From: Deltaproteobacteria bacterium
GTDB taxonomy: Bacteria > Desulfobacterota > Desulfobulbia > Desulfobulbales > Desulfobulbaceae
Direction: 5' to 3'
Assembly: GCA_024280455.1 (NCBI GenBank)
Contig: JAJRQC010000095.1
Coordinates: 1 to 64,000, forward strand
Length of the DNA stretch: 64,000 bases
Shown: piece after piece, positions 1 to 64,000 of the stretch
Layout: the number at the start of each line of letters is the position of its first letter
How positions within the stretch are numbered: the stretch's first letter is position 1
Made by a program: the position numbers and the translations under genes
Notes under the pieces: model-generated
Told to the model about the DNA's origin: nothing
The model's input: the letters and a program-made list of their open reading frames with translations, nothing else
The model's database searches: none

Positions 1-249
1 ACTGGTCAGGGTGATAGTGCCGGTGGTTGGGTCGGGAAAGGCGGTGGCATCGAAAACAATGGTATCACCTGTTACCGCGTCAAGGATGGCCTGACGCAAG
101 GAACCCGTTCCTGCATCACTGGTATTGAGTACCGTCAGGGTAGCCGCCAAAGCCCGCACCGGAGAAAATAGAAAAAACAGGATGCTCAATGTAATGAACA
201 ATATTCGGCAGGTTCTGGTTATACGGTTAAAAAAAATAGATGGCCTCAT
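1..249 (-). CDS. N-terminus of a secreted beta-helix-type protein (partial)
   Basis: This reading frame runs off the left edge, so only the first 83 codons are visible. It begins with ATG at 247-249. The first ~36 residues form a signal peptide: a basic start (RPSIFFNRITRTCR), a hydrophobic stretch (ILFITLSILFFLFS) and an Ala-rich cleavage region (VRALAA). The mature part opens with TLTVLNTSDAGTGSLRQAI. The motif 'N-(S/T)-x-D-x-G-x-G-S-L-R-Q-A-I' is the usual opening of secreted or surface proteins with CSLREA-like leaders and right-handed parallel beta-helix repeats. Function cannot be assigned; adhesin or extracellular enzyme are both possible. It diverges from purL. Confidence 0.72.
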   Translation of the reverse strand, partial: MRPSIFFNRITRTCRILFITLSILFFLFSPVRALAATLTVLNTSDAGTGSLRQAILDAVTGDTIVFDATAFPDPTTGTITLTS

Positions 250-364
250 GTAGTTACTCCGTCATGAATTTGTTATCGATACACTTCTACGTGGTACAAC
301 TACTTAATATGTAATATATTAATCTTATCTTGACGGCTATGAGGTCACAGCCACAACGAACGAT

Positions 365-405
365 GAAAATAGCCCTGGATCAGCATCACTTCACGGGCTA
401 TTTTC
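365..405. repeat. Short palindromic repeat, copy 1
   Basis: Perfect 11-bp inverted arms (GAAAATAGCCC at 365-375, GGGCTATTTTC at 395-405) separated by 19 nt. The same arms, followed by the same CGGATAA, recur at 49352-49391 with an unrelated loop. Because this copy lies between two divergently transcribed genes it is unlikely to be a terminator; a REP-like dispersed palindrome fits better. Confidence 0.6.
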
Positions 406-585
406 GGATAACCTATTCAGGTAGATGCAAAAAAACTTACATTTACCCTGAACAGTTCAGATATGTTTTCATCACTACCAATTGTTGCAAGAGTTGCACC
501 GGCAGAGATAAAATATTTTTTTGATTTGTTTTCAATATATTAGCAATAACACCTGCACATAAAACTAAAGGCAACCAGGTGCATC

Positions 586-730
586 GGTGCATATACACCA
601 CCACGAGTGGTGCATACGCACCAAAAGAGACGGTATCCACACTTTTTTCCAACCAATGGAACTTTTCGGGAGGCAAATTTTTTTCTTTAATGATAGTATT
701 GTCGGTGTCGTAAAAAGCCTCGCCACCGAC
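586..730 (+). promoter_or_regulatory. purL leader with two hairpins
   Basis: The 628-bp region between the secreted-protein gene and purL holds no convincing gene. Near purL there are two stem-loops. One pairs 586-601 with 607-622 (14 of 16 positions). The other pairs GTCGGTG at 701-707 with CACCGAC at 724-730. Neither is followed by a T-run, so attenuation is not supported by the sequence. They could be operator dyads or leader structures, and no known purine riboswitch consensus was recognised. Confidence 0.35.
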
Positions 731-877
731 GGCGGCAAGGTTGTAACTTCTTGTGTTTCCGTACAGTGCAAATGGCGTTTTTGCCTTTTTACGAAACCAT
801 CAGTATTGACAGCTTATTCAGCCGTATTGCCTGTCCAATACCGCTTCTATGCGGAAAGTTTAAAAAAAGGAAAAAAC

Positions 878-3800
878 ATGACCGCGACCGTTCGTCAATT
901 CTACCGAAAAATCAATGCTTCTTTTGCCTACGGATTTACTGTTGAATCCTCACGGGATCTGACTGATCATGAGATTGAACGATTACGCCTGTTGCTGGCC
1001 GACGGATTCATGTCCGAAACCGTCTCAACCGTCCCGATCCTCACCGGTGATCGGGTCGTTGAAGTAGGGCCGCGGCTCAACTTCGCCACCGCCTGGTCTT
1101 CCAACATGGTCTCCATCTGCCGGGCCATCGGCCTTGACACCGTAACCAGGGTTGAGCGCTCCCGCCGCTACCTGGTTCCTGACGGCGAAGAGCTGCAGGC
1201 CTTTATCGCTGCCCACCACGACCGGATGACCGAATGCCCGTATACTGAACCGCTGACTACCTTTGAAACCGGGATCGAACCTGAACCGGTGTACGAGGTC
1301 GACATGATGACCAAGGGTCCGGACGCCTTACAGGAGATTCCCGGTATCTCCATGGATGAATGGGATCGTAATTTTTACTATGACTATTTTGTCAAAAAAC
1401 ATAAACGCAACCCCACCATTGTCGAGATCATGGATCTCAACAACGCCAACTCGGAGCATTCCAGGCATGGCTTTTTCCGGGGCAGACAGATTGTCGACGG
1501 CCAGGAGCAGAAGGGAACTTTGTTTGACGTGGTGACGGAGACTCTCTCTGCCCACCCCAAGGGCTCTTTGATTGCCTTTAAAGACAACTCCAGCGTGGTC
1601 GAAGGCCATGATATCACTACTCTGCATCCGGAAAAACCCGGCGAACCTTCTCCCCTGCAGCTGGCAGATGTGCGCTACCACGTACTCCTGACCGCCGAAA
1701 CCCACAATTTCCCCACCGGAGTCGCTCCATTTCCCGGGGCGGAAACCGGCACCGGCGGCCGGATCCGCGACGTCCAGGGCACCGGCAAAGGCGGCTTTGT
1801 CATGGCCGGAACCGCAGGCTACTGCGTGGCCAACCTCCACATTCCCGGCTATAAACTGGCCTGGGAACATCCGTATCCCTGTCCGAACAATCTGGCCAGC
1901 GCCCTGACCATTGAAATCGAGGCCAGTAACGGCGCCTCCGACTACGGCAACAAATTCGGCGAACCGTTGATCCAGGGCTTTACCCGCTCCTTTGACCTGC
2001 GGTTGGAGAACGGTGAACGCTGGGGATTTTTAAAACCCATTATGTTCACCGGCGGTATCGGCCAGATCGATGATCGCCACACGGAAAAAGATAAAGAACA
2101 AAAAGGCATGATCATCGTCCAGGTTGGCGGCCCGGCCTACCGAGTCGGATTCGGCGGCGGGGCCGCTTCTTCCATGCTCCAGGGTGAAAATGCCGAGGAG
2201 CTGGATTTCAACGCGGTCCAGCGTGGCGATGCCGAGATGGAACAGAAGATGAACCGGGTGATCCGGGCCTGCAACGAGATGGGTGATAAAACCCTTATCG
2301 ACGTGATCCATGATCAGGGCGCGGGTGGGCCGGCCAACGTACTCAAGGAACTGGTTGAACACTCCGGCGGCAGGATCGAGATCCGCAATATCCGGGTCGG
2401 CGATCCCACCATGTCGGTACTGGAAATCTACGTAGCCGAGTACCAGGAGCGTAATGGTTTTCTGATCAGCCCGGAAAATATCAAAAAATTTCAGGCCATC
2501 TGCGCCCGTGAAAAAGTGGCCTGTGAGATCCTGGGCGAGGTCACCGGTGATCTGCGCTTTATCGTCCATGACGAGCAGGACGATTCAATTCCGGTTGACC
2601 TGGAACTGGATGAAGTCCTGGGCGATATTCCCCAGAAAACCTTTAAAGATTCCCGTCTGGATCCCGGACTTGCCCATCTCTCCCTGCCGGAAAACCTGAC
2701 TGTACGTGAGGCATTGAAAGACGTACTGCGACTGGTATCGGTGGGTTCTAAACGTTTTCTCACCAACAAAGTAGACCGGGCCGTGACCGGGCTTATTGCC
2801 CGCCAGCAATGCTGCGGCCCTCTACAGTTAACGGTGGCCGATGTGGCAGTGGTTGCCCAGTCTCATTTTGGGCTTACCGGTGGAGCAACCGCAATTGGTG
2901 AGCAGCCGATTAAGATGCTGGTCGACCCGGCAGCCGGGGCCAGAATGGCCGTGGGCGAGGCCTGGACCAACCTGGTATGGGCCAGGATCGATGATCCGGA
3001 GCAGGTCAAATGCTCGGCCAACTGGATGTGGGCCCCCAAACTGGCAGGTGAAGGCGCGGCCTTGAACGATGCGGCCCGGGCCATGGCCAAGGCCATGATT
3101 GCTACCGGGATGGCTGTTGACGGCGGCAAGGACTCCCTATCCATGGCCACCATGGTCGGTGATGAAACCGTGAAATCACCCCGTGAGCTGGTCATCTCCT
3201 CCTACGCAGCCGTCAGCGATATCACCAGGGTCGTCACCCCGGACATCAAGGAGCCGGGCTCGACCCTGCTGCTGATTGATCTTGCCCCTGGAAAAGCACG
3301 ACTGGGCGGTACCGCCCTGGCCCAGGTCCTTGGCCGGCTGGGCAATGATTGCCCGGACATGGATGATCCGGATCTTGTCCGGAGGGCCTTTGCAGCGGTA
3401 CAGAAGATGATCGATCACAACCTTATCCTGGCCGGCCACGATCGCAGTGACGGCGGCTTGATCACCACGGTGCTGGAGATGGCCTTTGCCGGTGACTGTG
3501 GTCTGGATCTGGGCCTTCAGGGTGAGGCCGGGGCTATAGCCTCTCTGTTTGCCGAAGAACTGGGCCTGGTCATCGAGTGCAGGAGCAGCAATCTTGATGC
3601 AATCAAGTCAATACTGGCCGAGGCTGAGATTCCATCAATTCTTCTTGGCACTACCACGGCGGAAAAACGGATCCGGATCCAGTATAACGGTGAAATAGTT
3701 GTAGATGAGGACATGCTGCTGCTGAGAGAGGAGTGGGAAGAAACCAGCCATCAGCTGGAACGGCTGCAGATAAATCCGGCCTGTGCCGATGAGGAAAAGA

Positions 3801-4678
3801 AAAATATCTTTGACCGAACCGGGCCAAAGTATCACCTGCCCTTTACCCCTGAGGCTACGTCCTCCACCCTGCTCGCTCAGTCGGAGAAGCCCAAAATTGC
3901 CATCCTCCGTGATGAGGGATCGAATTCGGATAGAGAGATGAGTTCGGCCTTCTTTGCCGCCGGTTTTGAGCCCTGGGACATTACCATGACCGATCTGCTG
4001 GAAGAAAAAATCACTCTGGATACCTTTCGCGGCCTGGCCGCGGTGGGCGGTTTTTCCTATGCCGACGTACCGGAGTCGGCCAAGGGCTGGGCTGCGACCA
4101 TTCTTTTCAATGAGCGGCTCAAGGCCATGTTTGACGAGTTCTACAACAGGCCCGATACCTTTACCCTCGGGATCTGCAACGGCTGCCAGCTGTTCGGTCT
4201 CCTGGGCTGGGTGCCCTTCCAGGGACTGACCGCCGAGCAGCAGCCCCGGTTTATCCATAATATTTCAGGCCGCTTTGAATCGCGCTGGACTACGGTCAAA
4301 GTGCAGGACAGCCCGGCGATCATGCTCAACGGCATGAAAGAGCTTATTTTCGGGATCCATGTCGACCATGGTGAAGGTAAACTGCATTTTCCGGACCAGG
4401 GAATACGTGAGAAAGTCGTTGAGCACAATCTGGTTCCACTGGTCTATGTCGATGACAATGGTAAGACCACGGAAAAATACCCGTTTAATCCTAATGGCTC
4501 TCCGGACGGATTTGCCGGGCTCTGCTCAGCCGACGGCCGTCATCTGGCCATGATGCCTCACCCTGAACGGGCTTTCCTTCCCTGGCAATGCCACTGGCTG
4601 CCCCGGGAGATGAACAAGCTGCCCGTTTCGCCCTGGCTGCGAATGTTCCAGAATGCCTATCAATGGTGCATGAAATAG
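878..4678 (+). CDS. purL: Phosphoribosylformylglycinamidine synthase, single-chain type
   Basis: Converts FGAR, ATP and glutamine to FGAM in the fourth step of de novo purine synthesis, in the cytosol. At 1266 aa it is the large fused form, with synthase and glutaminase in one chain, close to the 1295 aa of E. coli PurL. Visible signatures include NSEHSRHGFFRG near the N-terminus, ETHNFPTGVAPFPGAETGTGG in the ATP-binding lobe, GGGAASSM and HDQGAGGPANV. The C-terminal class I glutaminase domain starts around residue 1005 (ILRDEGSNSDREM) and has nucleophile Cys1100 in GICNGCQ and the His1228/Glu1230 pair in MMPHPER. The frame stays open upstream to 587, but the start at 878 is chosen because AAAAAAAGG precedes it by 7 nt and homology begins there. 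Its 3' end faces the SNF2 gene with only 9 bp between. Confidence 0.97.
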   Translation: MTATVRQFYRKINASFAYGFTVESSRDLTDHEIERLRLLLADGFMSETVSTVPILTGDRVVEVGPRLNFATAWSSNMVSICRAIGLDTVTRVERSRRYLVPDGEELQAFIAAHHDRMTECPYTEPLTTFETGIEPEPVYEVDMMTKGPDALQEIPGISMDEWDRNFYYDYFVKKHKRNPTIVEIMDLNNANSEHSRHGFFRGRQIVDGQEQKGTLFDVVTETLSAHPKGSLIAFKDNSSVVEGHDITTLHPEKPGEPSPLQLADVRYHVLLTAETHNFPTGVAPFPGAETGTGGRIRDVQGTGKGGFVMAGTAGYCVANLHIPGYKLAWEHPYPCPNNLASALTIEIEASNGASDYGNKFGEPLIQGFTRSFDLRLENGERWGFLKPIMFTGGIGQIDDRHTEKDKEQKGMIIVQVGGPAYRVGFGGGAASSMLQGENAEELDFNAVQRGDAEMEQKMNRVIRACNEMGDKTLIDVIHDQGAGGPANVLKELVEHSGGRIEIRNIRVGDPTMSVLEIYVAEYQERNGFLISPENIKKFQAICAREKVACEILGEVTGDLRFIVHDEQDDSIPVDLELDEVLGDIPQKTFKDSRLDPGLAHLSLPENLTVREALKDVLRLVSVGSKRFLTNKVDRAVTGLIARQQCCGPLQLTVADVAVVAQSHFGLTGGATAIGEQPIKMLVDPAAGARMAVGEAWTNLVWARIDDPEQVKCSANWMWAPKLAGEGAALNDAARAMAKAMIATGMAVDGGKDSLSMATMVGDETVKSPRELVISSYAAVSDITRVVTPDIKEPGSTLLLIDLAPGKARLGGTALAQVLGRLGNDCPDMDDPDLVRRAFAAVQKMIDHNLILAGHDRSDGGLITTVLEMAFAGDCGLDLGLQGEAGAIASLFAEELGLVIECRSSNLDAIKSILAEAEIPSILLGTTTAEKRIRIQYNGEIVVDEDMLLLREEWEETSHQLERLQINPACADEEKKNIFDRTGPKYHLPFTPEATSSTLLAQSEKPKIAILRDEGSNSDREMSSAFFAAGFEPWDITMTDLLEEKITLDTFRGLAAVGGFSYADVPESAKGWAATILFNERLKAMFDEFYNRPDTFTLGICNGCQLFGLLGWVPFQGLTAEQQPRFIHNISGRFESRWTTVKVQDSPAIMLNGMKELIFGIHVDHGEGKLHFPDQGIREKVVEHNLVPLVYVDDNGKTTEKYPFNPNGSPDGFAGLCSADGRHLAMMPHPERAFLPWQCHWLPREMNKLPVSPWLRMFQNAYQWCMK

Positions 4679-4687
4679 ATGTACGAT

Positions 4688-7600
4688 TCACTCTCCCTGT
4701 AACAAACCCAGCAACTCTTGTGCTGAAATCTTACCTGCTGAATCAGTACCCTCAAGCAGACTGTCGGCAAGATCACGTTTTTGTTTGTGCAGATCAACAA
4801 TCTGTTCTTCGATGGAGTTTTTAACCACCAGGCGGTACACCGTTACCGGTCGTTTTTGACCGATGCGGTGGACCCGGTCGGAAGCCTGGTCTTCCACGGC
4901 CGGATTCCACCATGGGTCCATGTGGATGACATAATCGGCTGCAGTAAGATTGAGCCCCGCTCCGCCTGCCTTCAGGCTGATGAGAAATACATCCCCGTCA
5001 CCATTCTGGAACTTGGCTATTCGTTCCTGTCTTTTCTTGATTGAGGTTGACCCGTCGAGATATTGATAGCTGATAGTACTGTGGTCAAGATAGTTGCGAA
5101 GAATCTCCAAATGACCGACAAACTGACTGAAAACAAGGGCCTTATGGTTGTTGGCTAAAAGTTCGTTCAAGGTATCGCCAAAGACCTTCAACTTGGTGCC
5201 GGCGATTTTACTCTCCGGCAGGACAAGGGTCGGGTGGCAGCATAACCTGCGCAGTTTCATTATTTCGCCGAGGATACGCAGATGTTGTTGCCCCCCGCCT
5301 TCGCCATCATGGGCGTTGATATTTTCCAGGGCACTGAGACGCTGGGCCTCATAAAGCAACACTTCCTCACTGCTCATCTCCACCTCTAAGGTGATCTCGG
5401 TCTTGGCGGGCAGTTCCTGGAGAACATCACTTTTTAAACGACGCAAAATAAAGGGGCGGATTAATTTGCGCAATCGATTACGGGCTTCCTTGTCCTGATC
5501 CCGTTCAATGGGGACGGCGAATTTCTCATTAAACTTTTTGAATGAACCAAGCAGTCCCGGGTTTAAAAAATGAAACAGAGTCCATAATTCGCCAAGATGG
5601 TTTTCCACAGGAGTACCGGTGGTGATGATTCTGAACCTTGCCTGCAGAGCCATGACCGCCTTAGATCGTTTAGTCTGCATATTTTTAATTGCCTGGGCCT
5701 CATCAAGAACGACGGTCTGCCACTGTACACTACTTAAAAGTTCGCCTTCCATGGGCAAAAGTCCATAGCTGACGACGAGAAGGTCTAAAGGCTGCAGGTT
5801 ATCGATGGTCTGCCGCCGGTCGCCTGGACCAAAGATAATCACATTTAAGGTCGGGGTAAAACGGCGGGCCTCCTCCTGCCAGTTGGAGGTAACGGACAAA
5901 GGGGCCACGACCAGGGTAGGTCCCTGAGCGGCCCGGAGTAGAATAGCGGACAGAGCCTGAATTGTCTTACCAAGCCCCATGTCATCGGCCAGACATCCCC
6001 CCACGCCCCAATGAGAAAGCTGGGCCAGCCAGTTAAATCCCGTTTTCTGGTAATCACGGAGAGAGGCCTGCATGGTGGAAGGCAGCGACGGGCTGATCAC
6101 TTCACGCAGATTTCTGCAATGCTGTTTCCAGGCAGTGTCACTTTCCAGTTGCCCGGCTTCATCGGTAAGCTCTTCCAGGGCCAGGGCAGCAAGAGGGGCA
6201 AAGCGTACCCCTTTGCCATGACCTTCTGAAAAAGCTCTCAATTCATCAAGTCTTTTTCGCAACTGTTTGGTGATGGCGAAGAACGTCCCATCGTCCAGAG
6301 GAATAAAACGACCGGTTGAGCGGGTGAGCATGTCGAGAAGTTTACGTAACTCAAGAGAAATGTTATCATCAAGTTCCAGGGTACCGGTGGCCTGGAACCA
6401 GTCGCGATCTTTTTTGATCTGCAGGGAAAAGTTGCCAAAGGACACTTCCTTACGCACGACCATCTTTTCACCCTGGGGCCACTCAAGGATAACATCCTCA
6501 CCGCATTCTTTTAATTCCAGCAGCAGTTCCAGTGAGTCCTCCGGATCATTCACCAACCATTGATTGTCAATTTCTTCAAAACGATTCAATGTAGGGCAGG
6601 CATGAATAATATGATTTTGCAGTTTTTTTTCTTTATTAAAATCACGCACTGCCTGAATTTTTTTGCCCTTTATCTCGGCCAGCACACTCTTGCCGCCTTT
6701 GCCCGGTCTGAAACTGGAACCATCCGTACCACATGGTTTAACCAGAAACTCTAGCTGGATCCCATCCTGATAAGGGATAATATGGGCATGGGGCCGATAG
6801 TCCGCTTTAATAGTTTTTGCTTTTTGGCTTGTTTCAATGTCGGAGTGAATCGTGACCACGGATGCAAGAGAATCAGCAACCTGCCGAGCCAGTTTTTCTC
6901 CTGATTTGGGAATAGTCAACCCCTTACCCAGAATTTCAATAATTTTATTATGCTCTTTGGTAAAGCGTATCACCTTAAAACGGGTGGGGGTATCTTTGAG
7001 AACCTGAAGTTTTTCCCCCATACTGCCGATGACGGAAGGGAACATACTGAGCTTCAATTTTCCTTTTTCCTTCCTGATCCGCAATTCCGGCTCGGAAAGG
7101 ACAAGTTCTACCCTGACTCCATGAGCATCTTCCAGAAAAAGAAGAGGATGCCCTACCAGGGCGGGCAGGGCTATGTCATCATCAAATTCATACTCGGCAC
7201 TACCGTATCGCCAGCTGGTACGATAGTATTCCTCCTTGATCGCCCGGCAGACCTTGCGATCCTGTTCTGTAAGCCCATCCATGGTCAGATGGTTGCGATA
7301 CAGATTCTTTAAAGCTACCGGACGTCCCTTGGTCCATTGACCTTTTTTGTTAAGCTGCTGGAGACGGGGCGATATATAGCAGTAATTGTATCGTTCGTTA
7401 TGACTGAACAACCAGACCAGCCGTTTTTCGGCCTTCGCTGAGGACGTATTTTTATTGCCTGTGATGTTGAGCAGGCCGTTCAGGTTTTTTTCCCATTTTG
7501 GCTGTTTTCTGACAATGTTAATACAGCTCACGGTCTTGCATGACTTATGAATCTTTGCGGCGGTCTCATTGTTCTTCTTCCTGGATTGCCCAAGGGAGGA

Positions 7601-8857
7601 GAGTAAGGACGACAGCTCTGCCGCCAACCATAAGTAACCATTATCCAGGGACTTATCTCTAAGTTGCGTGAGCCTGGATATATTAAGTCTGGCTTTATTT
7701 TTATCATACCAGGACAGGGCGAGATTCAAGATAAGAAAATCCAGAGGCCTTTGTTCAAAATTATATACATCCACCGGGATCGTTTCAGAGACCGCTATTC
7801 CCAGTTGATCCTGAAAGACCGGTCTCAGTGCTTCCATCAGAGGGAGATGCGAGTCGTTATTTTTTTTTGCTCTATCGATAAAGTCAATGGCCAATTTGAG
7901 ATGTTTGCTTTCGCCGCCCTCCAGAAGGGATAACAGGTGAAAGAGTCCGGCATAGCTCTGAAAAATCAGCTTTCGTTTACCGCTTCGTTTTTTCAGGAGC
8001 TTTATGTCCTGGATAAATAATTTGCGTGCCTGCGTGTAATTACCGCTGATAAATTCCAACCATCCCGTCCAGCTGAGCTGCTCCGATCTAAGATTATCTT
8101 CCAGACTGTCCAACAACGAACGTGCAGAAACGGTATCACCACAGATAAGGTAATGAAAGAGAAGCGGCAACACCTCTGACTTCCCGTTGATCACGGAATG
8201 ATAGGAGTCTGTAATATAATGAAGAATTTCATCGGCTGGTTCCAAAGAATGGCCGACCCCACTCAACAGATTTACCAGGACATCAAGTCTGATCTCCGGA
8301 TTAATTTTTTCGATGAGTTTCGGGGAAAAGGGGGTATTTACCATGTAAAGGTATAGGTTATTTTCATAATGTTCCTCACGAAAATAATGAAAGGAAAAAT
8401 TGACAATCTTGTAAAGATCATCCATTGAGTTCTGGGTGAATAGGGCTATCTGAAAAGAGCGGATAACCTGTTGGTAATTCTCAAACGGATTTGTCTTGAT
8501 ATTCATGACAGGCAGTGCCATGTTTTTCTGGACAACTTCGGCTATATTCGAGAATTTATTTTCCATTAAGGCATCATATACAGCCTGCCTGCGGATGGAT
8601 TCCGGACAGCATATTCCCTTGGAGGATTTCAGTAACAGCCCTTTGGCAATAAGTTCTTTTTGCAAAGGCTGGATTCCGGCAGACGTAAATGCCCTGCCGT
8701 TATCGTTTTTAAATCCCAGGTCGGCAAGACAGTTTATCATGGCATAAAGCCGACAATAATCAACATTAACAGCCATGATCTGAATTATGGCTGTTTGCGC
8801 CGGAGGCAAGACCTTGTAGTCAGCTATTCGTTTGGATTGGACTTGTTGTACGTTCAC
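4688..8857 (-). CDS. Large SNF2-family helicase/ATPase with long unique N-terminus
   Basis: A 1389-aa protein whose last ~450 residues are a full SNF2-type motor. Motif I is CLADDMGLGKT near residue 960, motif II is the DEAQ variant in VVLDEAQAIKN near 1050, and the second RecA lobe ends with DRVHRIGQKRPV near 1330. SNF2 proteins translocate on double-stranded DNA and remodel protein-DNA complexes; bacterial members act in RNA polymerase recycling, repair or phage defence. The first ~850 residues match no domain I can name. Residues 150-420 look helical and repeat-like (possible TPR). The proposed start is GTG at 8857 with a weak ribosome site; ATG at 8773 is an alternative. AT content is higher than in the 24-36 kb region. 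It is divergent from the 583-aa gene at 9186, which may be its partner. Confidence 0.9.
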   Translation of the reverse strand: MNVQQVQSKRIADYKVLPPAQTAIIQIMAVNVDYCRLYAMINCLADLGFKNDNGRAFTSAGIQPLQKELIAKGLLLKSSKGICCPESIRRQAVYDALMENKFSNIAEVVQKNMALPVMNIKTNPFENYQQVIRSFQIALFTQNSMDDLYKIVNFSFHYFREEHYENNLYLYMVNTPFSPKLIEKINPEIRLDVLVNLLSGVGHSLEPADEILHYITDSYHSVINGKSEVLPLLFHYLICGDTVSARSLLDSLEDNLRSEQLSWTGWLEFISGNYTQARKLFIQDIKLLKKRSGKRKLIFQSYAGLFHLLSLLEGGESKHLKLAIDFIDRAKKNNDSHLPLMEALRPVFQDQLGIAVSETIPVDVYNFEQRPLDFLILNLALSWYDKNKARLNISRLTQLRDKSLDNGYLWLAAELSSLLSSLGQSRKKNNETAAKIHKSCKTVSCINIVRKQPKWEKNLNGLLNITGNKNTSSAKAEKRLVWLFSHNERYNYCYISPRLQQLNKKGQWTKGRPVALKNLYRNHLTMDGLTEQDRKVCRAIKEEYYRTSWRYGSAEYEFDDDIALPALVGHPLLFLEDAHGVRVELVLSEPELRIRKEKGKLKLSMFPSVIGSMGEKLQVLKDTPTRFKVIRFTKEHNKIIEILGKGLTIPKSGEKLARQVADSLASVVTIHSDIETSQKAKTIKADYRPHAHIIPYQDGIQLEFLVKPCGTDGSSFRPGKGGKSVLAEIKGKKIQAVRDFNKEKKLQNHIIHACPTLNRFEEIDNQWLVNDPEDSLELLLELKECGEDVILEWPQGEKMVVRKEVSFGNFSLQIKKDRDWFQATGTLELDDNISLELRKLLDMLTRSTGRFIPLDDGTFFAITKQLRKRLDELRAFSEGHGKGVRFAPLAALALEELTDEAGQLESDTAWKQHCRNLREVISPSLPSTMQASLRDYQKTGFNWLAQLSHWGVGGCLADDMGLGKTIQALSAILLRAAQGPTLVVAPLSVTSNWQEEARRFTPTLNVIIFGPGDRRQTIDNLQPLDLLVVSYGLLPMEGELLSSVQWQTVVLDEAQAIKNMQTKRSKAVMALQARFRIITTGTPVENHLGELWTLFHFLNPGLLGSFKKFNEKFAVPIERDQDKEARNRLRKLIRPFILRRLKSDVLQELPAKTEITLEVEMSSEEVLLYEAQRLSALENINAHDGEGGGQQHLRILGEIMKLRRLCCHPTLVLPESKIAGTKLKVFGDTLNELLANNHKALVFSQFVGHLEILRNYLDHSTISYQYLDGSTSIKKRQERIAKFQNGDGDVFLISLKAGGAGLNLTAADYVIHMDPWWNPAVEDQASDRVHRIGQKRPVTVYRLVVKNSIEEQIVDLHKQKRDLADSLLEGTDSAGKISAQELLGLLQGE

Positions 8858-8929
8858 TTATGATTCCCACTTGTTGGTTTCCACTTTGTTCAGGTTTATA
8901 CGCACCAGGAACTATGCTATAGAATTGCA

Positions 8930-9051
8930 GTAAGCGTTCGCAGCACCCTCTTCGTTCGATCAGGCCTCCGCACATAGGCGGGCTATAGATTCGTCAGCCT
9001 ACTCGAAGTCTACGCTTATCTAAACGAACAGGAGCACTGGTAAACGCTTAC
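8930..9051 (-). repeat. Structured dispersed repeat, copy A
   Basis: Read on the minus strand it starts GTAAGCGTTTACCA and ends CGAACGCTTAC, the two ends pairing as a stem. The inner arms TTCGTT/AACGAA pair as well. It contains the family core CTATAGCCCGCCTATGTGCG followed by GAGGCCTGATCG, shared with copies at 21938, 45467 and 55565. Similarity to copy B extends 15 nt past the stem (GATAAACCCATACTT). It lies in the 328-bp gap between the SNF2 gene and the 583-aa gene. Confidence 0.7.
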
Positions 9052-9099
9052 AAGTATGGGTTTATCGATCTTATTTACTCTTTGGTGACGGTTACGAAT

Positions 9100-9114
9100 T
9101 GCACAATATGTGCA
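9100..9114 (+). promoter_or_regulatory. Palindromic operator-like site
   Basis: TGCACA-ATA-TGTGCA is a perfect 6-bp dyad, 72 nt before the start of the 583-aa gene and within the SNF2 / 583-aa divergent gap. The symmetry and position suggest a dimeric repressor site; the cognate regulator is unknown and is not encoded next to it. Confidence 0.4.
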
Positions 9115-9185
9115 CAAAATACTACAACGAACAAAACAGAAGTAAACTATGAAAAACACACTTTTAAAAATTATCCGGTAAAACT

Positions 9186-10937
9186 ATGGCAAAACATAAA
9201 ATGATATACTCGACTTTGGCTGTTGCGCTGGATGCGGAATACAGAACAGATGATTTGAAGAAACTGGCAGCGCTGATCTGCCCGAAGGTGCCGGCCAGAA
9301 AAACTGAGCGAATTGAGCTCATTACCAATACTTTTTTTAAAGATCTGAAAAATATTTACGGCCAACTTTCTCCTCTTGGCCAACATGCCGTATCGGAAAC
9401 CGTTCACACGTGGGGCGGCATATTTGAAGATCGAATGTTTGTCAATAAATACTATGCTTCACCCTACACTCAGTCAAAGGACATGGGTGAACAGATAGTG
9501 AATTTGATTTATCTCTTTCTGATTGCCGGACATATCCCAAAGGACCTGCTGGCACAATTAAAGGATATTGCCCCTCTTCCCCCAGAGGGTGAAATTCAAT
9601 ACCTGGAAGGTATTTCCGAGGAGTATTTTTTTGATAAGGACTCAACTATCCGGGAAACCTCCAGGCCTGCCCTGGAGAATATGGCTACTTTTTTGAACCT
9701 TGTTGCTGACAAAAAAATCAGAGTCAGTGCAAAAACAGGCCGGGCAACAGCGGCAACAATCAAAAAGATGAATGAACTGCTTTATGATGGAGACTGGTAT
9801 GACGACGAAAACGACATGGGGCCGATGCAATCTTTTGCCTGGCCGCTTTTGCTTCAGGGAGGCAAGCTTGCAAGGCTGGATGGTTCTTTTTTGCAACTTA
9901 CTCCGGCGGGACGTAAAGCCCTGAAAAAGGACTTGGCAGGTGGCATCAAGACTGCCTGGCAACGATGGGAAAAAACTAAAATAATAGATGAATTTTCCAG
10001 GGTTACAGCCATAAAAGGACAAAAATCAAGCCGAGGTAGAACCATGACCAGTCCTGTCAAGCGTCGGCCGATGATAAATAATCTTCTTGAAGATCTGGAA
10101 CCCGGTAAATGGATTGCGGTGGAGGAACTTGACCGCGTTATACAAACGACGTCTTTATATTCATTCAACATGGTGAATTATGATTGGAAACTGTATTTTC
10201 TCGATCAACATTACGGACATCTTGACTATAATGATACCTGGCCGCTTTTACAATTTCGCTACCTGCTTGTCTACCTGCTGGAATATTGCGCAACCCTTGG
10301 CCTGATTGATGTGGTGTATAAAAAACCAACAGGAGCAAGATCTGATGATTACAGGTCATGCTGGGGTACCGATGAATTACCCTATCTCAGCCATTGTGAC
10401 GGCCTGGAATATATAAGGGTCAATGAGCTCGGAGCTTATGTCCTGGGGCATACCGATACGTATGAGGTGAGAAATGATGCAACTGATCTCTTTGCCTTTG
10501 AGAAAACCGACCTCGTCTTTATCGGCAACGAAAGAATCCCACCGGGGCAGGCTCTTTACCTGGAAAAAATCGCTGAACAAAAAGAAATTGATCGGTGGAG
10601 ATTGTCGACTTCATCCCTGCTGTCGGCAATACATAACGGAGAGAGCCTTGTTGACATCAAAACAATGCTTGCGTCCTCTTCTTCGATGGAATTCAGCAAA
10701 GAGATTGAACTCCTTTTTAGGAAGGTTAAACAACGTTCCTCTGCTTTTATTGATGTCGGTACAACAACCTTGATCGAATGCAGCCCGGAATCCCGCAAGC
10801 AAGCCTTGACCCATAAAGAAATAAGCCGTCTCTGCCTGCCCGCGGGAGAGAAACATCTTGCAATCCTCCCCGGCAAAGAGGAGGTGTTTGCCAGGGCACT
10901 GCAATCAGCCGGTTTTATCATCGGCAGCAAAAAATAA
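9186..10937 (+). CDS. Uncharacterised 583-aa protein divergent from the SNF2 helicase
   Basis: I do not recognise this family. No signal peptide or membrane segment is visible, so it is probably cytosolic. Residues ~20-50 (DDLKKLAALI...RKTERIELI) resemble a SAP/HeH-like helix-extended-helix, a fold that often binds DNA. The middle is rich in aromatic and charged residues. The end (LAILPGKEEVFARALQSAGF) recalls the C-terminal parts of helicase-associated proteins such as those with XPB-like N-terminal domains; that resemblance is weak. The start ATG at 9186 has only a poor Shine-Dalgarno site. Codon use is AT-leaning, like the SNF2 gene, and the shared control region suggests the two work together. 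A DNA-repair or defence role would be inference only. Confidence 0.75.
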   Translation: MAKHKMIYSTLAVALDAEYRTDDLKKLAALICPKVPARKTERIELITNTFFKDLKNIYGQLSPLGQHAVSETVHTWGGIFEDRMFVNKYYASPYTQSKDMGEQIVNLIYLFLIAGHIPKDLLAQLKDIAPLPPEGEIQYLEGISEEYFFDKDSTIRETSRPALENMATFLNLVADKKIRVSAKTGRATAATIKKMNELLYDGDWYDDENDMGPMQSFAWPLLLQGGKLARLDGSFLQLTPAGRKALKKDLAGGIKTAWQRWEKTKIIDEFSRVTAIKGQKSSRGRTMTSPVKRRPMINNLLEDLEPGKWIAVEELDRVIQTTSLYSFNMVNYDWKLYFLDQHYGHLDYNDTWPLLQFRYLLVYLLEYCATLGLIDVVYKKPTGARSDDYRSCWGTDELPYLSHCDGLEYIRVNELGAYVLGHTDTYEVRNDATDLFAFEKTDLVFIGNERIPPGQALYLEKIAEQKEIDRWRLSTSSLLSAIHNGESLVDIKTMLASSSSMEFSKEIELLFRKVKQRSSAFIDVGTTTLIECSPESRKQALTHKEISRLCLPAGEKHLAILPGKEEVFARALQSAGFIIGSKK

Positions 10938-10968
10938 TAGACTTGATCGTGGAATTGCTACTATAGTA

Positions 10969-10994
10969 GATAACATCCTCCGCAGGATGTTATC
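10969..10994. terminator. Hairpin between convergent genes
   Basis: Perfect 11-bp stem, GATAACATCCT at 10969-10979 and AGGATGTTATC at 10984-10994, with a 4-nt loop. It lies between the convergent 583-aa gene and the DEAD-box gene, where a two-way terminator is expected. Neither side carries a clear T-run, so efficiency is uncertain. Confidence 0.5.
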
Positions 10995-11026
10995 TCTGTG
11001 GTGGGTCAAAAAAAATCGTCGTAAAA

Positions 11027-12736
11027 CTATGCCGCCTTATTGAACCTGCGACCTTTTGACACCCGCTTTCCGCCCGCTTTAGGACGACTTGCGCCCCGGT
11101 TCTCCCGGGCAACCTCAATGGAAACGGTTTTGCCGTTGATCGTCATATGCTGAAAGGCATCGAGTATCTGGGGAGTAAACCTGCTTTCGGCCTCCAGCAG
11201 AACAGAGTTACGCATGATATCAATCTTGCCGACTTTGATCCGGCCGATCCCGGAGGCATCATTAATCTTGCCCAGCAGTCCCTGGGGCATAACACCGTCA
11301 CGCCTGCCGACATTCAGGAAAAAACGGGTAAACTGCTGTTTGTCTCCGCCTGATGAATAGGACTCTCGTCGCGGTTGTCCTGTTTTGACTGGTCGCCGTT
11401 GTGCCTTTTCACTCACATTGAGGTCAGGAGCATATTTATAGTATTCCAGGAAACGGTTAAACTCGCGGGAAACAAATTTTTTAATCAGCTCTTCACGATC
11501 CAGATGGGCAAATTTTTCTGCAATCTCTGTATACAGCGGATCAATCTGCTCATGATCCACCTCAACCTTGGTCACCACATCAACCAGACTGACCAGCTGA
11601 TTTTTACAGACCTCCTGACCAGTCGGAATACGGCATTGTTTAAATTTCTTTTTGAGATTTTTCTCAATCTGTCTGATCTTGTAGCGTTCTTTTGCCAAAA
11701 CCAGGGCAACCGAAATCCCGGTTCGGCCGGCCCGGCCGGTTCGGCCGCTTCTATGAGTATAGCTGGCAGCATCGTCGGGTAGATTGAAATTGATCACATG
11801 GGTCAGGTCATTGACATCCAGACCGCGGGCGGCAACATCGGTTGCCACCAGGATCTGTAGGTTCTTACTGCGAAATTTCTTCATGACCTGATCGCGCTGG
11901 GCCTGGGTTAACTCACCGTGGAGGGCATCGGCATTGTAGCCGTCCTGGATCAGTTTACTCGCGACTTCATTGGTCTCCCGTCGGGTCCGGCAGAAAATAA
12001 TTGAATAGTTATCAGGGCTATTGTCGACGATTCGCTTGAGAGCAGGGTAGCGATTTCCGATATGCACCATGTAGTAGTCATGGCGTACATTTTCGGCACC
12101 AGCATTCATCCGGCCAATGGTCAGCTCAACCGGGTCGGACATGTACCGGCGGGAAATCGACTTAACTTCTTTTGACATGGTGGCTGAGAACAACCAGGTA
12201 TTTTTCTCTGCCGGCGTCTGGGCAAGAATGGCGTTTAACTCTTCCTGAAACCCCATTTGCAGCATTTCATCCGCCTCATCAAAGACAACACACTGGACAG
12301 CGGAGATGTCGACCCGACCGCGCTTGATCAAATCGTTCAGACGCCCCGGAGTGGCAACGATAATCTGTACACCTTTACGCAGGGCCCTGATCTGCTGGTC
12401 AATACTTGAACCGCCATATATCGGCAGCACGTTGAGCCCTTTGATGAATTTAGAAAAAACTGCAAGATCCCCGGCGACCTGCATGCACAGTTCACGGGTG
12501 GGACAGAGGATCAGACTTTGCGTTTTCCTGCTCCTGCTGTCTGTCAGCTGAATGAGGGGGATACCGAAAGCTGCAGTTTTTCCAGTTCCGGTCTGGGCCA
12601 GAGCGACCAGATCAACCTGTTGCTCAAGCATTAAGGGGATAACCTGGGACTGAACGGGGGTGGGATCTTCAAAACCTAATGATAACAACGACTTAAGAAT
12701 ATCGTCATTAATGCCTAGCTCTACAAATGTTTTCAT
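11027..12736 (-). CDS. DEAD-box RNA helicase, DeaD/CsdA type
   Basis: A 569-aa ATP-dependent RNA helicase that would unwind structured RNA during ribosome assembly or mRNA decay, notably in the cold. The Q-motif is at the N-terminus (FVELGI...GFEDPTPVQSQ), Walker A AQTGTGKT near residue 47, PTREL near 83, DEAD near 153, SAT near 184 and HRSGRTGRAGR near 330. Residues ~462-535 look like the DbpA/CsdA RNA-binding domain (RFFLNVGRRDGV). The tail is Arg/Lys-rich (RPKAGGKRVSKGRRF), typical of DeaD. The start ATG at 12736 has AGGA 8 nt upstream, with a perfect dyad directly before that. The long leader suggests post-transcriptional control, as in csdA. Confidence 0.93.
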   Translation of the reverse strand: MKTFVELGINDDILKSLLSLGFEDPTPVQSQVIPLMLEQQVDLVALAQTGTGKTAAFGIPLIQLTDSRSRKTQSLILCPTRELCMQVAGDLAVFSKFIKGLNVLPIYGGSSIDQQIRALRKGVQIIVATPGRLNDLIKRGRVDISAVQCVVFDEADEMLQMGFQEELNAILAQTPAEKNTWLFSATMSKEVKSISRRYMSDPVELTIGRMNAGAENVRHDYYMVHIGNRYPALKRIVDNSPDNYSIIFCRTRRETNEVASKLIQDGYNADALHGELTQAQRDQVMKKFRSKNLQILVATDVAARGLDVNDLTHVINFNLPDDAASYTHRSGRTGRAGRTGISVALVLAKERYKIRQIEKNLKKKFKQCRIPTGQEVCKNQLVSLVDVVTKVEVDHEQIDPLYTEIAEKFAHLDREELIKKFVSREFNRFLEYYKYAPDLNVSEKAQRRPVKTGQPRRESYSSGGDKQQFTRFFLNVGRRDGVMPQGLLGKINDASGIGRIKVGKIDIMRNSVLLEAESRFTPQILDAFQHMTINGKTVSIEVARENRGASRPKAGGKRVSKGRRFNKAA

Positions 12737-12900
12737 GATACATGTCCTTTCACGTGCACACGTGAGTAAGTTGTTCAGCGTAAATTACCTGAACTTAGCG
12801 AGTCAGCTATATAATCAACGCAACCTGAGAGAGGAACCATCTCTTGATGATCTCTCTATTTTCTGGGAAATAGATACCGAGCCCCTCGGTTGAGTCACTG
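12737..12900 (-). promoter_or_regulatory. Structured 5' leader of the DEAD-box gene
   Basis: About 250 bp upstream of the helicase gene (12737-12986) carry no gene. They contain three perfect dyads: TCACGTG-CA-CACGTGA at 12750-12765, immediately upstream of the ribosome site; CTATTT-6 nt-AAATAG at 12856-12873; and ACCGAG-CCC-CTCGGT at 12876-12890. Cold-shock helicase genes in other bacteria have long folded leaders, so a similar role is plausible but unproven. Confidence 0.4.
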
Positions 12901-12986
12901 AACTCCCGCTATACCTTCCATGCGACGCTCTTTCGATCCATCTACCACATACAATAAACAAGAATATATCCCAGCACTGCCTGCGC

Positions 12987-13029
12987 ATAAAAAAACCGTG
13001 CAATCAAGTACAAGATGATTGCGCGGTTT
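12987..13029 (-). terminator. Rho-independent terminator of the cupin gene
   Basis: On the minus strand a 14-nt arm (AAACCGCGCAATCA) pairs with TGATTGCACGGTTT across a 9-nt loop and runs straight into eight T residues. This is a textbook intrinsic terminator about 110 nt after the cupin stop codon. Confidence 0.85.
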
Positions 13030-13140
13030 GTCAGAGCAGTCTCTTATGATAATATTATATCAGAATGTACTTTTTACTCCATATCCACAATAAAGCAAGC
13101 TGTTTTTTGGACAGGTCGGTCGGGAAGGTCTCAAAATTCG

Positions 13141-13458
13141 TCAAATCGGCGGGGCAATGTGGACCACGATCCGCATGTCCGTGTCGGCCCGAACCCCATG
13201 GGGTTCACGGATATCACAGACCAGCATATCACCGACCTTTGCCGGCATGGTTTCCTCATTATCGGCAAGAAAAGCACCTTCACCCTCAATCACCAGGATA
13301 CTGACCTGACCGTCGAGGTCGTGACTGTGGACCGGAAAGATCGACCCGCCCATAATGTTAAAATTCAAAATCTTAAAATGTTCCGAATCGTGCAAAATAA
13401 TACTTTTCATGCCGAGTGGATTGAATTCCCTGGTTTGATCAAGTTCTATTTTTTTCAT
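13141..13458 (-). CDS. Small cupin-domain protein
   Basis: A 105-aa single-domain cupin. The two cupin motifs are visible: motif 1 around FPVHSHDLDGQVSILVIEGE and motif 2 around VGDMLVCDIREPHGVRA. Metal-ligand candidates are the two His and the Gln in HSHDLDGQ plus His in EPHG. Cupins of this size are small-molecule binders or enzymes, and the substrate cannot be told from sequence. The gene begins directly where an AI-2E transporter remnant ends and stops before a strong terminator, so it is probably expressed alone. Confidence 0.85.
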   Translation of the reverse strand: MKKIELDQTREFNPLGMKSIILHDSEHFKILNFNIMGGSIFPVHSHDLDGQVSILVIEGEGAFLADNEETMPAKVGDMLVCDIREPHGVRADTDMRIVVHIAPPI

Positions 13459-13577
13459 ACTCTCTCCTCTGTTATTGGATTGGTTTGGTAATATATTACG
13501 TGACCTGAACAGTTACTTGTTTTATTGCCGGCCAACAGTCTCCGCCTCACCGTTTGAACCAGGAAGCAGGGCGATAT

Positions 13578-13727
13578 GGGGGGGGGGAACCCTTTACTCC
13601 TCAGCCAATACAACGGAGGGGCGCAGATAATGGCAAGAAAAGACGCTAAGAGAAAGGGCATCAGAATGGATTTTGCCGCCATGATACCGGCAACGACAAC
13701 GACAAAGGCGGCAAGATGAATCAACAT
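13578..13727 (-). pseudogene. Remnant of an AI-2E family (PerM-like) transporter
   Basis: About 48 residues match the N-terminal membrane segment of AI-2E/UPF0118 exporters (AAKSILMPFLLASFLAIICA, then LYWLRSKGF). The match stops at a run of ten G residues at 13578-13587. After that the frame continues to 13455 with unrelated sequence and ends at the cupin start. Family members are normally ~350 aa, so more than 80% of the gene is gone. Confidence 0.7.
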
Positions 13728-13831
13728 ACAGTTTCCTGAAAAAGATGAATGATATTTCACTCTAACATGTGAGTGCCCATTCCGTCAATTCCGGGAAACA
13801 GTGACGCAGACGATATACGATCGGCTTCCCG

Positions 13832-14728
13832 TTATCTTTTGTGCAGCAGGGGATAGAGCTGCGAGAGCAGCATGCCGCCCAGCATCAATCCGCAGCCGGT
13901 CAAGCCTCTGGCGGAGAGAACCTCTGCCAGCAGCCACCAGCCGCCAATCGCAGCAAAAACAGCCTCCAGACTGAGCAGAATGGCGGCATGGGCAGGGTGG
14001 GCCCGACGTTGAGCAACCACCTGCAGGGTATACCCGATACCGACCGAACAGAGACCACCGTAGAGAATGGGAATGGCGGCATCGGCAATGGCCTGCACGG
14101 TGGTTGCCTCTATGACTGCGGCAACCAGCAGGCTGAACAGCCCGCAAAACAGAAACTGGACCATGGCAAGCCGAACCGGATAGGTTCGCGGGGACAGATA
14201 CCCCAGCAGCAGAACATGGAGAGCCCAGAACACGGCCCCGATCAACACCAGCAGATCACCTTTATTTATTGAAAAATCCGCCTGAACGCTGAGCAGATAC
14301 ATGCCAACGGCGGCAAGCAGAGCGCCGATCCAGGTGCCGATCCCTGTCCTCTGTCCCAGAAACAGGCCGAAGATGGGAACAAAAATCACATACAGGCCGG
14401 TAATAAAGCCAGCCTTACCGGCGGAGGTGTACAACAGGCCGATCTGCTGCAGGGTGGCGCCGGCAAACAGGATCACCCCGGCCGGAAATCCGGCCTTCAA
14501 TGCACTGATTTTCGGCAACTGGTCAACGGTTCTGCTTCGATGAACACGCAAGGCCAACGGCAGAAGACAAAGCCCCCCGAGAAGGAAACGAATACCGTTA
14601 TAGGTGTAGGGACCGACATGCTCCATGCCCGCTATTTGGGCAACAAACCCAAAACCCCATATCAAGGCGACAAGCAATAAAAGCAGGTCCGCAGTCACGG
14701 TCTTCTGTTTTTCTCCTTGCATTCTCAC
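13832..14728 (-). CDS. EamA-family (DMT) membrane transporter
   Basis: A 298-aa inner-membrane protein with about ten hydrophobic segments in two repeats of five, the standard EamA/RhaT/YdcZ layout. Signatures include LIWGFGFVAQ in the first helix and GAVFWALHVLLLGYLS opening the second half. Such proteins export or import small metabolites such as amino acids, purines or sugars; the substrate is unknown. The frame opens with GTG at 14728, five nt after AGGA; the ATG two codons later is equally possible. The gene stands alone. Confidence 0.9.
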   Translation of the reverse strand: MRMQGEKQKTVTADLLLLLVALIWGFGFVAQIAGMEHVGPYTYNGIRFLLGGLCLLPLALRVHRSRTVDQLPKISALKAGFPAGVILFAGATLQQIGLLYTSAGKAGFITGLYVIFVPIFGLFLGQRTGIGTWIGALLAAVGMYLLSVQADFSINKGDLLVLIGAVFWALHVLLLGYLSPRTYPVRLAMVQFLFCGLFSLLVAAVIEATTVQAIADAAIPILYGGLCSVGIGYTLQVVAQRRAHPAHAAILLSLEAVFAAIGGWWLLAEVLSARGLTGCGLMLGGMLLSQLYPLLHKR

Positions 14729-14908
14729 GGTTGTCCTGTTTTTTTATGAGGTCTGAAGATGGCCTGATCCGGGAAAAAGCAGGGGCATGGGAAACGCCCG
14801 CTTTACAGTGCATCCAATTCCACACCCCGCACACCTGCAGGAAAATCCAGGAAAGGTACCCATTTCCCTGAAAAAAAGCTGTAAAGAAAAAGACCGTCGG
14901 AGAACCCT

Positions 14909-15412
14909 ATGAAAAATAGAATTCCAGCTCTTGTAGCAATCATCTGCGCCCTTTTCCTGCTTGCCGGCTGCGGTGGCAAAGACAGTGACCTTACGGCCTA
15001 TAAAGGCACGGCCTACCCTCCGACTACCAAAGTGAAGTATATTTATCTGTCGTCACAGGCTGCTCCCGCCTGCAGAGTTTTTGCCGAACTGCTGGTTACC
15101 CTGCCAGCCGCAATGAGTGGTGAGATGATGCGAGAACAACTCGGAACTGAGGCAAAAAAACGCGGCGCCGACATGGTCCTCATCGGCCAGAGTCGTCAGA
15201 TGGAGGATGACGAAGGGGTCAGCTTTGTCTATTACGGACCGCAGAAGGAATATCTCTGTAATGAACAGTGGTGCGGCTGGAAGTTCGGCTACGATGCCTG
15301 GGAAGAACAGGGTGACTTTGTCAATATCGGTTTTAAGGAATGGGGCAATGAAAACGTCTCGTTCGAATTTCCCGTCATGCTGCAAGCCGCCTTTCTCCAC
15401 TGCGGAAAGTAA
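14909..15412 (+). CDS. Predicted outer-membrane lipoprotein
   Basis: A 167-aa protein with a lipoprotein signal peptide ending in LLAGC, so Cys21 would be lipidated. GGAG precedes ATG 14909 by a normal distance. The mature part has a conserved-looking stretch (RGADMVLIGQSRQ) like that in small lipoproteins of the 'UPF/DUF with ADMV' type, and several further cysteines (CNEQWCGW, HCGK) that could form disulfides. Function is unknown. It is followed by an 8-bp hairpin. Confidence 0.8.
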   Translation: MKNRIPALVAIICALFLLAGCGGKDSDLTAYKGTAYPPTTKVKYIYLSSQAAPACRVFAELLVTLPAAMSGEMMREQLGTEAKKRGADMVLIGQSRQMEDDEGVSFVYYGPQKEYLCNEQWCGWKFGYDAWEEQGDFVNIGFKEWGNENVSFEFPVMLQAAFLHCGK

Positions 15413-15415
15413 ACA

Positions 15416-15438
15416 CCCACCAGTTAAGAGCTGGTGGG
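15416..15438 (+). terminator. Hairpin after the lipoprotein gene
   Basis: CCCACCAG-7 nt-CTGGTGGG, four nt after the stop codon. The T-tract is absent, so it may be a weak terminator or a 3' stabiliser. Confidence 0.5.
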
Positions 15439-15461
15439 CTAAATTCGCCTACGAGACTAAT

Positions 15462-15506
15462 AAAAAAAAGGCTGCAGCCGGTATTTTACCAGACCGCCCG
15501 CAAGCC
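15462..15506 (-). terminator. Rho-independent terminator of the AAA ATPase gene
   Basis: On the minus strand GGCTTGC pairs with GCAGCC (one bulge), with an inner GGTA/TACC pairing, followed by eight T residues at 15469-15462. The stem overlaps the last codons of the ATPase gene. Confidence 0.65.
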
Positions 15507-17741
15507 TTTCTTTTTTCGGACCTGGTCAATTCGACGTTCCAGCTCCACCCGCCACTGGGCATGGATACGGGCGGCGGAAGGGGCGATGAGCTCGGGCAGG
15601 CCGTAGACCAGACGATCAGCCGCCCGGCTGGCCTCGATAACCGCCTCGATCGAGCGGGCCCCGAATTTATAGTCAGCCAGCAACAGCCTGAGCAGCAGGC
15701 CCGAGGTCTTGCGGGCCGCTGTTTTCCAATGGGTCTGCATCTGGTGAGCAATGATAAAGGCCCGCTTTAACAAAATCCGCCGCAACTCCTCCAACTCGTC
15801 TTCGGATGCTGAATCCCTGAGCAGATGCTCCGGCACCTCGATGCCGTCGATATCGAGCACCACCCTGAGCCGACTCATGAAGTCGGGGATCTTCAGGGTT
15901 TTTGCCAGCTGCAGATCTTTGGGGTCGCCGGGAGTGAGCAGGTCTTCCATCCCCTGCCAGCTCGCCTTGACCCCACCGGCAAAGACAAAGATCGCCCGAC
16001 CGATATGGTAGGGAATACCATGGACATAGGTGACCCCATCCTGCATGGAGGGGAGAAAATAGCGAAGATAGCCGAATTCGTAGTCATCATAACGGCAGTC
16101 AAATTCATCCCAGAACGCTATCGGCACCTTACCCTGGGCCACTGAGGCCCGGATGGGATCTATGGCGGAATTAATTTCATCGGGACTTGCAAACTGAGTC
16201 AGGTTAAACTCAAAAAAATCAAAGGGACTGCCTTCATGATGTTTGGCAATCTCACCGGCCACCTGTTTGACGGCAAAAGACTTGCCCGAACCGGGAGGAC
16301 CGAACACGCCGATACACAGAGGACGCAGGACCGAGTCCTTGGACACATACGAACTCATAACGTTGTGGAGGGTAATCACCGGATCAATCTCGGCCGGATC
16401 AGTCGTCCGCAGGTGACCGAGCTGGAAGATGGGCAGGTTATCAAATCCGGTGCCCTTGTTGACCTCTTCCTTCAAATAATGCAGGACTGTGACAATGGTA
16501 TCAAGATAGTCGTACCCCAGTGAGGTTTTCCCTGCCCCCTGTTGTACCTGACGTTTACGAAAAAAAGTGCGCAGGGCCTTTTTCTTTTTCTCGCCCCAGA
16601 TCTGGCTGGCCACCAGTTCCAGGGTGGAATCGAAATCAGCGGAAAAGGCCGGCAGTTCAACAAAGGCCGGATCGTCCCGGTTTTCCAGAAAAGAACAGGG
16701 CGATCCATCCGGATAGGTGGAGGAAAAATCCAGGTCCGGGAATTCCAGACCATTGTTAAATGAATACCCCTGCTCATAGAGAATCTTCCAGTTGAGCAGG
16801 ATCCTCTTGGAAAAATCGTAAAAATAGTTCCGGCAGAACTCAAAGCCGTTAAAGCGTATACAGTCCATGGTCAGCATAGAGGTAACCATGGTATCATAAC
16901 AGGGCACCGAACCGCGATGCCGCGGTGAACTCTTTTCCGGCAGAAACCCTTTGCGATAGCGAAAATACGTACCGCCCGGGCCCACGTACAGAATTCCGTG
17001 AGGAAACATCTCGACAATAACGTGGCAGAGAAAACAATTTTTATTTTCATCCCAGATCCCGACTTCCGGGGTCCGCAAGGCCCGCAGACACATGGCAACA
17101 ATAGTTTCCCAGTTCACCGAAGCATCCATCTCCATGCGGGTGGTTTCCAGGTCGGATAAGCGGCAGAAAAGGGTAAACTTGTCTTTAAGCAGACCAGCCC
17201 ATTTGTGCCAGTGGGCGACCGAGATGCCGATGGCGATGCACCAGAATCCCGGGTTCAGGTCCATCAGATCCTCACAGACCTGGGGCGGGACTCCGGAATC
17301 ATCGATCAGGACAATACCGTTGTTGCCGCCGATAACATCAAGACTGTTTTCGGCAATGACAAAGGGATCGCCCCCGGCTCCCCGTCCCTCGGCCGGAAGC
17401 ATCTGGTTGACTACGAACCAGCCCTGGTTGGGGTTTTGTGCGGTACCGGTCGATCGTTTGCGAAATATCTGATAGACCTCCTTTTCCGTACCATAGGCCA
17501 GGGAATGAATCTTCGGTGTCAACTCGGAGGTTGTCAGATACGAGGCCAGCCAGGTCAGACATTCCTCCATCCGTCCATTTTCCACCGCAACCTTACCGGC
17601 AAGCAGTTCTATATCATCGCCGGGGTTATAGCCATAGGCGGGCAGACTGCCTTCTTCAAGCAGGCTGACCTCCTTGACCGGCAGGTTGTAAATTTTAACA
17701 TTGGAACCAAGAAGCAGGATTTTCGGCGAAGAATCAATCAT
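15486..17741 (-). CDS. AAA ATPase with a large N-terminal domain, possibly PfkB-like
   Basis: A 751-aa cytosolic protein. The C-terminal third is an AAA ATPase: Walker A GVFGPPGSGKS near residue 480, Walker B PIAFWDEFD near 540, then a sensor-type stretch and an arginine-rich helical lid. The N-terminal ~300 residues show a pattern I associate with PfkB-type sugar-kinase folds: KILLLGSN at the start, a GIVLIDDSG strand near 145, a CRLSDLE...NWETIV stretch near 195, and GILYVGPGGTYFRYR near 255 followed by a Pro/Gly loop. This resemblance is tentative; catalytic kinase residues are not evident, so ligand sensing is more likely than catalysis. No partner gene is adjacent. It could be a stress or defence ATPase; nothing in the sequence proves it. 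Confidence 0.8.
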   Translation of the reverse strand: MIDSSPKILLLGSNVKIYNLPVKEVSLLEEGSLPAYGYNPGDDIELLAGKVAVENGRMEECLTWLASYLTTSELTPKIHSLAYGTEKEVYQIFRKRSTGTAQNPNQGWFVVNQMLPAEGRGAGGDPFVIAENSLDVIGGNNGIVLIDDSGVPPQVCEDLMDLNPGFWCIAIGISVAHWHKWAGLLKDKFTLFCRLSDLETTRMEMDASVNWETIVAMCLRALRTPEVGIWDENKNCFLCHVIVEMFPHGILYVGPGGTYFRYRKGFLPEKSSPRHRGSVPCYDTMVTSMLTMDCIRFNGFEFCRNYFYDFSKRILLNWKILYEQGYSFNNGLEFPDLDFSSTYPDGSPCSFLENRDDPAFVELPAFSADFDSTLELVASQIWGEKKKKALRTFFRKRQVQQGAGKTSLGYDYLDTIVTVLHYLKEEVNKGTGFDNLPIFQLGHLRTTDPAEIDPVITLHNVMSSYVSKDSVLRPLCIGVFGPPGSGKSFAVKQVAGEIAKHHEGSPFDFFEFNLTQFASPDEINSAIDPIRASVAQGKVPIAFWDEFDCRYDDYEFGYLRYFLPSMQDGVTYVHGIPYHIGRAIFVFAGGVKASWQGMEDLLTPGDPKDLQLAKTLKIPDFMSRLRVVLDIDGIEVPEHLLRDSASEDELEELRRILLKRAFIIAHQMQTHWKTAARKTSGLLLRLLLADYKFGARSIEAVIEASRAADRLVYGLPELIAPSAARIHAQWRVELERRIDQVRKKKGLRAVW

Positions 17742-17800
17742 GGCGGGAATCCGATATGCTGTTAACTATGGACTGTAGAAAACACCAGCGCCTTCTACAT

Positions 17801-17833
17801 GCTCTACCGGCTTTTAAAAAAAACCGGTAGAGC
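17801..17833. terminator. Long hairpin between the cyd locus and the ATPase gene
   Basis: GCTCTACCGG at 17801-17810 pairs with CCGGTAGAGC at 17824-17833, and the TTTT/AAAA inside extends the stem to about 14 bp with one bulged C. It lies 75 nt beyond the 30-aa gene, in the right place to end the cyd transcript, although no external T-tract follows. Confidence 0.5.
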
Positions 17834-17907
17834 AAGGCACTGATGCGTACAACCGGGTGATCGGCAGCGAGGAGGACAAACCGCTCACCCGGGAAGGATG
17901 CGTAATT

Positions 17908-18000
17908 CTACAACAGGTCAATTTTTTCCAGGACAATCAGCGAAACCCTGTATGAAACAACGATCAGGGCCACCCAGGATAACAGTAAAAAAGCAGTCAT
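17908..18000 (-). CDS. 30-aa single-span membrane peptide of the cyd locus (CydX-like role)
   Basis: A tiny gene that standard gene finders would miss. ATG at 18000 is preceded on the minus strand by TGGAG with 8 nt spacing. The product opens MTAFLLLSWVALIVV, continues with a SYR turn and a second hydrophobic stretch (SLIVL), and ends EKIDLL; essentially the whole peptide is one membrane helix. Bd oxidases usually carry one such subunit (CydX/CydH/CydS) that stabilises the haem site, and short unnamed proteins sit next to cydAB in many anaerobes. It starts 128 nt after cydA ends. Orthology to E. coli CydX is not claimed; only the size, topology and position match. Confidence 0.65.
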   Translation of the reverse strand: MTAFLLLSWVALIVVSYRVSLIVLEKIDLL

Positions 18001-18128
18001 ATATTTTCTCCATAAAGTCTGTTTGCAGTCCGGTCGAGACAGCTGCCCCGGCGTCGGATCTTTTCGTTATCCCTGCACTCTCCAATACGGCCGCAGGGGA
18101 AAAGCATCATTCATCCATTCCTGCCGGT

Positions 18129-19664
18129 TCAGCTTTCCACCGGTCCAATGCTGATCTGTTTGGCCATGATGCTGACCTCGGCAATGAGCAGGATGGTGAA
18201 CAGAATCAGAAACATGAAAAAGGTGGTTTGCACCGTGCCTGCTGTCAGGTTAGATCGGGCCACGGTGACCGGCAGCAAGTCCTGGATTGCCCAGGGTTGA
18301 CGGCCGACCTCGGCAACGATCCAGCCTGCCCAGTGGGCAATAAGGCCCAGAAAAAACAGGATAGTCCCGCCGCCGAGAAGCCAGCGCTGTTTGAGCAGGG
18401 TATCTGTTATCGAAAAATAGAGAAATGCTATGAAAACAAGGGGGAACAGAGTTCCCAGGCCCACCATGATACGAAAGGAGGTAAACGACATCGCTACCGG
18501 CGGCACCGCATCTTCGGGTTTCTCCAGAAATCCGTATCCCAGGTAGTCTTTGTTTTGATCAAAAAGCGAGAGCGCGGCGGCAGCTGCGGCCGTATCACCG
18601 GCACGGTTGGCCTTTTTGTATTTATCAAGCTCGGCCAGGGCGATCTTTCCCTTTTCCATCTTTTCAGTTGCGCCCATGATGCCCTGCTCCGCATTACCGT
18701 AGACCAGATCTTCAATACCCGGGACAAAGGAGCCCAGGGAACGGTTGGCCAACAGAGACAGGAGGCCGGGGACCCGGATGGCAAAGGTAAGCCCGTCCTG
18801 GTCATCACCTACTTTTTTATAGGTATTCACCATGCCGAGGGCAACAATACCGGCATTGGTTTCACCCTGGTACAACCCCTCAACGGCGGCAAGCTTCATG
18901 GGCTGGTGCTGGGCCACTTCATAGGCAGCCTCATCACCGGTGAAGCCGACAAATATTGAGGCCAGCAGGCCGAAAATAGAGGCAACGATGATGGAACGCC
19001 GGGCCATCTTGATGTGACGCCCTTTGAGCAGGTAAAAAGATGAAATAGAGAGGATAAACAGGGCGGCAAAGAGCATGGATGCGCTGGTGGTATGGGTAAA
19101 TTTAGAGACCGCTATCGGGTTAAAGACGATTTCACTGAAGTTCTGCATTTCAAAACGGGCCGTATCCGGATTAAAGGCCTGCCCGACCGGATTCTGCATC
19201 CAGGCATTGGCGATCAGAATCCAGATCGCCGACATGTTGGAACCGACCGCGACCATCCAGGTGGAAAAGAGGTGGAACCTTTTGGAAACGCGGTTCCAGC
19301 CGAAAAACATGACTGCAAAAAAGGTTGCCTCCAAAAAGAAGGCAAAAATGCCTTCTATGGCCAGCGGGGCGCCGAAAATATCACCGACCATCCAGGAGTA
19401 GTTGGACCAGTTGGTACCGAATTCAAATTCGAGGATAATACCGGTGGCCACGCCAATGGCAAAGTTAATGCCGAACAGCTTCATCCAGAATTTTGTCAGG
19501 TTTTTCCACTCCTGAGAGCCGGTCTTCACATAAATGGTATGATAAAAGGCGATAATCCAGGTGATCCCCAGGGTCAGAGGCACAAAAATCCAGTGATACA
19601 GGGCTGTCAGGGCAAACTGGGCCCGGGCCCAGTTGACCATGGTCAGGTCGAAATTTTCAATCAT
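18129..19664 (-). CDS. cydA: Cytochrome bd oxidase subunit I
   Basis: A 511-aa quinol oxidase subunit that carries the haems and reduces O2 to water at the inner membrane. Visible landmarks: His24 in FALTALYHWIFVPLT (haem b595 ligand position), the SKFTHTTSAS stretch (haem b558 His), SFRIMVGLG (Met ligand) and GWIVAEVGRQPWAIQ. The periplasmic Q-loop is of ordinary short type. In a sulfate reducer this enzyme would detoxify oxygen. The start overlaps the stop of the DUF4492 gene by 4 nt (ATGA), so the two are translationally coupled. Confidence 0.96.
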   Translation of the reverse strand: MIENFDLTMVNWARAQFALTALYHWIFVPLTLGITWIIAFYHTIYVKTGSQEWKNLTKFWMKLFGINFAIGVATGIILEFEFGTNWSNYSWMVGDIFGAPLAIEGIFAFFLEATFFAVMFFGWNRVSKRFHLFSTWMVAVGSNMSAIWILIANAWMQNPVGQAFNPDTARFEMQNFSEIVFNPIAVSKFTHTTSASMLFAALFILSISSFYLLKGRHIKMARRSIIVASIFGLLASIFVGFTGDEAAYEVAQHQPMKLAAVEGLYQGETNAGIVALGMVNTYKKVGDDQDGLTFAIRVPGLLSLLANRSLGSFVPGIEDLVYGNAEQGIMGATEKMEKGKIALAELDKYKKANRAGDTAAAAAALSLFDQNKDYLGYGFLEKPEDAVPPVAMSFTSFRIMVGLGTLFPLVFIAFLYFSITDTLLKQRWLLGGGTILFFLGLIAHWAGWIVAEVGRQPWAIQDLLPVTVARSNLTAGTVQTTFFMFLILFTILLIAEVSIMAKQISIGPVES

Positions 19665-19927
19665 TCTTCCTCTCCTCCTTGTGTAATATTCTGCACGGGT
19701 CCGGTCAGCTCACTGAGCACATACTCCGCCCGTTGTTCATCCGTAGAAAACTTCGTTCCAAGAAAATCATGGAAAAAAAACAGCTTCAAGACCCCAAACA
19801 TGATGATCAGCTTGATAAGAATAACCTTCCACAGGGTTCTCCCCAGCGTCATCCGGCGGAACCCGTCCATATAAAAGCGAAAAACCCGAATAACCACATT
19901 GGGCTTTTTTTGCACTACCTGTTCCAT
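19661..19927 (-). CDS. DUF4492 protein, bd-oxidase accessory
   Basis: An 88-aa protein with the family hallmark FRFYMDGFRRMTLGRTLWKV followed by one membrane span (ILIKLIIMFGVLKLFFF). DUF4492 genes sit directly before cydA in Bacteroidetes and some delta-type proteobacteria; the biochemical role is unknown, but assembly of the oxidase is the common guess. It lies 9 nt after rrf2 and overlaps cydA by 4 nt. Confidence 0.88.
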   Translation of the reverse strand: MEQVVQKKPNVVIRVFRFYMDGFRRMTLGRTLWKVILIKLIIMFGVLKLFFFHDFLGTKFSTDEQRAEYVLSELTGPVQNITQGGEEE

Positions 19928-19936
19928 GAGCGTCTT

Positions 19937-20425
19937 CTATTGTTGTTTTAAACGACTTATACTCTCAGACTCAAAAGATTCCGCCGGAGCGGGCTCAGCA
20001 GTGGAAAAGGTTGGGACACAGGACTCCTCTTTCACCAGTTGATCAAAGTGCACCCGGGCCAGGGTTTGCCGCAGCTGATCCCGGACATCCATCCAAACCC
20101 GGTGGACCGCACAGCTGGTGGTCACCTTGCAGGAAGAAGGTCGGGCCACGCAGTCATTGAGATAAATTTCACCAATCATGGTTTCAACAACGTCGAGCAG
20201 GGAAATATCCACGGGCTCCCGCAGGAGAACAAATCCTCCCCGCGGTCCCTGTTTGATCTCGATAAAGCCGGCCTTTGCCAGATCCTGAGCAATCTTAGCC
20301 AGAAAATGTCCCGGAATCTCCGCCCGCTCGGCGATTTCCTGACGACTGGTCAACACCCCCCGTCCCTGTTTGGAAAGGTAGACCATACAGCGGATGGCGT
20401 ATTCAGCGGCCCTTGTCAGTCGCAT
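19937..20425 (-). CDS. Rrf2-family iron-sulfur transcription regulator
   Basis: A 162-aa IscR/NsrR-type repressor. The N-terminal winged helix is clear (RLTRAAEYAIRCMVYLS, then GPRGGFVLLREP in the wing). Three cysteines in the usual cluster-binding loop (DCVARPSSCKVTTSC) suggest a [2Fe-2S] or [4Fe-4S] sensor for oxygen, NO or iron. The C-terminal 40 residues are an acidic tail of no clear function. Being co-directional with and embedded in the cyd genes, it is the obvious regulator of the locus. The IscR-like dyad at 21756 fits as its target. Confidence 0.92.
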   Translation of the reverse strand: MRLTRAAEYAIRCMVYLSKQGRGVLTSRQEIAERAEIPGHFLAKIAQDLAKAGFIEIKQGPRGGFVLLREPVDISLLDVVETMIGEIYLNDCVARPSSCKVTTSCAVHRVWMDVRDQLRQTLARVHFDQLVKEESCVPTFSTAEPAPAESFESESISRLKQQ

Positions 20426-20558
20426 ATTTCACGGAAATGCAACGGGGTATAAGGATGTTGACATCGTATCAAATTCAGAAATCCCCGTTGTTGAGAGTTT
20501 TGCACGCAGCCGTTCAAGCACAGAATAAACCGGCTCCCGCCCTGAAGGTAGCCTTCAA

Positions 20559-21713
20559 TCAATAGGATCCGGCGCTGTCGGCTCCGCTTATGTCATCAAC
20601 ACTTATCTTTCTCCGATCCATTGCCCACCAGACATAGGCCACATAGGCCAGAACAACGGGAATGAACAGGGCCACCCAGGTCATGACCTGGAGAGTATAG
20701 ACACTGCTGGAAGCATTATAAATGGTCAGACTGGACTGCAGATCGACCTTGGAGGGATAGAAAGCCGTGTTATTAAAACCCGCCATCCCGAAGATTGCCA
20801 ATCCGACAAGCACTGTTCCCAGTCCCGAGGACCAGATGCCGCATGTTGCCTTGGTCTTAGAGGTCACCAGTACACCGGTGACCACCAGGATCAAGCCGAC
20901 GATCAGGGCAACGGCAAGACCGGGCACCTGCACCAGATTGAGGAGGTATTTCCAGGTGACCCGGATGATCTCTCCATTTTCACCGATACCATAGCCGTCC
21001 ATGGGCAGAACCTGAATAACGAACCAGCCCAGAAACGGGAGGCTGTAGATAAAATTTTTATAGGTCGCTGCACGCAGGCGCTCTTCCAGTTCATCGTTTT
21101 GGCTGAAATCGATATTATTAACCAGGTACATGGCGCCAAGGGCACGGGCGTTGAAGACCAGGAAAAAACCGACCGAAAGGTTAAACAGGGAAAAAGCCGC
21201 CTCAAGCCCCCGCAGTGGACTCGTCCAGGTAACAAAATTATAGCTGTTTAAGGTAAAATTGGAGCCGGTGAAAAAGGTACCGACCGCTGCCCCGATAAGC
21301 AGAATGCCCACCGAACCGTTGATCAAAAGAAAGGTTTCAAAGACTTTGGATCCAAGGATGTTTCTCGGCTTTGTTCGGTACTCGTAACTGACCGCCTGAA
21401 TAATAAAGGTGAACAGAATCAACATCCATACCCAGTACGCCCCACCAAAGGAGGTCGCATAAAACTTGGGAAAGGCAGCAAACAGAGAGCCTCCGAAGAG
21501 CACCAGGGTTGTGAAGGTGAGTTCCCATTTTCGCCCCAGCGAATTAATGACCAGCGACTTTTCGGTCTCCGTCTTTGCGACCTGCCAGAGCAGGGTCTGC
21601 CCCCCCTGAACAAAGTTAAGAAAAAGAAACAGGGAACCGACCACGGAACAGATCAACCACCAGAGTTCCTGTAATTGGGCGTGGGTTGCGGTTTGAATCC
21701 AGTAGGCAATCAT
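20559..21713 (-). CDS. cydB: Cytochrome bd oxidase subunit II
   Basis: A 384-aa polytopic membrane protein that scaffolds CydA. CydB features include an LWWLICSVVGSLFLFLNFVQGGQTLL N-terminus (about nine spans follow) and WVALFIPVVLAYVAYVWWAM near the end. ATG 21713 is preceded by AAAGGAG. Here cydB comes first, 133 nt upstream of rrf2, rather than directly after cydA as in most bd operons; CydA and CydB are therefore separated by the regulator and DUF4492. Confidence 0.92.
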   Translation of the reverse strand: MIAYWIQTATHAQLQELWWLICSVVGSLFLFLNFVQGGQTLLWQVAKTETEKSLVINSLGRKWELTFTTLVLFGGSLFAAFPKFYATSFGGAYWVWMLILFTFIIQAVSYEYRTKPRNILGSKVFETFLLINGSVGILLIGAAVGTFFTGSNFTLNSYNFVTWTSPLRGLEAAFSLFNLSVGFFLVFNARALGAMYLVNNIDFSQNDELEERLRAATYKNFIYSLPFLGWFVIQVLPMDGYGIGENGEIIRVTWKYLLNLVQVPGLAVALIVGLILVVTGVLVTSKTKATCGIWSSGLGTVLVGLAIFGMAGFNNTAFYPSKVDLQSSLTIYNASSSVYTLQVMTWVALFIPVVLAYVAYVWWAMDRRKISVDDISGADSAGSY

Positions 21714-21755
21714 GCGTAACTCCTTTGTAAAACCAGTAGTTGAGCCAAAAAGGAT

Positions 21756-21802
21756 ATATAAGATTATTATAGTCCTATATTGAGAAAAAATTACCCTGTC
21801 AA
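21756..21802 (-). promoter_or_regulatory. cydB promoter overlapped by an IscR/Rrf2-like operator
   Basis: On the minus strand TTGACA (21802-21797) is followed after exactly 17 nt by TATAGG (21779-21774). A 25-nt dyad-like site, ATA-TAG-GACT-ATAAT-AATC-TTA-TAT (21780-21756), begins at the -10 element. It has the spacing of IscR-type sites (ATA-N3-GACT-N5-AGTC-N3-TAT) with AATC in place of AGTC. Binding there would block polymerase. Confidence 0.6.
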
Positions 21803-21937
21803 GAATAAAATAACTATTCCCAACTATACTCGGAGATGCCTGCTTAAGGGTAAGGCCGGGAGGAAACTGCCCAGTATTTCACCGTCAGTAATTCCTCACA
21901 GGGTTTGTAACTGTGCGTTTGCACATGCTAAAATATT

Positions 21938-22045
21938 GTAATTGGTCACAGGTGCGTCAGATTTGTTCAGTCACAGCTGTTGGCTATAGCCCCTCTATGC
22001 GGACAGGTGTGACCGGACAAAGATGGTGTGCCTGTGATCAATTAC
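21938..22045 (+). repeat. Structured dispersed repeat, copy D
   Basis: Begins GTAATTGGTCACAGGTGC and ends GCCTGTGATCAATTAC. The arms pair over 22 consecutive positions, counting G-U pairs, then seven more after a 2-nt mismatch. It carries the family core CTATAGCCCCTCTATGCGGA. The outer stem differs from copies A-C but is still self-complementary. It lies between the cydB promoter and the 3' end of the lipase-like gene. Confidence 0.65.
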
Positions 22046-22094
22046 CACCGTCATCATACCGATAACCAGATATCTCGGTTCATCCAATCTATCA

Positions 22095-23609
22095 TTACTC
22101 CACTATCTCACGACCCGGTTTGGCGTCCTTGAAATCAACCGATTTTGTTTTCTTGGTCATCTTATCCAGGCAAAATACGTTCTTGCTGACAACACGCCTT
22201 AGTCGGATGTCAATCAGGGTTGTACCGTTTGGGTGCAGTGCCTTGGCAAGCAGGTCCTGTGAGGCGCTGATGCTGCATGGAAGGTAGCGCACAAATCCAT
22301 CTTCCGGTCTGGCCACAATCTTAATGCCCAAGGATTCCGCCCCGGTCATCTTTTTCCGGACAACTTTACCTTTGTTATTTCGTACCGCTTTACATCCGGT
22401 CATTGCGTTGTAGTTAAAAAAGTAGGTAATAATCTCCGGATTGATCGAGTTTCGCTGGCGGTCGGCAAAGAACCCCCTGGGAAGATGGTTTGGATCATTC
22501 TCCGGGCCGGCGGTCAAAATAAGATCAAAATCGTGTACGGAGTAGCCCTCATCATCGCGTACCCTGAAGATAACCATTGAAAATTTATCATGGTAAAACT
22601 TTGTTGCAGATTTCAACAAATGCGTTTCCACTTCAAGCAATTCTTTTTCCTGCACACTCTCGGTTTCATCTGCAAAACGACGGCACAGGCTGTCATACTG
22701 CTCTTTGGTCCGGATCATCAGGCAATCAAAAATCGCCGCCACGGTTTCCCTGCTCTTCCTGTTGGTTATCCCCTCTTTGACGCTGCGCATAATGCCCATC
22801 TTCTTGCCGGAGTGGGATTTTTTACCGACTATCCTGAAGGCTGCCGGCGGAGATTCAACAAACTCTTCAACCTGCAGGTCGTCGGCTCTATACTCCCCCC
22901 TCTGCTTAATCGGGTGCTGCTGAACCAGCTTGATATACCGGCCGCAGAGATTTGCCGCCGCAGCCCGGACAACCCCATCAGAACCCAGTTCTCCGGTATA
23001 GCTGTTTAAGTTATCATAGAAGGCCCGGTCTATGTATTGACCGGTTAGCACAAAGGGAAATATACCCTCAGGGCCGATCCGGCTGCCGTCGCTGCGGATC
23101 CAGCTCGTATTGAGCTCCCATGCCTCTTCACTGCCGAGCTCAAGCCAGTCAAGCACACCCTGTCCGGGCTCAACTCCGCCGAACCACGATTTAATCCGGC
23201 CCAGTCTTCCCTTGCCCAGCTGGGCCAATGCCGAACCATAGTTGGCAGGGGCCAACATGATAAGATGGCTCATCGGGCAGGTTGTTCCCCCGGTATCAGC
23301 GCCATAATAGCGGTGCCACCAGTCCCGAATAACGGGACCGCCTGTTGAATGCGTAATACACACAAAGCGATTTCCCTGTTGCAGCAAACCGGAGAGTTCA
23401 TCCGCTACGGCCGCCTGAAACGCCCGAGAGATATCCTTGACCCGGACCTCGTCATGAAAACTGATGTAACGGCCGAGGAATATCTGTTTTACCTGGATTT
23501 CCATCCCTGCGGCCCGGGCTTCATTGCGCAGCCGTACAGGAAGACCGCCATAAGTAGCAGTATCGGTTACACTCCAGCCATGCACAAACACAACAATACA
23601 TTTTTGCAT
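22095..23609 (-). CDS. Alpha/beta-hydrolase, lipase-like
   Basis: A 504-aa protein whose first ~230 residues are an alpha/beta-hydrolase: VVFVHGWSVTD at the oxyanion end and the nucleophile elbow ITHSTGGPVIRDWW near residue 95, with Ser in HSTGG. This resembles triacylglycerol-lipase/phospholipase-like proteins (PGAP1/DUF676-like), including some secreted toxic lipases. No signal peptide is seen. The C-terminal ~270 residues (from about 235) are not recognised; they are basic and contain FSMVIFRVRDDEGYSVHDFD. A GGGAG ribosome site precedes ATG 23609. It stands alone with no immunity-like or T6SS gene nearby, so an effector role is speculation. Confidence 0.78.
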   Translation of the reverse strand: MQKCIVVFVHGWSVTDTATYGGLPVRLRNEARAAGMEIQVKQIFLGRYISFHDEVRVKDISRAFQAAVADELSGLLQQGNRFVCITHSTGGPVIRDWWHRYYGADTGGTTCPMSHLIMLAPANYGSALAQLGKGRLGRIKSWFGGVEPGQGVLDWLELGSEEAWELNTSWIRSDGSRIGPEGIFPFVLTGQYIDRAFYDNLNSYTGELGSDGVVRAAAANLCGRYIKLVQQHPIKQRGEYRADDLQVEEFVESPPAAFRIVGKKSHSGKKMGIMRSVKEGITNRKSRETVAAIFDCLMIRTKEQYDSLCRRFADETESVQEKELLEVETHLLKSATKFYHDKFSMVIFRVRDDEGYSVHDFDLILTAGPENDPNHLPRGFFADRQRNSINPEIITYFFNYNAMTGCKAVRNNKGKVVRKKMTGAESLGIKIVARPEDGFVRYLPCSISASQDLLAKALHPNGTTLIDIRLRRVVSKNVFCLDKMTKKTKSVDFKDAKPGREIVE

Positions 23610-23666
23610 ATCTGATCTCCCTTGTATGTAGGAACGATCTGTTCTCCCGATTCTTCAATTCGGTTT

Positions 23667-23891
23667 TTACAACTGATATTCAATGGGCAGAAAACCGGCA
23701 ACGCTGAGAAGAAAACGGCGCCAGACCAAAGCATGGGGATCGGTATAATACACCTTCTTCTCGCCGGATTTTGTGGTGACCCAGCGTATGAACTCCATGC
23801 CGTCATCTTCTGTAATCAACTCCAGTTTAAAGGCATTGGCCAGGGTCCAGTCACCGAAGTCTGTTTGAAGAAAACTTTGCAGATTTGTCAT
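23667..23891 (-). pseudogene. 3' remnant of a phospholipase D-type cardiolipin synthase
   Basis: The last ~60 codons match the end of ClsC/YmdC-like cardiolipin synthases: IRWVTTKSGEKKVYYTDPH, then a Trp-Arg-Arg-Phe and the terminal LPIEYQL, which corresponds to the family's LLPIE(S/W)QL end. The two HKD catalytic motifs and the first ~400 residues are absent. The frame remains open upstream to 24023 but that part is not homologous. This scrap marks the downstream edge of the giant secreted-protein operon. Confidence 0.65.
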
Positions 23892-24006
23892 CCCGGCAGG
23901 AAAAAGCCGAGGTTTTCCGCATGGTATAGGTGTCGGCGGAGAATTCTGGGCAAGCAGCCTGCTCCCCTCGCAGCTGCAACCCTCTACCTCTCTTGCCTCC
24001 GCTTTC

Positions 24007-24040
24007 CCTGCCCCCTCCCGCATGATGTGGGAGGGGCAGG
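24007..24040. terminator. GC-rich hairpin ending the secreted-protein operon
   Basis: CCTGCCCCCTCCC at 24007-24019 pairs with GGGAGGGGCAGG at 24029-24040. It lies 17 nt past the stop of the 967-aa gene. A short T-tract follows only on the plus strand, so its polarity is ambiguous. Confidence 0.55.
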
Positions 24041-24056
24041 TCTTTTCAGGCAGCGC

Positions 24057-26960
24057 TCAATGGGACAGAATGGCGGGCAGGAACATGGTCCACTGGAAGT
24101 GGTGTCCCACGCTGAGCTCGATGATGAGCGGGTTGCGCTCGGTGTCGTTGCTGGGCACGCTGAAGCTGTCCGTCATCACGGTTTTATCGGCCGGTGCGAC
24201 CCGGACCGTGATCCTGCAGGACTGGTCAAGGCCAAGCGTCACCCCGCTGCACTGATCGGACTGGATGATGAAGGGGGCTGCCAGGGCGTCACCGCTGCCC
24301 ACCGTGCCAATGGTTACCGCCATCTGGCCCAGGTTGCTGATGGTGATGGTCTGGTCTGCGCTGCTGCCGGGAGTGACAGAGCCAAAATCAACCCGTTGCG
24401 GATCTGCAGTGATGTGCATGCCCGGGTAGAGTACGTCGACCACAAAGCTTGCGCTGTCAAGGCCGGTGTTACCGGCCCGGTCCGTGGACTCGACCCGGAC
24501 CACGTGAATACCCTCGGCCAGTGGTGCCAGCCGTTCACCCGACCTGGTGGCCACGGGTACGTCATCCACAAACACGGCTGTACCGAATCCCTCACTAATG
24601 GTGTAGGCAAGCATGGGGTCAAAGCGACCCACCGTACTGCCACTGGCCGGTTCCGTTATGGCAACCTGGGGCTTGGTCAGGTCGATGACGATTTCGGCCA
24701 AACCGTATCCGTGCACCATAGCACCGTTAACCGCTGTCATGGACAGCAGATGCACGCCCTCGGTGGTCAGACCGCTGATCGGACATGACCAGGAGTTAGC
24801 ATCAGGATAGCTCACCGCGCCGGTGGTGCCGCCGGCAAGGGACAGGGTTACCGTGGCCCCGGTGCCGCGATAGCCGGTCACGACCTGGGCCGGCTGGTTG
24901 GTGGGGCTGCGGTAACCGATTGCATAAACGGCGATACCCGGGTTGGTACCGGCTGCCCATTCGTCGGCATCGCCGATGCCGTCGTTGTCCGTGTCGGGAT
25001 TGAGCGGACTGGAGCCAAAGGCCATCTCCACCCCGTCGCTGAGGCCGTCATTGTCATCGTCATCATCGCACACATCGCCCATGCCGTCCCCGTCGGTGTC
25101 CAGCTGGCTGATGTTGGCAATGCCGGGACAGTTGTCCTGTGCATCGGAAAACCCGTCGCCATCGGTGTCCGCAATAAAGGGATCCGGTCCCTGCTGCAGC
25201 AGTTCGACAAGACCGGTCAGCTGGTCGTTGTCCAGGTCGTTACCCGGTGCCAGTACCTGACAGAACGGCTTGCCGGTATCTTCCAGCTGCGCGTAGGTGT
25301 AGCGGAGCCCGAGCAGGGCCAGGTAGGCACCCTGATCCTGCTGGAAGTAGATGGCCGCGGCCGATTCAAATCCTTCCGGATCTTGACTGGCAATGGCGGT
25401 TATCTCCGATCGGACGGCGGTACAGGAGTCATCCAGGATATCAGCGAATTCCACCATCAGGCTGTTGATGTCCCGGTGCTGCCGGGCCAGTTCACCCCTG
25501 ACCGTGTCGATGAGGGCCAGCCGCGGCTGGTGACCGAATGAGCCGAAGCCGAACCAGATTCCGGGCTCCAGGCTGGCACGGATCTCCATGGCCCGGGCCA
25601 GCAGGCCGAGATCAGCCCGGTCCGATGCCGTGATGTCGAAAAGATTTACCTGCACCCTGAGGGTGTTTGCCAGAAACTCTTCATACAGGGCCTGCCACTG
25701 CGCGGCCGTGGTCCATGTACCGGTCACGTCCCCGGGGTTCGGATCGGGAATCATGGGCAGGTAGCGGCTCAGGGCAAGCTGGTCATCCGGGCGTACGGCC
25801 CGCAGGTATCCCTCGCGTCCCATGGGAACCCAGGTTGTAGTGAAGCTGCCGTCGCCAGCCACCGGTGCATTCAGAAGTATTTCGCCGTCCAGTGTGGTAA
25901 TATCTAGTGTGCCCGCATTCCAGGTACCGGCACCGCCGGCAAGGGAGCCGGAAATTTCCGCCTCTACCTCGTAGAGCCGGGTGGCGGTTGGTGTTTCAGC
26001 GGAGTTTGCAGGGCCGGTACCCCGAATATTTTCATCCCAGTCACTCCAGCCGTCCTGGTCCGTGTCCATGGGCAGACTGAGCGGATCGTCGGGATTGGAT
26101 CCACGCAGGATTTCATCGATGTCACTCATTCCATCCCTGTCCCTGTCCGATCCGCTGTCGCCGTCTGTCATCACTGTCAGCGGATCAAGCCCGTGCGCGA
26201 TTTCCCAGGTATCGGGATAGCCGTCTCCATCGCTGTCCCTGTTCCAGTCCGCGGGGTGATTGATGGTGTAGGAAAAGGAACGCTCCGTGGTATGGGTTAC
26301 ATGCGTGACAGCTTCGGTGTATACGGCCCGGACCACAAGATCCCGGGACCGGTCGAGATACAGGGTGTAAGGACTGCCGTGGAGAATGGAAAACTGGCCG
26401 CCGTCCGCAATGACGATGCTGCAGTTGCCAACCGGGGCGCCCGGCCAGGGCAGACAGGTGAACTGCAGGGCCAGGGTGTTGCTGTAGGTACCGGGTGGCT
26501 GGCTGACACTCAGCCCGGGCACATCGGGCGTGGTATTGGTGAAAAAGGATTCATCAAAGGTGTACATCGATACCCGGGGCGCTCCGGTGGGCGGGGGCGG
26601 GCTTGTCCCGGCCAGGTCATTGGGTACGGCGACCTGGCCGCTGCCGAGGCTGAAGCTGGTGGACTGGGTAGTCGTCAGCACAGGCGGCTCACCGGCCTGC
26701 CATAACTGATGGGTAACCTGGCTGCCGGAGACCACCGTGGTCCAGTCGTCGAGATGATAGGTAGCTGTTACCTCGCCGTCACTGTCAAAGACGAGCAGGT
26801 TGGCCGTAGTCGATTCGTTCCAGGCCAGGGCCGCCGGCATCGTGGTACAGAGTATTGCCCAGACGAGGAGAAATCCACTGAGCAGTATCGGCAGGGCATG
26901 TCCACGGGGCCGGAGGACAGCCTGATGAGAAACGGACAGCATATCTCGGATATTTTTCAT
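24057..26960 (-). CDS. Secreted calcium-binding repeat protein (third gene of giant operon)
   Basis: A 967-aa exported protein. A signal peptide with an unusually long n-region ends near residue 46 (ILCTTMPAALAW). Asp-rich thrombospondin type 3-like calcium repeats occur twice: around 245-320 (NRDSDGDGYPDTWEIAHGLD) and around 590-665 (DTDGDGFSDAQDNCPGI). Residues ~680-850 contain Ig-like folds, including a bacterial-Ig stretch with YTISEGFGTAVFVDD. The end (~855-950) is a choice-of-anchor D/ASH-type module (VDFGSVTPGSSADQTITISN). No LPXTG, PEP-CTERM or autotransporter barrel is visible, so the anchoring mode is unknown. Its start overlaps the stop of the preceding gene by 4 nt, indicating coupled synthesis with the 1076-aa protein. 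Confidence 0.85.
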   Translation of the reverse strand: MKNIRDMLSVSHQAVLRPRGHALPILLSGFLLVWAILCTTMPAALAWNESTTANLLVFDSDGEVTATYHLDDWTTVVSGSQVTHQLWQAGEPPVLTTTQSTSFSLGSGQVAVPNDLAGTSPPPPTGAPRVSMYTFDESFFTNTTPDVPGLSVSQPPGTYSNTLALQFTCLPWPGAPVGNCSIVIADGGQFSILHGSPYTLYLDRSRDLVVRAVYTEAVTHVTHTTERSFSYTINHPADWNRDSDGDGYPDTWEIAHGLDPLTVMTDGDSGSDRDRDGMSDIDEILRGSNPDDPLSLPMDTDQDGWSDWDENIRGTGPANSAETPTATRLYEVEAEISGSLAGGAGTWNAGTLDITTLDGEILLNAPVAGDGSFTTTWVPMGREGYLRAVRPDDQLALSRYLPMIPDPNPGDVTGTWTTAAQWQALYEEFLANTLRVQVNLFDITASDRADLGLLARAMEIRASLEPGIWFGFGSFGHQPRLALIDTVRGELARQHRDINSLMVEFADILDDSCTAVRSEITAIASQDPEGFESAAAIYFQQDQGAYLALLGLRYTYAQLEDTGKPFCQVLAPGNDLDNDQLTGLVELLQQGPDPFIADTDGDGFSDAQDNCPGIANISQLDTDGDGMGDVCDDDDDNDGLSDGVEMAFGSSPLNPDTDNDGIGDADEWAAGTNPGIAVYAIGYRSPTNQPAQVVTGYRGTGATVTLSLAGGTTGAVSYPDANSWSCPISGLTTEGVHLLSMTAVNGAMVHGYGLAEIVIDLTKPQVAITEPASGSTVGRFDPMLAYTISEGFGTAVFVDDVPVATRSGERLAPLAEGIHVVRVESTDRAGNTGLDSASFVVDVLYPGMHITADPQRVDFGSVTPGSSADQTITISNLGQMAVTIGTVGSGDALAAPFIIQSDQCSGVTLGLDQSCRITVRVAPADKTVMTDSFSVPSNDTERNPLIIELSVGHHFQWTMFLPAILSH

Positions 26961-29900
26961 AGCGTGTTCACCCAGTTGCTGGTCATCACCTTGAGGGGCT
27001 CACCGGTTACAGGATCAATGGTGACGAGTTTGTAGCGGACCTGGCTGCTGCCTGCAAAGGGGTAGCGGTCCTTAAACAGTACCCGTACCCCGCGACCGAT
27101 CCCGACCGGATCGTCAACCCCGTGAATGACCGAATCATCGACATCCATGAAGGCGATAAACGGGTCATGGAGCAGGCTTTCATATTCCTGGGGGCTGCCG
27201 TGCCCCGTGCAGTGAAAACCCTCGACCAGGGGACTGACCTGGACAAAATCATGGCCGCTTTCCTGGCGGTAGACAATGAATGAGGTGGCGGGCAGGGACT
27301 GGCCGATGAAGTCACAGACCGGGCAGTTCCAGAACGAGAACTCCTCGGTGCGCAGGCAGGATTCGCTGCTGTCGGCGATACAGTCCGGGAGCTGATCGCA
27401 GTGCGGGAAAAACCTGGTCTGGTCGGTGAGGGCCTCGCTGAGGACCAGTACCGGCTGATCATCCGCCCCGGTCTTGAGGTAGAAGGCGCCGAGCGTGCCG
27501 TTGACCTCAGGTTCGGCCACCGGCGGCCAGGGCAGGTTTTCAGCGGGTGTCTCCTGCCAGGTGGCACACTGGAGATTCGACCAGTCCCCGGCCAGCATGT
27601 CGGTGGACAGGGCCCGGATCTGGAAACACCATTCCTGCCCGTCCCATGGCGTGTCTACCGGCCAGGAATAGGGGTACAGTCCCATGTCATCCTGTTGGAC
27701 ATCCCAGAGACTCTGGTAGCTGTCGCCGTCCGATCCCTGGATCCTGACGATATATGAGCCTATCCCAGCCACGGGCATGCTCCAGTGCAGGTCGAAAAAG
27801 GTCTCGCCTTCCCTGGTCACCGGCTCGGCCGGATTGAGCAGCGGTGCCGGTGGAGGTTGTTTGTCCTTGGCATGCAGTTCCATGCAGCCCAGGTACAGCA
27901 TCCGGGAACCCACGTGGTTGGCGCTGAAGGTTCGGACCCCGAGGCAGATATCGGCCGGGGCCAGTCCGGCCAGGTCGTCGAAGGTGTGGCAGAATGTGCC
28001 GGAGGCGGCCGTCGTGGGAAAGGTGTAAAACGGGCTCATGCCCGAGGGTGTCTGGTGATAGCCCCTGGCCGACTCTTCGGCCTCGAGCTCGACGCAGATC
28101 TGTATCGGATCGTTGAGTATTGGGATGATACTGGTATCCGGGGGCAGCCATCTGCAATATTTATCCAGGGGCCAGCAGCCGTTGTATGCACAGATCGTTC
28201 CCAGATTCAGTGGGTCGCTGGTGGCGAGGATCTGGCCGTTACTGTCGTAATACCGGACAAAAATTTCCGAATTCCCGTAACAGCCGATGAGTTGACACTC
28301 ACTGTCCAGCGGAAACACATCCCAGCTGATCCGGGCGATGCCCTCCTGATCAAGGTCACCGGTCGCAAGGAGCTGATCAAAGATGCCGGTTTCACCATCA
28401 CAATGCATGAAGACCCCGTACCTCGTTGCATCGCCCCCGGTGAGGTCGCGGAGAATAAAGGTGTCCAGTTCACCCGGTTCGACCCCGCATTCGCCTTTGT
28501 TGATGGAGTAACTGCACTTCTGGCTCCGGATCTCGGCTGACGGGTTGGGCTGGCTGCGGTCATACAGGACTCCCCGCAGGGGTGGGGAGAGGGGACTCTG
28601 GTTGCCCTGGGCATCCACTGCCAGGACCCGGTACCAGTGAACCTTGTTGTCTGCGGCAACGCTGGTGTCGATATAGAACATCTGCCGGTGGCTGTCGTTC
28701 AGCCACCGCTGGTAAGCGGGATCACCGGGATTGATCGTGGCCGCCAGGGGCAGAGTTCCTGACGGATAATCGGCCGGATTACAACTGTCGGTCAGGTTGA
28801 TCGGGTTATTTTCAATGGCATCGGGCCACAGGTCACCGTCGCTGTCCTGGCCCCAGGCCGCGGCATCCTGGGGCGAGTCGAAACGGAAAACCAGGTAATG
28901 ATCCACAGCCAGGTCGGCGCAGTGCGGGGTGTCGGTTTCGCACGATTTGCCGGCATCGACCCAGCAGATTTCATGGGCTCCGGAAGAGCAGAAGGTCCGG
29001 CTGTCCTTGTAATAGCGGGCAAAGTTAACCGGATCCGGGGCATCCCAGACCAGGGCCAGCTGCGGCATGGTGTCGTCGGCCGGATCCTTGATCTCCTGGG
29101 AATGGGCATTCCATACCGCCTGGGGCGGCATGGCGTCCACCACCGTCATCTGGACCGGGGTGACCGGGCCGCAGTAATGACTGCTGATATCCCGGACTGC
29201 CAGGTAATACCAGTACTGTTGCCCGCGTATCCAGGCCGGACCGCTGGTATGGTTTTCCGGACCGTCCTTGGCCAGGAAACTGTTGGGGCCCTCGGCGGGC
29301 GGTGGTCCGGCCGCCACCACCGGTTCCTGGTTGACCCGGTGCAACTGCGCTGGAATACCGCTGCGCAGGTCGAGTGTGCCCTCGTCGTTTTCCGACCAGA
29401 ACAGGTCATAGCCGTAGGTCACGGCCTTGAGTGCCAGATCCTGCGGAGCCGAGGGTACATCCCAGGTCATATGGATGGCATTGTCGTCCTTGCCGCCGCC
29501 CAGGGCGGAACAGGTCTCCAGCCGTACCTGTGCCAGACCGGTGGGTGCGGGCAGCACGGTTTCCGTGGCCGGCTGCACCCCGTTGATCTCGCCGATGGGC
29601 TTGGATTCGGTGTTGTTGGCAACAGCGGTCAGGATGTAACTGTAAGTGGAGCTGCTGTTGACCGTGCTGTCGATATAGGCCAGCCCCTGGCCACGGGCCG
29701 CGCTCAGGTGCGCCCGGGTGAGGAGCATGGTCACCAGCGGGTCATGGTCAGGCAGGCTGGTGTCAAGGAGCTGGTGCAGGTAGGCGGCGGCATTGGCGGT
29801 GGTGACCGGTCCGCCGCCCTTGCTCCTGGAGTGGCGATCCAGGTCGTGGACCAGAGCCTCGGTGCGCCACGGTTCGTCTGACTGAAGCAGGCTGGCCAGC

Positions 29901-30187
29901 ACTTCGACCACAGCCAGCTGACGGGGGATCTCCGCGATCAGCTGGTAGCCGGTGCCGCCGGTTTCGCGGTACAACTTGAACTGCGCTATTTCCGCGGGGA
30001 TGGCACCCTCCAGTGGTCCCCATTCCAGGATGACCTGCGGGGATGCCCCGTCCGGATGCTCGACCAGGGCGGTGAACAACATTTTGCCGCTTGCCGCGGT
30101 AGCAGGCGTGCCATGGAACACGGCCAGGAGGAGGAAACAGAGCAGACACCAGAAAATGTGTCCTCTTCTTTCAGTATATTGACCCAT
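26957..30187 (-). CDS. Large secreted fibronectin III-like protein (second gene of giant operon)
   Basis: A 1076-aa exported protein with no recognised enzyme domain. The start at 30187 is preferred because GGAGAAGAAG precedes it directly and a signal peptide follows (IFWCLLCFLLLAVF, cleavage after ATAA); the frame extends 29 codons further upstream without a ribosome site. The body alternates fibronectin type III-like strands, with repeated W-x-x-P and Y-x-(I/L)-(R/T)-A-V-D/N motifs (YSYILTAVANN, WYYLAVRDIS, WYRVLAVDAQGN, WCFQIRALS) and one Asp-rich patch (GQDSDGDLWPDAIENN). Cysteines are frequent and often paired, suggesting disulfides outside the cytoplasm. It starts 28 nt after the 2084-aa gene ends. 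Confidence 0.85.
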   Translation of the reverse strand: MGQYTERRGHIFWCLLCFLLLAVFHGTPATAASGKMLFTALVEHPDGASPQVILEWGPLEGAIPAEIAQFKLYRETGGTGYQLIAEIPRQLAVVEVLASLLQSDEPWRTEALVHDLDRHSRSKGGGPVTTANAAAYLHQLLDTSLPDHDPLVTMLLTRAHLSAARGQGLAYIDSTVNSSSTYSYILTAVANNTESKPIGEINGVQPATETVLPAPTGLAQVRLETCSALGGGKDDNAIHMTWDVPSAPQDLALKAVTYGYDLFWSENDEGTLDLRSGIPAQLHRVNQEPVVAAGPPPAEGPNSFLAKDGPENHTSGPAWIRGQQYWYYLAVRDISSHYCGPVTPVQMTVVDAMPPQAVWNAHSQEIKDPADDTMPQLALVWDAPDPVNFARYYKDSRTFCSSGAHEICWVDAGKSCETDTPHCADLAVDHYLVFRFDSPQDAAAWGQDSDGDLWPDAIENNPINLTDSCNPADYPSGTLPLAATINPGDPAYQRWLNDSHRQMFYIDTSVAADNKVHWYRVLAVDAQGNQSPLSPPLRGVLYDRSQPNPSAEIRSQKCSYSINKGECGVEPGELDTFILRDLTGGDATRYGVFMHCDGETGIFDQLLATGDLDQEGIARISWDVFPLDSECQLIGCYGNSEIFVRYYDSNGQILATSDPLNLGTICAYNGCWPLDKYCRWLPPDTSIIPILNDPIQICVELEAEESARGYHQTPSGMSPFYTFPTTAASGTFCHTFDDLAGLAPADICLGVRTFSANHVGSRMLYLGCMELHAKDKQPPPAPLLNPAEPVTREGETFFDLHWSMPVAGIGSYIVRIQGSDGDSYQSLWDVQQDDMGLYPYSWPVDTPWDGQEWCFQIRALSTDMLAGDWSNLQCATWQETPAENLPWPPVAEPEVNGTLGAFYLKTGADDQPVLVLSEALTDQTRFFPHCDQLPDCIADSSESCLRTEEFSFWNCPVCDFIGQSLPATSFIVYRQESGHDFVQVSPLVEGFHCTGHGSPQEYESLLHDPFIAFMDVDDSVIHGVDDPVGIGRGVRVLFKDRYPFAGSSQVRYKLVTIDPVTGEPLKVMTSNWVNTL

Positions 30188-30215
30188 TCTTCTTCTCCGG
30201 TTGAGACATCCAGTA

Positions 30216-33200
30216 TCAGTCACAGCAGTGCACATCCGGTCCGGTGATCGAGAGATCACCGGACACGCCGTCATTCATCAGGTAGGTGGCGGTGAACGAG
30301 GCATCACCGGTGAGGCACCAGCTGTCGCCGCGCACGTCGCCCACGTTCTGCCAGGAACCGGGTGAGCAGAAACCGATCCCGGCCCCGGCCCAGCCGCTGC
30401 CGTTGAACTTGTAGTCGCCGCCGGATTTCTGGCCGATGCAGCGGAGCATACCCTTGATCGAGGCCAGGCAGCCCAGGCTGCCATAGGCCGAGCCGCCGAA
30501 CAGGCCGCCATAAGTGCCCGGTGACGGATCGGCAAAGTACCACGCCCCCACGTCTACACCGGCGCCGACGGTGAACCAGCAACCACCGTTGTAGATGGGT
30601 ACGCTCACCGAGCCCCTGGCATAGATGCCTTCCAGCTTGGGCAGGGGACCGATGAACTCGGCGATCTCGGGATCAAGCCGCTCCAGGACCGCGAAGTCGC
30701 AGGACCTGCCCACGAAAAAGGCGGCCTTGGGAATACGGTACTCCTGGAACCGGCCCGCGCCGGTGGCACCAAAATAGGTCTCCTGGGCACCGACACCTAC
30801 CTCGAGGCCGAGATCCTCCAGGACAAGGACCTCAAAATTGATATTGCCGGCCAGGTAGCAGTTGCCCAGAACTCCGACGGGACCGCTGTTTGAGTTGATG
30901 GTGAAGCCGAGCATGGCGGTCTTGATACCCACGTCCATGCCCAGCATATCGGCGGTCACATCATGGGTGGAGATGGTCACATCGAAATAGTTGCCCGGAT
31001 CTGCAACACATCCGGTCTTGCCGTTGTCCGCCTTCCAGGAAGTCACGTCCAGGGCGGCATTGTAGCTGGTGGGATCGGGATCCTGACCGAATACAAATTC
31101 GGCGCCCATGTGGATGCGCTCGAATTCATCCTGGCTGACCAGGGCATAGCCGTCGATACCCACCGAACGGAGTCCCCAGTCACCGCCGCCGATGGGCAGC
31201 TTGGATCCGGCCAGCTGGTCGGACATGGACTGGTTGACCGCGTCCACGGTCTGGCGGATCAGCTCGTTCATCCTGTCGGTCATGGCCGTGGAAATGGTGT
31301 CCAGCTGGTCGCTGAGCAGGCCGAACTGGCTGAAGAACACCTGGTTGACCTGATCCACCGGATTGGTATTGAGCACGCCGATGCGAATCATGTTGCGGAT
31401 GTCATTTTCAGAGGGCTGGGGCAGACCGGCGGTGACCGCGGTGATCGAGGTATCAAGCAGTTCCGCCAGGCCTCCGGCTGCGGTATCTTCGAGCAGGGTG
31501 GTAAAGGGTTGGCCGATCAGGCCGCTGAACTTGCTTTCAAACAGGGTGGCGAAGTTCTGGTTCTGCACGTTGAAAATCGTGCCGGCAGTCGTGTCCAGTG
31601 CTATCTGCGCCGCTGACTGGACATCGCTCCAGCTGGTAATGGAACTGTTGATGGGCTGGCTTGAGGCAACGGCCTGGCGCAGGGCGGCAAGCTGGCCCTG
31701 CAGGGTGTTCAGGTCGTTGCGAACCAGCGGATCAATCTGACGGATTCTGGTCTGGATTGCCTGCAGTGACGCGGCAAGTGTCTTGAGCCTGCCGTACAGG
31801 TTGTCAGTCGGGCCGTCCTTGATGAGATCATGGACACCCGACAGGATCCCTGACAGGGGCAGGGAGCCGTACGCCGCCTGCAGGGCCGCGTCAGCCTGGG
31901 CGATAACGCCGTCAAGTTCGGCAAGGGCCGAGTCGATGGTCTGGCGGGCCGCGTCGATCAGCGAGGTGTCGATGGAGGCTCCACTCAGGGCGGCTGCCTG
32001 CTGCAGGACCGTGCCCAGGGGACCGAAGTCGATGGCCGCGATCACGTTGCGGATCTGGGTGATGTTCTGCCGGGCCTCGTCGACCTTGCCCAGCAGGGGA
32101 TTGACCTGCGGATCCGGCGAGGCTAACCCTGACAGGTTCTGGTCCAGGGCATCGCCCAGGCCGCTTAGCGCCTCCCGGGCGCTTTGTGTGGCCCCAAGCA
32201 GGGTGGTGATGGCGCCGTCCACCGGCCGTGTCAGGGACTCGACAGCACTGGTGTACTGTATCACACCGCTGTCCAGCCGGTTGATCAGCTGGTCAATGGA
32301 TGTTCGAAACGCATTGACAGAAATGAGCATGGCCGAGATTTGTTCGTCCGTGGGCCTGCCGGTGCTGATAGCCAGCAGCTGGTCATTGTCGTACACCGCC
32401 AGGGCGGCCAGGTAGGCTGAGCTGTATAATTCGGAAAATGATCCGGTCATCTGCGTGGAGATGCGTCCGAGAAGGGCATTCCGGGTATCGCGCATGGGCT
32501 GGAGCAGGATACCGCTGACCTGTGCCGGTGCCTGGTGGGCCAGTGTCAGCGTGCGGGAGACATCCCGAATCACGCTGTCCAGGGGCGGTTGCTGCAGCAG
32601 GGTATCCAGGGATTTGCCCATTGGAACGAGCAGGTCGCCACCGGTCATATCGCGCATGTTGTCTTCAAGGTCATGCAGGCAGACACCCGTGGGGCAGAAG
32701 ACGCTGTCAAGGCTGAACGAATCGGGAACATGCAGCACGTTGTGAAGAAAGGTATCCACGGAACCGGTGATATTGCCGGGGTCGATCTGAAAGTTTTTCT
32801 GCATCTCGGCAAGATCGGCACTGGCGCCAAAGGAGAATTTTGTCTTTTGCGGGTTGATATAGTCCGGCACCGAGTGAACCTGGATAACCTTCATGATATC
32901 CGAATCTTTGCGAATTCCATTGAATAATGGCATATCCTCGCCAGAGGCCCGGGTGTACTGGGCATAATAGTTCAGGTCGACCATGGAGGATGTCGGCCAG
33001 GAGTATTCGAAGTAGGGGCTGGGCGGGTGCGGGTTGTCTGGCCGGAGCAGGGCCCGGTAGTCCGGAACATCGAGCTGGTAATTATCCGGCACGCCGTCGC
33101 GAGGCGTGGGCCCGCCGCCGTCGTTGTCGGTTTCGTCCTGGAAGACAAACAGATCATAACTGGATGGATCGTCGATATCGCGGTTATCGAACTGTCCGGC

Positions 33201-36200
33201 CAGGCGGGTATCGTTGAACAGCGGCACATCGGTCAGACCGGCCAGTACCGTGAACCCGGACCAGGAGGGGAGGGTGGGAGAGATCTCGTTCAGGTAGGCC
33301 GAGCGCAGCCGGATACCAAACCCGGGATCATCACCATTGGGTGGTTTGTCAAACCAGGTCTCCACTTCACCCGACATCTTCTGGTGCTCTATGGTGCCCG
33401 TGGGTGTGTACATGCCCGACATAGCCAGGGACTGGCCCAGGCCGTCCACCTGGTTGCGGGTGTCGATGGTGAGCAGCCTGTTGCCGGAGGGGCACATCCC
33501 GCCTGGGGGATCTGTATCCGGGTCGTTTGCAAAGCCCATGGCGGCCAGCAGCACCGGCATGTTCCAGTAGGCCAGAGTCTGGCAGGCCCGGTGCTCACCC
33601 TCGCCGCTGCAGTCGGGCCAGTCCGGCTCGGGCTGGGCATCAATGGTGCCCGATCCCAGGTTGCCGTTACAGGTGAGATCCAGGTTGACAAAGGAGACCT
33701 CGAAGTCTTCCTGGCTGCCGTCGGTGTTCCAGGCCACCGGTCCGTCATGCAGGGTGAGGCTGCCGTCGATAAAGGTTTCGCTGTCCAGCCGGTTGCGGTC
33801 CTGGCGGAAGGCGAACCGGTCAAAGGCAAGGTCATAGCCATAGATGTTAACCAGGCCGCCCTCGTTGACATTAAAACTGGTGTTGAACACACCGGTCAGG
33901 CCGCCGGGACGCAGCACATATTTGACCGCGCGGCGATCATCCATTTGTACCGGTGATTGCGGGGAAGATGATGACGGGGGTTCATAAAAATGTACCCAGG
34001 TGCTCCGATTAAGGAATGCACCGATACCCTCCTCCTGGGTAGTGTATTTTTCCGGACCGAGGTTGAGCCCCGGGAAGATACCGTTACCCAGGGTGGCGTC
34101 GGCCAGGGCCGCGTCATTGAGGGGCAGGAAGGTGTCGGGACCGCCCCCGGAAAACCCATATGCACCCAGCAGTACCTGGCCGAGACGATAGGGAGAGTCC
34201 AGTGTCTCGCTGGTACCGGGCATGATGAAGCCGGGCACCAGGAAGGCTCCCTGCCGGGAACGGTCATGGCGGACAAAAGTGGAGGGATCCTTGTCGGACA
34301 GGGCACCCCATTCCACCGAGTCCTCGCCTGTGGGGTTGAAATCCTGATCCAGGTTGGGCCCCAGGTCGGCAAATTTGGCACCATAGGCACCGGTGGTATT
34401 GAAAAATACCTGTTCGGCCGCCACCCGGTACCAGGTCGAGCCCGAGCCGGAACAGTCCGCGGATTCCCGACAACCCTGGCCGAACCGCATGAACAGCTGC
34501 ACACCAAGAAGTGGGCCGGTGCTGTCAATGGTGCCACCGCTCAGCCTGAGATCCCAGTCGGCAAAGGTGATGAAGGCCCGGGGAAAGGAGGTCTCCAGAT
34601 CAAGGCTGCCGTAACCCTTGATGGGCAGGGTTCCGCCCAGTCCATTCTGGTCAAGCACAATTGTGCCGGAACCGCCGTCCCGCAGGAAAACAATATCATT
34701 GGAGGGGAAAAATTTGCGCAGGTCGTCCGCAGCCAGGCTGTTGATGGCCTCCTGGTGGACGTAGAGCGTATGGCTGTTAGAGGCGATCAGGCCGGAAGAG
34801 CCATACAGGTCAAGGGAGAACTGGGTCGAACCGATATAAAACGGCAGTCCGTAACCATGCAGAAAAGGTGACGGTGTGGCCATCAGGGTGACGGTTTCCA
34901 GGGTCCTGGTGAAACTGGAACCGCTGAAGACCATGGTATGCTGTCCCCGGGCAAGGGGATAGCCGGTGGAGGCGTTGACCTGATGCACCGTAACGTCTTC
35001 GGGCAGGGTGATCGTTGCGGTGGAGAATGTTCCACCGCTGCTGTCGAGGACCATATTCTCCAGTTCCACGTCCATGCCGGAAACCGTTGTCTCGATATCC
35101 CCAAAATCAGCCTCGCCCGACAGAATACTCAGATCCACGCTGTAGCCGTCCGGGTTATACATACGGCTGGGGCAGAGCTGGGTGCCGTTGGTGTCAACCA
35201 TGGATTGTGGAGAAAAAATGTCTGTCCAGCTCAGGTCGATGGTGTTGACAGGACGGTACCATGCTGTACTAGTGTAGCACCATGAGGTGGTACTGAACTC
35301 AATGGTTGTAAAATCAGTGGCTACCTCGTTGAAATAGAGCAGACCGGAGTAGACCGTGAACTGAAATGGTGTTTGCGCCGTGTCGTCCCCTGACGTGGTA
35401 TCGTGCTCTGTACTCACCGTGGAGATAAAGCTGTGGCTACCGGTATGCAGCTGGTCGCTGTCCGGCCCGTCCTGGGGCAGGGCATAACTGTTGGTGGAGA
35501 TGGTATAGGTATAGACATGGTTTGCAGTATCTTCCTGCCAGCTTGGCGTCAGCAGTTGAGCAGTGTAGGTTCTGATTGTCGCGCCGTCCTGCTGCAAGGT
35601 GGTGTCCAGAACCACCTGTGCAGGTGGTGTGCCGCTACATTCCAGGCGCATGCCGGCAAGGGAGAGTTCGGGCGGTGTCTGGTCCTTGACCGACCATGTG
35701 TTGCCGCCCAGGCTCGGCCCCTGGGCCAGGGACAGGTCCTGGATGACTGTCACGTCGGTGGAGTATCCGTCCGTATTGGCGGACCGGTTGGTGCACAGGC
35801 CCGGGGTGGCGAAATGGTCATCCCACCACTGGGCAGTCCAGGCACCGCCCAGGGCGGAAAAGTAATCGCTGCCGCTGCACATGGAGGTGCTGGACCTGGT
35901 CAGCGTGGTAATGGTCTGCTGACCGCCATTGTAGAGTAGGTTCCCGGAATAGACCGTGTAGTCAAAGGGAGCACTGGTGACCAGGTTGTTGTTGAGATCG
36001 CTTTCTCTGGCGGTGGTGGAGATTTCAAACCGAAAGTTATAGGTGCCGGTGCGCAGCTCGGAGGCGGACAGCCCTGTATCGGGCATTTGGAAGATGTAGT
36101 GGAGTTCAGAGTTTCCGTTCCGGTAGAGCGGTATATAATAAAGGGTGCTACTAAAGGAAGACTGAATCCAATTTTTGCTGGTGTACGTGTAGTTGTCTCC

Positions 36201-36470
36201 ACGGACAACCGATCCGTTGCGCATAAGGGTTGTGGCCAGGTCGGTGCTTTCGGGTACTGATTCGCTGGAATCTGCCAGCTCGCAGATAAGGGCCCCGGTG
36301 TAGGTCTTATCCTCCGGAACATTGTTTTTGATCACGTAATTAACACTGTCGTCAATGGTAACGGTGTTGTTGTAAAAGTACAGATCCATGGCACGGGAGA
36401 CCGTGGGCAGGAAGAGTACAGGCAGGAGCAGTGTCAGCAGGTATCCGTTCAGACGCGTGGCGTGCGACAT
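30216..36470 (-). CDS. Giant 2084-aa secreted protein (first gene of giant operon)
   Basis: I do not recognise this family. A clear signal peptide (LLTLLLPVLFLPTVSRA) follows a strong GGGAGG ribosome site. Residues ~27-370 hold two related beta-rich units of about 175 aa, each containing T-P-F-x-(Y/F)-T-V-Y-S-G, a Cys-containing loop and an N-x-DGYS-x-D stretch. Residues ~370-1170 are beta-rich with Asp/Gly loops. Residues ~1210-1720 are predicted mostly helical with heptad-like patterns (TLQGQLAALRQAVASSQ), long enough for a coiled-coil stalk. The last ~350 residues are Gly/Cys-rich beta sequence ending CCD. There is no obvious sorting signal. Base composition is GC-rich compared with the SNF2 or papain regions. 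A surface filament, sheath or adhesin component is the best guess. Confidence 0.85.
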   Translation of the reverse strand: MSHATRLNGYLLTLLLPVLFLPTVSRAMDLYFYNNTVTIDDSVNYVIKNNVPEDKTYTGALICELADSSESVPESTDLATTLMRNGSVVRGDNYTYTSKNWIQSSFSSTLYYIPLYRNGNSELHYIFQMPDTGLSASELRTGTYNFRFEISTTARESDLNNNLVTSAPFDYTVYSGNLLYNGGQQTITTLTRSSTSMCSGSDYFSALGGAWTAQWWDDHFATPGLCTNRSANTDGYSTDVTVIQDLSLAQGPSLGGNTWSVKDQTPPELSLAGMRLECSGTPPAQVVLDTTLQQDGATIRTYTAQLLTPSWQEDTANHVYTYTISTNSYALPQDGPDSDQLHTGSHSFISTVSTEHDTTSGDDTAQTPFQFTVYSGLLYFNEVATDFTTIEFSTTSWCYTSTAWYRPVNTIDLSWTDIFSPQSMVDTNGTQLCPSRMYNPDGYSVDLSILSGEADFGDIETTVSGMDVELENMVLDSSGGTFSTATITLPEDVTVHQVNASTGYPLARGQHTMVFSGSSFTRTLETVTLMATPSPFLHGYGLPFYIGSTQFSLDLYGSSGLIASNSHTLYVHQEAINSLAADDLRKFFPSNDIVFLRDGGSGTIVLDQNGLGGTLPIKGYGSLDLETSFPRAFITFADWDLRLSGGTIDSTGPLLGVQLFMRFGQGCRESADCSGSGSTWYRVAAEQVFFNTTGAYGAKFADLGPNLDQDFNPTGEDSVEWGALSDKDPSTFVRHDRSRQGAFLVPGFIMPGTSETLDSPYRLGQVLLGAYGFSGGGPDTFLPLNDAALADATLGNGIFPGLNLGPEKYTTQEEGIGAFLNRSTWVHFYEPPSSSSPQSPVQMDDRRAVKYVLRPGGLTGVFNTSFNVNEGGLVNIYGYDLAFDRFAFRQDRNRLDSETFIDGSLTLHDGPVAWNTDGSQEDFEVSFVNLDLTCNGNLGSGTIDAQPEPDWPDCSGEGEHRACQTLAYWNMPVLLAAMGFANDPDTDPPGGMCPSGNRLLTIDTRNQVDGLGQSLAMSGMYTPTGTIEHQKMSGEVETWFDKPPNGDDPGFGIRLRSAYLNEISPTLPSWSGFTVLAGLTDVPLFNDTRLAGQFDNRDIDDPSSYDLFVFQDETDNDGGGPTPRDGVPDNYQLDVPDYRALLRPDNPHPPSPYFEYSWPTSSMVDLNYYAQYTRASGEDMPLFNGIRKDSDIMKVIQVHSVPDYINPQKTKFSFGASADLAEMQKNFQIDPGNITGSVDTFLHNVLHVPDSFSLDSVFCPTGVCLHDLEDNMRDMTGGDLLVPMGKSLDTLLQQPPLDSVIRDVSRTLTLAHQAPAQVSGILLQPMRDTRNALLGRISTQMTGSFSELYSSAYLAALAVYDNDQLLAISTGRPTDEQISAMLISVNAFRTSIDQLINRLDSGVIQYTSAVESLTRPVDGAITTLLGATQSAREALSGLGDALDQNLSGLASPDPQVNPLLGKVDEARQNITQIRNVIAAIDFGPLGTVLQQAAALSGASIDTSLIDAARQTIDSALAELDGVIAQADAALQAAYGSLPLSGILSGVHDLIKDGPTDNLYGRLKTLAASLQAIQTRIRQIDPLVRNDLNTLQGQLAALRQAVASSQPINSSITSWSDVQSAAQIALDTTAGTIFNVQNQNFATLFESKFSGLIGQPFTTLLEDTAAGGLAELLDTSITAVTAGLPQPSENDIRNMIRIGVLNTNPVDQVNQVFFSQFGLLSDQLDTISTAMTDRMNELIRQTVDAVNQSMSDQLAGSKLPIGGGDWGLRSVGIDGYALVSQDEFERIHMGAEFVFGQDPDPTSYNAALDVTSWKADNGKTGCVADPGNYFDVTISTHDVTADMLGMDVGIKTAMLGFTINSNSGPVGVLGNCYLAGNINFEVLVLEDLGLEVGVGAQETYFGATGAGRFQEYRIPKAAFFVGRSCDFAVLERLDPEIAEFIGPLPKLEGIYARGSVSVPIYNGGCWFTVGAGVDVGAWYFADPSPGTYGGLFGGSAYGSLGCLASIKGMLRCIGQKSGGDYKFNGSGWAGAGIGFCSPGSWQNVGDVRGDSWCLTGDASFTATYLMNDGVSGDLSITGPDVHCCD

Positions 36471-36672
36471 ATTGTTTCCTCCCGGGAACGGAGAAGATCT
36501 TGGGTGTGCCGTCCGCTGATTTCAGGTACCGGAGTGGACGGCTGCGTAGTATGCAACGGGTTTGTATTTTATAGAATGCTACCAGACCACAGGTTACAGA
36601 TCGGGTACAAATCAGAAAAAAAATGTTTTTTTTTGTTTTTTCTCCAGCCTGCTTCCCGACCCTGGATTGTAT

Positions 36673-37140
36673 TCAGGTCCGGAGCAGGGGGATCTGCAAA
36701 AAACCGGGTATCCATGTGGGCCCATTCCCCGTGTAGACGGGAACCAGCAACCACTTGCAGCAACCCCGCTTCCGCTGTTCAATATTTGATCTGACAATGG
36801 CAACCTCTCTTGTTCTGTTGCCCCGGTACCTGTCTAGAATTGGCTCAATATGGGAATCCGCATGAAAAATAAGCTGGATAATGCTGCCATTGGGCAAACC
36901 GGCCCGGAACAACCCCTCCAGTGAGGTAATTATCTTGGGCCCGGCATAGATAACCGGCGTACATTCCCACAACATTCCAAAACTGCAATCCTGGTTGAGA
37001 TAGATTTCCAGTCCAGGATCATGGGCCAGATAGTTCAGAAAAGAAGAGAACGGCGAACGCCTGATCATATTCTCCAGATCCCTATGCTTCAAATAATTCC
37101 TGGGACCAAGAACAGCCCGTTGCAATAGTTGCGCAAACAT
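36673..37140 (-). pseudogene. traC/virB4 5' fragment (F-type conjugation ATPase)
   Basis: 155 codons of which the first ~115 resemble the N-terminal domain of TraC: FSSFLNYLAHDPGLEIYLNQ, CSFGMLWECTP and GLPNGSIIQLIFHAD, matching the 'YL.Y..-(I/L)(Y/F)LN-D.S.GF.WE(C/V)' pattern. TraC powers assembly of the F-type type IV secretion channel. Full proteins are ~800-850 aa with Walker motifs; none remain here. The similarity fades near 36780, after which an A/T-rich stretch leads to the giant secreted-protein operon. It begins 3 nt after the traV remnant, in the order seen in F-like tra operons. Confidence 0.65.
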
Positions 37141-37143
37141 GGG

Positions 37144-37579
37144 CTATTTCTCTTCCACTAGATCAGTAAGGATCCACTTGGAATCCTCAATCTTGGCATA
37201 GACGTACCGGCTCATGAACAGCTCGTCGCTTTCGCCCTTATAGAGAAGCAAAAGCACCCGAAGAATTTTCGGCGGCTTAAGGATCGATTTTTTCTCTTCC
37301 TTGAGCAACCCTGCAACAAGGTGATACCGAGCGTCCTGGATCTCCTTGATTATTCCGGTTGCCTGTTCTCCTTTATCCCCTGAAGCTGGTTCTCGGTATC
37401 GTGCTTTTTTTATAGGCGGGCGGAGTATCGATGCATTCCCCGGCATCATCCCTGGCCCTACATTTGAAATTTTCATTGTAAGGATTAACGGCTTCCTGCA
37501 AGGGACCGCAGGCGGTGAGGAGGAAAAAGAAAAGGAGAGAACTGTAACGAATTGATTGAGAAAGAATATCCACTGTCAT
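37144..37579 (-). pseudogene. traV-like lipoprotein, frameshifted
   Basis: ATG at 37579 starts a lipoprotein signal (SLLFFFLLTAC) followed by FKCRARDDAGECIDTPPAY, the Cys-Gly-Cys...AY pattern of TraV. The frame then breaks at seven A residues (37405-37411 on the minus strand) and continues one base on as a frame ending at 37144 (ARYHLVAGLLKEEKKSILKP, LMLY-type ends). Joining the two frames gives a ~145-aa product. TraV anchors the F-type secretion core complex in the outer membrane. A single-base insertion in the A-run would explain the break; a sequencing error or transcriptional slippage cannot be excluded. Confidence 0.6.
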
Positions 37580-37763
37580 TTCCACGGAGTTCAGGGTTAA
37601 TGAAAATAGAGTAATCGGAGTATGCTTGCCCGGCTGGCCACCTGTGCTGCAGACAGCCTGCTCACCTTCTTCCGCACGTCCCTTGGCCTTGATGATGGTG
37701 TCTGCGGCGCGGTGCTGACGATTCAGACAACGACCGGTATGAATATCCCAAGCAGTCATGCGC

Positions 37764-38612
37764 CTAAAAAGAGGAGACGACCTTTCCCCGTTCATCCAGT
37801 CGACATCCCTTCATAAAGATGTCATGGTAAAAGGTAAACCAGCAATTTTCTTTCCGGTATCTGGCCAACAACTGTTGTTTCAACTCCACCACCTCCATGG
37901 GAAAGTTGTCATAGGCCATCACCCATAAGGGATTTGCATGGGCATGGGTGGGAAAAAGATCGCCCAGGTGGACGGCACAGATCTTCGCCCCCTCCATTTC
38001 CACAAGCTGGTGGCCGCGGGTATGGCCGCCGGTGTGCCGGACCCGGATGCCGGGGATAATGTCGGCATCACCGTCGACGATTTCCAGCAGACCGCTTTCC
38101 TCAAGACCGGTGAAGTTTTCCGGCCAGTAGGTATGAATTGTGCGGATATTGGGCTGCCGGACATCCGCCCATTCCCGCTGCTGGATTATATGCCTGGCTT
38201 TGGGAAAGGTCAGCTCCGGGTGCCCTGATTCACCGGTCATGACCACTCCGCCTGCATGGTCGAAATCACAATGCGTCAGGATAACCACCTCAATATCCTC
38301 CCTGGCAATCCCCTGTTGTGCAAGATCATCCACCAGGGACCAGTCACGATAGACCCGGAAAATATGCCTGTGCTGATCAGTTAGTTTGTTGCCGAGGCCC
38401 GTGTCTATCAGAATTGTGTGCTCACCGGTCCGGACCAGCAGAGGGGCATTGAGCATCTTGATATAATTGTCTTTATCGGGTGGATACTTTTTTTCCCATA
38501 ACACCTTGGGTACAGGGCCGAACATAGTGCCGCCGTCCAGTTCAAACTCACCGCCGCAAAGCCAGGAAACGGTCATGGAGCCAAGCTCCAGAGAAGTTGT
38601 CAAGTTTTTCAC
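37764..38612 (-). CDS. MBL-fold metallohydrolase (lactonase-like)
   Basis: A 282-aa two-metal hydrolase of the metallo-beta-lactamase fold. The metal motif THCDFDHAGG near residue 112, a downstream His in HTGGHTRGHQ near 193 and an Asp in HLGDLFPTH near 215 complete the usual set. The opening GSMTVSWLCGGEFELDGG-TMFG and the overall length are typical of the AHL-lactonase/phosphodiesterase-like subgroup widespread in environmental bacteria. The true substrate is unknown. GTG at 38612 is used; ATG 38576 has a better spaced GGAG. It diverges from the hemerythrin gene. Confidence 0.88.
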   Translation of the reverse strand: MKNLTTSLELGSMTVSWLCGGEFELDGGTMFGPVPKVLWEKKYPPDKDNYIKMLNAPLLVRTGEHTILIDTGLGNKLTDQHRHIFRVYRDWSLVDDLAQQGIAREDIEVVILTHCDFDHAGGVVMTGESGHPELTFPKARHIIQQREWADVRQPNIRTIHTYWPENFTGLEESGLLEIVDGDADIIPGIRVRHTGGHTRGHQLVEMEGAKICAVHLGDLFPTHAHANPLWVMAYDNFPMEVVELKQQLLARYRKENCWFTFYHDIFMKGCRLDERGKVVSSF

Positions 38613-38748
38613 CTTTTTTCATCATCATAAAAAAGACATGGTCTGACCATTGTATCAATTTTTCATAATTCCTCCCACGCTATTTTCCCTGTTTGCGTTG
38701 AGCCGACAAACGTGGCACAATGGATCAATAATAATCCGGAGCTCTGTT

Positions 38749-39174
38749 ATGGAATGGAATACAAAATATGCCCTGGGGATCCCGGTGGTCGACACCCAGC
38801 ACCGGCAGCTGTTTCGCTTAAGCAATGAGCTTGACGCAGAACTGCAGGCCGGTATCCGCTCGGAAGAAATTGATGCCATGCTCATCCATATAGGTGAATA
38901 TGCGGCCCGGCATTTTGCCATGGAAGAAAAATACATGGCCGAGTCCAACTATCCGGGGCTGGCCGAACAGCAGGCAACCCATCAGGCCTTTGCAAAACGC
39001 TTTGTTGAGATCTATGATGAGTTCAAAAAAAAGGGATTGAGTCGGGATATCGTCGACACCCTGCGCCGGGAACTGACCGACTGGGTTCGGGAGCATGTCA
39101 CCGGCCTGGATCAACGATTCGGCGCCTATTATAGAGACCGGCAGTCAACCGCAAAAACGACCGACTCCCTATGA
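38749..39174 (+). CDS. Bacteriohemerythrin
   Basis: A 141-aa oxygen-binding di-iron protein. The seven ligands can be followed: His18 in DTQHRQLF, His and Glu in HIGEYAARHFAMEEKYM, His in ATHQAF, and His and Asp in REHVTGLDQRF. In anaerobes and microaerophiles these proteins sense, store or deliver O2. The start at 38749 has CGGAG nearby and matches the family's MEWN(T/D) beginning; the frame extends further upstream without support. Its stop overlaps the start of the nuclease gene by 4 nt. Confidence 0.95.
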   Translation: MEWNTKYALGIPVVDTQHRQLFRLSNELDAELQAGIRSEEIDAMLIHIGEYAARHFAMEEKYMAESNYPGLAEQQATHQAFAKRFVEIYDEFKKKGLSRDIVDTLRRELTDWVREHVTGLDQRFGAYYRDRQSTAKTTDSL

Positions 39175-39638
39175 AATCCCTGGCAACCTTCTCTCTGTTT
39201 ACGCTTCTGCTGCTGTCTTCACCGGCCCATGCCTGGAACGGTAAGGTTGTCAAGGTGCTCAGTGGGGACACGTTTATCGCGCTTAAAAAGGATCGGCAGC
39301 AGACTATCAAACTCTACGGTCTTGAATGTCCGGCGCCGGAAACATCCCTCGGGGCACGGGCCAGGAACCTGACCAGGGCAAAAATTAAAGGAAAAAGGGT
39401 TAAAATCAATCCGATAACCCTTGACGGACAGGACCGGATTATTGCCCGGGTCTCCATAAACGGTCAAAGCCTGAATACATTTATTCTCCGGTCCGGCTAC
39501 GGACTGGTCAACCGGAAAAAGTGTACACAACCGGTCTGCGAAGAGTGGATCCGCTTTGAACGCTACGCCCATAAACAAAAAAACGGGGTCTGGGCGATGA
39601 TTGAGGATCTCTCTCGCCAAAAACGGCCGAAAAAATGA
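39171..39638 (+). CDS. Exported staphylococcal-nuclease-like (SNase) protein
   Basis: A 155-aa protein with a signal peptide (SLFTLLLLSSPAHA, cleavage before WNGKV). The SNase fold is visible in VVKVLSGDTFIALKK, IKLYGLECPAPE and GLVNRKKC. The catalytic Arg/Glu set is only partly preserved: residues expected at the 'R(L)xGID(A/T)PE' position read KLYGLECPAPE, and one expected Arg appears at DGQDRIIARV. Activity on DNA or RNA in the periplasm is likely but not certain. Its start and stop overlap its two neighbours by 4 nt, so the three genes form one coupled operon. Confidence 0.85.
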   Translation: MKSLATFSLFTLLLLSSPAHAWNGKVVKVLSGDTFIALKKDRQQTIKLYGLECPAPETSLGARARNLTRAKIKGKRVKINPITLDGQDRIIARVSINGQSLNTFILRSGYGLVNRKKCTQPVCEEWIRFERYAHKQKNGVWAMIEDLSRQKRPKK

Positions 39639-40321
39639 ACACCGTCACACATAACACTCAAAATAAGAAACTCTTGATGACCAGCCTTTGCCGGTTTATG
39701 CCCCTGCTCTTCTGTATCGTCTCCGTGGGGTGCGTGTCAGCGACCCCCTCACCTGCACCGGTGGCGAGCGCAAGCATTGCAGCGCCCGCACCCGAGGAAA
39801 CCGTAACCATCGACGGCACAACCTATCCCGTACCCGAGGCCTGGATCGGCCGGAAACTGAACGCCCCGCCCCTGAAAACTCCTGCCCTGGTTCGGATCCC
39901 GCCCGAGCTGACCAAAGATCAGACCGATATATATATTCTCCGGGAGGCCAGGGACGCCCTGGTGCGGATGGCGGCCAGAGCACAGGAGGATGGGGTTTCG
40001 CTGCGTGTTGATTCCGGCTACCGCAGCGCCTGGTATCAACGGAAGATATTTATCAACCTCATGAAAAAAGGCCGCAGCTTTGAGGATCTGGTTCGCTACG
40101 TGGCCCCGCCCGGCTACTCCGAGCACATGCTCGGCACTGTTGTCGATTTCAGCCCCGGCAACTGGCGGTTTGCAAAGACTCCGGCCTATACCTGGCTGCG
40201 TGAACATGCCGGGGAATACGCTTTTTCAGAAACCTACCCGGAAAACAACCGCCACCACCCCTGGGAATCCTGGCACTGGCGGTACCGACTGCCAGCATCC
40301 GATCGAGATCGGATCAAATGA
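39635..40321 (+). CDS. D-alanyl-D-alanine carboxypeptidase, VanY (M15B) family lipoprotein
   Basis: A 228-aa zinc carboxypeptidase predicted to trim peptidoglycan stem peptides. A lipoprotein signal ends in CIVSVGC, giving lipidation near residue 33. The M15B motifs are intact: VDSGYRSAWYQ, the zinc motif SEHMLGTVVDF and the ESWHWRY end motif with catalytic Glu and third zinc ligand. It is the last gene of the hemerythrin-nuclease-VanY operon and ends 50 nt from the convergent chagasin-like gene. Confidence 0.93.
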   Translation: MNTVTHNTQNKKLLMTSLCRFMPLLFCIVSVGCVSATPSPAPVASASIAAPAPEETVTIDGTTYPVPEAWIGRKLNAPPLKTPALVRIPPELTKDQTDIYILREARDALVRMAARAQEDGVSLRVDSGYRSAWYQRKIFINLMKKGRSFEDLVRYVAPPGYSEHMLGTVVDFSPGNWRFAKTPAYTWLREHAGEYAFSETYPENNRHHPWESWHWRYRLPASDRDRIK

Positions 40322-40371
40322 ATACGGAAAAGATGAACACGCGATGGAGAACGGACGGCAGCAAGGGAGGG

Positions 40372-40686
40372 TTACTGGACATGCACGGTTACCTCAAAAT
40401 GATCAATGGCCTCCTCGTCCCGTTCCCAGCGACGTTTGAGTTTGAGGCGAACAGGTGAGGTTCCTGTCGATCTTGCCAGTAGGGTAAAACATTTTTGACC
40501 GCCTTCTCCAAAGCCGCCCTCCCCGGCCGGTGAGTATTGCAGCCCTTGCACAGCCAGTATTTCAGCATCAAGCTCACCGATTTCCCATTGATAGCCGGTG
40601 GTTGGATTTTCTTTGAGACACAGGACAAGAGTTTCTCCAACCCTAAGCGTCCGTGTTGTCCCCCTGTCTCTTTCGGTGAGCGTCAT
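40372..40686 (-). CDS. Chagasin-type cysteine-protease inhibitor (I42 family)
   Basis: A 104-aa inhibitor fold. The I42 signatures are present: LKENPTTGYQWEI (the NPTTGY-W loop that enters the protease cleft) and a late LKLKRRWERD stretch corresponding to the RPW loop. These proteins block papain-family (C1) peptidases. There is no signal peptide, so it would act in the cytosol. ATG 40686 has GAGG at the right distance. It lies 700 bp downstream, on the same strand, of a papain-like peptidase gene, an obvious target. Confidence 0.9.
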   Translation of the reverse strand: MTLTERDRGTTRTLRVGETLVLCLKENPTTGYQWEIGELDAEILAVQGLQYSPAGEGGFGEGGQKCFTLLARSTGTSPVRLKLKRRWERDEEAIDHFEVTVHVQ

Positions 40687-40865
40687 ACTGTTAAACCTCA
40701 AGATGTTTCGTTCCTGAACAGGTTAAACTGTGTACTGTGCCCACTCAACTAAAAAACAAACACACCTCAGGCAACGCAAGCGCCGGATGGCTGCATTTCT
40801 GCAAAGCACTGAAAAACAACCATGGCGCTCCGTTACCCGGCACTGCCAGTTCAATCAGGACAGGC

Positions 40866-41279
40866 CTACCAGACGTACAACTCCTTAACCTGGCCGCTGT
40901 CCACCTTAAGGTTCACGGTGCTGCCCACCTGCTTTGCGTGCGCAGACAGCATGGTTAACGCGACAACAGCGGTATCGGAGTTGTTAGCCAGTTTCTTCCA
41001 TCCCAGCCCTGAAACCCCTATCCAGGAATTACGATTTTCATTCTTTGACCACAAACTTGTTATTTTTTTTCCCTTATGCCAGACAGCTGCGCCATAGGCC
41101 TCTTCATCTTTCTCTTCGGCAGCATATGCCGGCGGTACCTCAGATGGTATGGATGCTTCATCGGCGGCGGTAAACGGCATCACCCCTTCCAAAGGTGAAT
41201 CAACAGGCCTTGAGTCTTCCCCTGCAGTCATGGAATCTTCTTCTACCGGTGGAACCATTTTGGGTATTTCTTCGCTCAT
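40866..41279 (-). CDS. Small protein sharing the protease's C-terminal module
   Basis: A 137-aa protein in two parts. Residues 1-65 are acidic and Pro/Ala-rich and probably disordered. Residues ~66-137 are clearly homologous to residues ~297-367 of the papain-family protease encoded just upstream: both have a KKI-x2-LW stretch, N-R-N-(A/S)-W, the L-G-W-(K/R)-K tract, a helix ending in A-x-A-K and a final I/V-x-E-(I/L)-Y-V. I know of no name for this ~70-aa module. It has no Cys or catalytic residue, suggesting a binding, targeting or competitive role toward the protease. It may be co-transcribed with it (115 bp gap). Confidence 0.85.
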   Translation of the reverse strand: MSEEIPKMVPPVEEDSMTAGEDSRPVDSPLEGVMPFTAADEASIPSEVPPAYAAEEKDEEAYGAAVWHKGKKITSLWSKNENRNSWIGVSGLGWKKLANNSDTAVVALTMLSAHAKQVGSTVNLKVDSGQVKELYVW

Positions 41280-41394
41280 GGCATGAGCCTCCTTGCTTAT
41301 AATTAATTTGTCTCTTTGTCCCTGTCAACGGGCATGTTTTTCTCATCGATTGTTTGCTGATCATTCCGCTGACATGCTCTTCCAAATAGACCGT

Positions 41395-42498
41395 TTACAA
41401 TACATAGATCTCTGTGATAACCTTATTTTTCTGGTAAATATTGACCGGTCGATTGCCTGCTTTAGCGGCAATAAGCAGCGTCAGCATATCAAAGAAAATG
41501 TTGTCATTGGTGGAACTGATCTTTCTCCAGCCCAAATCTTTCACATAAACCCAGGCATTGCGGTTCGAGTTGTTTGTCCAAAGACCTATGATCTTTTTAC
41601 TTCGTTCCCAGCCGGTTTCTTCCACTTCTACAACCGCATCCATGGAACTGTCAATACCGCACTCACCATAGGCAATTCTGAAGTAACCATTCTCACCAAA
41701 ACCGCTGCCCCAGCTGTTTTTCATTATACAGTAGCCTTCCGCATCATTATACCCCACGCAGCAGACACAGTGACCACCGGCAACCCCACCGGAAACATGG
41801 CGATAGATGCCGCCGTTATAAGAAAAAAAGTCTTGATATACCGTGTAGCAGGCAACCAGCGGCCCCCGGGTTGAGAGCCAGTTTTGCATATCCCCGACTG
41901 CAGTAAACCTCTTCCATCCTTTAATTTTCACCAGCCGGTTTGACCAATTTGAGCATAGATTACACGTCTGATCCCCGGCACTGTACGGAAAACACGCGTC
42001 ATCAACAACGCCCTTGTCCCGGATAGCATCCAGGGCCTTACTCGGCCACCAGCCATTATTACATCTGCGGCCCTCGCTTCTGGCATGACAGTAAAAGAGA
42101 TGGGCCTCAGACAGGTTGATATTCAAATTCGAGTTGTTTCTCTGCCGTTTCAAACGCCCTTCCACGGTTGCAGCTGTACCAAAAGCCACACAGGAACCGC
42201 AGGATCCCTGATTTTTGACCGGTGTAATGTAATTTCTCCCACCCACATTCCGAAGGTCATACGAGGTTGGGTAGCCGATCCCCTTCTGGGAATCAGCCAT
42301 GATCGCCCCAAAATTTGCCCGTGCAATGGCCTCTCTTTCCAGTAGAGTCGGATCATCCGGGCCTGGTTCATAGCCAAGCAGAAGTGACTGCTCTTCCGCC
42401 GACATGACGGAAAAGGGTGTTTCTCCTGCTATCCAATCGGCCTGAACCTCGGATATTGCTTCCTGCACCGCCTTAACACTGAGTGTCTCGTCAGCCAT
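41395..42498 (-). CDS. Papain-family (C1A) cysteine protease with an extra C-terminal module
   Basis: A 367-aa protease. The papain active site is intact: Gln97 and Cys103 in VKNQGSCGSCVAF, His243 in GGHCVCCVGYND and Asn261 in KNSWGSGFG. Residues 1-75 form a helical propeptide-like segment (EEQSLLLGYEPGP). Residues ~297-367 are an added module repeated in the 137-aa protein downstream. There is no signal peptide, unusual for C1A enzymes, so it may act inside the cell or leave by an unknown route. ATG 42498 follows a near-perfect AGGAGGAG; the frame extends 23 codons further but without a site. Cysteine content is high (disulfide pattern CHARSEGRRC, CNLC). Adjacent genes encode an inhibitor of this very class and a BTAD regulator. 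Confidence 0.92.
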   Translation of the reverse strand: MADETLSVKAVQEAISEVQADWIAGETPFSVMSAEEQSLLLGYEPGPDDPTLLEREAIARANFGAIMADSQKGIGYPTSYDLRNVGGRNYITPVKNQGSCGSCVAFGTAATVEGRLKRQRNNSNLNINLSEAHLFYCHARSEGRRCNNGWWPSKALDAIRDKGVVDDACFPYSAGDQTCNLCSNWSNRLVKIKGWKRFTAVGDMQNWLSTRGPLVACYTVYQDFFSYNGGIYRHVSGGVAGGHCVCCVGYNDAEGYCIMKNSWGSGFGENGYFRIAYGECGIDSSMDAVVEVEETGWERSKKIIGLWTNNSNRNAWVYVKDLGWRKISSTNDNIFFDMLTLLIAAKAGNRPVNIYQKNKVITEIYVL

Positions 42499-42900
42499 AA
42501 TGCTCCTCCTGATAATTTTTAATCTTGACATCCCTGTCCGAACCAGGCGCGGAGACCGCTCACACATTTCCGTCCTGTTTTCCTGACGTAGATCCGAACC
42601 AGACCAGGAAGCAAAAACAGTGCGTATTCAGTCGCCCTCACCGGCACCAAATGGCTTTCAACTCCCTTTATGTGTGACACCCTGGAAAAACATGCTTTTT
42701 TCCCGAAATCAGAGACGAACAGGCTTCGAACCAGGACGAACAGGGCCGGAATACAATTTTTAGCATTGCCCCGAGATCAGGAAGACAGACAATTTTTCAG
42801 GAATGCCTCATGTTGATGTATCTAACAATGCCTGTAGTTACAAACAGGAAACAATTCGGTTACAAAGAGAAAAAATAAAGAAAAACTTTGGGGAGACAAC
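42499..42900. other. Intergenic region upstream of the protease gene
   Basis: About 400 bp with no gene on either strand. No strong promoter, repeat or terminator hairpin was recognised. It should hold the promoter of the protease gene and the end of the BTAD-regulator transcript. Confidence 0.5.
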
Positions 42901-44991
42901 TTAGGAAAAGATTCCCTTTGCCTGCAGGGCAAGGGATTGGAGATGGGATCTGGGCTGAAGCCCCGTATGCAAAAATATATTTTTTTCCGCCTTGTGGAAG
43001 ATTTCCAATGCATGAACGGGATAGCCGGTCCCTATAAAATGTTCCATCAGACAGACATAAACGTCTTCCTGCAGCGGCGCGACCTGGGCAGCCTTTTCCA
43101 GAAACAGCAGTTTATCGTCGTCCCTGACCCCATCCAAGGCCGCCAGGCGCAGGACTCCATCAACAAACAGTTTGCGGAGATGATCACGAAAAGAGAGAAT
43201 CCACGGCTCGTCATCATCGGGCAGAAAATCACCTTGATACAGGCTGAGAACAGGTAACAGCTGCTGTACATCTCCTACTCTGCCGGGGGTTTTAATATTT
43301 CTCTGAAAATCCAGGGCATCAATCCGGCAGACAGACTGCACAAGGGACACCCGTTTATGTTTCACAACCAGCCACTGGGCGCTGTGCGAAGACGTCCGGT
43401 CTCCGACCCGGCGCAGCCTTGACAGGGCTGTTTTTAAACTGTTTACCCCCCGGTCACCGTCACTGTCCGGCCAGAGCAAATAGGAAAGTCGTTCCAGGGA
43501 GATTTTTGTCCCTCCAAGGGCAATAATTGCCTTGAGGAGCTGTTTGGATCGCAGTCCTTTCCAGAATCTATCGTACACCGGTTCTCCATCCAGGGACAGA
43601 CAAAAACTTCCCAGTGTACACACTGTGACAGGGGGAATATGTGTCTCGGTGGCGGCTACTCCTGTCCTTGTTTTTGAAGGGAACAATGCCACCTCGATCT
43701 GATATATAAAATCTTTATCACGGTAGAGGGCAATCAAGCGCTCCCCCTGGGGAAGGAGTTCTCTCGCTTTTTTATAAAAAATACGCCCATTATCCACCTC
43801 GCCAAGACGAATGGAAATGGCGACGACTTCAAGAGCACCGGTGGCTGCAAACAGGCTGAAACCTTTATTCTGCCAACGGGGGATCCATTTTTTGAAGTGG
43901 GTAATGGCCTGTGCATATTCCCGGAGGCCGAATAAGGCCTGACCATGGATCAGCGCGGCAAGCGGGGCAATGATCGGGCTGCCGCTCATCTCGCCGCGTT
44001 GCCGGGCACGCTCACTGTGCAACAGCGCTTTGCGGGCATCACCAAGTCTCAGGGAAGCAATACCAAGGCAAAAGTGGACACAGGCAAGATGAAAATAATT
44101 ACATGGGGGGATGGTCTTCTCCATAATAAGTGTAGCGACCTCCTGCACCTTGACAAGCTCACCACTTACACAAAGGCCATAGAGGTAGTTTGTGTACAGG
44201 TGCAGATAAACCGACAGGGACAGCTTCTGCAGTTTCTCATCCTGAACAGTACGCTCCAGCAACTCTATCCCGATCCCGATTTCTCCCCTGATCACCTTGC
44301 ACAGCCCAAGACAGGATTGGTAGAGCAAGGCAGGAAGGGCAGGTATCCCGGCAAGTTTACTTAAGGGAAGACTCTCTGTCAGCAGCAACTCGGCTGAAGT
44401 CAGATCTCCAGCCCAGAAAGCACAGAATGCTGCTGTTGAGGCATGCAGGAGACGCAACGATACAGACCCGGACTTTTCGGCCCAGAATTGCTGGACGGTA
44501 TAGGGCATAACCGCCAGGGCGAGGTTGCCCTGACCGGTGAGTTCAGCCAGAGCCTTGTAACCGAGCAGTGAAGTTACGGCCAGGGGACTAGCCTCGTCAA
44601 TCCGTTTGAGCAGGAAATCGGCTCGGGGAAGCCAGAGATCATAACGCTGAAAATCCATGCCACTGGCCCAGATAGCACCGATTGCAGCACCGGTACAGGC
44701 ATACACCGCATCAAGATCATCCAACAGGAGAAAAGTGGCATAGGAAGTCTCATAGACATCCAGCGAAGGAGGTTTTGCCAATGTTTCCCGGAGAAACTGA
44801 AGCCGAGGCCGAGACGGCGCATCCCTGTGATCAGACTCGGCCGTCCCCTGAAGCAGCTCGGCAAGGGCATAGAGATCCATGTTGAACCAGGACACAAGAG
44901 CTGTCTGGGAGAGTTTATCCAGTTCCCTGGGACTCTTCTCAGAAGTTGACGACAGCATAACATGTGACCTGAAAAGTGATGGAAAATCCAC
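42901..44991 (-). CDS. BTAD-domain (SARP/AfsR-like) transcription regulator with TPR-type N-terminus
   Basis: A 696-aa regulator. Its C-terminal third pairs an OmpR-like winged helix (TLGSFCLSLDGEPV... LLKAIIALGG, LWPDSDGDRG) with a bacterial transcriptional activation domain (QRNIKTPGRV... LYQGDFLPDDDEPW... LRKLFVDGVLRLA). This is the arrangement of SARP/AfsR and of similar proteins in proteobacteria. The first ~450 residues are alpha-helical repeats (TPR/MalT-like), usually a signal-sensing part. No NTPase domain is visible, unlike AfsR or MalT. GTG 44991 is chosen because GGGAGGAG sits 7 nt upstream. It reads toward the papain cluster and is its likeliest regulator. Confidence 0.82.
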   Translation of the reverse strand: MDFPSLFRSHVMLSSTSEKSPRELDKLSQTALVSWFNMDLYALAELLQGTAESDHRDAPSRPRLQFLRETLAKPPSLDVYETSYATFLLLDDLDAVYACTGAAIGAIWASGMDFQRYDLWLPRADFLLKRIDEASPLAVTSLLGYKALAELTGQGNLALAVMPYTVQQFWAEKSGSVSLRLLHASTAAFCAFWAGDLTSAELLLTESLPLSKLAGIPALPALLYQSCLGLCKVIRGEIGIGIELLERTVQDEKLQKLSLSVYLHLYTNYLYGLCVSGELVKVQEVATLIMEKTIPPCNYFHLACVHFCLGIASLRLGDARKALLHSERARQRGEMSGSPIIAPLAALIHGQALFGLREYAQAITHFKKWIPRWQNKGFSLFAATGALEVVAISIRLGEVDNGRIFYKKARELLPQGERLIALYRDKDFIYQIEVALFPSKTRTGVAATETHIPPVTVCTLGSFCLSLDGEPVYDRFWKGLRSKQLLKAIIALGGTKISLERLSYLLWPDSDGDRGVNSLKTALSRLRRVGDRTSSHSAQWLVVKHKRVSLVQSVCRIDALDFQRNIKTPGRVGDVQQLLPVLSLYQGDFLPDDDEPWILSFRDHLRKLFVDGVLRLAALDGVRDDDKLLFLEKAAQVAPLQEDVYVCLMEHFIGTGYPVHALEIFHKAEKNIFLHTGLQPRSHLQSLALQAKGIFS

Positions 44992-45302
44992 GCGATCTCT
45001 CCTCCCATCAAAAAGTTCCATGCACAAAATAGAACAACGTATACTGATTAACTACCTTGAATGAACAGTTAATTCATCAAAAAACATACAGCTACCCTCG
45101 AACGTACAGGAGCAATTCCCGAAAAAAGACTGGGGGACAACATCAATACTCCTAAAACCACAGAAAAAAAGCACAGGCAACGAGGCCGACAATCAGGGCC
45201 GGCATCCAGATAGCGATCTCAATCCCGGGGTCAGGCCAATGGCCAGGGCATCAATGAAAGTAGCAATGGAGAGAAGAACCGTAACCGTTCACCAAAGAGC
45301 AA

Positions 45303-45448
45303 CTAAGGGCTTGTAGGAAAATAACATGGCTGATATTGCGCTTAGGTTTGGGTCAGATTTGGATGAGGATTTTGTGATTGAGCCTCATTCAAATACGACC
45401 CGAAGATAAGATGCAAGATGGCCATGTTATTTACTTACAGGCCCTAAG
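45303..45448. mobile_element. Fold-back MITE-like element
   Basis: 28-bp terminal inverted repeats (45303-45330 and 45421-45448) match at 24 positions and read GGGC(T/C)TGTA...AAATAACATGGC. Similarity of the two halves continues inward (TTTGGGTCAGATTTGGATGAGG against TTCGGGTCGTATTTGAATGAGG on the other arm), so the whole element is one imperfect palindrome around a short centre. TAA flanks both GGGC ends and may be a 3-bp target duplication. It carries no transposase and sits inside the mntP remnant. Confidence 0.72.
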
Positions 45449-45466
45449 ATGGATAAACCCATACTT

Positions 45467-45576
45467 GTAAGCGTTTACCAGATAAGCGCAGACTTCGGAT
45501 AAGCGCAGACTTCGGTGCTCCATATCTATGTGAGGAGGCCTGATCGAACGAAGAGGGGGTGCTGGTGAACGCTTAC
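45467..45576 (+). repeat. Structured dispersed repeat, copy B
   Basis: Ends GTAAGCGTTTACCA and TGGTGAACGCTTAC pair at 13 of 14 positions. It contains the core (CTATGTGAGGAGGCCTGATC then GAACGAAGAGG) shared with copies A, C and D. Unique to this copy is a 17-nt unit, GATAAGCGCAGACTTCG, duplicated in tandem at about 45481-45514. It is the inverse orientation of copy A and lies within the mntP remnant, 18 bp from the MITE. Confidence 0.7.
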
Positions 45577-45735
45577 CAAGAACCAGTGTCATGCCGCAAG
45601 AGAAACGGCAAAGGTATCCATGGCCAGAGCCACGGCAATGGCAAGCAGAGAAATCCAGCCCATGATCAGGATCAGAATTGGAATTGGAAAATATAGGGGG
45701 TAGCAAGCAGCACAAACAGATAGCGGAGAATTCGC

Positions 45736-46932
45736 TTATTTAAATCCCTCCAGGACCTCCTGCAGCTGCCCGACGAGCTTGTCAATCTCTTCCCTGCTCA
45801 CGATCAGCGGCGGAATAAAACGCAGAACCCGCATGCCGGCAAAATTAATCAAGAACCCTCGTTCAAAAAGCTGCTGGACAATCTCCGCCCCCTTTTCGAT
45901 CCCCTTTTCCGTCAGCACCAGACCGAGCAGCATGCCCCGGCCCCGAACTCCGGTGGCAAGGGTTGGAAAGGCCTCAGCCGTTTCCTGCAACCGATCGATA
46001 AAATATCTACTTGTCTTGCCGACCTGTTCAAAAAAACCATCGGCCAGCATGATCTTTAGAACCGAGACCGCTGCTGCTGCCGCGACCGGATTACCGCCAA
46101 AGGTAGAGGCGTGGGTTCCAACCCCAAGAGAGGCGGCAATCTTTTCGGTGGTCAGCATGGCGCCGATGGGCAGGCCATTGCCCAGAGCCTTGGCCGCAGT
46201 CATGATATCCGGGACAATGCCCAGCTGCTCATAGGCAAACAGGGTGCCGGTACGCCCCATACCGGTCTGGACTTCATCAAAGATCAGCAGAATTCCCCGG
46301 TCATCACAAATCCTGCGGATAGCCTGCAGATACTCGGGTTCAAGGGGCCTGACCCCTGACTCTCCCTGCAGCGGTTCGCAGAGGATAGCACAGGTTTTAT
46401 CGGTGACCAGCTGCTCAATCTCTGCCGGATCTCCGAAGCGGGCATGAATAAAGCCCTCGGGCAGCGGTTCAAAACCCTGATGAAATTTCGGCTGACCGGT
46501 GGCCGCCACCGTGGCCAGAGTTCGGCCATGAAAAGATCCGGTCAGGGAGATGATCTCATATTTTCCCGGCCCGCTGTGGATCCGGGCCAGTTTAATGGCC
46601 GCCTCATTGGCCTCGGCCCCGGAATTGGCCATAAAGACCCGGTCGGCAAAGGTATTGGCACAGAGCAATTCAGCCAGTTCAATCTGAGGCTCGGTATGAA
46701 AGAGGTTGGAGACATGCATCAACTTTCCCGCCTGCTGGCAGACGGCAAGTGTCACGGCCGGATGGCAATGTCCCAGTGAACAGACCGCAATACCTGCCAG
46801 AAAGTCAAGGTATTCCCTGTCGTCATCATCCCAGAGCCGGCAGCCCTCACCCCGGACCATAGCTGCCGGAAACCGGCTGTAAGTTTTTATAAACACCTGT
46901 TCCCCCCTTGCTGCCCATTCGGCATTGCTCAT
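45736..46932 (-). CDS. argD: Acetylornithine aminotransferase
   Basis: A 398-aa PLP enzyme of class III that makes N-acetylornithine in arginine synthesis (and may serve lysine synthesis). Features: GIAVCSLGHCHPAV at the N-terminus, NSGAEANEAAIKLAR for phosphate binding, LIFDEVQTGMGRTG with the PLP Asp, and the Schiff-base Lys in AAKALGNGLPIGAM, then THASTFGGNPVAAAA. Its start overlaps argB by 4 nt (ATGA), so both are made from one transcript. Confidence 0.95.
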   Translation of the reverse strand: MSNAEWAARGEQVFIKTYSRFPAAMVRGEGCRLWDDDDREYLDFLAGIAVCSLGHCHPAVTLAVCQQAGKLMHVSNLFHTEPQIELAELLCANTFADRVFMANSGAEANEAAIKLARIHSGPGKYEIISLTGSFHGRTLATVAATGQPKFHQGFEPLPEGFIHARFGDPAEIEQLVTDKTCAILCEPLQGESGVRPLEPEYLQAIRRICDDRGILLIFDEVQTGMGRTGTLFAYEQLGIVPDIMTAAKALGNGLPIGAMLTTEKIAASLGVGTHASTFGGNPVAAAAAVSVLKIMLADGFFEQVGKTSRYFIDRLQETAEAFPTLATGVRGRGMLLGLVLTEKGIEKGAEIVQQLFERGFLINFAGMRVLRFIPPLIVSREEIDKLVGQLQEVLEGFK

Positions 46933-47813
46933 GACACAATCTCCGTCCCAATCCCTTCCGGGGTGAAAATCTCCAGCAAAATAGCGTGCTCCTGCCGGCC
47001 GTCAATAATATGGGTTTTGGTCACCCCACCCTCCAGGGCCGACTGGCAGCAGCGAACCTTGGGAATCATGCCGCCGCCGATAACTTCACGGCTGATCAGA
47101 TCCTCGATTTCATCCCGGCGAATAGTCGACAACAGCTCGCCCTGACCATTCTGCACCCCTTCCACATCGGTGAGCAGCACCAGTTTGACGGCCCCGAGTT
47201 CAGCTGCAATGGCTCCCGCCACCAGGTCGGCATTGATATTAAAGGCCTGACCGTCCTCGCCGACGCCGACTGGTGCAATAACCGGGATAAAATCATGTAC
47301 GTCCAGCGTCTGCAGAATTTCCGGGTTCACCTGGGTCACCTCGCCGACCCGGCCAAGATCAATCAACTCCGGCGGCCGGTTGGGATCATCGGCTCTGACA
47401 TGAATCTGCATCTTACGGGCCTGGACCAGATCGCCGTCACGACCGGACAGGCCGACCGCCTTGCCGCCGCAATGGTTGATGAGCCCGACAATTTCCTTAT
47501 TGACCTTCCCCACCAGCACCATCTCGACCACATCCATGGTTTCCCCGTCGGTCACCCGCATCCCCTGGATATAATTCGGAGTGATCTGCATCTTCTCCAG
47601 GAAGCGGTTAATCTGCGGCCCGCCCCCATGGACAATCACCGGATTGAGGCCGATATACTTCATCAGGATGATATCAAGGGCAAAGTTCCGTTTCAGGTTT
47701 TCGTCAACCATGGCATGACCGCCATACTTGATAACAACCGTTTTTTCATTAAATTCACGAATATATGGCAAAGAATCGATTAAAACCTTGGCCTTGGCTA
47801 TGCTCTGCTGCAT
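46929..47813 (-). CDS. argB: Acetylglutamate kinase
   Basis: A 294-aa amino-acid kinase that phosphorylates N-acetylglutamate, the committed step of the arginine pathway. Visible motifs: VVIKYGGHAMVDE (phosphate loop), NPVIVHGGGPQINRFL, the substrate region EMVLVGKVNKE and the late GGMIPKVRCC stretch. The N-terminal helix (QQSIAKAKVLIDSLPYIREF) is the type seen in hexameric, arginine-feedback-inhibited enzymes. It is the first gene of argB-argD and diverges from lptA. Confidence 0.96.
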   Translation of the reverse strand: MQQSIAKAKVLIDSLPYIREFNEKTVVIKYGGHAMVDENLKRNFALDIILMKYIGLNPVIVHGGGPQINRFLEKMQITPNYIQGMRVTDGETMDVVEMVLVGKVNKEIVGLINHCGGKAVGLSGRDGDLVQARKMQIHVRADDPNRPPELIDLGRVGEVTQVNPEILQTLDVHDFIPVIAPVGVGEDGQAFNINADLVAGAIAAELGAVKLVLLTDVEGVQNGQGELLSTIRRDEIEDLISREVIGGGMIPKVRCCQSALEGGVTKTHIIDGRQEHAILLEIFTPEGIGTEIVS

Positions 47814-47933
47814 GGTATGCTCCGTACTTTTCTCTAAAAATTTTCACCTGAAAAACGCATTGTACATGTATGTTAATCCGCTGTAAACAGTTGTGTTTGA
47901 GGTTATGCAAGCGAAAAAGCTACGCAGAACCTC

Positions 47934-47962
47934 TTTACTTTTACGAATCGACCTTGTATTAT
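47934..47962 (+). promoter_or_regulatory. Probable lptA promoter
   Basis: TTTACT (47934-47939), 17 nt, TATTAT (47957-47962). Transcription would start near 47969, too close to the first in-frame ATG at 47976 to serve it, which favours the ATG at 48027. Confidence 0.45.
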
Positions 47963-48026
47963 TCGACATGTCTAGATGCAAAAAATAAACCGGAACCACA
48001 TAGCACGTTCTTTTTATCGAAATATC

Positions 48027-48572
48027 ATGCAAATCCAGTTCAATAGACTACGACGACCAAGTGTAATATCCTTGAAAATACTCGTTTTGGGTCTCAGCCT
48101 GCTCCTGGCGACAACCACATTTAGCGCTGATGCCCCTTCGACACCTATTCAAATCGAAGCCGACCGAATGATCTCCCAGGAACAAGACAACTCGGTTGTC
48201 TTTATCGGCAACGTTGACGCCAGACAGGGAGGCATCACCATTCGGGCCGATGAGATGACCGTTTATTACACCCAGAGCGACAAGAAAACTGGGAAAAGCA
48301 GTGCCGGTCAGGTCAGCAAACTTGTCTGCAAAAAAAATGTTGAAATCACCCAGGATGACTGGCTGGGCACCGGCAACCGGATGGATTATCTGGCCAGGGA
48401 ACGTAAGGTGATTCTCAGCGGCGATGCCAAGGCCTGGCAGGGTCAGAATATGGTTTCAGGCAAGACGATCATCTACTATCTTGATGATAAACGCACCATT
48501 GTTGAACAGGATAAAACAAAATCAGGTCGGGTCAAGGCGGTTATCCATCCCGAATCCGACAAGAAAAACTGA
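48027..48572 (+). CDS. lptA: Lipopolysaccharide transport periplasmic protein LptA
   Basis: A 181-aa periplasmic protein of the OstA fold that forms the LPS bridge between membranes. A signal peptide (ILVLGLSLLLATTTFSA) is followed by PIQIEADRM, the standard LptA opening, then GNVDARQGGITIRADEMTVYY and WLGTGNRMDYLARERKVILSG repeats. The frame is open to ATG 47976, but the predicted transcription start suggests ATG 48027; both lack a clear ribosome site. Its stop overlaps lptB by 1 nt (TGATG). Confidence 0.9.
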   Translation: MQIQFNRLRRPSVISLKILVLGLSLLLATTTFSADAPSTPIQIEADRMISQEQDNSVVFIGNVDARQGGITIRADEMTVYYTQSDKKTGKSSAGQVSKLVCKKNVEITQDDWLGTGNRMDYLARERKVILSGDAKAWQGQNMVSGKTIIYYLDDKRTIVEQDKTKSGRVKAVIHPESDKKN

Positions 48573-49303
48573 TGGACGTCTCGTCACTACTGGAAACCAG
48601 GAACATCATCAAGGAGTACCGCAACCGGCGGGTGGTGGACCAGGTAAACCTCCAGGTCTACAGCTCCTCGGTTGTCGGCCTGCTGGGACCAAACGGCGCC
48701 GGCAAGACAACCACATTTTACTCCATTGTCGGCTTTATCCGGCCGACTGAAGGCTCTATCCTTCTGGACGGCGAGGACATCACCTCCCTGCCGATCCATA
48801 AACGGGCCGGCCGGGGGATTACCTATCTGGCTCAGGAGCCCTCGGTTTTTAAAAAACTGACCGTGGTGGAAAACGTCCGTATTGTCCTTGAACCGCTGGG
48901 GTTGAGCAAAAATGAGATCAACAACCGGATAGACGAGTTGATGAGTGAACTCAAGATCGAGTATCTTGCAGACAACAAGGGCCATGCACTCTCAGGCGGC
49001 GAACGGCGCAGGGTGGAAATTATGCGGGCTCTGGCCACCCGGCCCAGGTTTATTCTGCTTGATGAACCCTTTGCCGGGGTCGATCCCCTGTCGGTGGCCG
49101 ACCTGCAGCAGATTATCCGCAGCCTGAAGGAAAAGGGACTGGGGGTTCTTATCTCCGACCACAATGTCCGGGAAACCCTGCAGGTCTGTGATTTTGCCTA
49201 CATCATGAATAACGGCCAGATCCTGACCAGCGGCGCAGCGGCCGATATTATCGAGTCCACCCTGGCTCGAAAGATGTACCTTGGTGATAATTTCAGCATG
49301 TAA
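48572..49303 (+). CDS. lptB: LPS export ABC transporter ATPase LptB
   Basis: A 243-aa ABC ATPase that drives LPS extraction from the inner membrane with LptFG. Walker A is GLLGPNGAGKTTTFY, the signature motif HALSGGERRRVEI, Walker B FILLDEPFAGVDP and the H-loop ISDHNVRE. The sequence DHNVRETL and the LAQEPSVFKKLTV stretch distinguish LptB from LivG-type relatives. It is coupled to lptA, and rpoN follows 150 bp downstream, a classic arrangement. Confidence 0.97.
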   Translation: MDVSSLLETRNIIKEYRNRRVVDQVNLQVYSSSVVGLLGPNGAGKTTTFYSIVGFIRPTEGSILLDGEDITSLPIHKRAGRGITYLAQEPSVFKKLTVVENVRIVLEPLGLSKNEINNRIDELMSELKIEYLADNKGHALSGGERRRVEIMRALATRPRFILLDEPFAGVDPLSVADLQQIIRSLKEKGLGVLISDHNVRETLQVCDFAYIMNNGQILTSGAAADIIESTLARKMYLGDNFSM

Positions 49304-49351
49304 CCAGCATGACTGGACCAGATTTTAACGCCATAGCCACAAGCAAAGCAT

Positions 49352-49391
49352 GAAAATAGCCTGAAAGGTTCCATCTTCGAGGGCTATTTTC
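49352..49391. repeat. Short palindromic repeat, copy 2
   Basis: GAAAATAGCC at 49352-49361 and GGCTATTTTC at 49382-49391, 20 nt apart and followed by CGGATAA as in copy 1 at 365-405. It lies between lptB and rpoN. Confidence 0.6.
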
Positions 49392-49430
49392 GGATAAATG
49401 TGAGGATAGAGCATTGAAACTCAAAACCCT

Positions 49431-49449
49431 GAACTCGGAACTCGGAACT
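49431..49449 (+). repeat. Heptamer tandem repeat before rpoN
   Basis: GAACTCG twice, then GAACT, ending 6 nt before the rpoN start codon. It supplies the only purine-rich sequence (CGGAA) upstream of rpoN, which otherwise lacks a ribosome site. Confidence 0.4.
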
Positions 49450-49455
49450 TAAAAT

Positions 49456-50907
49456 ATGCTTGAGCTCCGACAAAATCTACAGCTTGCCCAAAAGCTGGTC
49501 ATGACGCCGCAACTGCGTCAGGCGATCAAACTGTTGCAACTGAGCCGACTTGAACTCACAGATGCGCTTCAGGCCGAAATCGAGCAGAACCCCATGCTTG
49601 AGGAAGCTCCGCCCACCCTCGAAACAGAGACAAATCCGGACGCCCTCTCTGCTGCCGAGACCAGAGAAATCGTTGAAGAAAAAATTACCCCCCAGGTCGA
49701 GGGTGAAGACCCGGCCAAGGTTGCTGAAGTCAACTGGGAGGATTATGCCAACAACTTTGATTCCGACTTCTCTTTTGCCCGCGAAGCCCCTCCGGCCGAT
49801 GCCCCGTCTCAATTTGATTTTATCTCACAGGCACCGGGTCTGAACTCGTTCCTGCGATGGCAGCTCACCCACCTGAAACTTAATGAACTTGACACCAGCT
49901 TGACCAACTTCATAGTCGGTAACCTGGACGGGCACGGCTTCCTTGAAGCCGACATTGACGATATCGTCGCCTATGGGAACTGTACGGAGGAGGAGGCCGA
50001 AGGTGCGCTCCGGCTGCTGCAAAGCCTGGATCCCCCCGGTGTCGGTGCCCGCAACATCCGCGAATCTCTGCTGCTGCAGCTTGACCGCAAGGGCCTGGAA
50101 GAGACCCTGGCCTACCGGATTATTGAAGACCATATCAACCTGCTGCAGACAAAAAATTACGCCCAGCTTGCCAGACAGACAGGATCTTCGGTACGACTGG
50201 TCAAGGAAGCGGTCAAGATCATCAGCGAACTCATTCCCTACCCGGGGAATGAATACAGCAACGAGCAGACCAACTATGTCTCCCCGGACGTTTATGTCTA
50301 CAAAATAGATGATGATTTCGTGATCATGCTCAACGATGAAGGGCTGCCCAGGCTCCAGGTATCTGATGAATACAAGAGCCTGCTCAAGCAGAAAAACTCC
50401 ATGACCAGAGAGTCAAAAAGCTATCTGCGGGAAAACAAACGCAATGCTGAATGGTTTATCAAGTCGATCCAGCAACGGCAACGAACTATTTACAAGGTTA
50501 TGGAAAGTCTGCTTAAATTCCAGCGGGATTTTTTTGAACGAGGTTCAGGGTATCTCAAACCACTCATTCTTCGAGATGTGGCTGAAGACATAGGGATGCA
50601 TGAATCGACCGTGAGCCGGGTCACCTCCAACAAGTACGCCCATACCCCCCAGGGCATCTATGAGCTGAAGTACTTTTTCAGTACCGCTGTGGCCACCACC
50701 GATGGCGACGTGGTTGCATCCGAGGCGATTAAAACCAAAATACGTCGTTATATTACCGCCGAAGATCCAACCAAACCCTTGAGCGACAATAAACTTTCAG
50801 AAATGCTGGCCAAAGAGAAGATCAAGGTTGCCCGGCGGACCGTTGCCAAGTACCGGGATCAAATGAAAATTCTTCCGGTTAAACACAGACGACAGGCACG
50901 ATCCTGA
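49456..50907 (+). CDS. rpoN: RNA polymerase sigma-54 factor
   Basis: A 483-aa alternative sigma factor needing AAA activators. The N-terminal Gln/Leu-rich activator region is clear (LQLAQKLVMTPQLRQAIKLL), then an acidic region II (60-110), the core-binding domain, an HTH (GMHESTVSRVTSNKY) and the C-terminal RpoN box ARRTVAKYR that reads the -24 element. It is followed 9 nt later by ptsN. The usual hpf gene between rpoN and ptsN is missing. Confidence 0.97.
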   Translation: MLELRQNLQLAQKLVMTPQLRQAIKLLQLSRLELTDALQAEIEQNPMLEEAPPTLETETNPDALSAAETREIVEEKITPQVEGEDPAKVAEVNWEDYANNFDSDFSFAREAPPADAPSQFDFISQAPGLNSFLRWQLTHLKLNELDTSLTNFIVGNLDGHGFLEADIDDIVAYGNCTEEEAEGALRLLQSLDPPGVGARNIRESLLLQLDRKGLEETLAYRIIEDHINLLQTKNYAQLARQTGSSVRLVKEAVKIISELIPYPGNEYSNEQTNYVSPDVYVYKIDDDFVIMLNDEGLPRLQVSDEYKSLLKQKNSMTRESKSYLRENKRNAEWFIKSIQQRQRTIYKVMESLLKFQRDFFERGSGYLKPLILRDVAEDIGMHESTVSRVTSNKYAHTPQGIYELKYFFSTAVATTDGDVVASEAIKTKIRRYITAEDPTKPLSDNKLSEMLAKEKIKVARRTVAKYRDQMKILPVKHRRQARS

Positions 50908-50916
50908 TAGAATCTC

Positions 50917-51366
50917 ATGCTTCAGCTCAAAGAACAGTCCATCATTTTGGAGATGAAGGCCGGCGGTAAAGAGGATGCCCTGCAGGAACTGGCCGCAGCC
51001 GTTCATGCAAGCTGCACCGAAATTGATCCGGAGACGGTATTCTCGGCTGTACAGGAACGTGAACTGGTGGGCTCAACCGGGGTCGGTAACGGGGTCGCCA
51101 TTCCCCATGCCAAGATGTCCGGTCTCGACAGGCTGGTCCTTTCTTTCGGCCGCTCCAGAAAAGGCGTCAACTTTGAGGCCATTGATAATCGACCGGTACA
51201 CCTCTTTGTCCAGATTCTCTCACCAACCGGAATGGCCTATGAATACCTGCAGACCCTGGCTCGAATAAGCCGGCTGCTCAAGGTTGAGGCCAACAGAAGG
51301 TCCCTGCTAGAGGCCGTGACCAAGCAGGAAATTCTCGATATTTTTAACGCCCCGGAACCGGAGTAA
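50917..51366 (+). CDS. ptsN: PTS EIIA-Ntr type regulatory protein
   Basis: A 149-aa EIIA domain of the fructose/Ntr type. The phosphorylatable His lies in GVAIPHAKM near residue 64, preceded by the usual ERELVGSTGVGNG. Such proteins work in a regulatory phosphorelay tied to nitrogen and potassium status, not in sugar uptake. It directly follows rpoN; its end abuts a truncated oxidoreductase fragment on the opposite strand, which may have replaced downstream rapZ. Confidence 0.92.
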   Translation: MLQLKEQSIILEMKAGGKEDALQELAAAVHASCTEIDPETVFSAVQERELVGSTGVGNGVAIPHAKMSGLDRLVLSFGRSRKGVNFEAIDNRPVHLFVQILSPTGMAYEYLQTLARISRLLKVEANRRSLLEAVTKQEILDIFNAPEPE

Positions 51367-51518
51367 GCCCTGTCGTACTCACGATTTGCTATCAGACGGA
51401 TATATTCCGGCACCGGAGTATGGGCGGGACAGGTTTCTTGACAATCAATAACCTTGAGGAAGTACGTGTAGTTATCAATATTCGGCGTTTGCAAGATCTT
51501 TCTCACTGTAGAGTACAC
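51363..51518 (-). pseudogene. 5' scrap of a GltD-like FAD oxidoreductase
   Basis: About 50 codons (YTYFLKVIDCQETCPAHTPV, then PEYIRLIANREYDRAY) match the N-terminal iron-sulfur region of glutamate-synthase small-subunit-like proteins, with the C-x3-CPAHTPVPEYI motif. The gene ends abruptly at the 3' end of ptsN, where the frame continues only as antisense of ptsN. Real proteins are 450-700 aa. Confidence 0.65.
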
Positions 51519-51565
51519 CGGATTGACGACGGTAGATTTTCATGATCTGAAAAAATGATGGCCGC

Positions 51566-53908
51566 TTACCGGCCATCGGAAGAAAAAACGCGATCAACAG
51601 GCTCTCCATCACCCTGACGTTTCAACATTTCGCGAAACGCAGCCGCTGGAACGGGTGGACTGAAAAAATAGCCCTGAATGGTATGTACGCCTCGCTGTCC
51701 AAGAAAATCAATCTGCTCCTGCTCCTCCACCCCTTCGGCCACAATATCAAGCTCCAGGCTTCCGGCCATGGAGATGATGGCTTCCACCAGGGCCTCTGAA
51801 TTCTTATTGACGGTCATGTCCCTGACAAAGCTGCGATCAATTTTCAGGATCTGCAACGGAAAGCGCTGCAGATAACTCAGAGAAGAGTATCCGGTCCCGA
51901 AGTCGTCCAGGGAGAGACGGATGCCGATATTTCGGAGCAGGTTCAAGATTTCCAGCGGCTCATCGGTATCCTGGATCAACAGGCTTTCAGTGATCTCCAG
52001 CTCAAGCCGGTCCACCGGAAGCAGGCTGTGCTCAATGGCATGTTCAACATCATCGAGCAATCTGCCGCTGCGAAACTGATGGGGCGACACATTGACCGCG
52101 ACGTGCACCTTGCGGTCGGGCAGGGTCGGCCACCCTGCAGCTTCCCGGCAGGCCTCATCAAGTACCCAGCGGCCGATGGCTCCGATCAGACCAAGATTTT
52201 CAGCCAGCGGGATAAACCGGTCGGGTGGAACAAAGCCCAGGGTCGGGTTCGTCCAGCGCAGCAACGCCTCGGCCCCGAGTATCCGACCGCTCACAGCGTC
52301 AACCTTGGGCTGGTAGACCAGTGTCAATTCGTTTTTTTCCAGAGCCCGGCGCAGATGCACCTCCATCTCCAGCCGCTCTTCCATGGCAACACGCATCTCG
52401 TCTGAAAAAAACTGGTAGCGACACCTGCCTTTCTGTTTTGCCAGGTATAATGCCGTATCGGCATATTGTATCAGCTCATCCACCGACTCTCCGTCATCAG
52501 GAAACAGGGTGATACCTATACTTGTAGAAGTGTACACCTCATCGGACTGGATCCGAAAGGGCTCTTTAAATGCCGCCACCAGCTTAGCGGCAATCCGTTC
52601 CGCCTGTTCAGGTCGGCTCAATCCTTCAAGCATCACCAGAAATTCGTCCCCGCCAAGCCGGGCAGGGGTGTCGGATTCACGGAGCAAGGCACGGATTCTG
52701 CCGGCGGCCTCTTTGAGCAGGATGTCTCCTGCAGTATGGCCCAGGGTATCATTGACCTTCTTAAAATCATCCAAGTCCATAAACAGCAGGGCGACCTTCT
52801 GATGGTTTCTTCTGGCCAGGGAGAAGGCGTGTTTTACGTGGGTCAACATGAAGACACGGTTGGGCAGATCGGTCAACTGATCGAAATTGGCCTGGTGAAC
52901 CAGCTGCCGCCTGGTCTCAACCTGTTCGGTCATGTCAAGGGCAGTGGCCACCACAATCGGCGGCGACTCCTTCAGGGAAAGTTGCAGCCTGATCTTCACC
53001 GGGTAGCGGCTGCCGTCTTTTCGCCGGTGATACCCATTGTAGAACACGGATTTCTGGGTATCTTTGTACAATGGCCCCAGCAAGGCATCAAACTGCGGTC
53101 GTTCCAGGTCGGTCAGGATATCCAGTATACTGAGCTCACGGATCTCCTGCTCTCTGTACCCCAGATGCTCAAGGGCACCCAGATTGACCTGCAGACACTG
53201 CAGGGTACCTGCATCCGCCACATAAATCTCGCTGGAACTGTCATTGAGGATGCGACCAAGCCGGTTGTCCAGACGATTTTTCTCCCGGCTCAAACTCTGG
53301 ACCAGCATCTGATTCTCATAGCCCAGGGTTATTGAGGCCATGACCTTGTCAAAAAGATTCCTGCTCGCCCGCATCAGCAAACCGATATAAAGCAGGGTCA
53401 TTCCACTGATTGCAACATGGAGCTGGCCGCTATAACCAGTGGATACAAGAACAACCGGCAACATAACTGTGTTTATATAAATGAAAAAGGCAATGTAATC
53501 GACTACGAATATGGCCAGAGCGCCTGCAGATATCCCGGCCAGCACAAAGACACTGAACATCTGATAGGTAACGGGAATATCAGGAAAAAACAGAAACGAA
53601 CTACTGCCGAGAACCAGGCCGGTGGCCAGTATTCCCAGGTAAAAGAGGCGGTGCCAGAGGGTTATATTGTCGAGGGTCAGCTCTGTTTTGGTGAAGCGTA
53701 CATACACTAGCGCCCTGGCCAGCAGAACAACGACAAGAGCACCATACCAGAGCAAAAGACTTTTCGGTCCTTCATGGGTGGATAAAATGAACACAAAGGC
53801 CGCCATAATCGCCAGGGTAGAAAGGAGACTGCTCCTGGTTTCGGCATAGAGCGTATTCAGCTGATCATGTTTGACCTGTTGCTCAATATCGATAGTGGTC
53901 TCCGCCAT
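51566..53908 (-). CDS. Membrane GGDEF/EAL protein with PAS domain
   Basis: A ~780-aa cyclic-di-GMP protein. The first ~190 residues form six or so membrane helices; a PAS-like domain follows (ILNDSSSEIYVADAGTL). The diguanylate cyclase domain has an intact active site (ARLGGDEFLVML) and an inhibitory RxxD site five residues upstream (RESD). The C-terminal EAL domain has AEALLRW and DDFGTGYSSLSYL, both consistent with an active phosphodiesterase. Both activities are therefore possible. ATG 53908 is preferred to a GTG 14 codons earlier. Confidence 0.93.
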   Translation of the reverse strand: MAETTIDIEQQVKHDQLNTLYAETRSSLLSTLAIMAAFVFILSTHEGPKSLLLWYGALVVVLLARALVYVRFTKTELTLDNITLWHRLFYLGILATGLVLGSSSFLFFPDIPVTYQMFSVFVLAGISAGALAIFVVDYIAFFIYINTVMLPVVLVSTGYSGQLHVAISGMTLLYIGLLMRASRNLFDKVMASITLGYENQMLVQSLSREKNRLDNRLGRILNDSSSEIYVADAGTLQCLQVNLGALEHLGYREQEIRELSILDILTDLERPQFDALLGPLYKDTQKSVFYNGYHRRKDGSRYPVKIRLQLSLKESPPIVVATALDMTEQVETRRQLVHQANFDQLTDLPNRVFMLTHVKHAFSLARRNHQKVALLFMDLDDFKKVNDTLGHTAGDILLKEAAGRIRALLRESDTPARLGGDEFLVMLEGLSRPEQAERIAAKLVAAFKEPFRIQSDEVYTSTSIGITLFPDDGESVDELIQYADTALYLAKQKGRCRYQFFSDEMRVAMEERLEMEVHLRRALEKNELTLVYQPKVDAVSGRILGAEALLRWTNPTLGFVPPDRFIPLAENLGLIGAIGRWVLDEACREAAGWPTLPDRKVHVAVNVSPHQFRSGRLLDDVEHAIEHSLLPVDRLELEITESLLIQDTDEPLEILNLLRNIGIRLSLDDFGTGYSSLSYLQRFPLQILKIDRSFVRDMTVNKNSEALVEAIISMAGSLELDIVAEGVEEQEQIDFLGQRGVHTIQGYFFSPPVPAAAFREMLKRQGDGEPVDRVFSSDGR

Positions 53909-54124
53909 GAGGTTCCCATCCTGCGACACCGGGCTTTTCCCGGGGCCCACGTACCGTTTCAGAAGAAAACGGAGTGGAGTGAAGACTCAGAGGTGGATAC
54001 GGCTGAACTGTTAAACATCCGGTAATAGAATAAAACAGTCTGGGCACCTTCAACAGTTTGAGAAGATTTCTCTTTCTTGTATCAAAGGCACCCCTTTTCT
54101 GTACAGGGAAAAATTTAAAAAAAA

Positions 54125-55471
54125 TCAGCTGCGGATCATTTCCGCAATCTGGAAGGCCATTTCAAGAGACTGTTCGGCATTCAAACGCGGGTCGCAGGTG
54201 GTCAGGTAATTATCTCCAAGCTGGGCATCGGCAAGCTGACGCGCGCCGCCTGTACACTCGGTCACGTTGTCACCGGTCAACTCGAAATGAACCCCGCCGG
54301 GAACAGTCCCCTCTGCCCAATGAAGTTCAAAGAAACAGCGCAGCTCGGAAAGAATATCATCAAAACTCCTGGTCTTATGTCCGGTCTCGGCCTTGCGGAT
54401 ATTGGCATGCATGGGATCACAGCTCCAGACCACACTCATACCTTCCTTTTTGATAGCCCGGATCAGCGGCGGCATGTACTTCTCGATACCTTTTGCCCCG
54501 AAACGGGTAATCAGAGTCATGCGGCCCGGTTCATTCTCCGGGTTCAGCCGGTTGAGAATGGCAAGGATATCGTCAATATCATGCTTGGGTCCGACCTTCA
54601 TGCCCAGAGGATTGAGTACTCCGCGCAGAAATTCAATATGGGCGCCGTCGATCTGCCGGGTACGATCACCAATCCACAGCATATGGCCGGAACAGTCATA
54701 CCAGCCACCGCCGGTTGAATCTTCACGGGTCAGGGCCTCCTCGTAGCCAAGAAACAGGGCCTCATGCGAGGTGAAAAACTGGGCCTGCTTCATTTGAGGC
54801 GTATCCGTCGATATCCCGATAATTTCCATAAATTTCAAGGTCTGGCTGATCTGTTTAGCCAGGCGCTCGTAGGAACGGCCCATGGGGGACTGTTTGACGA
54901 ACTCCTGGTTCCAGGCATGAACACGGTGCAGGGAACCAAAACCGCCCCGGGTAAAGGCTCGCAGGAGGTTCAAGGTGGCAGCCGACATGTTGTATCCCTG
55001 CAGTAAACGCTGCGGATCAGGGGTTCGGGCTTCAACGGTCGGTTCGATGGCGTTGGCCATATCTCCTCGATAGCTGGCGACCTCAACACCATTTACCATC
55101 TCGGTGTCGCTGGAGCGGGGTTTGGCATACTGACCGGCAATCCGGCCGACCTTGACCACCGGTTTACCGCCGGCATAGGTCAGAATGACGGCCATCTGCA
55201 GGAGGACCTTTAAGGTCTCACGGATATTGGGTGCCGTACAGCGGGCGAATTCTTCGGAACAGTCGCCGCCCTGGAGCAGAAAAGCCTCGCCCCGGGAGGC
55301 CTTGGCCAGCTGTGCCTTCAGGTCACGAATCTCACCGGCAAAGACCAGCGGCGGCAGACAGGATATAGTCTGCAGCACCTCTTGAAGTTTATCCTTATCC
55401 GGCCAGTTGGGTTGCTGCAGTGCGGTATGGTTATGCCAGCTCGACTTGTTCCATGTGGTCATTTCAGTCAT
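54125..55471 (-). CDS. DAHP synthase, class II
   Basis: A 448-aa enzyme condensing PEP and erythrose-4-phosphate, the entry to aromatic amino-acid synthesis. The class II (plant/mycobacterial) type is shown by LLQGGDCSEEF, VGRIAGQYAKPRS, RGDMAN and HWAEGTVPGGVHFELTG. The metal and PEP residues sit in those motifs. AGGAAGGA precedes ATG 55471; the frame is open further upstream without support. Repeat copy C lies just upstream. Confidence 0.95.
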   Translation of the reverse strand: MTEMTTWNKSSWHNHTALQQPNWPDKDKLQEVLQTISCLPPLVFAGEIRDLKAQLAKASRGEAFLLQGGDCSEEFARCTAPNIRETLKVLLQMAVILTYAGGKPVVKVGRIAGQYAKPRSSDTEMVNGVEVASYRGDMANAIEPTVEARTPDPQRLLQGYNMSAATLNLLRAFTRGGFGSLHRVHAWNQEFVKQSPMGRSYERLAKQISQTLKFMEIIGISTDTPQMKQAQFFTSHEALFLGYEEALTREDSTGGGWYDCSGHMLWIGDRTRQIDGAHIEFLRGVLNPLGMKVGPKHDIDDILAILNRLNPENEPGRMTLITRFGAKGIEKYMPPLIRAIKKEGMSVVWSCDPMHANIRKAETGHKTRSFDDILSELRCFFELHWAEGTVPGGVHFELTGDNVTECTGGARQLADAQLGDNYLTTCDPRLNAEQSLEMAFQIAEMIRS

Positions 55472-55564
55472 TTTATTTCCTTCCTGTTCATATAAAAAAA
55501 GAGAGATTTTAGAATTACAGTAACTATTCAGGTTGGGGCAATAAATGTTCATCTACCCCGGAAT

Positions 55565-55673
55565 GTAACTGCTCAGATGTGCTCCATATTGGGGTAAGCA
55601 GGCCAACGAATCTATAGCCTGCCTATGTGAGGCGGCCTGATCGCCTCAAGATGGAGTGCAGCTGAACAGTTAC
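55565..55673 (+). repeat. Structured dispersed repeat, copy C
   Basis: GTAACTGCTCAGATGTGCTC (then CAT) pairs with ATG then GAGTGCAGCTGAACAGTTAC at 21 of 23 positions, counting G-U pairs. The core CTATAGCCTGCCTATGTGAG, then GCGGCCTGATCG, matches copy A closely, while the outer stem differs. It lies between the DAHP synthase and HsdR-N genes. Confidence 0.7.
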
Positions 55674-55743
55674 GAATTACAAAGGCACAAGGACACGATA
55701 CGTTCGTGTCCTTGTGCCATGGCAACTCGTAAATAAAATATAC

Positions 55744-56316
55744 TCAGGGCAGCTTGCAGTTGTCATCCCGGCAGCAGATCTCAAGATCAAAGGCATTGAG
55801 AATCCGCATGGCCTTTTCCCTCATTCCCGGGTCCTCATAGGGTTCAAACACGGCCTCACTTCTGAGCTTGCCGGCATAAGCACGATCAGGTATGGCCTCC
55901 ATACCGGTGGCCAGCACCTTACCATGCCCGGTTTCCAGAAATTCGGCATCCCGACCGTTAGTGACGACGGCAAATGGAATGCGGTACTCCGGCTCAAGTA
56001 TCCGGGCCGCAGCAACAGCCGGTTTTTCCCTGGTGACCAGAGAGCCCGGACCGTAACGGAGAAGGAAAAGCCGTTTTCCTTCTATCCGCACGGTCAGTTC
56101 GATAACGGAACGAACAAAAATTGCATTGAACCGGGTCTCAATCGCCAGGCGCGGCTCAAGTTCGTCTCTGGAAAATCCCCTTTCTTCCACCAGCATCCGG
56201 GCCAGCTGCTGCCGAATCCGTTCATCATCGGTGTCCGGCAGCTCTTCGCCGGTCAGGTAATCCTTGAGGGCACCATAAACCATATGGTGCCCCGAGGTGG
56301 ATGGCTTGACGGCCAC
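55744..56316 (-). CDS. HsdR N-terminal-like nuclease-fold protein (HSDR_N_2)
   Basis: A 190-aa protein resembling only the N-terminal domain of type I restriction subunit R, as stand-alone 'HSDR_N_2' proteins do. Visible: EERGFSRDELEPRLAIETRF, a core strand IELTVRIEGKRLFLLRYGPG where D-(Q)xK nuclease residues would be expected, and YRIPFAVVTNGRDAEFL (the 'TNG' motif). The nuclease Asp and Glu/Lys set is only partly evident, so catalytic activity is uncertain. No helicase, HsdM or HsdS gene is near. It starts 5 nt after the acsE stop, implying co-expression with it. Confidence 0.8.
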   Translation of the reverse strand: MAVKPSTSGHHMVYGALKDYLTGEELPDTDDERIRQQLARMLVEERGFSRDELEPRLAIETRFNAIFVRSVIELTVRIEGKRLFLLRYGPGSLVTREKPAVAAARILEPEYRIPFAVVTNGRDAEFLETGHGKVLATGMEAIPDRAYAGKLRSEAVFEPYEDPGMREKAMRILNAFDLEICCRDDNCKLP

Positions 56317-56321
56317 CCCTG

Positions 56322-57218
56322 TTACAGCTCCAGCCAGGACTCGGAAAAGACGGTCTGCCCGGAAAGCGCCTTATAGGTCTTGTAATGCTCAAGAGCACTC
56401 CCCTCAAGGGTAGACGGATCCGGATCGTTGCCGTCCATCATGCCGTGTACCATCTCCACCAGATCATGGCGCTCACCCTTGCAGATAGCCATGAGCTCAG
56501 TATCATAAGAGTTGACGATCGCGGTGGAAATACCGTATTTCATCAGCATGATCAGGTAGGTACGATCCAGATACTTGCGCAGGTTCTCGGCAACACCATT
56601 GGAAACATTGGACAGGCCGACCGTTGAACCGGCACCCGGGGCAATATCCTGCAGCATCATCATAAATTCAAGACCGGCTGCAATCTGATCGGCACCAAGG
56701 GTAATCGGCGTTCCGATTGGATCAAAGAGAATCTTCTCATTGGGGATACCGGCTTCGTTCAGGGCCATCATCAGGTCAACGGACATTGCGGCCCGCTCAG
56801 CGGAATCACGCGGCATGCCGTCGGGTCCCCAGAGCAGGGCAATAACGTCACAACCGGCCTCGGCAGCAACGGGAATCAAGGCCTCCATACGCTCGGGCTG
56901 GGCCGAGATGGAGTTCATGATTGCCTGGGTCTTGTTCTTAACCACTTTAAAACCGGCTGCCATGGCATCGGTATTGGTGCTGTCCAGACAGAGCGGCGTA
57001 TCCACGACAGACTGCACAGTTTCCACTGCCCATGGCATCAGTTCAGTCCCATCTTTCCGGGCCGGTCCGATATTCAAGTCAAGATAGGCTGCACCTGCTG
57101 CGGTCTCTTCCTTAGCCATCTCCTGGACCGGACCTGGTTTGCGTTCCTTCATGGCATTACCACTGCGGGTTCCCATGATATTAATGCTTTCGGCGATTGG
57201 TTTTACCGTTATTGCCAT
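56322..57218 (-). CDS. acsE: Methyltetrahydrofolate:corrinoid/iron-sulfur protein methyltransferase
   Basis: A 298-aa TIM-barrel pterin-binding protein that passes the methyl group of CH3-THF to the corrinoid protein in the Wood-Ljungdahl pathway. Signature stretches: AESINIMGTRSGNAMKER at the start, AAYLDLNIGPARKDG (folate Asp), LCLDSTN and IGTPITLGAD, GLSNVSNG. AGGAG precedes ATG 57218. It supports an organism using the reductive acetyl-CoA path, as many sulfate reducers do. Other related methyltransferases cannot be fully excluded. Confidence 0.88.
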   Translation of the reverse strand: MAITVKPIAESINIMGTRSGNAMKERKPGPVQEMAKEETAAGAAYLDLNIGPARKDGTELMPWAVETVQSVVDTPLCLDSTNTDAMAAGFKVVKNKTQAIMNSISAQPERMEALIPVAAEAGCDVIALLWGPDGMPRDSAERAAMSVDLMMALNEAGIPNEKILFDPIGTPITLGADQIAAGLEFMMMLQDIAPGAGSTVGLSNVSNGVAENLRKYLDRTYLIMLMKYGISTAIVNSYDTELMAICKGERHDLVEMVHGMMDGNDPDPSTLEGSALEHYKTYKALSGQTVFSESWLEL

Positions 57219-57577
57219 TTTTGTTCTCCTTTGTTAGAATCTTTCCTGGGTTTAAATACCTTACAGAAACTCTTCATCTTTTTCCTGAAACTCCGGTGGA
57301 GCGGGAAAAGGCCGCCTGATCACGCCAGATCCTGGATGGCTGCGCCGGATAACAGATCACAACCAGAGAAACTACGACGCAAAATATTCGCTGATCCGAC
57401 ATGTGACGGGCATAGACTCGACAACCTATGAAAAACAACCGGAATCTCACGATTTCATGGTCGATTTTCAAGAAAACTACAGACAGTCCGACAGCTCATG
57501 AAAACAACCTGCTTTGATCAAGGTAAAAAGCAGGTGCTGCCAGGACCTTTGAGCGATTACACAGCTCACATCCGAAC
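57219..57577. other. Intergenic region between acsE and the efflux operon
   Basis: About 360 bp between divergent genes. I see the AGGAG ribosome site of acsE and no repeat, terminator or small gene. It should hold the promoters of both operons. Confidence 0.5.
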
Positions 57578-59071
57578 TTGATAATTAATCGTATTTTAGC
57601 GCATTTGTCAATCCTCAAATTCCGGTGGCCTTCCATTCCCGAGCCTGACCGAGCCAGGTTTATTCTGGTGGTACCGGCACTCCTGCTGCTGACCAACAGC
57701 GGTTGCATGGATCTGCGCCCCAAGGTGGATGCAACCCTGCCGTCCGACTTTCCAAAACAGTTCTCCCTCTACAGTCCTCAAAAAGCATTGTTGACTCCCT
57801 GGTGGCAGGACTTTGGCAGTCCTGAGCTGAACCGACTGCAGGCAACGGCGCTGCAGGAAAATCCTGATCTGCAGATTGCCTGGGCCAGAATGCGGCAGAG
57901 CAGAGCTGTGGCGGAAAAAGCCGGGGCCGCCCTCGTCCCCGATCTCTCTGCCGGGGCTACCGGGGCGACACTGCGCAGTAAAAATGGTGCTGGCCGAGAA
58001 CAGAGCTATGATGATTTTTTCCTGGGCCTGAACTCCTCCTGGGAAGTGGATTTCTGGGGTCGGGTTCGGGCGGGCAGTGAAAGCGCGGCGAGCTCAGCCC
58101 TGGCAGTGGAAGAAGATGCCCATGCCGCAGCTCTCAGCCTGAGCGGCCAAATTGCCGAGGCCTGGATCAACCTGCTCAACAATCGCCAGAAGGCAACCCA
58201 ACTCGAAGAACAGCTGGCGATCCACAACAAGTTGCTGGAGCTCATTGAGATGCGCTTTATGATGGCTAAAGCCAGTGCCCTTGATGTGTACCAGCAGGGG
58301 CAGACCGTCAAAGCCATTGAAGGCGGGCTGATTACGGTTCGCGCCCAGGCACAGCTGGCCCTGCACCAATTGGCTCTACTGACCGGCAGGGCGACCAGCG
58401 ATAAGCTGGGCCTTGATGAACTAGACAATTTTCCGGAGATTACACCCACGCCTGCCACCGGCCTGCCGGCAGACCTTCTTGCCGGCAGGCCTGATATCAG
58501 GGCTGCCGGACTGCGTCTGCAATCATCCACCTGGAGCGTTGCCGCAGCCAGGGCCGACCGGTTGCCCAGGCTGCAACTGGATGCGTCCATGAAGTACAGC
58601 GCCGGTATACTTGACGCCCTGCTCGACACCTGGGTTCTGCGACTGGCTGCAGGTCTGAGCGGGCCCATATTCGACGGCAGCAGAAGAACGGCCGAAGTTG
58701 CGAGAACCATGGCTGTGGTTGATGAACGTCTGGCCAACTACAAAAAGGTGGTCCTGACCGCCATCCGCGAAGTTGAAGATGCCCTGACCAGGGAACAGCA
58801 GTTTCGCCGGACCATGGACAATATCGACCAGCAGATCGAGCTGACCGAGAACGCCTACCGGGAGGCGACCTGGCGCTACTTAAACGGCATCAGTGATTTT
58901 CTTGCCGTGCTCAGGGAACAGATCAATCTTATCACTCTGCAGCTTGACCGCATCCAGGCCGGCAGCGATCTGCTCAAGGCTCGGATCAGCCTGCACCAGG
59001 CCCTGGGCGGCAGCTGGCCGGGCACTCTGACGCCACCGGAAAAAACGGTACATGGAACAAATACAAGATGA
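57578..59071 (+). CDS. NodT/OprM-type outer-membrane efflux lipoprotein
   Basis: A 497-aa TolC-family channel. The lipobox LLLLTNSGC makes Cys43 the likely lipid anchor; the first ~25 residues are poorly supported, and TTG 57578 is only a candidate start, since no ATG is available. Family repeats are visible: LTPWWQDFGSPELNRLQATAL, NSSWEVDFWGRVRAGSE, LLAGRPDIRAAG and the second-half WVLRLAAGLSGPIFDG. It forms the outer exit of the RND pump encoded next. Confidence 0.92.
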   Translation: MIINRILAHLSILKFRWPSIPEPDRARFILVVPALLLLTNSGCMDLRPKVDATLPSDFPKQFSLYSPQKALLTPWWQDFGSPELNRLQATALQENPDLQIAWARMRQSRAVAEKAGAALVPDLSAGATGATLRSKNGAGREQSYDDFFLGLNSSWEVDFWGRVRAGSESAASSALAVEEDAHAAALSLSGQIAEAWINLLNNRQKATQLEEQLAIHNKLLELIEMRFMMAKASALDVYQQGQTVKAIEGGLITVRAQAQLALHQLALLTGRATSDKLGLDELDNFPEITPTPATGLPADLLAGRPDIRAAGLRLQSSTWSVAAARADRLPRLQLDASMKYSAGILDALLDTWVLRLAAGLSGPIFDGSRRTAEVARTMAVVDERLANYKKVVLTAIREVEDALTREQQFRRTMDNIDQQIELTENAYREATWRYLNGISDFLAVLREQINLITLQLDRIQAGSDLLKARISLHQALGGSWPGTLTPPEKTVHGTNTR

Positions 59072-59168
59072 ACGGATGTAACCAAACAAAAGCAAACCGG
59101 CATACTCCATCGCCCGGTGTTGTAGTCCAGTAACCGTGAAAAGTACGTACACCGCGGAAACCGTTCGA

Positions 59169-59192
59169 CCTGAAACCTGAAACCTGAAACCT
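59169..59192 (+). repeat. Heptamer tandem repeat before the adaptor gene
   Basis: CCTGAAA three times plus CCT, ending 12 nt before the ATG of the RND adaptor gene, in the position of the ribosome site. Copy-number change here would alter the leader. Confidence 0.45.
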
Positions 59193-59204
59193 ATCATACA
59201 AACC

Positions 59205-60467
59205 ATGAGTAAGCACAGCCATTCTGCCGGACAGGATCCTCTGCCGCCTGACACACCTATTCCGAAAAAAAGTCGCCGGCAAAAACTGCTGGCCCTGGGC
59301 CTTATTCTGCTCATCACGGCCACCGGGTTTCTGCTGGCGCGGCAGCTGGTCCGGAGTAAACCGATTGCCGACCGCAAGACACCCGGGGCCATGAAAACCG
59401 TGGTCCAGGTGACGACCCTGCAAACCGAAGACATCTCCGGAGAAATCGAGGCCATGGGTACGGTACTGGCGGCAGAAGAGCTGGCTCTGATGCCCTGGAT
59501 TTCCGGCCGGGTCGAGTACATTACCCCTGCCCTTACCCCCGGCGGTCGCCTGAAAAAGGGCGATGTAATCCTCAAGCTCAACCCGGAAGATTACAAGCTG
59601 GCCCTGGAAAGAAGCCGTAACTCTCTGGAAAAGGCCCGCATGGATCTCCGCCTTGAAGAGGGTAATCAGGCAGTGGCAAAAAGAGAATATGAACTGATCA
59701 GGGAATATTCGAAGACTCCGGCTAAAGAGACCCCCACGGACCTGGCCCTGCGCAAGCCGCAGCTGGCCAAGGCAAAGGCGGCCCTTGCCGCAGCGGCAAC
59801 CGAGGTGAAACGGGCAGAACTTGACCTGAACCGTACCGTTCTCAGGGCCCCTTTTGATGCGGTTGTCCTTAAAAAAGAGGTAGCCGTCGGCTCCCAGGTC
59901 AGTCCCCGGACTACGGTGGCCCTGCTCGCCGGCAGCGAAACCTTCCATATCCGGGTCTCAGTTCCCCGCCGGGACCTCGACCAGATACAGTTACCTAAAA
60001 AAGAAGCACCTTCTCCCGAGGTTGAGATCACCACGGTTACGGCAACCGGGCAGAACATCCTCTATCGGGGCCGACTCCTTCGCCTGTTGGGCGATGTCGA
60101 CCCAAAGGGGCTCATGCCACGCCTGCTGGTGGAAGTCAAAAATCCTCTGGAACAACAACCGGATCATCCTCTGCTGCTTGGCTCGGTGGTCACGGTGAGC
60201 CTGCCGGGAAAAACCCTGATGAACTGCTGTAAAATACCACGTTCCGCAGTCCGGGCCGACAACACTGTTCTCCTTGTCGATGAAAACAACCGACTGGAAA
60301 TTCGGCCGGTAACCAGCAGTCGGCAGGACGACGAGTTCATCTATGTCACCAAAGGGGTGGAGACGGGTGACCAGATCATTCTTTCACCTGTAGCAGCCCC
60401 GGTGGCTGGAATGGAACTCACTGTTACAGGCGATAAAAAAGGTCAGGGGAAAAAGCCCCGTGACTGA
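59205..60467 (+). CDS. RND efflux periplasmic adaptor (membrane fusion protein)
   Basis: A 420-aa adaptor linking the RND pump to the outer-membrane channel. One N-terminal membrane anchor (LLALGLILLITATGFLLA) is followed by the lipoyl half-motifs (EDISGEIEAMGTVLAAEELA and RTVLRAPFDAVVLKKEVAVG), an alpha-hairpin (residues ~125-200) and beta-barrel/membrane-proximal parts to the C-terminus. No Shine-Dalgarno site is obvious. The end overlaps the pump gene by 8 nt. Confidence 0.93.
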   Translation: MSKHSHSAGQDPLPPDTPIPKKSRRQKLLALGLILLITATGFLLARQLVRSKPIADRKTPGAMKTVVQVTTLQTEDISGEIEAMGTVLAAEELALMPWISGRVEYITPALTPGGRLKKGDVILKLNPEDYKLALERSRNSLEKARMDLRLEEGNQAVAKREYELIREYSKTPAKETPTDLALRKPQLAKAKAALAAAATEVKRAELDLNRTVLRAPFDAVVLKKEVAVGSQVSPRTTVALLAGSETFHIRVSVPRRDLDQIQLPKKEAPSPEVEITTVTATGQNILYRGRLLRLLGDVDPKGLMPRLLVEVKNPLEQQPDHPLLLGSVVTVSLPGKTLMNCCKIPRSAVRADNTVLLVDENNRLEIRPVTSSRQDDEFIYVTKGVETGDQIILSPVAAPVAGMELTVTGDKKGQGKKPRD

Positions 60468-63400
60468 GCAAAAACCACAGAAAAGACAGGGGCCCATCGG
60501 CTGGATGGCCACTAACCCGGTGGCCGCCAATATCCTCATGCTTTTTTTCCTGGCCGGCGGTTTGTTCTGGGGTCTGCAGATCAAGCAGGAAGTCTTTCCG
60601 GAATTTGACATTGATGAGGTGGAAATCCGGGTTGCCTACCCCGGTGCCAGTCCGGAAGAAGTGGCCGACGGCATCATCCTGCCGGTGGAAGAGGCCATCA
60701 GCAGCCTGGATGGTATCCGTGGAGTCTGGAGCTCGGCAAGAGAGGGCAGTGGAATGGTCCGGGTGGAGGCTCTGCAGGGCACGGACCTGCAGCAGCTGAC
60801 CCTTGATATAAAAAGTGAAGTCGACCGGATCACCTCCTTTCCCGAAGAGGCGGAGCAACCGGTGGTCTCCGTTCCCATGCACCGCAGATCGGTGATCAGT
60901 CTTATCGTATACGGCGATCTTTCCCGACCGGTGCTGCGGGAGACGGCGAAGCGGGTTCGTGACCAGTTGCTGCAGGATCCGCAGATCACCCAGGTCGGCC
61001 TGATCGGAGCCCGGCCACTGGAAATCTCGATTGAGATTGACCAGAATACTCTGCGGAGCTACAACCTCAGCCTGCAGGAGGTAGGCGCTCGTATCCGGCA
61101 GGGTTCCATTGACCTGCCCGGCGGCACCATCAAGGCGACCTCCGGCCTGGTCCAGTTGCGAATGAAGGAACGCCGTGAACTCGGCCGGGACTTCGGCACC
61201 CTGCCCATCCTGACCACAGAGGACGGCTCTCAGCTCCTGCTCAGGGATATTGCCTCAATCAACGACGGCTTTGCCGAAACCGACAACTCGCTAACCTACA
61301 ACCATAAACCGGCCATCGGCATCGAGGTCTTTCGGGTCGGAGAGCAAGGGCCCATTGAGATCGCCGATGCCGTCCGCCGCCATGTCAGTGAGCTTGAGGC
61401 AACACTGCCGACAGGAATTTCGGTGGCCGCAGTCAACGATCGCTCAAAGGTGTACAGACAACGGCTGGGCCTGCTGGTCAAAAACGGCTATCTTGGCCTG
61501 GCCCTGGGCTTTATCCTTCTCGGCATCTTTCTTGAACCCAGGCTTGCCTTCTGGGTGACCATGGGCATCCCGGTCTCCTTCCTCGGCTCCCTGCTCTTTC
61601 TGCCCACCTTTGCGGTTTCCATCAATATGGTCTCGCTGTTTGCCTTTATTGTTTCACTAGGGATTGTGGTCGATGACACCATTATCATCGGTGAAAACGT
61701 CTACCGCCTCCGCCAGCAGGGGCTTTCGGCAATTGATGCGGCCATACGGGGAGCCAGGGAGATGGCGGTTCCGGTCACCTTTGCCGTCCTGACCAACATC
61801 ATCACCTTTATGCCGCTCTACTTTGTTCCCGGGGTGATGGGCAAAATATTCCGCAATATCCCAATCGTGGTGGTGGTGGTCTTTCTGATCTCACTGGTGG
61901 AGGCGCTTTTTGTCCTTCCCGCCCATCTGGGCCACCAGAAGCCGCTCACCGGCCGAATCGGGCGGGTCATCAGCGGCTGGCAGCAGGGGATCAGCGACGG
62001 GATCAGCCGCCTTATCCAAAGGGGCTATACCCCGGCCCTCACCTTTTGCCTCCGTTATCGATACATTACGGTGGCGACCGGCATGGTTCTATTGTTGATC
62101 ACCGGGGCCTATATCAAGAGCGGCCGCATGGGTATGACCATGTTTCCCCGGGTGGAATCGGACAAGGCCTATGCCAGATTCACCCTGCCCGAAGGGGTGC
62201 CGGTGGAGCAGACCATTGAAATCCAACAATACCTGCTTGATACGGCCGAAAAAATTGTCCAGGAAAACGGCGAAAAACAGCTGGTGCAGGGCATCCTATC
62301 CCATGTCAGCACCAACAGCTGCTGGATCAAAGTCTACCTGACCCCGCCGGATGTCCGCCCCCTGTCCACCGCTGACTTTGTTCAAAAATGGCGCAAGGCA
62401 GCGGGTCCGATCCCCGGACTTGAAAACCTGCGTTTTAAATCAAATTTCGGCGGCCCCGGTTCAGGGGCGGCTCTGAGCGTAGAACTGCAGCACCGTGACA
62501 GCGCCGTCCTCCGGCAGGCAAGCCGGGAGCTGGCACTGACCCTGGCAACCTTTCCCATGGTCAGTGATATCGATGACGGTTTCAGTGGCGGCAAGGAGCA
62601 GTTCGATTTCCGCCTCCTGCCCGCGGGCTACCGCCTCGGCCTGCGCCCTGAAATGGTTGCCCGCCAGATCCGGGCCAGCTACTATGGTTTTGAAATCAAC
62701 CGCCAGTTGCGCGGCCGCAATGAGATCAAAATCATAATCCGGCTGCCGGAAGAGGAACGTAATAACCTGCGCTCCCTGCAAACCATGATGATCCGGCTGC
62801 CCGGAGGGGGTAAGGTTCCCCTGACCGCCATCGCCTCGGTGACCACCGGCCGGGCCTATACTGAAATAGAACGTCGGGACGGACGCCGGGTTATTCAGCT
62901 CACAGCCGATGTCACTCCGCCCGATCAAACCGATCAGGTAGTCGAGGTTTTACAAACCGCGATCCTTCCCGAACTCCGGGCCCGCTTCCCCGGCCTGGCC
63001 TACAACTTTGCCGGTAAACAGGCCGACCGCATGGAATCGATGCAGGCCCTGGCCCGGGGAATGGTGGTAGCCATGCTGCTGGTCTATGTCCTCTTGGCGG
63101 TGGCCTTTCGTTCCTACATCCAGCCGGCGATTATCATGACCGCCATTCCATTTGGCATTGTCGGTGCGGTCATAGGCCACCTGTTTATGGGCTATTCCCT
63201 GAGCCTGATCTCCTTTTTCGGCATCGTCGCCCTCTCCGGGGTAGTGGTCAACGATGCCCTGATCCTGATTGATCTGGCCAATCGCAAACGGCTTGAAGGC
63301 CAGAACAGCTACGCCGGAGTGGTCAATGCCGCGGTTTCCCGGTTCCGGCCCATCCTGCTCACCACAATGACCACTTTTTTCGGCCTGCTGCCGATAATTT

Positions 63401-63567
63401 TTGAGACCTCACGCCAAGCCAGGTTTCTGATCCCCATGGCCATCTCGCTGGGCTTCGGCATCCTGTTCGCCACTCTGATCACCCTGGTCCTGATCCCCTC
63501 GCTCTACATGATCCTTGAGGATATCCGAAAACTCTTTGCTCCGCTCCCTCCCGAACATGTTCCCTGA
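60460..63567 (+). CDS. RND-family efflux transporter permease
   Basis: A 1035-aa inner-membrane proton-driven pump. The layout is standard: one N-terminal helix (AANILMLFFLAGGLFWGLQI), a porter domain starting VEIRVAYPGASPEEVADGII, then six helices with SLGIVVDDTIIIGENV and the second half with GVVVNDALILIDLAN; these Asp residues carry protons. It belongs to the HAE-like multidrug branch; the substrate is not predictable. GTG 60460 starts after AGGGGA. Transcription probably continues from the two genes upstream. Confidence 0.95.
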   Translation: MTEQKPQKRQGPIGWMATNPVAANILMLFFLAGGLFWGLQIKQEVFPEFDIDEVEIRVAYPGASPEEVADGIILPVEEAISSLDGIRGVWSSAREGSGMVRVEALQGTDLQQLTLDIKSEVDRITSFPEEAEQPVVSVPMHRRSVISLIVYGDLSRPVLRETAKRVRDQLLQDPQITQVGLIGARPLEISIEIDQNTLRSYNLSLQEVGARIRQGSIDLPGGTIKATSGLVQLRMKERRELGRDFGTLPILTTEDGSQLLLRDIASINDGFAETDNSLTYNHKPAIGIEVFRVGEQGPIEIADAVRRHVSELEATLPTGISVAAVNDRSKVYRQRLGLLVKNGYLGLALGFILLGIFLEPRLAFWVTMGIPVSFLGSLLFLPTFAVSINMVSLFAFIVSLGIVVDDTIIIGENVYRLRQQGLSAIDAAIRGAREMAVPVTFAVLTNIITFMPLYFVPGVMGKIFRNIPIVVVVVFLISLVEALFVLPAHLGHQKPLTGRIGRVISGWQQGISDGISRLIQRGYTPALTFCLRYRYITVATGMVLLLITGAYIKSGRMGMTMFPRVESDKAYARFTLPEGVPVEQTIEIQQYLLDTAEKIVQENGEKQLVQGILSHVSTNSCWIKVYLTPPDVRPLSTADFVQKWRKAAGPIPGLENLRFKSNFGGPGSGAALSVELQHRDSAVLRQASRELALTLATFPMVSDIDDGFSGGKEQFDFRLLPAGYRLGLRPEMVARQIRASYYGFEINRQLRGRNEIKIIIRLPEEERNNLRSLQTMMIRLPGGGKVPLTAIASVTTGRAYTEIERRDGRRVIQLTADVTPPDQTDQVVEVLQTAILPELRARFPGLAYNFAGKQADRMESMQALARGMVVAMLLVYVLLAVAFRSYIQPAIIMTAIPFGIVGAVIGHLFMGYSLSLISFFGIVALSGVVVNDALILIDLANRKRLEGQNSYAGVVNAAVSRFRPILLTTMTTFFGLLPIIFETSRQARFLIPMAISLGFGILFATLITLVLIPSLYMILEDIRKLFAPLPPEHVP

Positions 63568-63693
63568 CAAGAATTATGATCCGGCATCACGCAGCACTTC
63601 CCGTTTCTCTAAAGACCGGTATTATACTAAAAATGAAAAACCCATCATCCTTTTCAGACCAATACATACTCACAGTTCAACCAGGACAGCCCC

Positions 63694-64000
63694 ATGACCA
63701 ATAACGATATACTGCGCCGCCTCCGCTATACCTTTAACTTCAGCGATTCAAAGATGATCGCACTCTTTGGGCTGGCGGATTATCAGGTAACAAGAGCCCA
63801 GATCAGCGACTGGTTGAAACCCGATGATGATCCCGCCTGCCAAAGATGCAATGACACAACGCTTGCGATCTTTCTCAATGGTTTGACCATTGACAGGCGC
63901 GATAAACAGGAAGGGCCGCAGGCCCGGCCGGAGAAGCGGTTAACCAATAATCTTATCTTCAGAAAATTAAAAATCGCCCTGAACCTTCGAGCCGAAGAGG
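63694..64000 (+). CDS. DUF1456 (YehS-like) protein, 5' part
   Basis: ATG 63694 opens a frame that runs off the right edge after 102 codons. MTNNDILRRLRYTFNFSDSK and DWLKPDDDPAC are hallmark DUF1456 sequences, and the second of the two family repeats begins (TNNLIFRKLKIALNLRAEE). Its function is unknown. AGGA lies a little far upstream. Confidence 0.9.
   Translation, partial: MTNNDILRRLRYTFNFSDSKMIALFGLADYQVTRAQISDWLKPDDDPACQRCNDTTLAIFLNGLTIDRRDKQEGPQARPEKRLTNNLIFRKLKIALNLRAEE

Follow-up and report, generated by a model that had tools for sequence, protein, structure and literature searches.

Three co-inherited genes for large exported proteins and a recurrent C-terminal tag in the Desulfobulbales

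A stretch of 64,000 nucleotides (the window) from contig C105 of a draft genome of 4.15 Mb (G000) contains three consecutive genes for very large exported proteins, referred to here as g1, g2 and g3. Such a locus raises the question of whether the three products form one structure at the cell surface and, if so, by what means this structure would be held there. A preliminary description made from the DNA alone had proposed parts of one cell-surface structure such as a sheath, filament or adhesive fibre. In this study, the distribution of the three genes, the domain content of their products and the C-terminus of g3 were analyzed, and the possible functions were weighed against each other.

Layout and distribution of the three genes

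The open reading frames match the sizes and the tight spacing given in the preliminary description (Table 1), with a gap of 28 nt between g1 and g2 and a 4-nt overlap (ATGA) between g2 and g3; an alternative, longer g2 would start at an ATG at 30274 and overlap g1. The T-run of the hairpin that follows g3 lies on the + strand only. The block was also said to be GC-rich, which agrees with a GC content of 60.4% compared with 51.9% in the remaining window; the second triplet of this genome stands at 54%. Combined with the patchy distribution of the triplet, these values suggest, without proving, that the block was laterally acquired.

Table 1. Features of the three-gene locus (nucleotide positions in the window unless residues are given)
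Feature	Position	Strand	Description
SD-like site	36471-36490	-	GGGAGGAAACAAT, ahead of the g1 ATG
g1	30216-36470	-	2084 aa, exported protein
g1, N-terminus	residues 1-28		signal peptide
g1, beta units	residues ~29-175 and ~263-375		CARDB-like, linked domains up to ~480
g1, middle part	residues ~480-1190		no family assigned over ~700 residues; beta-rich as judged by eye
g1, helical region	residues ~1265-1760		helical, coiled-coil-like
g1, C-terminal domain	residues ~1765-2084		conserved Cys-rich beta domain, ends CCD
g2	26957-30187	-	1076 aa from the inner ATG; exported, Cys-rich, without a known family
g3	24057-26960	-	967 aa, exported protein
g3, architecture			unique N-terminal part, TSP3 repeats, unique ~270-aa core (residues 325-592), TSP3 block, Big_13/Ig, choice-of-anchor D (residues 850-941), C-terminal tag
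g3, C-terminal tag	24057-24098	-	F-Q-W-T-M-F-L-P-A-I-L-S-H, then stop
GC hairpin 3' of g3	24012-24036	.	11 bp, strong, terminator-like

The neighbours of the triplet in the window are ordinary (purL, an SNF2 helicase, cytochrome bd, an aminotransferase and an efflux pump). No neighbouring gene common to different triplet loci was seen among the readable loci, and no transporter or peptidase gene is conserved beside the triplet in the loci that were compared. Just upstream of g1, a frame of 155 aa (36673-37140, - strand) matches the TraC type IV secretion ATPase family over no more than its first ~94 positions and is a short or truncated remnant of a conjugation gene. A protein of 504 aa that resembles alpha/beta hydrolases, weakly supported by Pfam (22095-23609, - strand), is encoded downstream of g3 on the same strand and was not seen at the other triplet loci. 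In G231, a protein of 2186 aa with a DUF7948/SBBP propeller, Big_5 and HYR is encoded directly upstream of the copy on contig C87 and on the same strand (L028, 382-6942).

In profile searches of 258 genomes of the Desulfobulbales, an order of sulfur-cycling bacteria, g1 was found in seven, and g2 and the repeat-free core of g3 were found in the identical seven. The copy numbers of the three genes are equal, with two in G000 and G231 and one in each other genome. The preliminary description had pointed to independent occurrence of the genes as the observation that would speak against it, and no such case was found in these genomes. A 52-aa match of g2 in G099 (E = 8e-4) and a match of g1 in G370, which falls in the helical region (E = 3e-4), were treated as noise. 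On every contig that spans the triplet (the window, contig C63, G042, G242, G243 and G231:C6), the genes stand in the order g1-g2-g3. Contig breaks interrupt the triplet in G102, G107, G231:C87 and G337; in G102 the end of g1 adjoins g2-g3, and in G337, which belongs to a different family, g1 and g2 are adjacent. Contig C63 carries the second full triplet of the window genome, the products of which are 47% (g1), 51% (g2) and 46% (g3) identical to those of the window copy. In the rest of the phylum (a sample of 395 genomes that overlaps slightly with the order) there is one clear further genome with the triplet, G337, and no further carriers were found in its family. A scan of additional genome contigs returned only WFRY01000183.1, which is the contig of G042, a relative from the family of the window host, and searches of PHROGs, plasmids and viral contigs gave nothing useful.

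The g1 tree contains two well supported subfamilies, with which the less resolved g2 tree is compatible. These subfamilies do not track the hosts, since both are present in G231, and two genomes of one genus, G102 and G107, differ in the subfamily that they carry. Owing to this independence from the hosts and the exact co-occurrence of the genes, the triplet appears to travel or to be lost as a unit.

Domain content of the three proteins

In each protein, one hydrophobic export segment was found at the N-terminus, as expected from the signal peptides that had been reported for all three, and no other membrane-spanning segment. g1-g3 contain no haem (CxxCH), RTX, LPXTG or lipobox motif, and readings as an electron conduit, an RTX adhesin, a sortase substrate or a lipoprotein, respectively, were dropped for this reason. 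No catalytic family was matched at permissive thresholds, in line with the earlier remark that no enzyme is present, and no adhesin, pilus or S-layer family matched the triplet. The remark that no known anchoring signal is present holds for the lipobox, LPXTG and a C-terminal span; however, g3 ends in a candidate anchoring signal, which is the shared C-terminal tag described below.

Beyond coiled-coil noise, no known family was found for g1 or g2, with the exception of CARDB (PF07705) in one of the nine g1 members (E = 1.9e-7); no CARDB match was obtained for the window protein. The second g1 subfamily aligns best from residue ~250, that is, with one N-terminal unit fewer. The helical region of ~500 residues in the preliminary description is backed by the hydrophobic periodicity, which peaks over residues 1265-1760 at 102 degrees per residue, the value of a coiled coil. 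The best conserved part of g1 is the C-terminus, so that the protein has no variable C-terminus, and this domain has no Pfam match. Sequence searches of the PDB gave only coiled-coil noise for g1 (E 0.26) and nothing for g2. AlphaFold predictions of g1 residues 1195-2084 and 1762-2084 reached pLDDT values of 31 and 30, respectively, which are attributed to the use of only one other sequence in the input of each; they were not used for fold searches, and the secondary structure of g1 taken from the model is of low confidence.

All 24 cysteines of g1 and all 26 of g2 are conserved in the three closest members, which would fit disulfides formed outside the cytoplasm. The fibronectin-like units that had been ascribed to g2 were not recovered: no Fn3 match in Pfam was obtained in nine members at E<=1, and alignment to one Fn3 sequence by hhalign, a weak test, gave a probability of 0.2%. 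The resemblance is one of a sequence read by eye only. In addition, no internal repeats were detected on alignment of g2 with itself by hhalign.

In g3, the calcium-binding Asp repeats of the preliminary description are TSP3 repeats (PF18884, 57.8 bits against a gathering score of 25) in four stretches with seven DxDxDG sites, and the choice-of-anchor D domain scores 50.6 bits against a cut-off of 45 (NF012200). The C-terminus of the protein is exchangeable. The tag is present in both copies of G000 (the window and C63), G042 and G102, the common end peptides of which are, in this order (window, C63, G042, G102), HFQWTMFLPAILSH, PFPWLLFMPVMLGNNN, NFPWILFLPAFIK and SFPWLLFLPAVLSGR, whatever domain precedes them. 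In both G231 copies and in G242, the tag-less g3 closes with PKD repeats and the half-dockerin-like motif D-x-D-x-DG-x-D-[IL], which is a single half motif and gave no Pfam dockerin match. The g3 fragment of G243 contains the same PKD domains and its end is not seen. The two G231 copies belong to different subfamilies, and G231, G242 and G243 belong to family f13, in which there are no tag sites. Since the tag-less f13 genomes carry the PKD/dockerin-like ends, the host accounts for the end of g3 better than the subfamily does, a pattern to be expected if anchoring or export relied on a host-specific signal; with few loci, this is suggestive only. G107 is an exception, as there are five tag sites in the genome, yet the end of its g3 is dockerin-like.

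A recurrent C-terminal tag in otherwise unrelated proteins

The tag has the consensus F-[PQ]-W-x-M-F-L-P-A followed by a short tail. The residues after the W are P/T/A, M, F, L, P, A and I/M, and the remaining positions of the tail hold 49 K/R/H and 5 D/E residues. With so short a hydrophobic part, the tag would not make a classical membrane-anchor helix. A degenerate DNA pattern (W-x-[ML]-F-[LM]-P) gave five matches in the genome of the window compared with one for a reversed control, and all five lie at the C-terminus of an open frame, namely both g3 genes, an LRR protein, an InlB-repeat protein and a short propeller-type frame. The strict F-P-W pattern gave 82 sites in 32 of the 258 genomes of the order, with at most 11 per genome, and none for the reversed control; these figures are an undercount, because no site was returned in G102 although its g3 carries the peptide. 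Inspection of 40 distinct sites in the order, two with very short or gapped frames, showed a stop 12-26 residues after the F in 39, and the remaining one runs off the contig. Outside the order, the sampled genomes contain two strict-pattern sites, a non-gene frame of 18 aa and a site in the interior of a membrane protein, which are chance matches.

The carriers are otherwise unrelated and include beta-helix/choice-of-anchor Q, FG-GAP, LRR, Kelch/choice-of-anchor J, InlB-repeat, SBBP and TSP3 proteins; those with a complete frame mostly have a signal-like N-terminal segment. No CTERM model of NCBIfam matched g3 or ten tagged proteins, the tag lies outside every NCBIfam and Pfam model matched by the carriers examined and no description of it was found in the literature searched. 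The tag, which is the main addition to the preliminary description, may be a hitherto undescribed signal by which proteins are retained on the cell surface.

Two to four genes in a row, all with products ending in a tag of the FPWxMFLPA type, form arrays at loci L105 (G012:C7, 4245-14240), L106 and L108. Beside the array of L105 is a gene for an 816-aa protein (14334-16784, - strand) with no NCBIfam match, in which the stretch NFLPAILGH, near the N-terminus and just after a signal-like segment, resembles the core of the tag. A histidine kinase and a sigma-54-type response regulator are encoded beside tagged genes at L110 (4792-8638, contig C33 of the window genome) and L108 (4333-8086), with identities of 46% and 52% between the genomes. 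An assignment of this pair to PrsK/PrsR was rejected because the scores were below the cut-offs; by NCBIfam they are of the generic NtrC/AtoSC type.

Possible function and comparison with known systems

That the three proteins are parts of one system, as proposed at the outset, is strongly supported at the genomic level by the occurrence of all three in the same seven genomes, the equal copy numbers and the second intact triplet. The domains, export signals, conserved cysteines and g3 tag are consistent with a surface structure, which is plausible; a stoichiometric sheath or filament is unproven. On balance, the triplet probably encodes an obligate, extracytoplasmic, calcium-stabilized and disulfide-rich assembly of three proteins, most likely an adhesin or surface fibre that g3 would hold in place. 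All three proteins would be exported and would contact each other, with g1 and g2 building an extended structure, stabilized by calcium and disulfides, in what might be a fibre-like geometry. In this structure, g1 would be the elongated main subunit, with beta head units, a coiled-coil stalk and a conserved C-terminal docking domain, and g2 would be a rod or adaptor. As the cell-proximal subunit, g3 would tie the assembly to the envelope via its exchangeable C-terminal module, which in the host of the window would consist of choice-of-anchor D and the tag F-[PQ]-W-x-M-F-L-P-A with its short tail. Points against this reading are the lack of a match to any known adhesin, pilus or S-layer family, the shortness of the hydrophobic part of the tag and the dockerin-like g3 end of the tag-bearing genome G107. 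More tentatively, F-P-W-x-M-F-L-P-A and its tail could be an undescribed C-terminal sorting signal of the Desulfobulbales with its own machinery, and the triplet a new three-component surface fibre, the anchor subunit of which is refitted with the C-terminal signal of the host.

The three proteins might instead be released together as a non-anchored matrix complex, such as a biofilm or floc scaffold, that cross-links cells or polysaccharide, with the tag serving as an export cue, for example in type II secretion. TSP3, PKD, Ig and choice-of-anchor domains are common in matrix proteins, g1-g3 have no transmembrane anchor or lipobox and the tag could not form a membrane helix. However, the basic-leaning tail at the very end of the tag suggests attachment more than release, as does its replacement in other hosts by a dockerin-like, binding end, and a released matrix is considered unlikely. 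Still less probable is a complex that binds, takes up or enzymatically processes a macromolecular substrate, with an unrecognized catalytic or ligand-binding fold in g1 or g2 that g3 keeps near the cell. Although ~700 residues of g1 (480-1190) and the whole of g2 have no assigned fold, and dockerin-like ends occur on scaffolded enzymes, the lack of any catalytic family match at permissive thresholds and of a conserved transporter or peptidase gene adjoining the triplet in the loci compared argues against such a complex. Giant proteins with a helical stalk, the three-gene arrangement, the patchy distribution and the GC island could also belong to a large multi-subunit toxin or a contractile or injection machine. 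This reading is disfavoured and highly improbable: no Rhs/SpvB-type, phage-tail or PHROG family was matched, each protein has its own export segment, which is usually missing in such machines, and g1 has no variable C-terminus, conservation being highest there.

The triplet shows partial likenesses to several known systems. The layout of g1, with a beta head and a long coiled-coil stalk (weak coiled-coil match, E 0.26), is shared with trimeric autotransporter adhesins; however, no YadA-type outer-membrane anchor is present in nine members, and g1 ends in a Cys-rich beta domain. Similarly, g3 resembles MtsC/MtsD and CglD of the Myxococcota (TSP3 cell-cohesion proteins and a gliding lipoprotein) in being exported, in its calcium-binding TSP3 repeats and in its presumed surface role. 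Only the TSP3 stretches match, whereas the full-length cut-offs are missed (45.4 bits against 350 for MtsC and 22.7 against 800 for MtsD); furthermore, g3 has no MYXO-CTERM, and these models pick up neither g1 nor g2. The PKD and half-dockerin-like motif of g3 in G231 and G242 recall PKD/dockerin-ended secreted proteins, whereas the window g3 lacks this ending.

The tag is comparable to the signals of the PEP-CTERM/exosortase, GlyGly-CTERM/rhombosortase and MYXO-CTERM/myxosortase systems, since it is a short C-terminal motif with a basic-leaning tail on many unrelated exported proteins of one clade, but it has its own motif, FPWxMFLPA, and neither an invariant Cys nor a transmembrane helix. 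MYXO-CTERM consists of an invariant Cys, a transmembrane helix and an Arg-rich end (PMC11980579); g3 is not a member, having no Cys in the tag and no C-terminal hydrophobic span. With no match to a CTERM model and no LPXTG in g1-g3, the proteins also fall outside the PEP-CTERM, GlyGly-CTERM and LPXTG groups. The triplet, with ~4,100 residues of conserved exported protein that are mostly without a family, is one genetic unit and a definite target for the surface biology of the Desulfobulbales. The tag, which is compact and can be tested, is a candidate signal of a new route by which Gram-negative bacteria would sort proteins; it would predict which unrelated proteins are held at the surface, and its machinery could be revealed by a phylogenetic profile, as was that of PEP-CTERM (PMC1569441).

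What the first reader, a model, noticed from the sequence alone, without database searches (positions are those of the whole stretch)
40372..42498. Papain-family protease encoded beside its own class of inhibitor
A C1A protease with intact Gln-Cys-His-Asn, a chagasin-type I42 inhibitor and a 137-aa protein carrying the protease's accessory module are on one strand within 2.1 kb. None has a signal peptide. The set resembles a protease/antidote unit working in the cytoplasm, or one exported by an unknown route. Bacterial C1A enzymes without a leader are uncommon.
Basis: partly seen in the sequence, partly recalled or inferred. Interest (0 to 1): 0.7.

Follow-up and report, generated by a model that had tools for sequence, protein, structure and literature searches.

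The report
Mobile leaderless protease–inhibitor gene cassette
Three neighbouring genes travel together between very distant bacteria and an archaeon: a papain-like protease with no export signal, a partner protein sharing the protease's toxin-B-subunit-like end domain, and a matching protease inhibitor. This gives bacterial chagasin-type inhibitors, whose natural targets are mostly unknown, a likely partner to test.

Summary
The window encodes a complete papain-family (C1A) protease, a 137-aa protein sharing the protease's C-terminal module, and a chagasin (I42) inhibitor, on one strand. The same three genes, in the same order, occur in five further unrelated places: an archaeal MAG, a Syntrophobacteraceae MAG, a Chloroflexota MAG, a short contig labelled Saccharibacteria, and a Deinococcus megaplasmid. 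Sampled relatives of the host genome lack them, so the set moves as a unit. The unnamed module, modelled at pLDDT 92, is an OB fold closest to B subunits of AB5 toxins and to the cytoplasmic crystal protein CipA. Every genome or record with the trio has exactly two modules: one on the protease, one free. In two Chloroflexota genomes the same pair is built on an unrelated leaderless protease, a matrixin, without I42. So the module pair looks like a fixed chassis with exchangeable protease cargo, and I42 like the cargo-specific antidote. Elsewhere in the host's phylum I42 is fused to or adjacent to C1A in 9 other places, but those proteases carry signal peptides. Best reading: a leaderless AB-like protease assembly silenced by its own inhibitor. 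Where it acts is open.

The parts
41395..42498 (-). C1A papain-family protease, 367 aa, no signal peptide; catalytic Gln97/Cys103/His243/Asn261; N-terminal ~75 aa pro-region
   Evidence: PF00112 E 2e-46; invariant catalytic residues; SD GGAGGAG at 42503-42509
41398..41622 (-). protease-type OB module, the C-terminal domain of the C1A protein
   Evidence: profile match; AF2 model pLDDT 92, OB fold b-b-b-a-b-b; VIA Z 11.6 to LT-IIb B and 10.3 to CipA
40866..41279 (-). module protein, 137 aa: low-complexity acidic/Pro-rich N-terminal ~65 aa plus C-terminal OB module; no signal peptide
   Evidence: E 2e-14 to the protease module; same gene in all six loci; SD GGAGG at 41288-41292
40869..41093 (-). 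free-type OB module (class-specific helix)
   Evidence: profile match; helix within-class identity 0.71, between-class 0.19
40372..40701 (-). I42 chagasin-family inhibitor; likely true start ATG 40686-40684 (104 aa)
   Evidence: PF09394 E 3e-20; NPTTG, GxGG and RxW loops; GAGG at 40696-40699
42901..45027 (-). possible regulator, TPR + BTAD protein upstream of the cassette; weakly linked (a BTAD gene is also upstream in L006, not in the other loci)
   Evidence: PF03704 E 2e-6; L006 BTAD E 5e-25; paralogue elsewhere in the genome

Best explanation
The three genes form one transferable unit. The C1A enzyme is made without an export signal, as a zymogen-like protein with an N-terminal pro-region and a C-terminal OB module of the AB5-B/CipA type. 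That module co-assembles with the free OB-module protein, through class-specific helices, into an AB-like complex: the module pair is the chassis and the protease the cargo. I42 is the cargo-specific antidote that keeps the papain-type active site blocked in or around the producing cell. Shown: the trio and its order, its joint inheritance, two modules per genome, module-type divergence, intact catalytic and inhibitory motifs, and the same chassis on a matrixin. Inferred: physical assembly, inhibition of this enzyme by this I42, and release or export followed by action on another cell or its proteins (somewhat likelier than action inside the producer).
For: Same trio and order in six records. 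Gene trees of the three proteins agree: window+L005 and L006+L007 pair in all. Every genome or record holding the trio has exactly two modules, one on the protease and one free. The module is absent from 394 other genomes of the host's phylum, and neither C1A nor I42 is found in sampled relatives of its family and order. The archaeal copy is flanked by Endo_dU, XPB and DUF790 genes and is 67% identical to the window's enzyme. Module fold: Foldseek E 2e-4 and Z 11.6 to LT-IIb B, Z 10.3 at 1.9 A to CipA. The module types split before the cassette spread (support 1.0), with divergence concentrated in the helix (identity 0.71 within, 0.19 between; p 1.6e-4); in CipA that helix forms the oligomer core (PMC9530169). 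Two Thermomicrobiales genomes carry a leaderless matrixin plus C-terminal module plus free module, without I42. C1A and I42 co-occur in the phylum (19 genomes, p 0.0015) and are fused in four frames.
Against: No inhibition, assembly or activity data exist. The AF2 model of the full protease failed (pLDDT 40, shallow alignment), so the domain arrangement is unseen. No module-sequence relative has a solved structure. There is no recognisable secretion gene in the cassette. AB toxins of known type have signal peptides and keep A and B on separate chains; here neither is true. Only eight loci carry the module pair, and most are MAGs.
Confidence: 0.5

Rival explanations
1. Intracellular regulated proteolysis or cell death: the OB modules act as sensor/adaptor, a signal frees the protease from I42, and it digests the cell's own or a phage's proteins, as in caspase-type bacterial immunity.
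For: No signal peptide on protease or module protein in any of six copies. I42 also leaderless in four of six. Two caspase-family genes follow the trio in Deinococcus. Sparse, mobile distribution.
Against: Inhibitor has an export-signal-like N-terminus in L006 and L007. No PADLOC model matches the trio. No NTPase or other known sensor partner is conserved. Caspases are in one locus of six.
Confidence: 0.25
2. CipA-like intracellular inclusion: the free module protein forms a crystalline or oligomeric scaffold that stores the protease, with I42 blocking leakage, for use at cell lysis.
For: CipA shares the fold (Z 10.3, rmsd 1.9, 71 aligned), a flexible N-terminal arm before the OB domain, and leaderless cytoplasmic location (PMC9530169). 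The free module protein also has a ~65-aa low-complexity N-arm.
Against: No sequence relationship to CipA is detectable. The matrixin-associated free module in L105 is a bare 73-aa domain without the arm. CipA's described role (crystalline inclusion of an insect-nematode symbiont) differs.
Confidence: 0.15
3. I42 is a defence against foreign (e.g. protist or host) C1A proteases, as with Pseudomonas syringae Cip1, and its place beside a C1A gene is incidental.
For: Cip1 inhibits plant proteases and most Pseudomonas lack C1A (PMC5014320). Most I42 genes in the phylum are not beside a C1A gene (36 of 46 places).
Against: Six of six trio loci keep I42 next to the protease, with congruent trees. 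C1A and I42 are fused or adjacent elsewhere in the phylum. I42 is leaderless in four of six copies.
Confidence: 0.08

Closest known systems
Papain family C1A (cathepsins, bacterial C1A)
   Same: Catalytic Gln-Cys-His-Asn; cathepsin C-like catalytic domain is the best solved match
   Different: No signal peptide; C-terminal OB module; dedicated module partner and I42 gene
Chagasin/ICP (I42), e.g. protozoan chagasin and Pseudomonas syringae Cip1
   Same: NPTTG, GxGG and R-x-W loops; leaderless like protozoan chagasins, which control endogenous C1A (PMC5014320)
   Different: Encoded beside a leaderless C1A in a mobile cassette; Cip1 targets host proteases and is secreted
AB5 toxins with a protease A subunit (subtilase cytotoxin, EcxAB; from general knowledge) and B subunits of LT-II type
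   Same: Protease cargo plus OB-fold B-like domains; heteromeric B rings exist in the PDB list (PltBd1/PltBd2)
   Different: No signal peptides; protease carries its own module; papain-type cargo; cognate inhibitor gene; no detectable sequence similarity to B subunits
CipA crystalline inclusion protein of Photorhabdus
   Same: OB fold with flexible N-terminal arm, cytoplasmic, no leader
   Different: No detectable sequence similarity; no protease or inhibitor partner known to me
Polymorphic-toxin papain-like toxins with immunity protein (Tox-PL1/Imm35, PMC3482391)
   Same: Papain-like cargo paired with a putative inhibitor/immunity gene; exchangeable cargo
   Different: Those use T6SS/T7SS/TcdB-type trafficking modules and other papain clades; chagasin is not mentioned there

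Membership tests
Peptidase family C1A | Gln-Cys-His-Asn catalytic set in a PF00112 domain | tested here: met
   PF00112 E 2e-46; Q97 C103 H243 N261 invariant
Peptidase family C1A | Proteolytic activity | not testable with these tools
   needs purified protein
Inhibitor family I42 (chagasin) | PF09394 domain with NPTTG, GxGG and RPW loops | tested here: met
   PF09394 E 3e-20; NPTTG, GEGG and RRW, i.e. Arg and Trp kept, Pro not (motifs from PMC5014320)
Inhibitor family I42 (chagasin) | Tight inhibition of C1A enzymes | not testable with these tools
   needs assay
AB5 toxins | B subunit OB fold | tested here: met
   module model, Z 11.6 over all 75 residues to LT-IIb B; predicted structure only
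AB5 toxins | Sec signal peptides on A and B chains | tested here: not met
   none on protease or module protein in six loci, starts backed by SD-like sequences
AB5 toxins | A and B on separate chains | tested here: not met
   protease carries its own module
AB5 toxins | Ring of five B subunits | not testable with these tools
   no multimer prediction available
CipA/CipB inclusion proteins | Leaderless, flexible arm plus OB fold | tested here: met
   PMC9530169
CipA/CipB inclusion proteins | Sequence relationship to CipA | tested here: inconclusive
   profile search of PDB chains, which include CipA 7xhs, gave no match; 17% identity by structure
Known anti-phage defence systems (PADLOC) | Match to a PADLOC model | tested here: not met
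   no hit for the trio

The most novel reading that the evidence does not exclude
A previously undescribed class of leaderless AB-like protease effectors: a fixed pair of B-subunit-like OB modules carries interchangeable protease cargo (papain-type or matrixin-type), each with its own control gene, and the whole cassette is transferred between bacteria and archaea. Bacterial chagasin here is the dedicated antidote of the papain version.
Probability: 0.35. Interest if true: 0.85.

Novelty: new variant of a known kind. Interest (0 to 1): 0.66.

Why it matters
The role of bacterial chagasins was described in 2016 as not yet elucidated (PMC5014320). A co-inherited protease–inhibitor pair, plus frames where the inhibitor is fused to the protease, makes that question directly testable. 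The module pair shared by two unrelated leaderless proteases would be a new way to build an AB-like protein from cytoplasmic parts, found in both bacteria and archaea. It would also give a toxin-B-like OB domain a setting outside classical secreted toxins.

Tried and rejected
Chance neighbourhood: rejected by six-fold conservation and congruent trees. Phage origin: no C1A hit in phage records, no module relative in viral contigs, and viral-contig C1A hits lack the module and I42. A known defence system: no PADLOC match. Direct mobile-element signs at the window locus: no tRNA and no convincing flanking repeats. Operon signals: promoter and terminator scans were near chance level. Full-length protease structure: poor model, not used. 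Viral structure library: no match at E 0.001 for the module. Sequence relatives of the module among solved structures: none credible. The upstream BTAD regulator as part of the cassette: found in only two of six loci and has paralogues, so kept as a weak lead. A viral-contig scan with the enlarged module alignment could not run because no stretch was conserved enough.

Full report
WHAT IS THERE. On the minus strand, in transcription order, the window holds a C1A protease (42498-41395), a module protein (41279-40866) and an I42 inhibitor (40686 or 40701 to 40372). The protease matches PF00112 at E 2e-46 and keeps Gln97, Cys103, His243 and Asn261. Its best solved relatives are dipeptidyl peptidase I and the cathepsins. 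The inhibitor matches PF09394 at E 3e-20 and keeps the NPTTG, GxGG and Arg-x-Trp loops that define chagasins and contact C1A enzymes (PMC2607524, PMC5014320). The module protein's last 70 residues match the protease's last 70 (36%, E 2e-14). Shine-Dalgarno-like sequences stand before the three starts, so absence of a signal peptide is not a mis-called start. The genome has no other C1A, I42 or module.

THE TRIO IS CONSERVED. One scan of bacterial and archaeal genomes found four loci with the protease. All four also carry the module protein and I42, in the same order and strand: L005 (Bathyarchaeota MAG), L006 (4.4 kb contig labelled Saccharibacteria), L007 (Syntrophobacteraceae MAG) and L008 (Thermomicrobiales MAG). 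A plasmid search added Deinococcus aetherius pDAETH-2 (L011). Protease identities to the window are 48-67%. The three protein trees agree on the well-supported pairs window+L005 and L006+L007. In L008 and L011 the module gene's ribosome site overlaps the protease stop codon. L005 is flanked on the same contig by Endo_dU, XPB and DUF790 genes, which supports a truly archaeal location. The L006 label should not be trusted, as the contig is short. The count is a lower bound, because the scan used short patterns from one sequence.

SPREAD BY TRANSFER. In 395 genomes of the host's phylum the module occurs only in the host. Neither C1A nor I42 occurs in the six sampled family members or the other sampled order members. 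The module is in 1 of 250 genomes of the archaeal group, 1 of 39 of the Syntrophobacteraceae order, and 1 of 400 sampled Chloroflexota besides a truncated match in L030. Such a patchy pattern with 67% identity between bacterium and archaeon is best explained by transfer.

THE MODULE. Neither Pfam, NCBIfam nor PDB sequence searches name it. AlphaFold2 gave a confident model (mean pLDDT 92) with order strand-strand-strand-helix-strand-strand. Foldseek's best hits are B subunits of type II heat-labile enterotoxin (E 2e-4). VIA-align gives Z 11.6 (2.7 A, 75 residues) for LT-IIb B, 10.3 (1.9 A, 71) for CipA and 9.9 (1.5 A, 63) for SilF. It is therefore an OB fold of the bacterial-toxin-B/CipA kind. 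CipA itself is a crystal-forming cytoplasmic protein with a flexible N-terminal arm, and its authors also found LT-IIB B as nearest relative (PMC9530169). A shared fold does not show shared function.

TWO MODULE TYPES. Every trio genome or record has exactly two modules, one on the protease and one free. Free modules form one clade (support 1.0). In the helix, identity is 0.71 within and 0.19 between types; in the strands 0.59 and 0.42 (Mann-Whitney p 1.6e-4). Six co-inherited copies keep two different helices on one common barrel. The helix forms the tetramer core in CipA (PMC9530169), so two distinct subunit positions in one assembly is a natural reading. This is inference; no complex was modelled.

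SAME CHASSIS, OTHER CARGO. In two Thermomicrobiales-order genomes (L104, L105) the module is the C-terminal domain of a matrixin metalloprotease (PF00413 E 1e-45 and 6e-54), with an N-terminal PG_binding_1 domain and a Cys-Gly motif like a cysteine switch. It has no evident signal peptide, and a free module ORF follows directly. No I42 is found there. So 'leaderless protease with C-terminal module, then free module' does not depend on the protease family, while I42 is present only with the papain-type cargo.

I42 AND C1A IN THE PHYLUM. In the same-size draw of 297 genomes, C1A is in 76 and I42 in 40; 19 have both (odds ratio 3.2, p 0.0015; genomes are related, so the p-value is only a guide). 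Of 46 I42 places, 10 lie within 1 kb of or inside a C1A frame, including the window. In four frames examined the I42 domain precedes the C1A domain in one polypeptide (L065, L067, L078, L081). All 28 examined non-trio C1A frames have a hydrophobic, signal-like N-terminus (a simple hydropathy test). A Streptomyces canus plasmid has a leaderless 1023-aa C1A with a leaderless I42 next to it and no module.

HOW IT LIKELY WORKS. Most likely the protease and free module assemble through their OB domains into an AB-like complex, and I42 keeps the active site blocked in the producer. In L006 and L007 the inhibitor has an N-terminal extension like a lipoprotein or signal peptide, which suggests that the enzyme reaches the envelope or outside in those hosts. 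That tilts the choice towards release or export over action purely inside the cell. The caspase neighbours in Deinococcus keep an intracellular role open. Neither destination is shown.

NOVELTY. Each part belongs to a known family or fold. I found no description of the combination in the open-access library searched; subscription papers were not covered. It works like an AB protein with antidote, but fails membership in AB5 toxins on signal peptides and chain layout.

Noticed in passing
L104:4231-5507 and L105:7012-8277: Matrixin metalloprotease with the same C-terminal OB module and a free module gene downstream; two small conserved genes follow (about 108-122 aa and about 145 aa), the second pair alignable at E 1e-6. 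They could be control genes of the matrixin version.
   Followed up: partly
L065, L067, L078, L081: I42 (chagasin) domain fused N-terminal to a C1A domain in one secreted-type polypeptide, as if the inhibitor served as a pro-domain.
   Followed up: partly
L012:1640-5078: Streptomyces canus plasmid: 1023-aa leaderless protein with C-terminal C1A domain and unnamed ~770-aa N-terminal part, next to a leaderless I42; a gene annotated as trypco2 family lies nearby.
   Followed up: partly
L011:7967-13104: Two caspase-family genes and a 323-aa protein directly downstream of the trio on the Deinococcus aetherius megaplasmid.
   Followed up: partly
L007:9640-10359: A 239-aa protein with hydrophobic segments sits between the module gene and I42 only in this locus.
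   Followed up: no
L030:1447-1659 (-): Truncated module-like stretch (27 positions, E 1e-4) in a Chloroflexota genome, not in an obvious gene; possibly a relic.
   Followed up: partly
window:30216-36470 (-): 2084-aa protein with a signal-like N-terminus and no Pfam family above cut-off.
   Followed up: no
window:42901-45027 (-): TPR/BTAD regulator upstream of the cassette; L006 also has a BTAD gene upstream, the other loci do not.
   Followed up: partly
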